Of a stretch of DNA of 32,996 nucleotides, positions 1 through 32,996 are shown piece by piece; positions within the stretch are counted from its first letter, which is position 1, and each line of letters opens with the position of its first letter. The notes under the pieces are model-generated. The model made no database searches, was not told where the DNA came from, and saw nothing but the letters and a program-made list of their open reading frames with translations. The DNA is from Candidatus Methanoperedens sp. (GTDB lineage Archaea > Halobacteriota > Methanosarcinia > Methanosarcinales > Methanoperedenaceae), in contig JAPZAO010000008.1 in assembly GCA_027460615.1 (NCBI GenBank), positions 1-32,996 on the forward strand. Reading direction: 5' to 3'. The position numbers and the translations under genes were made by a program.

Positions 1-80
1 CAAAGAGTCCCGCCCTCAAGTTCCCGTGTCTGCGTGTCGGTGAGGGCGCTGGTATCAAGAACGAATCTCTGGCGAATCAT
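1..80 (-). CDS. RNA ligase partner protein (PIN-domain), N-terminal fragment cut by window edge
   Basis: The first 26 codons read MIRQRFVLDTSALTDTQTRE and then run off the window. The pattern xRFVLDTSALTDxQxRE is the N-terminus I associate with the archaeal MJ0950-type RNA ligase partner family, a PIN-domain protein usually found beside an ATP-dependent RNA ligase; the Asp of VLDTSAL would be the first acidic PIN metal ligand. The ATG lies at 78-80, and no strong Shine-Dalgarno is seen. It is divergent from hisB with a ~95-bp shared upstream region. Family assignment rests only on this short N-terminus; a generic VapC-type PIN protein is the alternative. Confidence 0.55.
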   Translation of the reverse strand, partial: MIRQRFVLDTSALTDTQTRELEGGTL

Positions 81-140
81 ATAATGGATTATTATCTTTA
101 TCGAGTTAAGAAACTTTCTGTTTATGTTTATAGAACAACA

Positions 141-150
141 CCTTTATATT
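141..150 (+). promoter_or_regulatory. Putative TATA box of hisB (near-leaderless transcript)
   Basis: CCTTTATATT is centred about 28 nt upstream of the hisB ATG at 175. Archaeal transcription starts about 25 nt downstream of the TATA centre, so the 5' leader would be at most a few nucleotides. No Shine-Dalgarno precedes the ATG, which agrees with a leaderless mRNA. This is inference from spacing alone. Confidence 0.4.
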
Positions 151-174
151 CCAACCAAATAATATAAACCCATC

Positions 175-750
175 ATGAGGGAATCAAAAATATCGCGAAA
201 AACAAACGAGACAGACATTGAAATAAAAGTCAACCTGGATGGTTCCGGGAACACGGACATCAATACAGGCATACCGTTCTTTGACCACATGCTCAACTCG
301 TTTGCGAAGCACGGTTCCTTTGACCTCAAAGTTTCCGCGCGCGGCGACCTCACGGTGGATGACCATCATACAGTGGAAGATGTGGGTATTGCTCTTGGCA
401 GCGTAATTCACAAAGCGCTTGGAGATAAGAAAGGTATTGAGCGCTTCGGCGAGGCGCGGGTGCCAATGGACGAGGCGCTTGCAACAGTGGCTATAGATTT
501 AAGCGGGCGCAGTTTCCTTGCCTTCAATGCCGCATTTGCAGACCTGAAAATTGGGGGTTTCAATCCCCAGAATACACGCCATTTCTTTGAATCGCTTGTA
601 AGTAATGCAGGTTTGAATGCGCATCTTAATGTCACAGGAGAGAACGACCACCACAAGATAGAGGCGCTCTTCAAAGGGTTCGGCATTGCATTAAAAAGGG
701 CGGTCAGGATAAGCGGAACAGGTGTACCTAGCACGAAAGGCGTATTATAA
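175..750 (+). CDS. hisB: Imidazoleglycerol-phosphate dehydratase
   Basis: This 191-aa protein catalyses the Mn-dependent dehydration of imidazole glycerol phosphate to imidazole acetol phosphate in histidine biosynthesis. All family landmarks are visible: [13 protein letters not shown], the metal-binding [23 protein letters not shown], the second histidine block [14 protein letters not shown], and the C-terminal STKGVL. The length is that of a monofunctional archaeal HisB, with no fused histidinol phosphatase. No other his gene is present. The 3' end overlaps the convergent prenyltransferase gene by 6 bp. The start is set by the ATG 25-30 nt downstream of a TATA-like element. Confidence 0.97.
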
Positions 751-1590
751 AATTTTATTTTTCAGGATGCTTCCTGCAATGAATGCCAGGAGAGCAAAGA
801 ACATGGCGATTTTAAAAAATTTCGAAGATGCTGAAGGGTTCTTTTTCAATATTAAAACAATAGCATACAAGAAAAGTGCATCCGCAATCCCGACAACATA
901 AAGATAGGATTCGTTAAACAAATCCATGAGATACGGCAGCGGGCTCAGGATAACTGCCAGGAGCCCGAATGCGCAGGCAACGTAAGCAGAAGGTTTTTCC
1001 CCTATTCTTATGGGCAGGGTTGACGCTCCTTCTTTCCTGTCCCCGTCAATATCCTCGATTGCCTTGACGATTTCACGCGCAAGGGTTGCAAGCATGGAAA
1101 GGAAAAAAAGAACCAGGGTTATCCCGATACCTTTCTCTCCAAAAGCGGCGCCGCCGAACAGGAATGTTGAGCCGGTCAGGTATGCAACGCTTAAGTTACC
1201 AACAAAGACTTTTCTTTTCAGCGAGAGTGCATAGAAATATAAAAGCAAGGAGTTAAACGTAGCAATAAAAAAAGGGATTCTCGATGTGCCGATAAAAAAG
1301 GAAATGATAACGCCTGCTGCAAAAAGTGCAATTGAGAATGTATAGGCTGATTCTTTGGTTATCTTCCCTGAAGGTATCGGGCGGTCAGGGCGGTTAATAG
1401 CGTCAATACCAGCATCGAAATAGTCGTTTATCGCATTGCCGGCACCGGTTATCAGGAATACACTGAGAAACACAGGCAACAGCCAGATTAATGGACCCGG
1501 CGCCGCGCTGTAAGCTATGAAACTTCCAATTACGGCCGCAAGTCCTGCCATTGCGCAGTTCCTGTACCGCATCAATTCAAGATATATCAT
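745..1590 (-). CDS. Digeranylgeranylglyceryl phosphate synthase (UbiA prenyltransferase family)
   Basis: This 281-aa polytopic membrane protein would transfer the second geranylgeranyl group onto geranylgeranylglyceryl phosphate, making the archaeal diether lipid core. The two Asp-rich motifs of UbiA enzymes are seen: [20 protein letters not shown] at residues ~55-74, and a second region [14 protein letters not shown] near residue 178. About eight hydrophobic segments surround them. The short total length and the [10 protein letters not shown] context match the archaeal ether-lipid subgroup rather than ubiquinone or heme A enzymes. It lies downstream of nadA on the same strand, separated by ~80 bp of structured leader, so it may be cotranscribed. 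Confidence 0.88.
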
Positions 1591-1638
1591 AAAGGGTTAC
1601 GCCCCTTTATGACGTATAGGGGATGTGCGACATCCCCT
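1591..1638 (-). promoter_or_regulatory. Structured leader with two hairpins between nadA and the prenyltransferase gene
   Basis: A perfect 9-bp stem with a 3-nt loop occupies 1618-1638 (plus strand AGGGGATGT-GCG-ACATCCCCT). A second 6-bp stem, AAAGGG/CCCTTT, occupies 1591-1608 and touches the start codon. In the minus-strand transcript the AAAGGGG that would be the ribosome-binding site lies in this second stem. It can also pair with the CCCCT arm of the first stem, so the two structures compete. This may be a terminator plus leader or a translational switch; the function is unproven. Confidence 0.4.
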
Positions 1639-1670
1639 TGTTTTGTTAAAACTTTCCCAAAGTTTTATCA

Positions 1671-2579
1671 TCAATCACCGCGCCCCACTTCAAGCATCCT
1701 GTCAAGCGCCAGTTTTGCTTTTACCCTGATATCCTCCGGGATTTTTATTACGTGCTCGTTTCTCGTAAGTGCGCGGATTATACTCCCGAGCGTGTTCATT
1801 TTCATGTTCGGGCAGACAGCGTATCTCGTTGCAGGAAAAAAGGTCTTGTCCGGGTTTTCCTTGTTCAATCTGTGCAAAAGACCAAGCTCGGTTCCTATGA
1901 TAAACTCCTTTGAGGTCGATTGCCTGGCATATTTTAACATACCTGCTGTGCTCAATACCTGGTCTGCAAGCGCTACCACATCAGGCCTGCACTCGGGATG
2001 GACAAGGATTTCAGCATCAGGATGCTCTTCTTTCTCAAGCAAAATATCGCCGGGCAGTATCAGGTGATGGGTGGGGCAGTAGCCGTTCCAGGGAATGATT
2101 TTCTTATCCGTGTGGGCTGCAACATACAGGGCAAGGTTCCTGTCCGGGACAAAGATTATTTCGTTTTCCGGCAATGCATTCACAACTTTGACTGCGTTTG
2201 CCGATGTGCAGCATATATCGCTTTCAGCCTTCACAGACGCAGGCGTGTTCACGTAACAGACAACAGCAGCACCGGGATATTTTTCTTTTTCACATCTCAG
2301 GGATTCTGGGGTTATCATGGCTGCCATGGGGCACTGGGCTGAAAGTTCGGGCATGAGAACTGTTTTTTCAGGGTTAAGTACAGCCGCGCTTTCTGCCATG
2401 AAATCCACGCCGCAAAAAACGATAACATCTGCGCCGCTTGAGACTGCTTTCTGGCTTAAGCCGAATGAATCGCCAACAAAGTCAGCAATATCCTGCACAT
2501 CCCCGCGCTGGTAGTTATGGGCGAGAATGATTGCATTTCTTTCTTTTTTCAATTGTCTTATTCTTTCGACTTCATCCAT
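1671..2579 (-). CDS. nadA: Quinolinate synthase A
   Basis: This 302-aa enzyme condenses iminoaspartate with dihydroxyacetone phosphate to quinolinate in de novo NAD synthesis and carries an oxygen-labile [4Fe-4S] cluster. The three cluster cysteines are visible at C83 (SAQCPMAAM), C168 (NGYCPTHH) and C256 ([11 protein letters not shown]), spaced as in archaeal NadA. Also seen are the N-terminal [30 protein letters not shown] and the SSGAD segment. The compact length without N-terminal extension is typical of archaeal and thermophile enzymes. Partner genes nadB/aspDH and nadC are absent. The ATG at 2579 is used although the Shine-Dalgarno is weak. Confidence 0.97.
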
Positions 2580-2659
2580 ATTTCAGGGTCAAACATTATC
2601 CTATTGCTTAAATTGTTTTCTAACTTTCATGGCAATATTAAAGTGAATTGAAAGACTTT

Positions 2660-3319
2660 ATGGTTCATATGCAAAAGAACACGCGCCTCATCCTGGCTCT
2701 TGATGTTACAGATAAGAATGCGGCAGCTGCGATAGCAAAAGAGACAGCAGAGCATGTGGATGCCATCAAGATAGGCTATCCGCTGGTGCTTGGCGCGGGA
2801 CTTGCAATAATTGGCAGGATTTGTAAATTTGCGCATGTGATTGCGGATTTTAAGGTTGCCGATATCCCGAATACCAATAGGCTGATATGCGGCCAGGCAT
2901 TTGAAGCGGGTGCAAGCGCGGTAATCGTTCATGGTTTCACTGGGCGGGACAGCCTTCTTGAATGCGTAAAAACTGCAAGCGAATACGACGGGGAGATTTT
3001 TGTTGTCACGGAAATGAGCCATCCCGGAGCTATTGAGTTCATGGCGCCAAAGGCTCTGGAACTTGCCTCACTTGCGGTTGAATGCAAAGCTCAGGGCGTG
3101 GTAGCACCGGCAACGCGTCCCGAAAGAGTGGAAAAAATACGCAGCGTTGTGGGCGGGCTGACCATAATCTCACCAGGCGTGGGCGCGCAGGGAGGAAGCG
3201 CGGCAGATGCGATAACGGCGGGCGCGGATTATGTTATTGTTGGGCGGACTATTTATAATTCAAAGACACCCGGAAAAGAGGCTGAAAAGATAGCGAAAGA
3301 GATAGAAAAGTGCCGATGA
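2660..3319 (+). CDS. pyrF: Orotidine 5'-phosphate decarboxylase
   Basis: This TIM-barrel enzyme converts OMP to UMP, the last step of de novo pyrimidine synthesis. The signature [13 protein letters not shown] (residues 61-73) contains the catalytic D-x-K-x-x-D array, and LILALDVTD near the N-terminus and the phosphate-binding [10 protein letters not shown] and [12 protein letters not shown] loops complete the active site. The length (~219 aa) is that of the archaeal family. Start choice is uncertain: a TTG at 2648 and ATGs at 2660 and 2669 are in frame, and the family normally begins just before the LALDV strand. The stop codon is embedded in the C box of a candidate C/D sRNA. Confidence 0.95.
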
Positions 3320-3369
3320 TGAAACAAAACATGGCTGAAAAATGATGAGCCCTATGAGTACTGATGGCA
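3311..3369 (+). ncRNA. Candidate archaeal C/D-box 2'-O-methylation guide sRNA overlapping the pyrF 3' end
   Basis: The full canonical layout is visible: C box ATGATGA (3316-3322), a 12-nt guide (3323-3334), D' box CTGA (3335-3338), a 3-nt spacer, C' box ATGATGA (3342-3348), a second 12-nt guide (3349-3360), and D box CTGA (3361-3364). Flanking TGCC (3311-3314) and GGCA (3366-3369) can form the terminal stem next to the kink-turn. Both guides have the exact 12-nt spacing expected for archaeal sRNPs. By the N+5 rule the predicted targets are CCATG*TTTTGTT (Gm) and TACTC*ATAGGGC (Cm). The C box contains the pyrF stop codon, so it may be processed from the pyrF transcript. Confidence 0.62.
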
Positions 3370-3714
3370 TGAATCTATAGATATCTGAAAGCTATTTTTC
3401 AGCTTCGACAATTAACGGAACTGTATAGCCTGCGGTCTTATGAGATAGAGACGGTAGCGCAGTTACTTTTGAAGTTGTCTCCTCGAAGTTGCCCAATTTG
3501 CGGGAAGCGGTGAAGAGCTGGAAGAATTTTGAACGAGATATGCATAAGAAATACATTATTACCTATAAAAAGAGAAAAAATACTAGCAGATTGAAGTATT
3601 ATAAGGAAGGCTCAACGATGAGCCAGAACCCTTAAATAGGGGGTTATACATAAAATCTTATGTTATGAGTTCACCTTAAGGCATTAGGCTTAAGGTTGAG
3701 GTTTAGGTGGATGA
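3370..3714. other. Intergenic region upstream of the PRTase cassette
   Basis: About 345 bp without a convincing ORF. A third CTGA at 3385-3388 lies in the first bases after the sRNA. A perfect 9-bp pairing, GCTGAAAAA (3334-3342) with TTTTTCAGC (3395-3403), could fold over the sRNA or act as a terminator-like structure. A TATA-like TTAAATAG (3632-3639) and a perfect inverted repeat (3673-3696) precede the cassette. The middle (about 3410-3620) shows nothing I can identify. Confidence 0.5.
3673..3696 (+). promoter_or_regulatory. Perfect inverted repeat (putative operator or leader hairpin) of the PRTase cassette
   Basis: ACCTTAAG-GCATTAGG-CTTAAGGT: 8-bp perfect arms with an 8-nt spacer, ending 18 nt before the start codon at 3715. 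It is downstream of the TATA-like element, so it lies in the transcribed leader or over the start site. The first gene of the cassette encodes a winged-helix protein that could bind it; autoregulation is inferred. Confidence 0.4.
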
Positions 3715-4008
3715 ATGGAAAAGATGGAATCCAGAACAAAATTAATTTTGTCATTTCTAAAGAAAGAACCCTTCTATAAAATGTCGGATATAAAGGATGC
3801 ATTAGATAAAAATATTAAAGGACCAACAAGTGAGCCCAGAATTTCTGGAATAATGGTTATATTAGATGAATGTGGAATAATAGAAATTAATACAAAAACA
3901 AATAAATACCAATTGACCAGTTTAGGGGGGGAATTACTTAATTCCTTAGAAACCCATTCATTAAATGAAATATTAGAAAAAGGTATAAAAAATCTAAACA
4001 ATAAATAG
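3715..4008 (+). CDS. Small winged-helix protein, first gene of A/T-rich PRTase cassette
   Basis: The 97-aa product has the helix-turn-helix-wing pattern of archaeal winged-helix regulators: a helix with LILSFLKKEPFYKMSDIKDALD, a recognition-like segment EPRISGIMVILDECGIIEI, a beta wing TNKYQLTSLGGELL, and a C-terminal amphipathic tail. GGTGGATG immediately upstream provides a good ribosome-binding site. It is followed after 8 nt by the Zn-ribbon gene, suggesting one operon. The base composition is visibly more A/T-rich than the flanking pyrF and fprA genes, which suggests acquisition. A transcriptional regulator of the cassette is the likely role, but a structural DNA-binding role cannot be excluded. 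Confidence 0.6.
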   Translation: MEKMESRTKLILSFLKKEPFYKMSDIKDALDKNIKGPTSEPRISGIMVILDECGIIEINTKTNKYQLTSLGGELLNSLETHSLNEILEKGIKNLNNK

Positions 4009-4016
4009 GAGTAAAG

Positions 4017-4238
4017 ATGGATAAAAGAGTACTTGAACGAATAGACCGACTGAGGAAGGCTTTACCACAAAGAGATGTTAGATGTGCAAATTGTGGGCAG
4101 ACGATTTATGAAACAGTAACGGGTGCTGAGCCTACAGAGTCAGGAATCCATTGTAAAGCTTGTTTCATAAAAATTGTAGGGGAAGAAATGGAAGCCCATC
4201 CGGTATTCAAACCCTTACCTAAACCAACCATTTATTAA
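4017..4238 (+). CDS. Small zinc-ribbon protein, PRTase cassette
   Basis: The 73-aa protein has a helical N-terminus (RVLERIDRLRKALPQRD) followed by one zinc ribbon, CANCGQTIYE...HCKAC, giving two CxxC knuckles about 20 residues apart. The C-terminus is Pro-rich (PVFKPLPKPTIY). GGAG lies 8 nt before the ATG. It sits between the winged-helix gene (8-nt gap) and the PRTase/GNAT fusion (27-nt gap). I do not recognise the family. The arrangement suggests a protein- or nucleic-acid-binding accessory rather than an enzyme. Confidence 0.6.
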   Translation: MDKRVLERIDRLRKALPQRDVRCANCGQTIYETVTGAEPTESGIHCKACFIKIVGEEMEAHPVFKPLPKPTIY

Positions 4239-4265
4239 TTTTTTTGGTTCAGTTAAGGGATAAAA

Positions 4266-5183
4266 ATGGACAGTTACATTGATGAGACGGTATTTTCTAA
4301 ACTTCTACATTCACTTTCTGTGGAAATTAAGAAATATTATCCAGATAAACCTCCCATATTGGTTGGAGTTGGGATGTCAGGTTTAGAGGTCGTTGGCAGA
4401 TTACAAGAATATTTTGATCCAGAAATAGATCCACTCGTATGTGATGTAAAAGTTAATGAAAACAATGAAGTAATAGAAGTCATGGGTTTCCCAGAAAGTG
4501 AAGTAAAAGGGAAAGACATTTTAATTTGTTATACCCGTGTTGATACGGGTGGGCGGTTAGAAAAAATCGGAAAAAAGGCAATCAAAGCTGGTGTCAATAG
4601 TTTCAAAACTTTGAGTGTTGTTGTTCGAGAAAATGCAAGAATTTTTCCAAATTTTTATTCGTTCATGGTTAGAGATAATGATAATCCGATTTTTTTACTG
4701 GATAATTTTCCATCAACATTACCAAATCCATTCCCTCAAGTAAATTTAACCTGTTTAAATGGTTTTATTAGAAAATTTACAGAAGTGGATTTAGAAAGTA
4801 ATTGGTTTAAAAGCGGAGAAGACTGCATCGATAAATTTTTGCCGGATGATTATTACTACCAAATGATAACAAATAATAATACTCGTATATATGTCATTGA
4901 CAATGGCGAGAAGATCATAGGTATAGTCCAGATAACCGCCAAAGACGAAACAGAGTGGTGTATTGATGTTTTGGCAATAGATGTTAACGAGCAGAAAAAA
5001 GGATACGGCCCATGTCTTTTAAACTTTGTGACTGATTTATGTAGATTCAATGGCGTTAAATATATCAACTTATATGCTTTAGAGCGCCGTGTTCCATTTT
5101 ATGAGAAAAAATTTTTTAAAATAATAAAAAAAATAAAGTTATCTAGAAGTAATTTAATCGAAATGAGACGGAAAGTATTTTAA
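4266..5183 (+). CDS. Two-domain protein: type I phosphoribosyltransferase-like plus GNAT acetyltransferase-like
   Basis: The N-terminal half (~1-150) has a PRTase-like Rossmann layout: PPILVGVGMSGLEVVGRL, then the segment equivalent to the PRPP loop, DILICYTRVDTGGRLE, then KTLSVVV. The usual acidic pair of the PRPP motif (hydrophobic-DD/ED-xxTTGG) is replaced by Y-T, so PRPP catalysis is doubtful. The C-terminal half (~160-305) is GNAT-like: KIIGIVQITA, WCIDVLAIDVNEQKKGYGPC with the acetyl-CoA QxxGxG loop, and YALERRVPFYEKKFFK. AAGGGA precedes the ATG. It is the third gene of the cassette, 19 nt before the orotate-PRTase-like gene. I know no named family with this fusion; the function is inferred to be modification of a nucleotide-like product. 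Confidence 0.6.
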   Translation: MDSYIDETVFSKLLHSLSVEIKKYYPDKPPILVGVGMSGLEVVGRLQEYFDPEIDPLVCDVKVNENNEVIEVMGFPESEVKGKDILICYTRVDTGGRLEKIGKKAIKAGVNSFKTLSVVVRENARIFPNFYSFMVRDNDNPIFLLDNFPSTLPNPFPQVNLTCLNGFIRKFTEVDLESNWFKSGEDCIDKFLPDDYYYQMITNNNTRIYVIDNGEKIIGIVQITAKDETEWCIDVLAIDVNEQKKGYGPCLLNFVTDLCRFNGVKYINLYALERRVPFYEKKFFKIIKKIKLSRSNLIEMRRKVF

Positions 5184-5202
5184 GACAAATATTGGTGATC
5201 GA

Positions 5203-5982
5203 ATGAGCTGGTTGGAAGAAAAAGATGATTATGGGGCTGAAATCAGTAAAATCTTATATCAGGAGGGAATGATTCAAACTTGGATTAAGGATAGAGCAGA
5301 GGGATGGACTTTAAGAAATGGCTTATGGAGCCCATATTATATTCAATGTCGTCCAATAACTAGCAAAAAAATCAGCCAAAAGCTCTTAAAATTGATTGGA
5401 AATGCACTTGGCACATTGCTAAAAGAGGATACAGAAGGAATTACAAAAGTTATTGGTGTTCCGCTAACTGGAATACCTATAGCAACTTCCATTACCATGT
5501 GTGTTGGCATTCCTTCATGTAACGCCAGAGTAATTCCAAAGGTTAAAACTGTAGAGGATTTTCACAAAGCTGTAACTGAAGGAAAATTCGAAAAAGAAGA
5601 GTATGGAGATCACTCTCTAATAGAGGGCGATATCAATAATGGAGATAAATTTGTCATCGTTGATGATATTGTGACAGATTTTGGTACAAAAGTGGTTATT
5701 TTGGAACAAATTAAATATGTAGCAAAAATGAAGGATATAAAGATATATTGTAATGATGTCATGGTTCTGGTTGATAGAGAACAAGGATCGAGAGAAGCTG
5801 CGAATAAACTTGGAATAAATCTATATTCTTTAATTCCTTTCAAGACGAAGGGAATTCATTGGCTAAAGGATGTTTTAGATTCAGAAGAGTATAGCATCAT
5901 CGTAGATTATTTAAATAATCCAAATAAATATCAAAATACTAAACTGAAAGAAAAAGTAATTGCTCTCGCAAATAAAAAATGA
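5203..5982 (+). CDS. Orotate phosphoribosyltransferase-like protein (PyrE family), cassette member
   Basis: The 259-aa protein carries the PyrE-type N-terminal segment (TLRNGLWSPYYIQCRPI, compare SGxxSPYYIDxR of orotate PRTases), IGVPLTGIPIATSI, and the PRPP motif KFVIVDDIVTDFGTK with an intact DD pair. The usual TTGG is TDFG. A C-terminal extension makes it longer than ordinary PyrE. GGTGAT lies before the ATG. The stop overlaps (ATGA) the start of a 13-codon truncated ORF. PyrE activity would make OMP, the substrate of pyrF upstream, so it could be the cell's pyrimidine enzyme. Its A/T-rich composition and its partner genes argue instead for a dedicated side pathway. Confidence 0.72.
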   Translation: MSWLEEKDDYGAEISKILYQEGMIQTWIKDRAEGWTLRNGLWSPYYIQCRPITSKKISQKLLKLIGNALGTLLKEDTEGITKVIGVPLTGIPIATSITMCVGIPSCNARVIPKVKTVEDFHKAVTEGKFEKEEYGDHSLIEGDINNGDKFVIVDDIVTDFGTKVVILEQIKYVAKMKDIKIYCNDVMVLVDREQGSREAANKLGINLYSLIPFKTKGIHWLKDVLDSEEYSIIVDYLNNPNKYQNTKLKEKVIALANKK

Positions 5983-6020
5983 ACTATGAAGAATTTTTAA
6001 AAAATAAACATGAGGGGTAA
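5979..6020 (+). pseudogene. Truncated 13-codon ORF translationally coupled to the PyrE-like gene
   Basis: An ATG overlapping the stop of the upstream gene (ATGA) opens a frame reading MNYEEFLKNKHEG before TAA. The ATGA overlap is the usual coupling geometry for a further operon gene, and the first residues look like an ordinary protein N-terminus. The remaining gene is missing; the sequence immediately after belongs to the promoter of the next gene. A relic of a fifth cassette gene is the interpretation; chance is possible for so short a frame. Confidence 0.35.
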
Positions 6021-6091
6021 AATTCAGAACTCCTGCATTTTCACTTTCTCTTTTATGGTATGATCAAAACAAGCTCTGTTTAACTCTGAGC

Positions 6092-6118
6092 TTTCGGTAA
6101 CCGAAAAGAATAATATAC
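6092..6118 (+). promoter_or_regulatory. Palindrome abutting TATA box of the Cys-rich protein gene
   Basis: A perfect 7-bp inverted repeat, TTTCGGT-A-ACCGAAA (6092-6106), is followed 4 nt later by the TATA-like TAATATAC (6111-6118). The TATA is ~27 nt upstream of the ATG at 6140, so the message would be leaderless. The palindrome occupies the BRE position, where a bound regulator would interfere with or recruit TFB. Confidence 0.45.
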
Positions 6119-6139
6119 CTTCTCTGTATATCAAGATTG

Positions 6140-6286
6140 ATGCCATCTGAAAAATGTAACTTCTGCTCGGGAGAAAAATGCACCGCTGCAGACCTTGAAC
6201 CATGTGACTTCAAGGGAGAAAATTTCAAGGAATGCCTGCGCTACCGCCTTCACTTCATAAGACCGCAGTTTATGCAGTTGCGTTAA
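6140..6286 (+). CDS. 48-aa cysteine-rich small protein
   Basis: The frame reads MPSEKCNFCSGEKCTAADLE and continues to QFMQLR. It has five cysteines (C6, C9, C14, C22, C32) in 48 residues, a CxxCxxxxC start and a basic C-terminus. A metal- or Fe-S-binding role is likely, but I do not recognise the family. Support for the gene comes from its own palindrome/TATA promoter at the right distance for leaderless translation, and from its convergent position with the flavodiiron gene (4-bp overlap). Given the flanking FprA and rubredoxin, a redox-stress function is plausible but unproven. Confidence 0.5.
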   Translation: MPSEKCNFCSGEKCTAADLEPCDFKGENFKECLRYRLHFIRPQFMQLR

Positions 6287-7482
6287 CCCGATTTTACCAT
6301 TGAAGCTATTTTCTGCCCCAGCGCATAGCACTTCGCCATATCCTGATCATCTGGCCTGAAATTTACTTCCAGCGACTCAATTGGCTCGTATCCCGATGAT
6401 TTTAATTTTTCATTCACAGCCTTAACAGCCCCGCCTGCCCAACCGTAGGAACCGAAGGTTGCCCACAGCTTGTTCTTCGGCCGCAAGCCCATAAGATACG
6501 TCAGGAACCCGCCAACAGTCGGGAACATGCCATTGTTCAATGTGGGTGAACCGATAATTATTGCCCTGGCTTCAAGCACTTCTTTAACTATCTCGCTCCA
6601 GTCATTCTTGCGCAGGTGGAATAGCGCAGCCTCCACTCCAGAATCAGCCGCTCCTCTCAGGATTTCATTGGCCATTATCTCGGTGCTGTTCCACATGGTA
6701 TCATAAACGACAAGCACTTTCTGCTTCGAGACCCCTTGAGCCCATTTGAGATATGCATCTATTATCTTTGCCGGGGTTGTCCATATCATGCCGTGCGATG
6801 GCGCTATCATCTTAATCTCGATGCCCGGTTTCTGGAGCTCCTCTATTTTTTTAAGGATAATACCAGCGAATGGCATCAGGATGTTGGCATAATACTTGGC
6901 GGCCTCGTCCATTACGGTATCGCATTCGTATCCAAGGAGACTGCATAAATCTTCATCAAACCTGAATGAGGAGGCAAGGTGCTGCCCGAAGCCGTCGTTT
7001 GACAGGAGGATTTTATCCTCTTTCAGGTAGGTGAACATGCTGTCAGGCCAGTGGAGCATCGGCGCAGTGATGAAGAACAGCGTCTTTTTGCCAAGCGCCA
7101 GTTCATCTCCTGTCTTAACAGTCCTGAAATTCCAGTTTGTCCTGTAATGCCGCAACAACCCCTCTTTTCCTTTTTCAGTTGCAATAACCTGGGCATTTAC
7201 TGCTATTTTCATTATCTTGGGGAGGGAACCCGAATGGTCCATTTCAACATGGTTTGAGACGATGTAATCAATCTTCGAAGGGTCTATAATCTCCCTTATT
7301 CTTTCTATCATCTCGCCTGCAAAGGCATGTTTTACGGTATCTACAAGCGCAATTTTATCATCGACTATTAGATATGCATTATACGTTCCCCCGCGCAGCG
7401 TCGTGTAACCGTGGAAATCACGCAGGTTCCAGTCCACGACCCCAACCCAGTAAACGCCGTCTGTTAATTCAATTTTAGCCAT
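6283..7482 (-). CDS. fprA: Flavodiiron protein, F420H2 oxidase type
   Basis: The ~399-aa A-type flavoprotein reduces O2 (or NO) to water at a diiron site, protecting anaerobes. The metallo-beta-lactamase domain has NHVEMDHSGS (diiron ligands H78, E80, D82, H83), H144 in MLHWPDSM, D163 in SNDGFG and H230 in PSHGMIW. From residue ~255 a flavodoxin domain follows, with the FMN loop VYDTMWNSTE and later GSPTLNNGMFP. In methanogen relatives the electron donor is reduced F420. The ATG at 7482 is preferred because GTGGGA lies ~6 nt upstream; in-frame ATG 7488 and GTG 7494 are alternatives. It is divergent from rubredoxin, the usual electron partner of bacterial homologues. Confidence 0.94.
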   Translation of the reverse strand: MAKIELTDGVYWVGVVDWNLRDFHGYTTLRGGTYNAYLIVDDKIALVDTVKHAFAGEMIERIREIIDPSKIDYIVSNHVEMDHSGSLPKIMKIAVNAQVIATEKGKEGLLRHYRTNWNFRTVKTGDELALGKKTLFFITAPMLHWPDSMFTYLKEDKILLSNDGFGQHLASSFRFDEDLCSLLGYECDTVMDEAAKYYANILMPFAGIILKKIEELQKPGIEIKMIAPSHGMIWTTPAKIIDAYLKWAQGVSKQKVLVVYDTMWNSTEIMANEILRGAADSGVEAALFHLRKNDWSEIVKEVLEARAIIIGSPTLNNGMFPTVGGFLTYLMGLRPKNKLWATFGSYGWAGGAVKAVNEKLKSSGYEPIESLEVNFRPDDQDMAKCYALGQKIASMVKSG

Positions 7483-7585
7483 ATTCATTCCCACGAATAG
7501 CTATTTATCTCAATGGGATAATAGCTTTTGGTATGCATGAGAGTATGACTTATTCTTCAAGAGCTTTATTAAAACGAGGTGAAAT

Positions 7586-7741
7586 ATGATAAAATATCGC
7601 TGTACTGTTTGCGGCTATATCTATGACCCCGAAGTCGGGGACGCTCCGAGGATTAAACCCGGAACCGCATTTGAAGACCTCCCGGACGACTGGGTATGTC
7701 CCCAATGCGGCGTGGGCAAGGACATGTTTGAAAAAATGTAG
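7586..7741 (+). CDS. Rubredoxin
   Basis: This 51-aa electron carrier has the complete rubredoxin fold: [16 protein letters not shown] with the first CxxC, the [14 protein letters not shown] middle, and [14 protein letters not shown] with the second CxxC. The four cysteines bind one iron. GAGGTG sits ~5 nt before the ATG. It is divergent from the flavodiiron gene across a ~100-bp promoter region, which makes a rubredoxin:flavodiiron oxygen-reduction couple the natural reading. The FprA-F420 route may work without it, so partnership is inferred from position. Confidence 0.96.
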
Positions 7742-7747
7742 CGCAAG

Positions 7748-7770
7748 AGCTGCTTAAAGAACCCGCAGCT
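7748..7770 (+). terminator. Hairpin downstream of rubredoxin
   Basis: AGCTGC (7748-7753) and GCAGCT (7765-7770) form a perfect 6-bp stem with an 11-nt loop, starting 7 nt after the rubredoxin stop. It is followed by moderately T-rich sequence (TAGATTTATT). A transcript end or stabilising 3' hairpin is plausible, but no strong poly-T tract is seen. Confidence 0.35.
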
Positions 7771-7811
7771 TCGGTAGATTTATTAACGAAGGGGAAACAA
7801 TTGGGAAAATA

Positions 7812-7855
7812 CCTAAATAGTATTGAATCCAATTATTAGTTCGTATAATTACGAA
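7812..7855 (+). promoter_or_regulatory. nifB promoter with palindromic operator at the start site
   Basis: A TATA-like CTAAATAG at 7812-7819 is followed by the perfect palindrome TTCGTA-TAAT-TACGAA at 7840-7855. The expected transcription start, ~25 nt after the TATA, falls inside the palindrome, the usual place for a repressor. The site differs from the published GGAA/TTCC-type NrpR operators as I remember them, so NrpR binding is uncertain. Confidence 0.45.
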
Positions 7856-7870
7856 TAAAGTGAGTTGAAT

Positions 7871-8761
7871 ATGAAACAGGAACGTTGGGGCAATATCGGG
7901 TCAAAATTTGCACACCTTATAAGTGCGCACCCGTGTTACAATGAAAAAGCGCATTTTACGACGGCCAGGATTCACTTACCTGTGGCGCCGCGCTGCAATA
8001 TCCAGTGCAACTACTGCATACGGAAACTGGACAAATGCGAACACAGGCCAGGCGTATCCGGAGTCATTCTCAATCCGCAGGAGGCGCTCATCAGGGTTGA
8101 TAAATACATAAAGGAGATGCCAAACCTGCGCGTTGTAGGCATTGCCGGGCCCGGCGAATCGCTTGCAAACGAAGAGACATTCGAGACCCTGCAACTTGTG
8201 CATGAAAAATATCCCGAACTTATAAAATGCGTGGCGAGTAACGGTCTTTTACTGGCTGAAAAAGTGGACAGGCTCGTCGAAGTTGGAGTTACAAGCGTCA
8301 CGGTTACCATCAATGCGGTTGACCCGGAAGTCGGGGCAAAAATTTACTCTTTTGTCAGGTATCACGATAAGACCTATAAAGGTGTGGAAGGCGCAAAACT
8401 CCTTATCGAGAAACAGTTCGAGGGCGTAAAGAAGGCAAGTGAGGCCGGACTGAACGTTAAAGTCAACACAGTGCTAATTCCTGAGATCAATTTTGAGCAG
8501 ATTAAGGAAGTAGCGAAAAAAGCGGCAGAGAACGGCGCGATAATCATGAACATTATTCCATTGATACCGCTTAACAAGTTTGAGAAAGAAAGAGCGCCGG
8601 AATGCGATGAACTAAACATGGCAAGGACGTTAGCAGAAGAGTTCCTGCCCCAGTTCAGGCTGTGCAGGCAGTGCCGCGCAGATGCGGTCGGTGTTCCTGG
8701 TGCTGAGCCGTGCGGCTCACCTGTGCAGCAGCGCACAACAAGCGAATACTATCATGCTTAA
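7871..8761 (+). CDS. nifB: Nitrogenase cofactor biosynthesis radical SAM protein NifB
   Basis: NifB fuses two [4Fe-4S] clusters with SAM-derived carbide into NifB-co, the precursor of the nitrogenase active-site cofactor. The sequence shows the hallmark AHPCYNEKAH, RIHLPVAPRCNIQCNYCIRK with the radical SAM CxxxCxxC at C42/C46/C49, and NRPGV-like HRPGV. It also has the SAM-binding GIAGPGES, IPLIPL, and a C-terminal LCRQCRADAVG that supplies further cluster cysteines. The ~296-aa form without a NifX domain is the archaeal type. No nifHDKEN gene is in the window. The ATG at 7871 is chosen over the TTG at 7865; GTGAG lies 6-10 nt upstream. Confidence 0.95.
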   Translation: MKQERWGNIGSKFAHLISAHPCYNEKAHFTTARIHLPVAPRCNIQCNYCIRKLDKCEHRPGVSGVILNPQEALIRVDKYIKEMPNLRVVGIAGPGESLANEETFETLQLVHEKYPELIKCVASNGLLLAEKVDRLVEVGVTSVTVTINAVDPEVGAKIYSFVRYHDKTYKGVEGAKLLIEKQFEGVKKASEAGLNVKVNTVLIPEINFEQIKEVAKKAAENGAIIMNIIPLIPLNKFEKERAPECDELNMARTLAEEFLPQFRLCRQCRADAVGVPGAEPCGSPVQQRTTSEYYHA

Positions 8762-8799
8762 AATTTATCAAATAAACAAAAAAAGTCAGAGGTGAAAAA

Positions 8800-8955
8800 A
8801 TGTGCTTTGCAGAATCATCGGTAAACGTGGAAATTGAGGAAAGCGACCTTGTAACGGAACAGTATAAATGTATGGATTGTAAAACCCAGTTTCGCGGGAT
8901 CGGAAAAAAGATGAGATGCCCGTCATGCGAGTCTGTTAATGTGAAGAAGGTTTAG
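8800..8955 (+). CDS. Small zinc-ribbon protein downstream of nifB
   Basis: The 51-aa protein has a short acidic N-terminus (MCFAESSVNVEIEESDLV) and one zinc ribbon, YKCMDCKTQF...MRCPSCES, with two CxxC knuckles. A strong GAGGTGAAAA ribosome-binding site precedes the ATG. It lies 38 nt after nifB on the same strand, so cotranscription is likely and a role near nitrogenase maturation or regulation is possible. The family is not recognised beyond the rubredoxin-like/zinc-ribbon fold. Confidence 0.7.
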   Translation: MCFAESSVNVEIEESDLVTEQYKCMDCKTQFRGIGKKMRCPSCESVNVKKV

Positions 8956-9001
8956 TCACGCTATTATTTTTTCGTTGAAAGTTATTGAAAAGTCTGAAAA
9001 T

Positions 9002-9799
9002 TCACAGCACCTCATCCATGCTCCCGCTCCTGAAACCCATGAGGTCAAGTGTAACATAAGAAAACCCGAGCCTCTTAAATTCCGATACAATGTCATCACG
9101 TATTTGCAGAAAACGGGGCATCTCGGAAGGCATGATCTCAATGCGCGCTATGCCGTTGTGGTCGCGCACCCTCACTACATTAAACCCGGCTTTTTTAAGA
9201 TAGCTCTCGGCCTCGCCCACGCGCCTGAGCGCCGTAGCGGTGATTGCCTGCCCGTATGGGAAACGTGAGGAAAGACATGCCATGGAAGGCCTGTCCGCAA
9301 CAGATAAGCCAAGTTTATGTGCCATTTCACGGATTTCTTCCTTGGTGACTTTAAATTCGACAAAGGGGTTGTATATCCCCTCCTCCACTACTGCCCGGTG
9401 ACCGGGCCTGTGGCTTTTCAGGTCAGAGACGTTTGTTCCCTCGATAATTGTATCCAAACCATGAACAGCGGCAAGTTTCTTTAATTTGCGTATCAGCCCT
9501 TTTTTGCAGTGATAACATCTTTCAACCGGGTTCTTTGCAAATCCAGGCTCTCCGAGTTCATCATACGATATTACAATGTGCCGGATTCCTATCTCTCCTG
9601 CAATTTCTTTTGCGCATTCAAGCTCACCGGGCGCAAGGGTCTGGGAGTCCGCAGTAACTGCAATTGCCCCGTCCCCAAGTGCCCTGTATGCCAGCGCGGC
9701 AAGCACGGAACTGTCCACGCCGCCCGAAAGAGCTACGAGAACGCCATCCCTGTTTTCAAGGGCTTTTAAAATTGAATGCATTTTATCATCAGTGGACAT
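9002..9799 (-). CDS. larE: LarE-type ATP-dependent sulfur transferase (PP-loop)
   Basis: This 265-aa N-type ATP pyrophosphatase adenylates a carboxylate and inserts sulfur; LarE makes the dithiocarboxylate of the nickel-pincer nucleotide cofactor. The P-loop LVALSGGVDSSVLA (SGGVDS at 25-30), AVTADSQTL, EGTNVSDLKSHRPG and RPSMACLSSRFPYG match the family. Three cysteines, C95 and C98 (RCYHCKK) plus C175, are the set found in LarE proteins that carry a [4Fe-4S] cluster instead of sacrificing one cysteine. No larA, larB or larC is present, so another sulfur-transfer target is possible. The ATG is at 9799. Confidence 0.9.
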   Translation of the reverse strand: MSTDDKMHSILKALENRDGVLVALSGGVDSSVLAALAYRALGDGAIAVTADSQTLAPGELECAKEIAGEIGIRHIVISYDELGEPGFAKNPVERCYHCKKGLIRKLKKLAAVHGLDTIIEGTNVSDLKSHRPGHRAVVEEGIYNPFVEFKVTKEEIREMAHKLGLSVADRPSMACLSSRFPYGQAITATALRRVGEAESYLKKAGFNVVRVRDHNGIARIEIMPSEMPRFLQIRDDIVSEFKRLGFSYVTLDLMGFRSGSMDEVL

Positions 9800-9862
9800 G
9801 ATGAATATACAATAATCCTGAAAGATGTAAGCGTTTCTATGGAGATGGGAACGGCTTATTAA

Positions 9863-9900
9863 AGTTTCCAGAGGAAACTGGGGTCATCTTCTTAAAGATG
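9863..9900. other. Two adjacent hairpins in the larE to tRNA intergenic region
   Basis: AGTTTCC-AGA-GGAAACT (9863-9879, 7-bp stem) is followed by CATCTT-CTTA-AAGATG (9885-9900, 6-bp stem). Both are perfect. They lie upstream of the divergently read larE in ~270 bp of otherwise A/T-rich sequence with no ORF I trust. A structured small RNA or a larE leader element is possible; no known family is recognised. Confidence 0.3.
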
Positions 9901-10072
9901 CAACGGTGAATTAAAATAAAGGAAAAAAAATTAAATATTCATGAAACTGAAAAATTAAATCGAATTGTGAAGAACTATATAATCTTCCAGTTTCCATCAT
10001 TATAATAACAACCATAATTAAATTTTCCAGAAGAAATAAAGGGGTTGATAATTTATAGATGATGAAAATAAG

Positions 10073-10157
10073 CGCCGAGGGGGAGATTTGAACTCCCGCT
10101 GTGCGTAGCACAACCGGTTTTCAAGACCGGCGCCGTAGGCCGCTGGGCTACCTCGGC
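10073..10157 (-). tRNA. tRNA-Ser (anticodon UGA)
   Basis: The minus strand folds as a class II tRNA. The acceptor stem is GCCGAGG/CCTCGGC with discriminator G, the anticodon stem CCGGT/ACCGG holds loop CTTGAAA (anticodon TGA), the long variable arm is built on GTGC/GCAC, and the T arm is GGGAG-TTCAAAT-CTCCC. The long variable arm fits serine. No intron is needed and CCA is not encoded. A TATA-like TATTAATA lies ~32 nt upstream (10190-10197). Confidence 0.95.
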
Positions 10158-10274
10158 TTGGTAGTTCGTGCGAAATGGTTTGCATTGCTTATTAATATTG
10201 CCTACATCGAAACATTTAAACTCAATTAATAGTTATTGACTCAAATCATAACAAAAAGAACAGAGGTAAAAAAA

Positions 10275-10598
10275 ATGACAAACTTGTTAATGGTCCTTTC
10301 AAAAGACCCATACACCACAGAAACGCCTGATCTCGTGCTCGATATTGGGCTTAACGCAAAAGAAAAAGGAAACGATGTCACGTTATATCTTATTGAAGAC
10401 GGCGTGACCGCCGCAAGAAAATCGGAATTCGGGAATAAACTTGCAGCCGCGAATAAAAAAGGAATAAAGATATACGCCGACGATAAAGCGGTACTCTCAA
10501 GGTCGCTTACAAATAAACTGACAGGTTCGGTAGAGATAAAAGAAATAGGCACATTGCTTGATTTCATTATGGATTACGACAGAGTCGTGTGGTTTTAG
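10275..10598 (+). CDS. DsrE/DsrH-fold protein (sulfur relay), first of three
   Basis: The 107-aa protein has the DsrE alpha/beta pattern: NLLMVLSKDPYTTETPD, then DVTLYLIEDGVTAARK, and a C-terminal ...LDFIMDYDRVVWF that resembles the DsrH/TusB ending. It has no cysteine, so it would be a structural rather than persulfide-carrying subunit. The ATG at 10275 after GAGGTAAA is preferred to the longer frame. It leads an operon of three DsrE-fold genes and tusA, with short gaps. By analogy with TusBCD it probably forms a hetero-oligomer with its neighbours. Confidence 0.75.
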   Translation: MTNLLMVLSKDPYTTETPDLVLDIGLNAKEKGNDVTLYLIEDGVTAARKSEFGNKLAAANKKGIKIYADDKAVLSRSLTNKLTGSVEIKEIGTLLDFIMDYDRVVWF

Positions 10599-10606
10599 GT
10601 GATAAT

Positions 10607-10972
10607 ATGACAAAGCAGCTTACAATCGTATCAATAAACGGCCCTTACAGGGACGAAGGCGTGTTCACAATGATGAGGCTTGCCCATGCGGCAAAAGAAA
10701 AAGGCATAACAGTCAATTTCTTTAACTATCTTGACGCCACAGTAATCGCCCACAGGGACCAGGCGCCAAAAGAGTTTCCTACAATAGAGACTATTTTCGG
10801 AACAATAGTGAAAAAAGGCATAAAGAATCCAAAAGCTGATGCAATTGCATGCATAAAATGCACGGACGCCCGCGGCGTCACAAAGCAGCAGACAGAAGGA
10901 GTCATTATCGGCGGGCTTTATGACCTTGCAGAATGGACAGCGGAATCAGATAAAACCATACTCATAGGGTGA
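10607..10972 (+). CDS. DsrE-family protein with CxxC (sulfur relay), second of three
   Basis: The ~121-aa product shows KQLTIVSINGPYRDEGVFTM at the start and the DsrE core AIACIKCTDARGVTKQQTEG followed by IIGGLYDLAEWTAESDKTI. The CIKC pair sits where DsrE/TusD proteins carry the persulfide cysteine, making it the likely catalytic subunit of the trio. GGTGAT precedes the ATG at 10607. The gap to the first gene is 8 nt and to the third 4 nt. Confidence 0.78.
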   Translation: MTKQLTIVSINGPYRDEGVFTMMRLAHAAKEKGITVNFFNYLDATVIAHRDQAPKEFPTIETIFGTIVKKGIKNPKADAIACIKCTDARGVTKQQTEGVIIGGLYDLAEWTAESDKTILIG

Positions 10973-10976
10973 TAAC

Positions 10977-11351
10977 ATGAGCAAGAAAGTAAATATAATT
11001 GTAACACAGCCGCCTTACGGGAAAGAAGATGCTTTCGGGGCAGTCCCGATGGCTGCATCGCAGGTAGCGGCAGGGAATGAGGCATCCTTGATTTTTGCAA
11101 GCGGCGGGGTACATTCCATAGTCAAAGGGCAAAAAACAGGCTACGGAGACCTTGCAGTCTGGCTAAAAGACGTGCCTTCCGTGGAAGCTGAAATAACCAA
11201 GAATATCGAGATAGTCAGTTTCTTTGCGCTTGACCGTGATATCGCAAAGCGGGGAATTTCCGATAGCGAAATCATTGGCGGGATAAAGAAAATAACGCTC
11301 GGGGAATTAACAGATAAGATACTAAAAGCCGATGTCAACCTGGTATTCTGA
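10977..11351 (+). CDS. DsrE/TusC-like protein (sulfur relay), third of three
   Basis: The 124-aa protein begins VNIIVTQPPYGKEDAFGAVP and continues with MAASQVAAGNEASLIFASGG and VHSIVKGQKTGYGD, the layout of DsrF/TusC-like subunits. No cysteine is present. It ends in KILKADVNLVF, a hydrophobic edge strand like the DsrF/H endings. GGGTGATAAC precedes the ATG, and the stop overlaps the tusA start by one base (11351), so translation is coupled. Confidence 0.75.
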   Translation: MSKKVNIIVTQPPYGKEDAFGAVPMAASQVAAGNEASLIFASGGVHSIVKGQKTGYGDLAVWLKDVPSVEAEITKNIEIVSFFALDRDIAKRGISDSEIIGGIKKITLGELTDKILKADVNLVF

Positions 11352-11587
11352 TGACAGAGATAATTCCCGACGAAACGCTGGATGTGCGCGGCGAATGCTG
11401 CCCATATCCTCTTATTTTAACCAAGAAAAAAGTGGAACAGTTAAAAAGCGGGCAGATTTTACATGTGATTGCCGACGACCCGGTCGCGCCCCAGAACATC
11501 GATTCCTGGGCGAAAAAGTCAGGGAACAAACTGCTTGCAGTAAAGCAGGACGGTAAGATTTTCAATATTTTTGTGCAGAGGACTTAA
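11351..11587 (+). CDS. tusA: TusA/SirA-family sulfur carrier
   Basis: The 78-aa protein has the family signature DVRGECCPYPLILTKKKVEQ: the CPxP motif with the persulfide cysteine at the N-terminus of helix 1, then LKSGQILHVIADDP and a closing beta strand. TusA passes sulfur to partners such as DsrE/TusBCD, tRNA thiolation or heterodisulfide-type enzymes. Fusion-like coupling with three DsrE-fold genes argues for one sulfur relay. No DsrC/TusE or tRNA thiouridylase is in the window. The 3' end overlaps the convergent nucleotidyltransferase gene by 4 bp. Confidence 0.9.
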   Translation: MTEIIPDETLDVRGECCPYPLILTKKKVEQLKSGQILHVIADDPVAPQNIDSWAKKSGNKLLAVKQDGKIFNIFVQRT

Positions 11588-12210
11588 ACCCCATATGCCC
11601 ACAATTCGATAATCTTATATGTTATACTGTTTTTTTTAATGAATTCCATAATCTTATTTTTATTTTCAGCAGGAACGGCAATAACACTACGTTCTATTTT
11701 TTTACCTGATAATTCTTCCAACAGCCCTTTTGAAACAAAGATTTTCTCCCCAACTCTTTGCTTGTAGCCGTATAATTCTCTCCAGAGTTTAATCTTTTTG
11801 TTCCTGTCCATCCTGCTGAAATCCAGGACAAACATGGCATAGAATTTTGCTCCTTTCGGCATTTCTTCAAATTTTCCATATAATATGATGCCGCTGCTGA
11901 TAACGCTTCTGTAAAGATCCCATTTCTCAAGCTTGCCAGCTTTTATCGACAGAGGATTCTTCAATCCTTTGAGTCCCCATTTTTCATTTATCTCTGATTT
12001 TTCAAATGCCTTCATCAGTTTTTTTATGGCATTTTCGACGGCTTTTTCTTTTTCCGTGTCTATAAAAACGTCTATGTCACTTTCGTTGTCAAAATCGCCG
12101 CGCGCTACTGAACCAAAAAGAATTATTTTGTTTATGTCGGCGCCTATTTCCGACTTCAGCAAAAATGAGGAAAAATCCATAGCATAAGCTACAAGTTCAT
12201 TTTTATTCAT
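11584..12210 (-). CDS. MNT-type minimal nucleotidyltransferase (antitoxin-like), with C-terminal extension
   Basis: The N-terminal domain has the pol-beta-fold signature IILFGSVARGDFDNESDIDV (G33-S34 and the D45-x-D47 metal pair) of MNT proteins. In HEPN/MNT modules these AMPylate and inactivate the HEPN RNase. At 208 aa it is about twice the minimal length, and the C-terminal half (AKFYAMFVLDFSRMDRNKKI onward) is unfamiliar to me. It overlaps the HEPN-like gene by 8 bp and is transcribed after it. The unusual extension may add substrate recognition. Confidence 0.75.
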   Translation of the reverse strand: MNKNELVAYAMDFSSFLLKSEIGADINKIILFGSVARGDFDNESDIDVFIDTEKEKAVENAIKKLMKAFEKSEINEKWGLKGLKNPLSIKAGKLEKWDLYRSVISSGIILYGKFEEMPKGAKFYAMFVLDFSRMDRNKKIKLWRELYGYKQRVGEKIFVSKGLLEELSGKKIERSVIAVPAENKNKIMEFIKKNSITYKIIELWAYGV

Positions 12211-12601
12211 TGAGCATCCCCAGAATAATCATCTCAGCTTCGTTGAAAAGTTCTATAATCTCTTTTATGTTCTCTTTCGACTTTGGGGCACCGTAGGTCA
12301 GCAACTCGCTTGAATTTTCCAGAGCAATCATTTTTTTAAGAATCTGGTCCTTATTCTCAAAAGCAGGTAGTTTTTCAGAGACCTTTTCAGACTTGAACCA
12401 CCTGTGATTTAGCTGAAAGCCCTCATCAACAAGTTTTTTCCTGTGCAGATATGCGGAAAGAAGCTCGACAATCGCCCGCGAGGCATTAAGCCCGACGGTT
12501 CTCTGGGATTTCTCCAAACCTCGTATCTCAAGAGCCCATGAGAAAATGTTGTCTTTATATTCCTGATACGCTTTCAGGTGGTCTTCCTCTTTCATGAGCA
12601 T
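12203..12601 (-). CDS. HEPN-like helical protein (toxin-like), partner of the MNT gene
   Basis: The 132-aa all-helical protein (DHLKAYQEYKDNIFSWALEI, NASRAIVELLSAYLHRKKLV, then two further helices) has HEPN-like length and helix pattern. It is the first gene of a two-gene operon with an MNT nucleotidyltransferase, the classic HEPN/MNT toxin-antitoxin arrangement. A textbook RxxxxH RNase motif is not obvious; NHRWFKSE is the nearest histidine-arginine cluster. It may be a divergent or inactive toxin. ATG 12601 and ATG 12595 are both possible starts. Four operator half-sites lie directly upstream. Confidence 0.6.
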   Translation of the reverse strand: MLMKEEDHLKAYQEYKDNIFSWALEIRGLEKSQRTVGLNASRAIVELLSAYLHRKKLVDEGFQLNHRWFKSEKVSEKLPAFENKDQILKKMIALENSSELLTYGAPKSKENIKEIIELFNEAEMIILGMLNE

Positions 12602-12606
12602 GTTAT

Positions 12607-12688
12607 TATGTGACCTGGTACATAAAGGTTATGTTACCTTGTCGCATATGTGACATGGTATATAAAATTTTTGAGACCATGTCGCATA
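12607..12688 (-). promoter_or_regulatory. Two-unit operator and TATA box of the HEPN/MNT operon
   Basis: Four 14-bp half-sites of consensus TATG[TC]GAC[AC][TA]GGT[AC] alternate in orientation: + at 12607-12620, - at 12635-12648, + at 12647-12660, - at 12675-12688. Each pair encloses exactly 14 nt, and the two pairs repeat with a 40-bp period. On the minus strand a BRE-like A tract precedes TTTTATATA, read from 12668 to 12660, inside the upstream pair. A repressor on both pairs would cover the TATA box and the start site. Confidence 0.7.
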
Positions 12689-12738
12689 TTGTCTATAGAA
12701 GATGGAAACCTGTTTCTATATCCGCGTTGACTGATGTA

Positions 12739-13308
12739 TCAAGCCTTCCCCGTTGACTCCCCCAGCACAACACCAGTCGCGATAAGATGCGCCACGCGAA
12801 GAGGCTCAGGGATATTGCTGTGTGTTGATGTCGTGCGCACAAGCTCAACCGCGCTTTCCTTATCGATTCCGCACAACTGGATAAAAACCGGGTTCTCCTG
12901 CGCTATTTTATAGATTTTGCCTGCACGCCTGATTATTTCCCATCTTTCTTCTTTCTCAGGCAGGTGTTCGAGGGCGAGTTTTATTTTTTCAAAGTCAGGA
13001 CATGAGCGCATGAAAACAATGACAGGAATATTTGTTTCTTCAAATATTTTTTTTATATCCACGGGATTGAACCCTGCGTATGTGACGCCGTCAAGCATTA
13101 TTACCCTTATCTGTGAGTAATATTTCGAATTCCTGACCATTTCCGTAATAATATCGGTTGCATCCATTCCGTCCTTTGTGATATCGGACTTCAGGACGCC
13201 ATCGAGCTGCCCGCCGCCCCTGAAAAAAGCGCCAATGATTGTGACCTTTTCATTTATCAGGGCAGAATCGTCGATGCCAAGAATCCTTATTTGTGGTTTT
13301 ATGTGCAT
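12739..13308 (-). CDS. DUF99 family protein (UPF0215, RNase H/endonuclease V-like fold)
   Basis: This 189-aa archaeal protein family is related to endonuclease V. Landmarks are RILGIDDSALINEKVTIIGA, FRGGGQLDGVL, ITKDGMDATDII, VIMLDGVTYAGFN and the C-terminal LRVAHLIATGVVLGESTG. The Asp residues of GIDDS and LDGVTYAGFN would be metal ligands by analogy with endonuclease V. The substrate is unknown. It is divergent from the zinc-ribbon membrane protein gene. The full length is conserved and the ATG at 13308 is the only good start. Confidence 0.92.
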   Translation of the reverse strand: MHIKPQIRILGIDDSALINEKVTIIGAFFRGGGQLDGVLKSDITKDGMDATDIITEMVRNSKYYSQIRVIMLDGVTYAGFNPVDIKKIFEETNIPVIVFMRSCPDFEKIKLALEHLPEKEERWEIIRRAGKIYKIAQENPVFIQLCGIDKESAVELVRTTSTHSNIPEPLRVAHLIATGVVLGESTGKA

Positions 13309-13377
13309 TGGTTGGCTATGGAATTTTATATAGATTTCAGATAATCTTAATACTGGTCGCCATAATATAAACGGCTT

Positions 13378-14118
13378 ATGATGTTCGCCAAGAAATGTCC
13401 GAAGTGCGGCGGTAAGGTCCAGACAAAAAGCATAAAAAAATCAATAGGACTCGGGTTCGTAAATATCCCGGTGGCGCAGTTCTGCCTGAATCCTGTATGC
13501 GACTGGTACCAGGATTTTTCCGAGGCGAAAAAACCGGAAGATATTAACGAAACCGTCGTGCAATTAAAAATCCCTGTATCGAAAGATAGGATTGCTGAAA
13601 TAAAAAAACGGACGCCTGAAATAGTCCAAAAAAATATGATGGTAGTAAAGGGTATTATCGTTGTAATAGTTCTTTCCCTGTTGCTTATTTACATGCTTTC
13701 ATTCATGCAACCTGCAACGTTGCGGCCTGTAACACAACAATCTGAAGCTCCTGACACAAATGTGCCCGCTGTAAATACAACCCGGCCGTCTGTGGCCGCC
13801 TCAACTCAAATCCCGGTCACGCCGCAGGTAATTGTGGAGCAAAAGAAATATTCAATAAAATTTGATGTTTCGCATGGTTTCAGTCCACCTATCATAACTA
13901 TAAATAAGTCGGATACCATCATCTGGAATAACGAAGAAAACCAGCGCCCAAGGCTGGTTCTGGTAAGTAAGGACAGTCTGTTCAAAAACAAGCTGATGGG
14001 ATATTCTGATAAATACCAGTACCAGTTCAACCAGTCAGGACGTTATATTTTTATGCTGGCTGAATATCCTTCCCTGAATGAATACCCGAATGCCACGAAT
14101 GAAATCATTGTCAAATAA
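13378..14118 (+). CDS. Membrane protein: N-terminal zinc ribbon, one TM helix, C-terminal cupredoxin-like domain
   Basis: The 246-aa protein starts with a zinc ribbon (C7/C10 in KCPKCGGKV and C36/C41 in FCLNPVC). A charged linker, a single TM helix at ~87-109 (MVVKGIIVVIVLSLLLIYML) and a Pro/Thr-rich extracytoplasmic linker follow. The C-terminal domain (~150-246) has the cupredoxin-like strand pattern KFDVSHGFSPPIITINKSDT, IIWNNEE, YQYQFNQSGRYIFM. The usual copper ligands (His after the WxN strand, Cys-x4-His-x4-Met near the end) are not visible. A metal-free sensor or adhesion domain facing outside, with a cytoplasmic ribbon, is inferred. The family is not recognised. Confidence 0.65.
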   Translation: MMFAKKCPKCGGKVQTKSIKKSIGLGFVNIPVAQFCLNPVCDWYQDFSEAKKPEDINETVVQLKIPVSKDRIAEIKKRTPEIVQKNMMVVKGIIVVIVLSLLLIYMLSFMQPATLRPVTQQSEAPDTNVPAVNTTRPSVAASTQIPVTPQVIVEQKKYSIKFDVSHGFSPPIITINKSDTIIWNNEENQRPRLVLVSKDSLFKNKLMGYSDKYQYQFNQSGRYIFMLAEYPSLNEYPNATNEIIVK

Positions 14119-14188
14119 AATTTTCACGTTTATTCATTTGGAAAGCATTATATTCTAAAACTTGTATCATAGTTATAGGGTGAAAATA

Positions 14189-14422
14189 ATGGCAGTTGGT
14201 TTCGTATTGATAAATGTCGCGCCTGGCGCGGAAAAAAAAGTTTTTGACACGATGATAAAATGGGATGAAATCCAGGAGCTATACCCACTTTTCGGTGATT
14301 ATGACCTGATAGCGAAAATCCAGGCGCCGGATTACGAGTCGTTAAGCGACATTGTGGTGAACAAGATAAGGGCGCTTAAAGGTGTGACCGAAACAAAAAC
14401 ACTGACAGGGGCGAAGTTTTAA
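14189..14422 (+). CDS. Stand-alone Lrp/AsnC ligand-binding (RAM) domain protein
   Basis: The 77-aa protein is a single RAM/ACT-like domain without a DNA-binding part: AVGFVLINVAPGAEKKVFDT, LYPLFGDYDLIAKIQAPDYE, LSDIVVNKIRALKGVTETKT. The GDYDLIAK block is the family hallmark. Such proteins form dimers and octamers binding amino acids and may pair with full Lrp regulators. GGGTGAAAA precedes the ATG at 14189; the longer upstream frame lacks support. It follows the cupredoxin-like gene after ~70 bp. Confidence 0.88.
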   Translation: MAVGFVLINVAPGAEKKVFDTMIKWDEIQELYPLFGDYDLIAKIQAPDYESLSDIVVNKIRALKGVTETKTLTGAKF

Positions 14423-14453
14423 AAAATTTAGGAAATTCAGGTGAAGGAAGATT

Positions 14454-14470
14454 TACAAATATAGTTTGTA
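14454..14470 (+). promoter_or_regulatory. Perfect inverted repeat upstream of the lipoprotein gene
   Basis: TACAAA-TATAG-TTTGTA: 6-bp perfect arms with a 5-nt A/T-rich centre that could itself serve as a TATA element. It lies ~70 nt before the ATG at 14540. An operator is possible, but short A/T-rich palindromes arise by chance. Confidence 0.25.
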
Positions 14471-14539
14471 TACGCTCAGAATTAATATGCGATCATTGCT
14501 CGAATAGGATGAAAAAAAAGGTTTCCCCATGAGAAAATA

Positions 14540-15256
14540 ATGAATATGAAATTTATTTTTTGGTCTATTTCATTTCTTTTAGTTGTAACCACAATCTCTT
14601 CATGTATCAACCAGAATGGATCGAATAGTCAGTTGGAAAAAATAAAAACGTCAACTCCCACTCCAGTTCAGGAAAACGATTTGCAACAACCGAAAACAAT
14701 CTGGAATGAGAAGATTCTTGAAGAATTGCGTGAAAAACTTAAATATGCTATTGCATACAAAGTATATTTGAAAGATCCTACCATAAGTCCGCCTTTTTAT
14801 AATGATACAAAACCTCTTACATTTTTCGCTTATAAGTATTCTCCTAATGAAGATTCTCCCTTAATTATTCTTGATGATTACAAAATATTTTTGAAAGAAC
14901 TTAACGTAAGTCCACCTTTTTATAAAGACCCAAAACCCCTTACTGTTTACGCTTACAAATTTGATGAATTTATAAATATATTTATTTATGATCGCGAATC
15001 TCCTATAGTTTACAAAGGTGCCCAGACTTTTGATAATTCAGGCAAAATGGTTGCTGAAGCTCGATTTTTGATATTTATTGAAGAAAATAAGAAAATTCAA
15101 GGTTTCGAAATAGAGGAATTCAATTATGAATCTGATGGTAAACTAATATTCAAAGGCAAAAGCTTGTTTGATACAGGAGGTTTTAAGATCAAAGAAACAG
15201 AGACGATTGGCAATAAGGCACGAGACTACTACTTCATCTGGCCCATCGGATATTAG
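14540..15256 (+). CDS. Putative lipoprotein with an internal duplicated segment
   Basis: The 238-aa protein has a hydrophobic signal (FIFWSISFLLVVTTIS) ending at the lipobox-like ISSC with C22, then a Ser/Thr/Pro linker, so it is probably lipid-anchored outside the cell. Residues ~73-101 and ~114-141 repeat the same motif: YK[VI][YF]LK, then SPPFY[NK]D, then KPLT and AYK[YF]. The C-terminal half is beta-rich (KIQGFEIEEFNYESDGKL). No known family is recognised. Codon use is A/T-rich. It is flanked by a palindrome upstream and a hairpin downstream, suggesting a monocistronic unit. Confidence 0.6.
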   Translation: MNMKFIFWSISFLLVVTTISSCINQNGSNSQLEKIKTSTPTPVQENDLQQPKTIWNEKILEELREKLKYAIAYKVYLKDPTISPPFYNDTKPLTFFAYKYSPNEDSPLIILDDYKIFLKELNVSPPFYKDPKPLTVYAYKFDEFINIFIYDRESPIVYKGAQTFDNSGKMVAEARFLIFIEENKKIQGFEIEEFNYESDGKLIFKGKSLFDTGGFKIKETETIGNKARDYYFIWPIGY

Positions 15257-15258
15257 CC

Positions 15259-15295
15259 AGTAGCAACAATGTACGATTGGTGGCTCGCTGCTACT
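15259..15295 (+). terminator. Hairpin after the lipoprotein gene
   Basis: AGTAGCA (15259-15265) pairs perfectly with TGCTACT (15289-15295) around a 23-nt loop, beginning 3 nt after the stop codon. It may mark the transcript end; no poly-T tract follows, so confidence is low. Confidence 0.25.
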
Positions 15296-15335
15296 CGGTC
15301 ATATCAATCTGGAAACATTAAATGGTATATTAATC

Positions 15336-16091
15336 TTAAAAAAATCTGCTCGCCAATGTTGATTTCACATCACAGATTCCCGTAAACCCGCAATATTCGC
15401 AGGGCGCATCTTTTGGTTTTTCCGGCATGATGCCGTCCTTTATTTTTTTAATTTTTTCAAGAATCTGGAGAACATTTCTCCGTTCATGACGCCTGATTGC
15501 AGCCTCTCTCACCACACCCAGCCGTGCATATTCCACAAACCCGCGCCTGACCGGTATATCGTATTTCTCTTCAATCAGCACAGCATAGGCGGTCAACTGG
15601 AGCCTGTCGCCATGCCAGACGCCATTTAATGGCACCCTCCCGGTTTTTATTATTGAAGGCATAAGTTCATCGTTCGTTCTTATCAATCTATCAGGGCTTC
15701 CGGTCAACCCGAATTTCCCGGATTGGAGCGTTTCATTATGGCTCAATTCACCTGCAAAAAAACCATTGTACGAAGAAAGGTTTGAACAAATGACAGGAAG
15801 ACCGGCGCGAACATCGGTAACCGCCCCTGCAAGCATTTCATCATCGATGCCGCCAGGCTCATTGCGATAAATCACCGGGATTTCCTTTAAAATCCGGTCA
15901 AGTTCCAGGTTCAGGACGGAAAGCTTATCTTCGCTATTAAAAGCAAGGTCATATACCAGAGCCAGTTCTTTCAGTATAATGCCCTCCAGATAGCCTGGGG
16001 TGCCCTCTTTTATTAAATTATGTCCCTTATTCGTAAAAAAGCACATCCTGGGGCATTTGTGATAAATTGTAATATCCGAGACCCTTATCAT
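15336..16091 (-). CDS. Cas4-like PD-(D/E)XK nuclease with Fe-S cysteines (no CRISPR nearby)
   Basis: The ~251-aa protein has the Cas4/RecB-nuclease layout: N-terminal YHKCPRMCFF (C13, C17), the nuclease core GSPDRLIRTNDELMPSIIKT, the motif GDRLQLTAYAVLIEE, and the C-terminal cluster CEYCGFTGICD. Four cysteines would hold a [4Fe-4S] cluster. In the core, the residue normally acidic two positions before the motif Lys is Ile (S-I-I-K), so catalysis may be altered. No cas1, cas2 or repeat array is seen, which fits a stand-alone Cas4-like DNA-repair type protein. ATG 16091 is preferred to TTG 16100. Confidence 0.75.
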   Translation of the reverse strand: MIRVSDITIYHKCPRMCFFTNKGHNLIKEGTPGYLEGIILKELALVYDLAFNSEDKLSVLNLELDRILKEIPVIYRNEPGGIDDEMLAGAVTDVRAGLPVICSNLSSYNGFFAGELSHNETLQSGKFGLTGSPDRLIRTNDELMPSIIKTGRVPLNGVWHGDRLQLTAYAVLIEEKYDIPVRRGFVEYARLGVVREAAIRRHERRNVLQILEKIKKIKDGIMPEKPKDAPCEYCGFTGICDVKSTLASRFF

Positions 16092-16195
16092 GGAGTTCAA
16101 AATAGTGCAAACATTTAAAAATATTGCTATTCGAAATCGTTAATTGGCCGGACAGGCGGAAGTTTTTTGTAGAATCAATTTCTTACATAGTTATA

Positions 16196-16756
16196 ATGAG
16201 GATAGGTTCAAACGGCAAGATGGTTCTACTTACCTTAGGCCTTGCCATTCTTGGTTTTGCGTTTTTTCTTCCATTATATACGGGCGCTTTTACAAATCCG
16301 GATTTTACCAGGTGCGACGCCTGTCATGTGCAGGCGGCGGATGACTTCTCACGGAGTGCCTACCATAAGAGCATAAAATGCACCAGTTGCCACAATGTCA
16401 CCGATTTCGCCCCTGATTTATATTCACATAATGTGACAACCGAGGAGTGTAGCTGGTGTCATAATGAGACTAATGCCACCCAATTTATCGGTGATGCGCA
16501 CAGCAATTTCCAAAATGCCAGTTTTAATAGTTCCATTTTCGCCGGCAGGAATGAGATGTGTGTTGCCTGCCATACAGCTATTGACCTTGAAGTAGAATGG
16601 CATACTTATACCGCTGTGAACATGACGGTTTCAAGCCATAATGGAGGCTGGGAAATGCAGTTCTCAGTATCAGGAGATAATAAATCTGTCAATTTAACCA
16701 ATTATACCGACTACCTGAATAATACAAATTGGAGTAATAGAACAAGTAATCCATGA
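16196..16756 (+). CDS. Membrane-anchored tetraheme cytochrome c
   Basis: The 186-aa protein has an N-terminal hydrophobic signal/anchor (MVLLTLGLAILGFAFFLPL) and four CxxCH heme-binding motifs at residues 40, 62, 85 and 122 (CDACH, CTSCH, CSWCH, CVACH). Extra histidines (AYHKS, YSHN, DAHSN) could be distal ligands. Many N-x-S/T sequons indicate an exported, glycosylated product. The C-terminal ~55 residues are heme-free and Asn-rich. It is coupled by ATGA overlap to the large Ig-like surface protein, suggesting an electron-transfer conduit through or onto the S-layer. The start at 16196 has no clear Shine-Dalgarno; a longer in-frame start at 16124 is less likely. Confidence 0.88.
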   Translation: MRIGSNGKMVLLTLGLAILGFAFFLPLYTGAFTNPDFTRCDACHVQAADDFSRSAYHKSIKCTSCHNVTDFAPDLYSHNVTTEECSWCHNETNATQFIGDAHSNFQNASFNSSIFAGRNEMCVACHTAIDLEVEWHTYTAVNMTVSSHNGGWEMQFSVSGDNKSVNLTNYTDYLNNTNWSNRTSNP

Positions 16757-18858
16757 AATCAAAAAATATCTTTATTTTAATTGTAGTATTGGTTTCTGTT
16801 ACGGTTTTTACCAGCTCTGCTAACGGGTCTGCAATTGTCATAACGACACCTCAGGATAATTATTTGACCAACGCGTCCGTAATTACGGTTACCGGGGAAG
16901 CTGACCCTGGCGCGGTATTGAGTTTGAATGGCGCATCAGTTCCGAACAACAACGGAATTTTTTCAAAAAACATAACTCTTGTTGAAGGATTGAACAGGAT
17001 AATCGTTACGGCTAAACAGAATGGGAATATATCAACTGCAACCGCGAATGTCACCCTTGATACAGGTCCAGTAATAAAAATAACATCGCCTGATGCGAAA
17101 TACATTAATACGACGTCTCTGAACGTCAGTTACACTTCCAATGCCACAGATATCGAATCGTACAGGGCCCGCCTGGACAAACAGGAATGGGTGGTAACCA
17201 ATGAGACATATTATTTATTCAATGCAACAGAAGGTCCGGTTTTTGTTGAGGTCCAGGCAATAGACCATTCAGGAAATATTGGAGAAGCCAGCCTGAATCT
17301 TACTGTTGATACTATCCTGCCATGGATGGAAATAACAAAACCTGTCAATAATGAACCCATATTAAGCAGGATTGTGGAAATTTCCGGCAGGAGTGAGATA
17401 GGTGCCAATATTACTGTAAACGGACAAAACTTTACCAATAATAACGGCACATGGAGCGGCGAAATATTGCTTTGGGCAGTTAATAATCCTGTCCGTATTG
17501 AAAGCACAGACCTGGCGGGGAATAAAGCTGTGAAGACAATTAATATCCGCATCGGGGGAAATTTCAGCGAGACCGCTCCTTTCCGGGATTTCCTCAATCA
17601 AACAATTAATTTCAACGGGATAGGGACGTTTGAAGGAAAAAACAAAGCAGTTTCTGGGAAATATGTGAGCTACCTTTTTGATAAAAATTATTCAGCTTTT
17701 GTAGGATATTCCATAAACAATTCGGAATCAGAAACCATGTGGTTCAAAAAAATAACCATTTCCGGGTTCACAGCCGAAAATATCAGCGTTTCCGGTTCTA
17801 TTGCCAGATATTTCCAAAACATGAAATTCGGCCAGAATCACTATATCGGTTTTGATATGCATGACAACAAAATGGGAACCATGGTTGTTGATGTCAGGGA
17901 GATAGAAGACATATATTCCAAAATAAGAGAATACCTTATGAACATGACGCCTGAACGGTTGAAAATCAAAGTCGATGTTGATCATAACGTGACCCTGGAA
18001 GTAAAAGAGACAGGAACTACGATAAAATATTATATCAACCAGAGCTGGAAGGAATGGCCTGTTGTCACATTCGAACTGCCTGATGATGTAATAGTAACTG
18101 ATATCAATAATGGGCTCAGGCTGCAAAAAGATAACAAAGATGCATATTTAATCTGGGCAAAATTTGCCGGCGGGTCGGCGAATTTCACTCACGACGGGAA
18201 TAAGATTGAGGCAAGGGTCAATAATTCCCTGTTGATTTTCAGGCAGTCTGCAAGTCATAATCTGAGCGGGGATAATATTTATGATATGCTTGTAACCGAG
18301 GGGATTTCCAGCGGAACAATCGGCGCTGAAATTTTCATTGATTCTGCGAACTCGTATGATGTGGTGTCCTTTGGCGATATGTCTGTTCTTACCGATTTCC
18401 CTGATCCCAATACAATGAACCTGAATGTAAGTTCAAATTCGATGAACGGGACAGTACTGGCAATTAATATTGGTGGTAATTTGTATAATAAATTATTAAA
18501 TAAAAGTATTACTATAAAATATGATGGGGAAAACATATATCCGGCAAACAATTTTGAGGATATCATTAATTTGACCAATGACTTTGGCCATTCCGAATAC
18601 CTGCTCGCGACAGGAACCACCGGAGCTTACATTTTTGTTTCCGTTCCCAGATTTTCTTCACATGTAATTTCATTTGGTTTTGAACCCATGCCAGAATCGT
18701 ATGCCTCAGGAATTTTTGACCTGCTTAATTTCTTAACAAGCGGGCTGTTTATGGCTCTTCCTGCCGGAAGCAGGGAAGTGGTATTCAGCATTTGGTGGTT
18801 CGGGAGTGTTATGATGATTTATTTTTTATTTAGAAAAGCAGTGAGGACAAAAAGATAA
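16753..18858 (+). CDS. Large Ig-like repeat surface protein with C-terminal membrane anchor
   Basis: The 701-aa protein has a signal peptide (NIFILIVVLVSVTVFTSSANG), then three or so Ig-like/bacterial-Ig repeats of ~85 residues. These begin with ITTPQDNYLTNASVITVTGE, then KITSPDAKYINTTSLNVSYT, then MEITKPVNNEPILSRIVEIS. A long beta-rich central domain (~290-660) follows, then a C-terminal TM helix (SIWWFGSVMMIYFLF) with basic tail RKAVRTKR. Abundant N-x-S/T sequons support glycosylation. It overlaps the tetraheme cytochrome by 4 bp, so stoichiometric coexpression is expected. It may be a cytochrome scaffold or S-layer-associated protein; the central domain is unrecognised. Confidence 0.72.
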   Translation: MKSKNIFILIVVLVSVTVFTSSANGSAIVITTPQDNYLTNASVITVTGEADPGAVLSLNGASVPNNNGIFSKNITLVEGLNRIIVTAKQNGNISTATANVTLDTGPVIKITSPDAKYINTTSLNVSYTSNATDIESYRARLDKQEWVVTNETYYLFNATEGPVFVEVQAIDHSGNIGEASLNLTVDTILPWMEITKPVNNEPILSRIVEISGRSEIGANITVNGQNFTNNNGTWSGEILLWAVNNPVRIESTDLAGNKAVKTINIRIGGNFSETAPFRDFLNQTINFNGIGTFEGKNKAVSGKYVSYLFDKNYSAFVGYSINNSESETMWFKKITISGFTAENISVSGSIARYFQNMKFGQNHYIGFDMHDNKMGTMVVDVREIEDIYSKIREYLMNMTPERLKIKVDVDHNVTLEVKETGTTIKYYINQSWKEWPVVTFELPDDVIVTDINNGLRLQKDNKDAYLIWAKFAGGSANFTHDGNKIEARVNNSLLIFRQSASHNLSGDNIYDMLVTEGISSGTIGAEIFIDSANSYDVVSFGDMSVLTDFPDPNTMNLNVSSNSMNGTVLAINIGGNLYNKLLNKSITIKYDGENIYPANNFEDIINLTNDFGHSEYLLATGTTGAYIFVSVPRFSSHVISFGFEPMPESYASGIFDLLNFLTSGLFMALPAGSREVVFSIWWFGSVMMIYFLFRKAVRTKR

Positions 18859-18874
18859 ATCCTGAAATTACGTG

Positions 18875-19603
18875 TCATCCAAGTATCTTTTCAAATAACC
18901 ATCCGTATTCCTGCGGTTTTGTCAGGAACTCAAGATTCTTTATATCCCTTACAAGCCCATACATCTCGCGGCTTTTTTGTAACCCAAGCTCCTTAAAACC
19001 GGCAGGCTTAATCAACCGTATCTCCGGAACGCTATCATAACGTGGATTTTTCACAAACCCATTATCCAGAATAAAATACGCGCCGCCTCCTTTTTCCTTT
19101 ATTGGCGCATAAATGGATTCAAAATCGCGTGCCACCCAGTTTGCCATTTTAAGCACTTTATTGGAGGCGTTGATGGTGAGATGGCCATAGCCCGGAGGGA
19201 TTATCACCTTATCTCCTACGCTTGCTTTTATGAGAATTACATCTTTTATTTGATTACCTTCAGGTTTTTGCAGAAGATACTGCGCTTCACCGCTCAAGAC
19301 TTCGTATATCTCGGAAAAAGTCATATCAGTGCCTGTAACTTTCGGGTGATAATGTCCTGCGGTTTTCACGAATTCGCACCCCAGCATACGCGGCGGGATG
19401 ACAGTGATATCATACCGCAGATTATGTTCTTTCATGGTGAGGGCATCATTCTTGCTGAGTGAGAGCTCACGGTACATATAATATAATTCGACATTGTTCG
19501 CCATCCTGAGCCATTCACGGTCATAGATAACATCCTTCATATCAAAAAGCATGCGTACGGAAGGCTTAACCCTCTTTGTCCCGAATTCCAGTATGGTCTC
19601 CAT
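18875..19603 (-). CDS. Glucose-6-phosphate isomerase, cupin type
   Basis: This 242-aa archaeal cupin-type enzyme interconverts glucose 6-phosphate and fructose 6-phosphate and is unrelated to the classical PGI fold. Seen are the cupin metal motif TAGHYHP (H84, H86), the downstream acidic residue in FSEIYEVLSGEAQYLL, and the third histidine H141 in IIPPGYGHLTIN. The length includes an N-terminal extension (KPSVRMLFDMKDVIYDREWL) usual for the group. It is convergent with the surface-protein gene and stands alone. The role is gluconeogenic/glycogen metabolism, inferred from family knowledge. Confidence 0.9.
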   Translation of the reverse strand: METILEFGTKRVKPSVRMLFDMKDVIYDREWLRMANNVELYYMYRELSLSKNDALTMKEHNLRYDITVIPPRMLGCEFVKTAGHYHPKVTGTDMTFSEIYEVLSGEAQYLLQKPEGNQIKDVILIKASVGDKVIIPPGYGHLTINASNKVLKMANWVARDFESIYAPIKEKGGGAYFILDNGFVKNPRYDSVPEIRLIKPAGFKELGLQKSREMYGLVRDIKNLEFLTKPQEYGWLFEKILG

Positions 19604-19636
19604 CGAACACTAAATAGGCTTTGGATATAAATATTC

Positions 19637-22576
19637 TTAGCGACAGGGATATTCACTTTCTTCATCTTTCCTCCCTTTTGATCTCAACGGAAGTGAGAAC
19701 GTAAAAGTACTGCCCCCACCGTACCTGCTTTCTGCCCGGATTCTGCCCCCATGCAGTTCCACAAGCTGCTTTGAAATCGCAAGCCCAAGCCCGGTGCCTC
19801 CGGTTTTCCTACCGATTTCGAGCTGCTGGAACTTGGTGAACAGTTTCCCCAGATCTTTTTCCTGTATTCCTACGCCGGTATCTGAAACTGAGATTTCCGC
19901 CATATCATCCGTTTTCTTTGTTGTTATGGTTACAGTTCCCCCTTCTTCCTTGCTGAATTTCACGGCGTTATCGAGCAGGTTAAAAAGAATCTGTTTGAAC
20001 TTTGTCTTGTCAGCCTCTATAACGTCAAGCCGGGGATCAAATTCTTTGTTAAGAATTACCTTATGCCTGGCAGCTTTTTCTTTTATCAGGACGAGAACAT
20101 CATCCGTGACTGAAGGTACAGAGATTTCTTCAATTGCCAGTTCTATTTTTCCCGCTTCTATCTTGGAAATGTCGAGAATATCATCAATAAGAGCATGCAG
20201 GTGCTTGCTGCTTGAAAGAACATTATCCACAAAATGCTCCTGCTTTTCATTCAATTCCCCGGGCATCTTTTGCTTCAGGAGTTCTGAAAAACCAATGATG
20301 GAATTCAGCGGGGTGCGGAGGTCGTGGCTCATGCTTGCGAGAAACTCGGATTTTGCCTGGTTTGCATACGCAAGGCGTTCGTTTTCGAGGCGTATTTCTT
20401 CTGCCCGCTTGCGCTCGGTGATGTCCCAGATGATGCCGTTAATCCTCGCTGGCCGGCCATTATCATCGCGCACCAATCTGCCGCGGGCGGTGATGTAATG
20501 GACGCTCCCGTCAGGCCAGACCGCGCGGTACTCCGGTTCGTACAGCACATCCTGCCCGATAGTCCGGGCCAGTGCCGCTTTGATTGTCTCCCGGTCGTCA
20601 GGATGAACCGCCCCGAAGAACTCCTCTGCGGCCCCTGTAAACGTCGCGGGATTGATCCCAAGAATATGACAGACCTGGTCATCAAAATAGCGTCTGTTCT
20701 CGATGATATCCCAGTGCCACACGCCCATGAGGGCTGACCGCAGCGCAAGGTCGAGCCGCGCCTTGTTCTCGCGCAACGCGTCCTCTGCCTGCTTGCGCTC
20801 CTGCTCCTGCCGGTCTCTTTGCAGCCTTGCGTTAAGGATGGGCGCGATATTGTTGGCGATGCTATCGAGCAAATCCATATCTTCCCGCGTGTAGCTCCGG
20901 TCGCTATTGGCTACTGAAATTTGCCCGATGGTCTCGTTTCCAAAGACAATCGGCACCACGAGAAAATGATCAATGTGAATGTGACCCTCGGGTGTGTGAA
21001 AGGGCCCATCGGAACAGAACGCCCTTTTCTCTCTGATCGCTCTCCCCCAGAGGCTATCTCCCCATGTAGCCGGCGGAAAGACAATTGACTTGTCAGGTAC
21101 CTGGCATTCACTCCAGATTCCTCTGGTCATACTTGGAATGACTTCGTCCCCGTTTTCCGCTATGAATCCAAACAGGCCGAACTTGCTCTCCATCACCTCC
21201 AGAACAACCGCCAGCACCTCCCCGTACATCTGTTCGTCGGGGATGGTGAGAAAGACGTTGGCGATCCGATTCAGGATGGTCTTTCTCCGTTCAGACAACC
21301 GCAGTTCCTCCTCAGCCTTCTTGCGCTCAATGATATCCCATGCCAGGTCAGCAAGCGTAGAAACGGTTCTTATATCAGCATCATCATAGTTTGTCTTCTT
21401 GTTTCCCACCCCAAGAATAGCACGTATCTTCTCGCCGGTGATGACAGGTACAACAAGCTCTCGCACCACCTTTGCATGTCCCGGAGGAAGCCCTTTTTTG
21501 TGGGGAAGTGCTTCGTAGTCGTTATGTATCACAGGTCCCCTTTTGTGGAAGCAGTCCACCCATACCCCTGCATCGCTTATCGGATAATGCGTGCCCTTGC
21601 CTTCGGCTGTACACATTGTCGCAAGCGTATTGGTTGACCACATCTGTAGGCGCAATGATATCTGGTCGTCATCGACATAATGGAAGAAACCGATGCAGCT
21701 TCCGGTGAGTCGCTCAACCTCGTCAAGTGTGAACCGGAGGAGTTCATCCTCTGAATGTGCTGCGGCAAATTCGCTGATATAGACTCTGGATTTCAGGACA
21801 TCCTCTGCCAGCTTGCGTTCGGTGATATCGCGAATCATGACAAGGTCGGCGGGTTTGCCCTTATAGCTTATGACACCAGCGTTGATCTCTATGTGCACCA
21901 CGGTACCATCTTTTCGCAAGAGAGCCGTCTCATATATCGGCGGGACGGCCTCGTTAGCTATGCGCCGCTCGTAGCGCTCCATAACTTTGTCACGTTCATT
22001 GGGATGTATATGTTGTATAATGGGAGTTTCGAGCAACTCCTCCTCACTGCCGCCCCACAGTTCCGCCAGGCGCACATTGGCGAATTTGACCAACCCATCC
22101 TGAATGATGAGAATGCCATCATTTGACCGTTCTACCAGGTTTCGGTACTTTTCCTCACTCTCCCGCAGTGCCTCCTCCGCACGCTTGCGCTCCTGCCTCA
22201 CCTGTACATCGCGCAGCTCCCGCTCAATTGCAGGGACAAGCCTTGCTAAATTGCCTTTCGTGATATAATCGTGCGCACCGGCTTTCATCGCTTCCACTGC
22301 GATATCCTCCCCTATTTTGCCGGATACGATGATGAAGGGCAAATCGAAGCCGCTTTTTTGCAGCAGTTTCAAGGCATCAATCCCGCTAAAGCGAGGCATG
22401 ACGTAATCTGAAATAATGATATCCCAGGTCTGCCTTGCAAGCGCCGCGCTCATGGCTTCGGGAGTATCCACGCGTTCGTACGCGGGGTCAAAGCCGCCGC
22501 GCCGAAGTTCCCGCAAAAGCAGCAATGCGTCGTTTTCAGAATCCTCGACTATCAGTACGCGAATCGGTTTGCCCAT
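19637..22576 (-). CDS. Hybrid sensor kinase REC-PAS-GAF-GAF-PAS-HisKA-HATPase
   Basis: The 979-aa soluble signalling protein has these domains in order. An N-terminal receiver (1-122) has acceptor D57 in IIISDYVMP, S85 and K107. PAS (~140-258) carries the ITERKLAEDV linker. Two GAF domains follow (~270-425, ~440-600). A second PAS (~620-735) ends in WDITERKRAEE. HisKA has H751 in SMSHDLRTPLNS, and HATPase has LLDNAVKFSKEEG, DTGVGI and GGTGLGLAI. No TM helix is seen, so it is cytoplasmic. With its receiver at the front, it is probably a downstream relay that also senses small ligands or redox through GAF/PAS. It follows the other REC-headed protein after 66 nt. Confidence 0.93.
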   Translation of the reverse strand: MGKPIRVLIVEDSENDALLLLRELRRGGFDPAYERVDTPEAMSAALARQTWDIIISDYVMPRFSGIDALKLLQKSGFDLPFIIVSGKIGEDIAVEAMKAGAHDYITKGNLARLVPAIERELRDVQVRQERKRAEEALRESEEKYRNLVERSNDGILIIQDGLVKFANVRLAELWGGSEEELLETPIIQHIHPNERDKVMERYERRIANEAVPPIYETALLRKDGTVVHIEINAGVISYKGKPADLVMIRDITERKLAEDVLKSRVYISEFAAAHSEDELLRFTLDEVERLTGSCIGFFHYVDDDQISLRLQMWSTNTLATMCTAEGKGTHYPISDAGVWVDCFHKRGPVIHNDYEALPHKKGLPPGHAKVVRELVVPVITGEKIRAILGVGNKKTNYDDADIRTVSTLADLAWDIIERKKAEEELRLSERRKTILNRIANVFLTIPDEQMYGEVLAVVLEVMESKFGLFGFIAENGDEVIPSMTRGIWSECQVPDKSIVFPPATWGDSLWGRAIREKRAFCSDGPFHTPEGHIHIDHFLVVPIVFGNETIGQISVANSDRSYTREDMDLLDSIANNIAPILNARLQRDRQEQERKQAEDALRENKARLDLALRSALMGVWHWDIIENRRYFDDQVCHILGINPATFTGAAEEFFGAVHPDDRETIKAALARTIGQDVLYEPEYRAVWPDGSVHYITARGRLVRDDNGRPARINGIIWDITERKRAEEIRLENERLAYANQAKSEFLASMSHDLRTPLNSIIGFSELLKQKMPGELNEKQEHFVDNVLSSSKHLHALIDDILDISKIEAGKIELAIEEISVPSVTDDVLVLIKEKAARHKVILNKEFDPRLDVIEADKTKFKQILFNLLDNAVKFSKEEGGTVTITTKKTDDMAEISVSDTGVGIQEKDLGKLFTKFQQLEIGRKTGGTGLGLAISKQLVELHGGRIRAESRYGGGSTFTFSLPLRSKGRKDEESEYPCR

Positions 22577-22580
22577 CTAT
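22196..22580 (-). repeat. REC-module direct repeat, copy 1
   Basis: This ~385-bp segment encodes the N-terminal receiver of the 979-aa kinase and is nearly identical in nucleotide sequence to 23363-23747. Differences are scattered substitutions, mostly synonymous. It is a recent intragenomic duplication of the receiver module and its start context. Confidence 0.9.
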
Positions 22581-22642
22581 GTTCTCCCGAATACATTAAA
22601 TCTATTAACCACAATTCCTTATTTCCTTGCACGTCTTTATTT

Positions 22643-23743
22643 TCATGATTGTTCACCTGGCGGAAGCGTGAAGTAAAATGTCGAACCCTTACCGGGCTGT
22701 GATTCCACCCAGATTCTCCCGCCGTGCCGTTCAACTATCTTCTTGCAGATTGCCAGGCTCATCCCTGCGCCCGGTTCTTTGCCGTGCACACGCTCGGATA
22801 TGAGAAAGATGCGGTCGTGATACTGCGGGTCTATCCCGATGCCGTTGTCGCAAATCGAGAATACCCATTCATTTTCCTTTTGCTCTGCATTAATATGAAC
22901 GCGCGGCGGCTTATCGCCACGGAACTTGATGGCGTTATCTACCAGGTTATGGAACAACTGGACAAGCTGGAGTTCGTCAGCCACAACAGTTGGCAGGGGA
23001 ACGCTTGTAACCACCGCGCCGCTTTTCCTGATAACAACCTCCAGGTTGGCAAGCGCGCGGTTCAATATAACGGAGCAGTCTACTGGTTCTTTGCGGGTAG
23101 CCATCCGCGAATATGCCAACAGGTCATTAATTCTTTTCTGCATCCGTGCGATTCCATCTATGGCGGATGCAATGAACTCGTCAGCATCCTTATCGCAGCC
23201 TTTAAAACGGCGCTCTATCAATTGCAGATTGTCGGATACTACGTGCAATGGCTGCTGCAGGTCGCGCGAAGCGAGATGGACAAATCGTTCCAGTTCAGCG
23301 TTGGAACGGGCTAATGCATTCAGGGTTTGTTTTAACTCAGCCTCTTTCCGCCCGCGTTCCCGCCTCACCTGTACATCACACAGCTCCCGCTCAATTGCAG
23401 GGATAAGCCTTGCTAAATTGCCTTTAGTGATGTAGTCGTGCGCACCGGCTTTCATCGCTTCTACTGCTATATCCTCCCCTATTTTGCCGGATACGATGAT
23501 GAAAGGCAAATCGAAGCCGCTTTTTTGCAGCAGTTTCAGAGCATCCATCCCGCTAAAGCGGGGCATAACGTAATCGGAGATAATGACATCCCATGTCTGC
23601 CTTGCAAGCGCCGCGCTCATGGCTTCGGGAGTATCCATGCGTTCGTACGCGGGGTCATAGCCGCCGCGCCGAAGTTCACGCAAAAGCAGCATCACATCAT
23701 CCTCGGAATCCTCGACTATCAGTACGCGAAGCGGTTTTCCCAT
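22643..23743 (-). CDS. REC-HisKA-HATPase protein with Arg in place of the phospho-acceptor His
   Basis: The 366-aa protein has a receiver (1-122, D57 in VIISDYVMP), a coiled linker, and a HisKA segment ERFVHLASRDLQQPLHVVSD. The family normally has ASHDLQ(E/Q)PL; here position 160 is Arg (codon CGC, one base from CAC). An ATPase domain with NLVDNAIKF and DNGIGI follows, but the G2 loop GTGIGL is GAGMSL. The N-box and G1 box are intact. It is best read as a degenerate kinase that may scaffold or modulate its paralogue downstream. The receiver is almost identical to that of the 979-aa kinase. Confidence 0.88.
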   Translation of the reverse strand: MGKPLRVLIVEDSEDDVMLLLRELRRGGYDPAYERMDTPEAMSAALARQTWDVIISDYVMPRFSGMDALKLLQKSGFDLPFIIVSGKIGEDIAVEAMKAGAHDYITKGNLARLIPAIERELCDVQVRRERGRKEAELKQTLNALARSNAELERFVHLASRDLQQPLHVVSDNLQLIERRFKGCDKDADEFIASAIDGIARMQKRINDLLAYSRMATRKEPVDCSVILNRALANLEVVIRKSGAVVTSVPLPTVVADELQLVQLFHNLVDNAIKFRGDKPPRVHINAEQKENEWVFSICDNGIGIDPQYHDRIFLISERVHGKEPGAGMSLAICKKIVERHGGRIWVESQPGKGSTFYFTLPPGEQS

Positions 23744-23747
23744 CTAT
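23363..23747 (-). repeat. REC-module direct repeat, copy 2
   Basis: This is the counterpart of 22196-22580, encoding the receiver of the 366-aa protein, in the same orientation. The repeat boundary lies just after the receiver, where the two proteins diverge, consistent with domain duplication rather than whole-gene duplication. Confidence 0.9.
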
Positions 23748-23802
23748 ACACTCCTGGATATTTTAAGTCTAAAAACAGCGGATGAACGCAGATACCCGTC
23801 AT

Positions 23803-23940
23803 CTAAGCTCTCCTTTTCGATGGCATGGGTTCATTTATGAGCAGCCAGTAAATTCCAAGTTGTTTCACCGCATCCATGAACTGGTTAAAATCCACAGGTT
23901 TGCGAATGTAGCTGTTGCAGCCCCGTTTGTAGCCGTTCCT
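23803..23940 (-). pseudogene. C-terminal fragment of a CheY/Rcp1-type response regulator, cut at the junction
   Basis: Reading from ~23,940 toward 23,803 gives [20 protein letters not shown] then [20 protein letters not shown] and SKRRA. This is the well-known C-terminal third of phytochrome-type receivers (NSYIxKPVDFxQFxxAVxxLGxYWLLxNE), including the conserved K-P. The first ~95 residues, with the phospho-acceptor Asp, are missing. It lies 60 nt before the REC-headed proteins on the same strand, so it would have been the first gene of the signalling operon. It ends where unrelated bacterial coding sequence begins. Confidence 0.85.
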
Positions 23941-23945
23941 GGACA
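23932..23945. other. Junction between archaeal and bacterial sequence
   Basis: Response-regulator similarity on the minus strand can be followed up to about 23,940. Radical SAM similarity on the plus strand starts at about 23,942 ([20 protein letters not shown]). Both genes lack their 5' portions and face each other with no spacer. No terminal repeat, IS end, integrase or tRNA is present. Gene content changes from archaeal to bacterial exactly here. A mis-join during assembly is the simplest cause; a true recombination event is less likely. Confidence 0.75.
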
Positions 23946-25162
23946 GAAAAGAAGCCATCCGAAAAGCGTTGGCGATAAAGGCGGAGGTGATCGGTATTTA
24001 TTGTATGGTGAGCATGTTGGATGAATGTTTGTGGTTCGCTGAGCAACTGCGTCTTCACTGCCGGCTGCTGGTCACCGGGGGACCGCTGCCTACCTGCGAC
24101 CCCGAACCTTTTTTGGAAGCTTTCGATGTGGTTGTGCGCGGAGAAGGAGAGCAGACCATGCAAGAACTCCTGCGCGCCCAAGAAGAAGCGTCCGAACTGG
24201 AATCCATCGCCGGGATCGTTTACCGAACAGATGCAGACTGGCCAGCAAAGGGCAAGCTTATTTATACCCCGGACCGGGAGTTTGCGAAGGAACTGGACCG
24301 GATCCCATTTCCCGCCCGCGCATTGCTCCCAAACGAAAGCTACATCCGCTACGCAAAGAAAAAGTATGGCTACTCGATCACTACGCTGATGAGCACGCGT
24401 GGCTGCCCGTTTCGCTGTGAGTTCTGCAGCAACGTGGTTTTCGGCGGCTCCTACCGCGAGCGCTCACCTCAGAATGTCGTTGACGAGATCGAAGCGGCGC
24501 TTGGGTTGGGATATGATCGAATTTCGTTCGCGGATGATGTGTTCACGATGAAAAAAGGTCGTGTGATCGGCATATGCCAGGAGATCAGGCGTCGAGGGCT
24601 GCATTTCAACTGGGAATGCCTTGGCAGGGTAGATGCCTTGGATTACGCCCTGGCTCGGGAGATGAAAGAGGCTGGCTGCACGCGAATCTACTTCGGGATC
24701 GAATCCGGCAGCAATCAAATCCTCGAGCTGATGAATAAAAAGATCACGACTGACGAGGCGCTTCGGGCTGTAAACGACGCACATCGGGCAGGTCTCCAGG
24801 TTGGGGCTTTCTTCATCCTGTGTTACCCAGGCGATACGGATGATACCGTACTCCAAACGATCCATTTTGCGACCGCGCTGCCTCTCGACTACCTCGGATT
24901 GAGCATGCCCTATCCGCTCCCCGGAACGGACCTCTACAAAAGGATCAAAGACCGGATCACCCGCGACTGGCATCCGGATGACAGCCCGTTCGGAAGTCAC
25001 GTGCTGATATTCAATGCAGATTTTTCCGAGGCTAAAATGTGGTTCGGGATTATGAAAGGGCACGCGCAATTTGCGATTAAGAGAAAAATGGGAAAACTGG
25101 CGCCCCTGCTTTTAAACCTCTTCGAGAAGCCTACTGATGCTATCTTCAGGCTCATGAGATAA
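23942..25162 (+). CDS. B12-binding-domain radical SAM protein, 5'-truncated at the junction
   Basis: The frame enters mid-domain ([20 protein letters not shown], then [10 protein letters not shown] and [15 protein letters not shown]), the second half of the cobalamin-binding domain. The radical SAM cluster motif [14 protein letters not shown] follows, with C146/C150/C153 counted from the TTG at 23969. [20 protein letters not shown] and the C-terminal substrate region come next. Members make anaerobic methyl transfers or ring rearrangements; this product cannot be named. About 60-70 N-terminal residues are missing by comparison with the paralogue at 25192-26517. The TTG is an ORF artefact, not a real start. 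Confidence 0.9.
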
Positions 25163-25191
25163 ATAGACGGCACCCACACAAGGGCAGAAAA

Positions 25192-26517
25192 TTACTTTTT
25201 CTTATCTGCAAAGGCCTGCATGGTCTCGTCTATCCGGCGTCGCAACCATTGCGGATCGAACTCGGATTCGTAAACGAAAGTAGTTTCGTTCTCCACATTC
25301 CAATCTTTGTTATGATCCACTTTATTTACCCTCTCAAACAACTGCGAACCGGGCAGGGGAAAGGGAACGTTGAAAGAGATGTAATCCAGCGGGAGCTCCA
25401 AAGCGAATTGGAAGGTGTCTTCGATAGCTGGAACGGTTTCTCCGGGATAACCGACAATAAAAAAAGCAGCTACTTCGATGCCAGCCTTATGGAACAGTTC
25501 AACGGCGTTTTTCCCTTCTTCGAGGGTAGCTTGTTTTTTAATCATTTTGAGGGTGTCCTGGTTTCCAGTTTCCAGGCCCAGGTAGACTCTCCGGCAACCG
25601 GATTCCTTCATCAGCCTCGTAATTTCCTCATTAATGCCTGTAACGCGCGAGAGGCAGCTCCATTGGATCTTTTGACCTGCTATGCGCCGGCAGAATTCCT
25701 GGAGATAGCGCATATCCAGGGTAAAGTTATCGTCGGCGATCCACAGGCTGTCATAACCCAGGCGGCGGATTTGCTCGATCTCCTCGAACACCGCATCCAG
25801 GTTTCGGCGGCGGAATAAATTGCCAAAGATCGGTCGGGAGCAAAAATCACAGTTGAATGGACACCCGAGTGTTGTGATGATCGAGGTCGTCTTCGTGCCA
25901 TCCAGCTGGTGCCACACCTCCTGATAAGCCGAATGGTCGAAGTCTCCCCGGTATGGAAGCGGAAAGGCGTCAAGCTCCTTTTCCCGGTAATGAATCAGCG
26001 GATTTTCCAACCGCAAGCCATCCTGATGTATGAAAAGCCCCTCATATTTATGGAGTGGTAATTCATTTAATTGCAGGCGGGAATATTTTTGATCCAAGAG
26101 GTCATGACAAAAACGAGGAAAACTCAGGTCGACTTCGCCTCGAAATACAACGTCGAAGGCTGCGCAGTAATGTTCGGGATAGAGCGTAGGCAAAGGTCCG
26201 CCGGCAACCAGCAGGCTATCAGGAAGGTTCGTTCTCAACATCCTGGCGATTTGGAAGGTGTTACGGCTCAAGGTCACCATCGAATATATCCCAACAATAT
26301 CCGGGTGGTACGAGCTTATTTTTTTCTGAATTTCTTCGAAGGTCTCGAATGTGCAATCGAATATCTTTGATTCGATCCCAAGTACATGAAGCTGACTGAC
26401 CAGACTGGCCGCGCCAAGCGGTGGAAATAGAAGCTCGGTCGCAGATCTGGTCCTGAAGTATGGATAAACCAAAGCGACTCGGGACAACTCTTTAGATTTC
26501 TGTATGGATGAGGTCAT
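25192..26517 (-). CDS. B12-binding-domain radical SAM protein, full length
   Basis: The ~441-aa protein has an N-terminal cobalamin-binding domain (RVALVYPYFRTRSATELLFP, IVGIYSMVTLSRN, LLVAGGPLPTLYPEHY, DVVFRGEVD). The radical SAM core has TTLGCPFNCDFCSRP (C219, C223, C226), and VYLGLETGNQDTLKMIKKQA and FFIVGYPGET follow. Reaction unknown; relatives include methyltransferases and hopanoid or Mg-protoporphyrin cyclase-type enzymes. It is convergent with, and clearly a paralogue of, the truncated protein at the junction. The start at MTSSIQKSKELSRV (26517) is favoured over the longer frame to 26538. Confidence 0.92.
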   Translation of the reverse strand: MTSSIQKSKELSRVALVYPYFRTRSATELLFPPLGAASLVSQLHVLGIESKIFDCTFETFEEIQKKISSYHPDIVGIYSMVTLSRNTFQIARMLRTNLPDSLLVAGGPLPTLYPEHYCAAFDVVFRGEVDLSFPRFCHDLLDQKYSRLQLNELPLHKYEGLFIHQDGLRLENPLIHYREKELDAFPLPYRGDFDHSAYQEVWHQLDGTKTTSIITTLGCPFNCDFCSRPIFGNLFRRRNLDAVFEEIEQIRRLGYDSLWIADDNFTLDMRYLQEFCRRIAGQKIQWSCLSRVTGINEEITRLMKESGCRRVYLGLETGNQDTLKMIKKQATLEEGKNAVELFHKAGIEVAAFFIVGYPGETVPAIEDTFQFALELPLDYISFNVPFPLPGSQLFERVNKVDHNKDWNVENETTFVYESEFDPQWLRRRIDETMQAFADKKK

Positions 26518-26636
26518 TATGAAAAGTGCCTTAAGCAAACCACCAAAAGTATTTTAACTTAAAGAGGCACATGGTTTGCTTTGGTGATTAGCTGTTTGGA
26601 ACTCGCCTGAAGTTAAAATATTTTCAGCCAATCACA

Positions 26637-27104
26637 TTAGATACCGAAGACGAACGCTGCGAGATAAACGATCACACCGAACAATGTGGCTACCATATAA
26701 AGTGTATAGGATGTCCTCATAAACAGCTTGTAGTTTTTGAAACGCAGGCCTTTTGGCACCAGCTCATTGCCTCGCAGGACAACGAATATTCCCAGCAGGA
26801 GCCCGGTCATCCCGACGATGGCGTGAACCGTCGTGACGCCATAGTCACCCTCCAGAAGCTTGCCTGGAATCCCAGGGAGGATGTGGACGAGGAATGAATT
26901 GATCATCACGCTAAGAACAACCAGGGCATTCAAACAAGCGGTCACAGTCTGAACCCAGCGATGGGCCTGAAAATGCTTGCGTCTGGCCAACTGCCACCCA
27001 ATGGTGAACAATATGGCTGTAAGCAAGATCAAGATAAGGCTTAGATCAGAAAGGAATTTGGCTTTCGTCCCGAGAAACCCGGCCTGATTAAGGAAATTAC
27101 CCAT
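26637..27104 (-). CDS. DUF420 family membrane protein
   Basis: The 155-aa protein has four to five TM helices (LILILLTAILFTIGWQL, NALVVLSVMINSFLVHI, VHAIVGMTGLLLGIFVVL, TLYMVATLFGVIVYLAAF) and conserved histidines in AHRWVQT and TVHAIVG. The pattern is that of DUF420 proteins, often found near cytochrome oxidase assembly genes in bacteria. No oxidase gene is near here. The stop is directly followed by ~100 bp before the radical SAM gene. Function is unproven; heme or copper handling is the family suggestion. Confidence 0.8.
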   Translation of the reverse strand: MGNFLNQAGFLGTKAKFLSDLSLILILLTAILFTIGWQLARRKHFQAHRWVQTVTACLNALVVLSVMINSFLVHILPGIPGKLLEGDYGVTTVHAIVGMTGLLLGIFVVLRGNELVPKGLRFKNYKLFMRTSYTLYMVATLFGVIVYLAAFVFGI

Positions 27105-27198
27105 AGAAATTCTCCCTATTATAATCTCATTTGTCCAGCTATGCTGTAAATTGGAGCTTTCAAAAAATCAGAAATCCCCATTTTCACCAGCCTCTGCC

Positions 27199-27210
27199 CG
27201 CCCCGGGGCG
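27199..27210. terminator. GC-rich palindrome between tryptophanase and DUF420
   Basis: CGCCCCGGGGCG is a perfect 12-bp palindrome, flanked by CCAG (27187-27190) and CTGG (27211-27214) that extend the hairpin. It sits ~40 nt past the tryptophanase stop. It may end that transcript, although a T tract is lacking on the minus strand. Confidence 0.35.
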
Positions 27211-27249
27211 CTGGAAAAGAGGATTTTGGGGTAGACGATAAGAATGTTC

Positions 27250-28626
27250 CTATACCGGTTCAAACCTGGCTGTAAAGTGCCTCAGCAATTTCGGTGCATA
27301 GGTAAAGCGATAGCCGCGAATCTCTTGCTTTCGGGCGGCAATTTTAACCAGTGTCTCGGCGACGTAGTCCAGGTGGGACTGGGTATAAACACGGCGGGGG
27401 ATGGCGAGGCGCACCAGCTCGAGCGAAGGATAAGCCATGACGCCGGTCTCAGGGGAGGGGTGAGCGAACATGACGGAGCCGATCTCGACGGCACGGATGG
27501 CGCCCTCCCGGTAAAGCTCAACAGCCAGCGCCTGGCCAGGGAAGGCGGACTGGGAGATGTGCGGCAGCAGGCGGCCGGCATCCAGGTAAACGGCATGCCC
27601 ACCGGGAGGCTCGATGATGGGGATGCCGGCTTCTAAGAGCCTCTCCGCCAGATAAGCGGTTTGACGAAGTCGGTAAGCCAGGTAATCTTCATCCAGCCCT
27701 TCCCAAAGGCCGGCAGCCATCGCGTCCAGATCGCGACCAGCCAGACCGCCGTAGGTGGGGAAGCCTTCGCGCAGGATCAGCTCGTTACATGCGCGCTGGA
27801 AGAGGGATTCATCGTTCATGGCGAGGAAGCCGCCGATGTTGACGATGGCATCTTTCTTGGCGCTCAGCGTAGCGCCATCCGCTAGAGCGAAGATCTGGCG
27901 GGCGATTTCGAGGGTAGTTTTCTGGCTGTAACCGGGCTCGCGCAGCTTGATAAAGTAGGCATTTTCGGCATAACGGCAGGCGTCGATGATGAAAGGAATT
28001 CCGAATTCTTTATACGTGCTGGCAACCGCGCGCAGGTTTTCTAATGAAACGGGCTGTCCGCCGCCGGCGTTGTTAGTGATGGTGATCATGCCGAAGGGGA
28101 TGTTCTGGGATCCGACTTCCTGGATAAAGCTGCGCAGCTTATGGATATCCATGTTGCCCTTAAAAGGGTGGCGATTGGTGGGTTCGTCGGCTTCGTCGAT
28201 GACCAGGTTGGCAGGGAGACCGCCGCGGGCGCGAATGTTGGCGTAGGTGGTGTCGAAGTGCATGTTGGAGGGGATATAATGACCGTCTTTGACCAACAGG
28301 GCGCTGAGGATGTTCTCAGCGGCGCGGCCCTGGTGGGTGGGGACGAAATACTTGAAGCCGAAGATGCTTTTGACGGCTTCCTCGAGGCGGAAATAGGAGC
28401 GCGCCCCAGCATAGGATTCATCTCCCTGCATCAAAGCTGCCCATTGGTGCTGACTCATTGCGCCGGTGCCCGAGTCAGTCAGCAGGTCGATGAAGACGTC
28501 TTCGGCACGCAGTCCGAATACGTTGAAGCCAGCTTGCCTGAGGGCTTTTTCACGCGCCTCACGATCGATGAGGCGGATGGGCTCGACCATCTTGATGCGG
28601 AAGGGTTCGGGGGGATAGATGGGCAT
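27250..28626 (-). CDS. tnaA: Tryptophanase (beta-eliminating lyase)
   Basis: This 458-aa PLP enzyme cleaves L-tryptophan to indole, pyruvate and ammonia. Seen are [35 protein letters not shown], the PLP lysine in [13 protein letters not shown] (K257/K258), and the C-terminal [16 protein letters not shown] and LRHFTARFE. The segment IRAVEIGS matches tryptophanases; tyrosine phenol-lyase has RSMERG there with its specificity Arg. The ATG at 28626 has GGAG 5 nt upstream. A longer open frame to 28857 has no homologous N-terminus and is rejected. No tnaC-like leader or indole transporter is seen. Confidence 0.93.
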
Positions 28627-28837
28627 GGGGGCTCCTTGGTTCGTCATGTAGTCAAGCAGTCGTGTGGTCGGTTGGTCGTGTGGTTTGGTGTTTTGATAGT
28701 ATGCCTGGGTAATCGCAACTCTTCTAAACCAATCTGGGTTCATGTCGTTTGAGGTCTTCCCCCAGTTTAACATAGGAAGCAGTTTGATTCCAGTCATGCT
28801 TATCAGGTATTGGGGGTGATGCATGTCCTGAAGTGGG

Positions 28838-28843
28838 TATAAT
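28838..28843 (+). promoter_or_regulatory. TATAAT -10 box placing a leaderless start at the MBL gene
   Basis: A perfect bacterial TATAAT ends 6 nt before the ATG at 28850. The transcript would therefore start at or next to the A of the ATG, and no Shine-Dalgarno is seen. Such spacing is typical of leaderless mRNAs. No convincing -35 is present. Confidence 0.5.
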
Positions 28844-28849
28844 TGGCGC

Positions 28850-29473
28850 ATGCTCAATATCGTGACGTTGGTACTGGGGCCTGTGCAAACAAACGCTTAT
28901 CTGGCGGGGGACACGGAGGCGAAGGAAGCGGTGGTGATCGATCCCGCCTGGGAGGGGGAATTGATCGTGGAAGAAGCGCAGAAACACGGCTGGAAGATCA
29001 CGCAGGTGTGGGTCACGCACGCCCACTTCGACCATTTCGGCGGGGCAGCGGCGGTGGTACGCGGCTGCAACCCTCCACCTGAGGTGGCTCTGCACCCGGA
29101 TGAACTCCCGCTGTGGCAGATGCAAGGCGGGGCGCCGCTGTTTGGATTGCAGATTGAACCGGGACCTCAGCCGACAGTGACTTTATCCCACCGGCAAGTA
29201 CTACGATTGGGACAGTATGCGTTCGAAGTGAGGCACACACCGGGGCACACGGAAGGACATGTCATCTTCTACTGCGCGAGGGAGAGGCTGACTTTTTGTG
29301 GAGATGTGATCTTTCGCAATGGGATCGGGCGGACCGACCTGCCAGGCGGGGATTATGAAACGCTGATGACCAGCATCCGCGAGCAGGTCTTCAGCCTGCC
29401 AGATGAGACACGCTTGCTTTCGGGACATGGACCAGAGACGAAGGTGGGATTAGAGAAGGCTTATTTTGCGTAA
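28850..29473 (+). CDS. MBL-fold hydrolase, glyoxalase II-like
   Basis: The 207-aa protein has the metallo-beta-lactamase motif [10 protein letters not shown], then [30 protein letters not shown] and the final LSGHGPET, the full glyoxalase II-like zinc/iron ligand set. N-terminal [14 protein letters not shown] and [10 protein letters not shown] are also standard. These proteins hydrolyse thioesters such as lactoylglutathione or related thiols; the actual substrate is unknown. It is divergent from tryptophanase and overlaps the end of rny by 13 bp convergently. Confidence 0.92.
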
Positions 29474-30999
29474 TCGACAGAGCGGGTCTCGCGGATAACG
29501 GTGACCTTGATCTGTCCGGGATACTGCATACTCTCTTCGATCTTTTTGGCGATGTCACGCGCCAGGCGGATCGAATCGAGGTCGTCGATCTCTTCGGGCT
29601 TGACGAAGATGCGCACTTCACGACCAGCCTGGAGGGCATAGCTCTGGTTGACGCCCTTGTAAGAATTGGCGATATCTTCGAGGGCTTTGACACGCTTGAT
29701 GTATTGTTCGAGCCCCTCGCGACGTGCCCCTGGTCGAGCGCCAGAGATGGCATCAGCGGCTTCAGCGATCACGGCTTCGACGGACTCTTGTTCGACTTCG
29801 TGGTGATGCCCGGCGATGGCATTGACGACCAAAGGATTGACACCAAAACGCTTGGTGAACTCAGCGCCGAGCATGGCATGCGTGCCTTCGACATTGTGAT
29901 CCATGGCTTTGCCCAGGTCGTGGAGGAGACCAGCGGCTTTGGCGACCTCGACATCTGCGCCCAGCTCGGCGGCAATCACGCTAGCCAGCTGGGCAACTTC
30001 GACGGCGTGCGAGAGCTGGTTCTGACCGTAAGAGGTGCGGAACTTTAACCGACCGAGCATCTTGATGATCTCGGGGTGCAGACCGGCGACCCCCGCGTCG
30101 AAAACAGCCTGCTCGCCCGACTCGTTGATGATGCGCTCGACTTCTTTCTGCTCCGTCTTGAGGATCTTCTCAACATGGGCGGGATGGATGCGTCCATCGA
30201 CAACCAATTTTTGGAGGGCGCGGCGGGCAACTTCACGGCGGACGGGGTCGAAGCAGGAGATCGTGACGGCTTCGGGCGTGTCGTCAACGATCACGTCGAC
30301 GCCGGCTGCCTGTTCAAAGGCGTGGATGTTGCGACCATTGCGACCGATGATGCGACCTTTCATCTCGTCAGAAGGGATGGAGACGGTGGAGGTGGTAACC
30401 TCGGCGACGTGCTCAGAGGCGACGCGCTGGATGGCGGTAGCGATGAGGCCGCGCGCCCGGCGGTCGCCTTCTTCGCGAGCTTCCGTCTCCACCTGGCGGA
30501 TGATGCGCGCCATATCGGAGCGAGCATCTTTTTCTACTTCGTCTAAGAGGATTTGGCGGGCTTCTTCGGGGGTCATTTGCGAGATGCGAGTCAGCTCCGC
30601 CATTTCTTGTTCGTGCAGTTTTTCTACTTCGTTGGCGCGCCGATCTACGGCTGACTGGCGCTTGTTCAAAGTCTGCTCTCGTTTTTCCAGGCGGTCGGCG
30701 CGAATATCGATTTCCTCGCGCCGTTTACCAAGGCGGTCTTCTTCTTTCGTAAGCTCAGCGCGCCGGCGGCCCACTTCAGCATCAGCCGCCTGGCGAATCT
30801 GCAAGGCTTTATCCTTGGCTTGCAGCTCGAGTTTCTGCGCTTCTTCCCTGGCAGCGTTCAAGATTTGTGTGGCTTCATCACGATGCTTCTCGGCGGTACG
30901 CTGGACGAGCAGGTGTTTGATGCCATATCCGATTACGCCTCCCAGTGCAAGACCGAGTAAGCCGAAAATCAGCCCCATTAGGATTGGTTCAATTCTCAT
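29461..30999 (-). CDS. rny: Ribonuclease Y
   Basis: This 512-aa membrane-anchored endoribonuclease starts bulk mRNA decay in many bacteria. It has an N-terminal TM helix (LIFGLLGLALGGVIGYGI) and a long coiled coil (~30-190, rich in E/R/K with QKLELQAKDKALQIRQ). A KH domain contains GRIIGRNGRNIHAFEQAAGV, and an HD domain contains LLHDLGKAMDH, GHHHEVE and EAADAISGARPGARRE. GAGGT sits 8 nt before the ATG. It is the second gene after recX (11-nt gap). RNase Y is absent from archaea, so it marks this half of the window as bacterial. Confidence 0.97.
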   Translation of the reverse strand: MRIEPILMGLIFGLLGLALGGVIGYGIKHLLVQRTAEKHRDEATQILNAAREEAQKLELQAKDKALQIRQAADAEVGRRRAELTKEEDRLGKRREEIDIRADRLEKREQTLNKRQSAVDRRANEVEKLHEQEMAELTRISQMTPEEARQILLDEVEKDARSDMARIIRQVETEAREEGDRRARGLIATAIQRVASEHVAEVTTSTVSIPSDEMKGRIIGRNGRNIHAFEQAAGVDVIVDDTPEAVTISCFDPVRREVARRALQKLVVDGRIHPAHVEKILKTEQKEVERIINESGEQAVFDAGVAGLHPEIIKMLGRLKFRTSYGQNQLSHAVEVAQLASVIAAELGADVEVAKAAGLLHDLGKAMDHNVEGTHAMLGAEFTKRFGVNPLVVNAIAGHHHEVEQESVEAVIAEAADAISGARPGARREGLEQYIKRVKALEDIANSYKGVNQSYALQAGREVRIFVKPEEIDDLDSIRLARDIAKKIEESMQYPGQIKVTVIRETRSVDYAK

Positions 31000-31010
31000 T
31001 TTTATTACCT

Positions 31011-31649
31011 CTATTCATTTGTATGATGCAGTTCAATCCAAATTTTTTCAACAACTGGCGCAATGGTTTCATATCCAAAGCCACGGCGAGCCAGGAATCC
31101 GGAGAGCTTGCGCCGAAAATCCACTTTCTCCAGATGGCTCAGTTTACGCGACTGCTTCAGCGCAGCCTGGTAGGCGAGGTCCTGCTCATCGATCTCTAAA
31201 TTGGCGAGGGCCTGTTCGATAGCCGGGCGAGAGACACCTTTCTGACGCATTTCGTACTGCAGCGCCTTGCGGCTGCGAGGGCGGAAGGCGGAGCGATTCT
31301 CCACCCAGGCCTGGGCAAATTGATCATCGTTGACCAGGTTGTTCTGGCGCAGCCGTTCGAGGACAGCGCCGATTACTTCCTCAGGAATTCCCTTCCCCTT
31401 CAGCTTGCGGCGGATCTCTTCTTCCGCTTGCGGGCGGTGCTCCAGCAGGCGCAGCGCTTTTTGGTAAACCACTTCCTGCTCATCGTGTTCCTTCAGCTCT
31501 GCGATTTTTTCATCGCTCAGCACCTGTCCGATTCTCAGCCAGGCAGCCGTAATTCGCTCCAGCCCAAAGGCAAAATCCCCGTCAAGGTAAACGTTGACGC
31601 GGTTGGGATTGCGGGTTTGAACTTTGAGAGCGGTGATCTGGCCACTCAT
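31011..31649 (-). CDS. recX: Regulatory protein RecX
   Basis: The ~212-aa protein modulates RecA filaments. It shows the RecX three-helix repeats: ALRLLEHRPQAEEEIRRKLK, then VLERLRQNNLVNDDQFAQAW, RKALQYEMRQKGVSRPAIEQ and RKLSGFLARRGFGYETIAPV. The N-terminal beta segment (ITALKVQTRNPNRVNVYLDG) is also typical. The start at MSGQITALK (31649) is preferred; the ~20 residues before it in the open frame look unlike the family. It is the first gene of a recX-rny unit; recA, often upstream in this order, is not found. Confidence 0.92.
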   Translation of the reverse strand: MSGQITALKVQTRNPNRVNVYLDGDFAFGLERITAAWLRIGQVLSDEKIAELKEHDEQEVVYQKALRLLEHRPQAEEEIRRKLKGKGIPEEVIGAVLERLRQNNLVNDDQFAQAWVENRSAFRPRSRKALQYEMRQKGVSRPAIEQALANLEIDEQDLAYQAALKQSRKLSHLEKVDFRRKLSGFLARRGFGYETIAPVVEKIWIELHHTNE

Positions 31650-32356
31650 CGGGACGAACAACAGCCTCCAAAACGAATAAACCGTGATCCTGCCAAGGCC
31701 ACGGCTGTGCAAATAAACTGGTGTTGCTAATCCCAGTTGATGGTGTTCAATGGATAGCTAAAGATTTAAGATAGCGTTATGGGCTCTCTATCCTTAAGGA
31801 TCCAGAACGGGGTTTCAATAAGCCTGCCGGCTGCCGAACAGCGGTCGAACAGATTATAGGGAAGCTCTTCCAATCGATAATCATAACCCAATCCGCCAGC
31901 GAGCAGGCGTCAATTCACCGAACCAAAACTCTCACTGAGATAACAGTCTATGCAAAGCCGGTCGACGCGGAAAAAAAGATGAAGAGGAATAAACCGCGCA
32001 GCGGGTTCTACATGTTACTTTCTGGATACATTATACATGAATTGTCGGATTGTTGGGAGTTTTTTTAAGTGGGATGCGCTACTTTGAGAGCCCGAACCTA
32101 CAGGTTCTGGTAAACTATGCGGGTGAAGATGAGGTTCAGGCTGGTAAGAAAGGGAGTAAATAAAAATAGAAGATCCTGAAGACTTGATCGCCGATCTCGA
32201 CCAGGGGCTGGCAATCGTGCAGGATGATGAATAGTAAATGAGATCCCCTCTAGAACCGATTTTTCTCGGATAAAATAAGTAAATTATTTCTATATCGTGT
32301 AAAAAAACCAGGCTTTAGGAGTCTGGGGATGGGTATATCAGAAGAAAGGATTTATT
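31650..32356. other. Intergenic region with degraded sequence
   Basis: About 700 bp without an intact gene. Nothing recognisable is seen in 31,713-32,160 on either strand apart from low-complexity stretches. At 32,164-32,234 lies a short PLP-enzyme C-terminus remnant. AGAAAGGA before 32,357 is the ribosome-binding site of the malic enzyme. Confidence 0.5.
32164..32234 (+). pseudogene. Remnant C-terminus of a Cys/Met-metabolism PLP enzyme
   Basis: The frame reads IEDPEDLIADLDQGLAI and VQDDE before TAG. The pattern SVGIEDxEDLIADLxQAL is the conserved C-terminal helix of O-acetylhomoserine sulfhydrylase/cystathionine gamma-synthase-type enzymes. A stop codon precedes it in frame and the rest of the gene is not recognisable nearby. 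It looks like the tail of a decayed gene; the short length keeps confidence low. Confidence 0.35.
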
Positions 32357-32996
32357 ATGATCAAAATCACACGCGAAGATGCGCTTGAATACCACCACCT
32401 GGGCGGCAAGCCGGGTAAGGTGGCAGTTGTGCCTACCAAGCCAATGGAGACACAGCGCGACCTGGGCCTGGCCTATACGCCGGGGGTAGCGGAACCGGTG
32501 TTGGAGATCGAAAAGGACCCCGAAAGCGCTTACGAATATACCTCGAAGGGCAACCTGGTGGCGGTGGTCACGAATGGGACAGCCATCCTGGGGTTGGGCG
32601 ACCGCGGGGCGCTGGCGAGCAAGCCCGTAATGGAAGGCAAAGGTGTGCTGTTCAAGAAGTTCGCGGATGTGGATGTGTTCGATATTGAGGTCAATACGCA
32701 CGACCCCGAGGAGCTGATCCGCGTGGTGGCGGCGATCGCACCGACCTTCGGCGGGATCAACCTGGAAGATATCAAAGCGCCGGAGTGCTTCCAGGTGGAA
32801 GAGACGCTGAAGGGGATGCTGGATATCCCGGTCTTCCACGATGATCAGCACGGCACGGCAATCATCTCTAGCGCAGCCCTGCTCAATACCCTTGAGCTGA
32901 TCGGTAAGCGCATCGATGAGATCAGGATCGTCGTTTCTGGGGCAGGAGCTTCAGCGATTGCTTGCTCGGAGCTGATGATCCGGCTGGGAGTACAGC
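32357..32996 (+). CDS. NAD(P)-dependent malic enzyme, C-terminus cut by window edge
   Basis: The ~213 codons present begin with [20 protein letters not shown]. They show [14 protein letters not shown] (catalytic Tyr), [20 protein letters not shown] (Gly-rich and catalytic Lys), [27 protein letters not shown] with metal ligands, [13 protein letters not shown], and the dinucleotide loop [17 protein letters not shown]. It converts malate to pyruvate and CO2. The short bacterial type lacks the phosphotransacetylase-like tail in what can be seen. GAAGAAAGGA precedes the ATG. No stop occurs before 32,996. Confidence 0.95.

Follow-up and report, generated by a model that had tools for sequence, protein, structure and literature searches.

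The locus considered here raises the question of whether four tightly packed, A/T-rich genes of an uncultured methane-oxidizing archaeon form a functional unit and, if so, of what kind; the defense and stress modules of these archaea are little known. The genes come from contig 8 of a Candidatus Methanoperedens MAG of 2.39 Mb (82% complete, 5% contaminated), and the window, meaning the whole stretch of DNA that was analyzed, covers 32,996 nt. Four open reading frames, all on the forward strand, occupy positions 3715-4008, 4017-4238, 4266-5183 and 5203-5982 and are separated by gaps of exactly 8, 27 and 19 nt, as set out in a preliminary description of this DNA. That description had also given each gene its own ribosome-binding site. 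Clear Shine-Dalgarno-like sites were found for three of the genes (AGGTGG, GGAG and GGTGAT), but the start of the third gene is preceded by no more than a weak AAGGGA. The reported A/T-richness was borne out by a GC content of 0.328, against flank values of 0.468 (left) and 0.446 (right) and a value of 0.463 for the window, and just 0.5% of window stretches of equal length are as strongly A/T-rich. The longest open reading frame encodes 305 aa, compared with 134 aa in 200 mononucleotide shuffles of the segment. Chance open reading frames were ruled out by the existence of orthologs and by dN/dS values.

The first gene (3715-4008, +) encodes a winged-helix protein of 97 aa, a putative regulator of the cassette, with a weak HTH_45 match; its ortholog at the same position in the Methanosarcinales genome SMBSF02 (G058) matched an HTH_5/ArsR-type HTH with an E value of 1.1e-5. 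A Zn-ribbon protein of 73 aa with a CxxC...CxxC pattern is encoded by the second gene (4017-4238, +), and its 12 homologs, all located before the fusion gene, share four invariant Cys together with G55, E59 and P62. The product of the third gene (4266-5183, +) is a fusion of 305 aa, in which Pfam, profile searches and AlphaFold/Foldseek identified a PRTase domain at about aa 5-150 (Pfam E 1.5e-8) and a GNAT domain at about aa 165-305 (Pfam E 6.4e-9). The fourth gene (5203-5982, +) encodes a PyrE-like PRTase of 259 aa with DD and DREQG motifs, assigned by a PDB profile search and a tree of orotate PRTases (OPRTs). The earlier PRTase and GNAT calls were therefore supported by Pfam, but those of the winged helix and Zn ribbon gave weak HMM matches in this copy and are backed by conserved orthologs. 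The last three proteins matched no PADLOC model, and the winged helix gave weak CARF/Csa3 matches alone. The literature searched held no description of this gene set, in line with the earlier statement that no described system with it is known. The cassette joins PRTase and acetyltransferase-like parts in a previously undescribed way, and from its features we infer a function below.

The cassette lies between two host genes. On the left is pyrF, encoding OMP decarboxylase (2648-3319, +; NCBIfam PRK13813, 300 bits over the cut-off), which 29 of the 31 genomes in the genus carry and whose end is overlapped by the C/D-box sRNA sR41 (3312-3366, +; Rfam RF01126, 55.9 bits with a gathering threshold of 54). 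On the right is a gene for an FprA-type flavodiiron protein with ODP and flavodoxin domains (6283-7494, −), which is syntenic in congeners. The closest congener, G010, has an empty pyrF–fprA site, where window positions 1653-3369 and 6099-7544 align to L093 508-2222 and 2224-3669, and this alignment defines the insert as the 2729 nt from 3370 to 6098. Insertion starts 3 nt past sR41, an sRNA that is found at the same spot in G010 (L093 2165-2220) and G006 (L096 2162-2217). Other congeners carry different genes here: G016 has one of HepT type, and G006 has a ParE toxin together with a VapB-like antitoxin. The spot is a hot spot for toxin–antitoxin genes. No tRNA that could have been an integration target was found adjoining any cassette copy.

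Some further features of the site and contig were observed. In G006, a 28-nt near-copy of the sR41 3′ end, resembling an attachment-site repeat, lies past the inserted toxin–antitoxin genes (L096 3128-3154). On either side of the cassette lie the arms of an inverted repeat (about 80 nt, 77.5%; window 3412-3489 and 6207-6286), the right arm adjoining the fprA 3′ end, and the intergenic segment seems to be inverted in G023 and G028. The window is syntenic with Methanoperedens over 1-7.5 kb. Over 19637-32996, GC climbs from about 0.40 to 0.50-0.60, and genes of bacterial type are found in the tail, encoding a beta-eliminating lyase (27250-28857), RNase Y (29461-30999) and RecX (31011-31712); the contig is possibly chimeric or joined to a contaminant, which leaves the cassette unaffected.

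The cassette is a discrete, horizontally mobile and conserved gene module of Methanosarcinales. The preliminary description would have been refuted had the four genes never occurred together elsewhere, but all four were found in identical order and strand in G058 and in the Methanosarcinaceae genome CSMAG_2122 (G507), and the four-gene form comprises three genomes in two lineages, the window and G058/G507. Relative to the window copy, the fusions of G058 and G507 are 29-30% identical and the PyrE-like proteins 48%. Compared with each other, these two copies are 89.5% identical at the DNA level along 2153 nt, a stretch that starts about 65 nt upstream of the first gene and runs to the last stop codon; their flanks are unrelated and their host families differ, which shows that the cassette moved as a unit. 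The dN/dS values between them were 0.16, 0.62, 0.27 and 0.22 for genes one to four. Neighbors of the G058 cassette include HsdM, a YhcG PDDEXK nuclease and a weak AbiEii match.

A shorter form, in which a Zn ribbon of 50-56 aa is paired with an intact fusion of 307-310 aa and the other two genes are missing, was identified in eight genomes, namely five Methanoperedens together with G034, G086 and G509. Ca. M. nitroreducens carries this core pair, and the congeners found through the fusion include Ca. M. nitroreducens ANME-2d and Mnv1. Relative to their hosts, these two-gene forms are rich in A/T (fusion GC 0.32-0.37), and the homologous block of the five Methanoperedens pairs stops no more than 16 nt from the stop codon of the fusion. 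The dN/dS of 0.06-0.11 among these five intact pairs indicates that the two-gene form is under strong purifying selection. No obvious defense-island setting was seen at the loci of G006, G015 and G020. G011 (L088 2270-3028) also has the two-gene form, but there an in-frame deletion, either real or an assembly artifact, takes the PRPP-motif region of the fusion and leaves the GNAT.

In an alignment-based scan of 84,980 species, ten fusion loci were recovered, all of them archaeal; nine are named as Methanosarcinales, its families or Methanoperedens, and the exception is G011 (Euryarchaeota). A profile search with the fusion across 186 genomes of the order matched 13, and one across 394 genomes of the phylum gave no further fusions, its matches of about 230 aa being rejected as PRTase-only. 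Nothing was retrieved by single-sequence scans of genome contigs and viral contigs with the fusion, or by alignment scans of viral contigs with the fusion and the PyrE-like protein. The cassette has so far been found restricted to a few methane-metabolizing archaea.

When the fusion profile was compared with solved structures, the top match was the Pyrococcus purine PRTase 1vdm (E 1.8e-16), with further matches to Sulfolobus GpT-1, PyrR, HGPRTs and PRPP synthetase, and to GNATs on the C-terminal half. Archaeal and bacterial purine PRTases such as 1vdm and GpT-1 thus head the matches of the N-terminal domain, but the cassette protein differs from them in having a GNAT attached and, in the four-gene forms, in having lost the acidic pair. 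Across fusion members, Pfam recognized the PRTase in 10 of 11 and the GNAT (Acetyltransf_1) in all 11. A PRTase-CE match was weak (best E 8.7e-4, 7 of 11 members) and was set aside, as the literature searched yielded no paper describing PRTase-CE. A Foldseek search with the AlphaFold model (pLDDT 72.5) paired the GNAT half with Ard1 and numerous other GNATs, including 4pv6 (E 3.5e-9), with TM-scores of 0.74-0.80 depending on the target, placing it in the GNAT fold by structure as well as by profile.

Alignment of 11 fusions showed that Tyr89-Thr90 (codons at 4530-4535, +) replace the PRPP acidic pair in the window copy. The preliminary description had correctly noted this loss and the intact DD of the adjoining PyrE-like PRTase, but the loss is confined to four-gene copies. 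At the PRPP motif, the window has CYTRVDTG, and G058 and G507 have CDSIINTG, at variance with an active type I PRTase, whereas all two-gene forms keep DD or ED (CDDTTITG, CEDTTITG or CEDTVISG). Degeneration of the motif was seen only alongside a separate OPRT, a thin correlation given three genomes from two lineages. Motif A of the GNAT, the acetyl-CoA loop, is canonical in the window copy (QKKGYG, 4992-5009, +) and intact there only; in the other ten aligned fusions its central Gly is replaced by Lys, Arg or Asn, the two-gene forms having Lys or Arg except for one with Asn. The G058 and G507 fusions are degenerate at both sites, and none of the 11 fusions combines a canonical PRPP motif with a canonical acetyl-CoA loop. 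Because the loop is degenerate in all but the window copy, the GNAT may have a different ligand or lack activity. Two cysteines of the PRTase domain, Cys59 and Cys88 in the window copy, are shared without exception by the 11 fusions; one stands directly before the acidic pair, and they possibly form a metal or redox site.

The lack of any copy with both motifs canonical weakens the earlier proposal that the cassette makes and acylates a nucleotide-like small molecule. In such a pathway, the OPRT-like enzyme would couple PRPP with a base-like substrate to give a product that the GNAT then acylates, and the winged helix and Zn ribbon would be regulators. The DD and DR motifs of the window OPRT and the QKKGYG of the window GNAT agree with this scheme, but the two-gene forms have degenerate acetyl-CoA loops and no OPRT, and the 2.73-kb insert has no kinase, phosphatase, exporter or Ter gene. 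The last of these matters for the resemblance to the Ter-linked modules for nucleoside-signal biosynthesis reportedly described by Anantharaman, Iyer and Aravind in 2012. In the passage on Ter operons in PMC7824862, such operons have more than one PRTase each and a nucleotide-like signal is proposed; the cassette likewise has more than one PRTase, and its two PRTase-type proteins and transferase resemble these signal-making operons. However, a GNAT fusion and a Zn ribbon do not figure in that passage. As already remarked in the preliminary description, Ter genes are missing: TerB, TerC, TerD, TelA and HAD are absent from the 2729-nt insert, which has four genes only, and no Ter-type genes were seen beside the G058 or G507 copies. 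We consider a small-molecule pathway unlikely.

A different use of the GNAT domain was found in G054, which encodes a protein of 774 aa (L089 7781-10105) at the locus occupied by the two-gene form in G034. The N-terminal domain of this protein matched nothing in Pfam; after it come an nSTAND3 NTPase domain (E 4.5e-21) and, at the C-terminus, a GNAT of the same family as that of the fusion (E 1.9e-53 to the fusion profile). The protein is followed by a Zn-ribbon tail-like stretch. STAND NTPases are typical of conflict systems, and the presence of the GNAT on one of them favors an effector role for this domain. This re-use, the small gene before a larger effector, the toxin–antitoxin hot spot and the defense neighbors in G058 together suggest that the cassette is an accessory stress or defense module, mobile and with a toxin–antitoxin-like layout, a reading drawn from sequence to which we assign a probability of roughly 0.4. 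Against this reading stand the lack of PADLOC matches for the last three proteins, the degenerate acetyl-CoA loop of all copies except that of the window, the G006, G015 and G020 loci with their lack of an obvious defense-island setting, and the small number of four-gene genomes behind the motif correlation.

In the mechanism that we propose for this module, the Zn ribbon and the PRTase-GNAT fusion would be the core pair, to which the four-gene form adds the winged helix and the OPRT-type enzyme. The GNAT domain would be the effector, the HGXPRT-like domain would serve as input for a PRPP or nucleotide ligand or as a scaffold, and the small upstream Zn ribbon would be a partner holding or targeting the fusion. 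Autoregulation of the operon would fall to the winged helix. Where all four genes are present, PRPP chemistry would have been handed to the separate OPRT, which would make or consume the ligand, and the PRPP site of the fusion would have decayed, leaving its domain as a scaffold or sensor. It is more doubtful whether the module is, specifically, an archaeal conflict system of a new class, in which a PRPP or nucleotide ligand read by the PRTase domain restrains the Zn-ribbon-bound PRTase-GNAT, the OPRT of the four-gene form makes or consumes this ligand and nSTAND3 is an alternative sensor. If the PRTase gates the GNAT, the module would show in a simple form how nucleotide metabolism can be wired to an effector, and would also be a natural experiment in which PRPP chemistry moved from a fused domain to a separate enzyme. 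Its compactness, its edges defined to the nucleotide, the empty site and the core pair of Ca. M. nitroreducens make the module testable.

PRTase folds have also been reused as regulators, as in PyrR, PurR and GfcR, and the fusion could accordingly be a PRPP- or nucleotide-sensing regulator that tunes pyrimidine or nucleotide metabolism. Its profile matches to PyrR and PRPP synthetase, the winged helix of the four-gene form and the two invariant cysteines are compatible with sensing of this kind. However, a metabolic sensor fits poorly with the patchy distribution and with insertion as a unit at unrelated sites, and it leaves the re-use of the GNAT on an nSTAND3 NTPase unexplained, which makes it improbable.

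Among known systems, the proposed stress or defense module resembles GNAT toxin–antitoxin pairs of the TacT/AtaT type in its GNAT fold, small upstream gene and location at a toxin–antitoxin hot spot, and the GNAT of the fusion has an N-terminal FxCG-like stretch that we take to be a resemblance to this type. The R/Q-x-x-G-x-G/A acetyl-CoA loop of GNAT toxins is present in the window copy, with the central Gly replaced in the ten others. In contrast to these pairs, the partner is a Zn ribbon and not an RHH/HTH antitoxin, a winged helix occurs in the four-gene form only, and the GNAT is fused to a PRTase. In type III retrons, a PRTase and a winged-helix protein likewise occur together in a mobile, defense-linked cassette (PMC12548924). 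Adjacent PRTase and winged-helix proteins in a mobile cassette are found here as well, but with the addition of a Zn ribbon, the GNAT fusion and a second, OPRT-type PRTase. For the reverse transcriptase that type III retrons require, the insert has neither an open reading frame nor room, and for a retron ncRNA the sole Rfam match in 3200-6500 was sR41, outside the insert.

The PyrE-like protein allows another explanation, in which it is the working OPRT of the organism beside pyrF and the other three genes are passengers. Its nearest NCBIfam family is pyrE (TIGR00336), at 58.9 bits and below the cut-off of 106.8, and its nearest relatives in the PDB profile search were orotate PRTases, with the OPRT domain of human UMP synthase (2wns) at E 2.6e-20. 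It shares with PyrE the DD, DR..G and (W)TL..G..SP.Y motifs, and conforms to the DD, DR..G and (F/W)TL..G..S..Y pattern in an alignment of 24 OPRTs. It differs from PyrE in its sub-cut-off score, in an extended catalytic loop, and in being accessory beside a canonical pyrE in two carriers; the catalytic-loop Lys is lost in the window copy. Its AlphaFold model, built from three sequences, was unusable (pLDDT 41.5).

The preliminary description had pointed to a second pyrE, and to clustering with housekeeping PyrE, as the observations that would bear on such a role. The window MAG has no other pyrE over the cut-off, but the assembly is missing the entire conserved pyrE neighborhood (IleRS, carS and queC), so that the absence is an assembly gap; replacement of pyrE in this species was ruled out on the same ground. 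Canonical pyrE is present in G058, G507 and 33 of 34 relatives. In the tree of 24 OPRTs, the cassette copies, on long branches, stand apart from canonical Methanosarcinales pyrE but join the apparent sole OPRT of the MCR-encoding family f10 (100/100). When the phylum was searched with a profile of the PyrE-like protein, close relatives turned up throughout f10 (E about 1e-78 to 1e-91) and weak ones elsewhere.

In all ten f10 genomes tested (seven of them at least 90% complete), the PyrE-like protein was the top match, and no canonical pyrE over the TIGR00336 cut-off was found in these ten (within L131-L144). Given this absence and the OMP-decarboxylase homolog that adjoins the PyrE-like gene in G162, the PyrE-like protein is very probably the working OPRT of f10 genomes. 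A housekeeping role for the cassette copy draws on this lineage, with its sole OPRT in ten of ten genomes and the adjoining homolog in one, and on the lack of another pyrE in the window assembly. Nevertheless, that lack reflects the assembly, G058 and G507 have both genes, the branches are long and the window copy has lost its catalytic-loop Lys, and the four genes travel together; an ordinary pyrimidine gene with three passengers is therefore very unlikely. The housekeeping orotate-PRTase lineage of one archaeal family thus has a close relative on a mobile cassette in others. Being below the TIGR00336 cut-off, the f10 OPRT may be missed as pyrE by databases. McrA was found in three of five f10 genomes tested, one of which has a CCx4Cx5C patch, presumably of the kind known for ANME-1.
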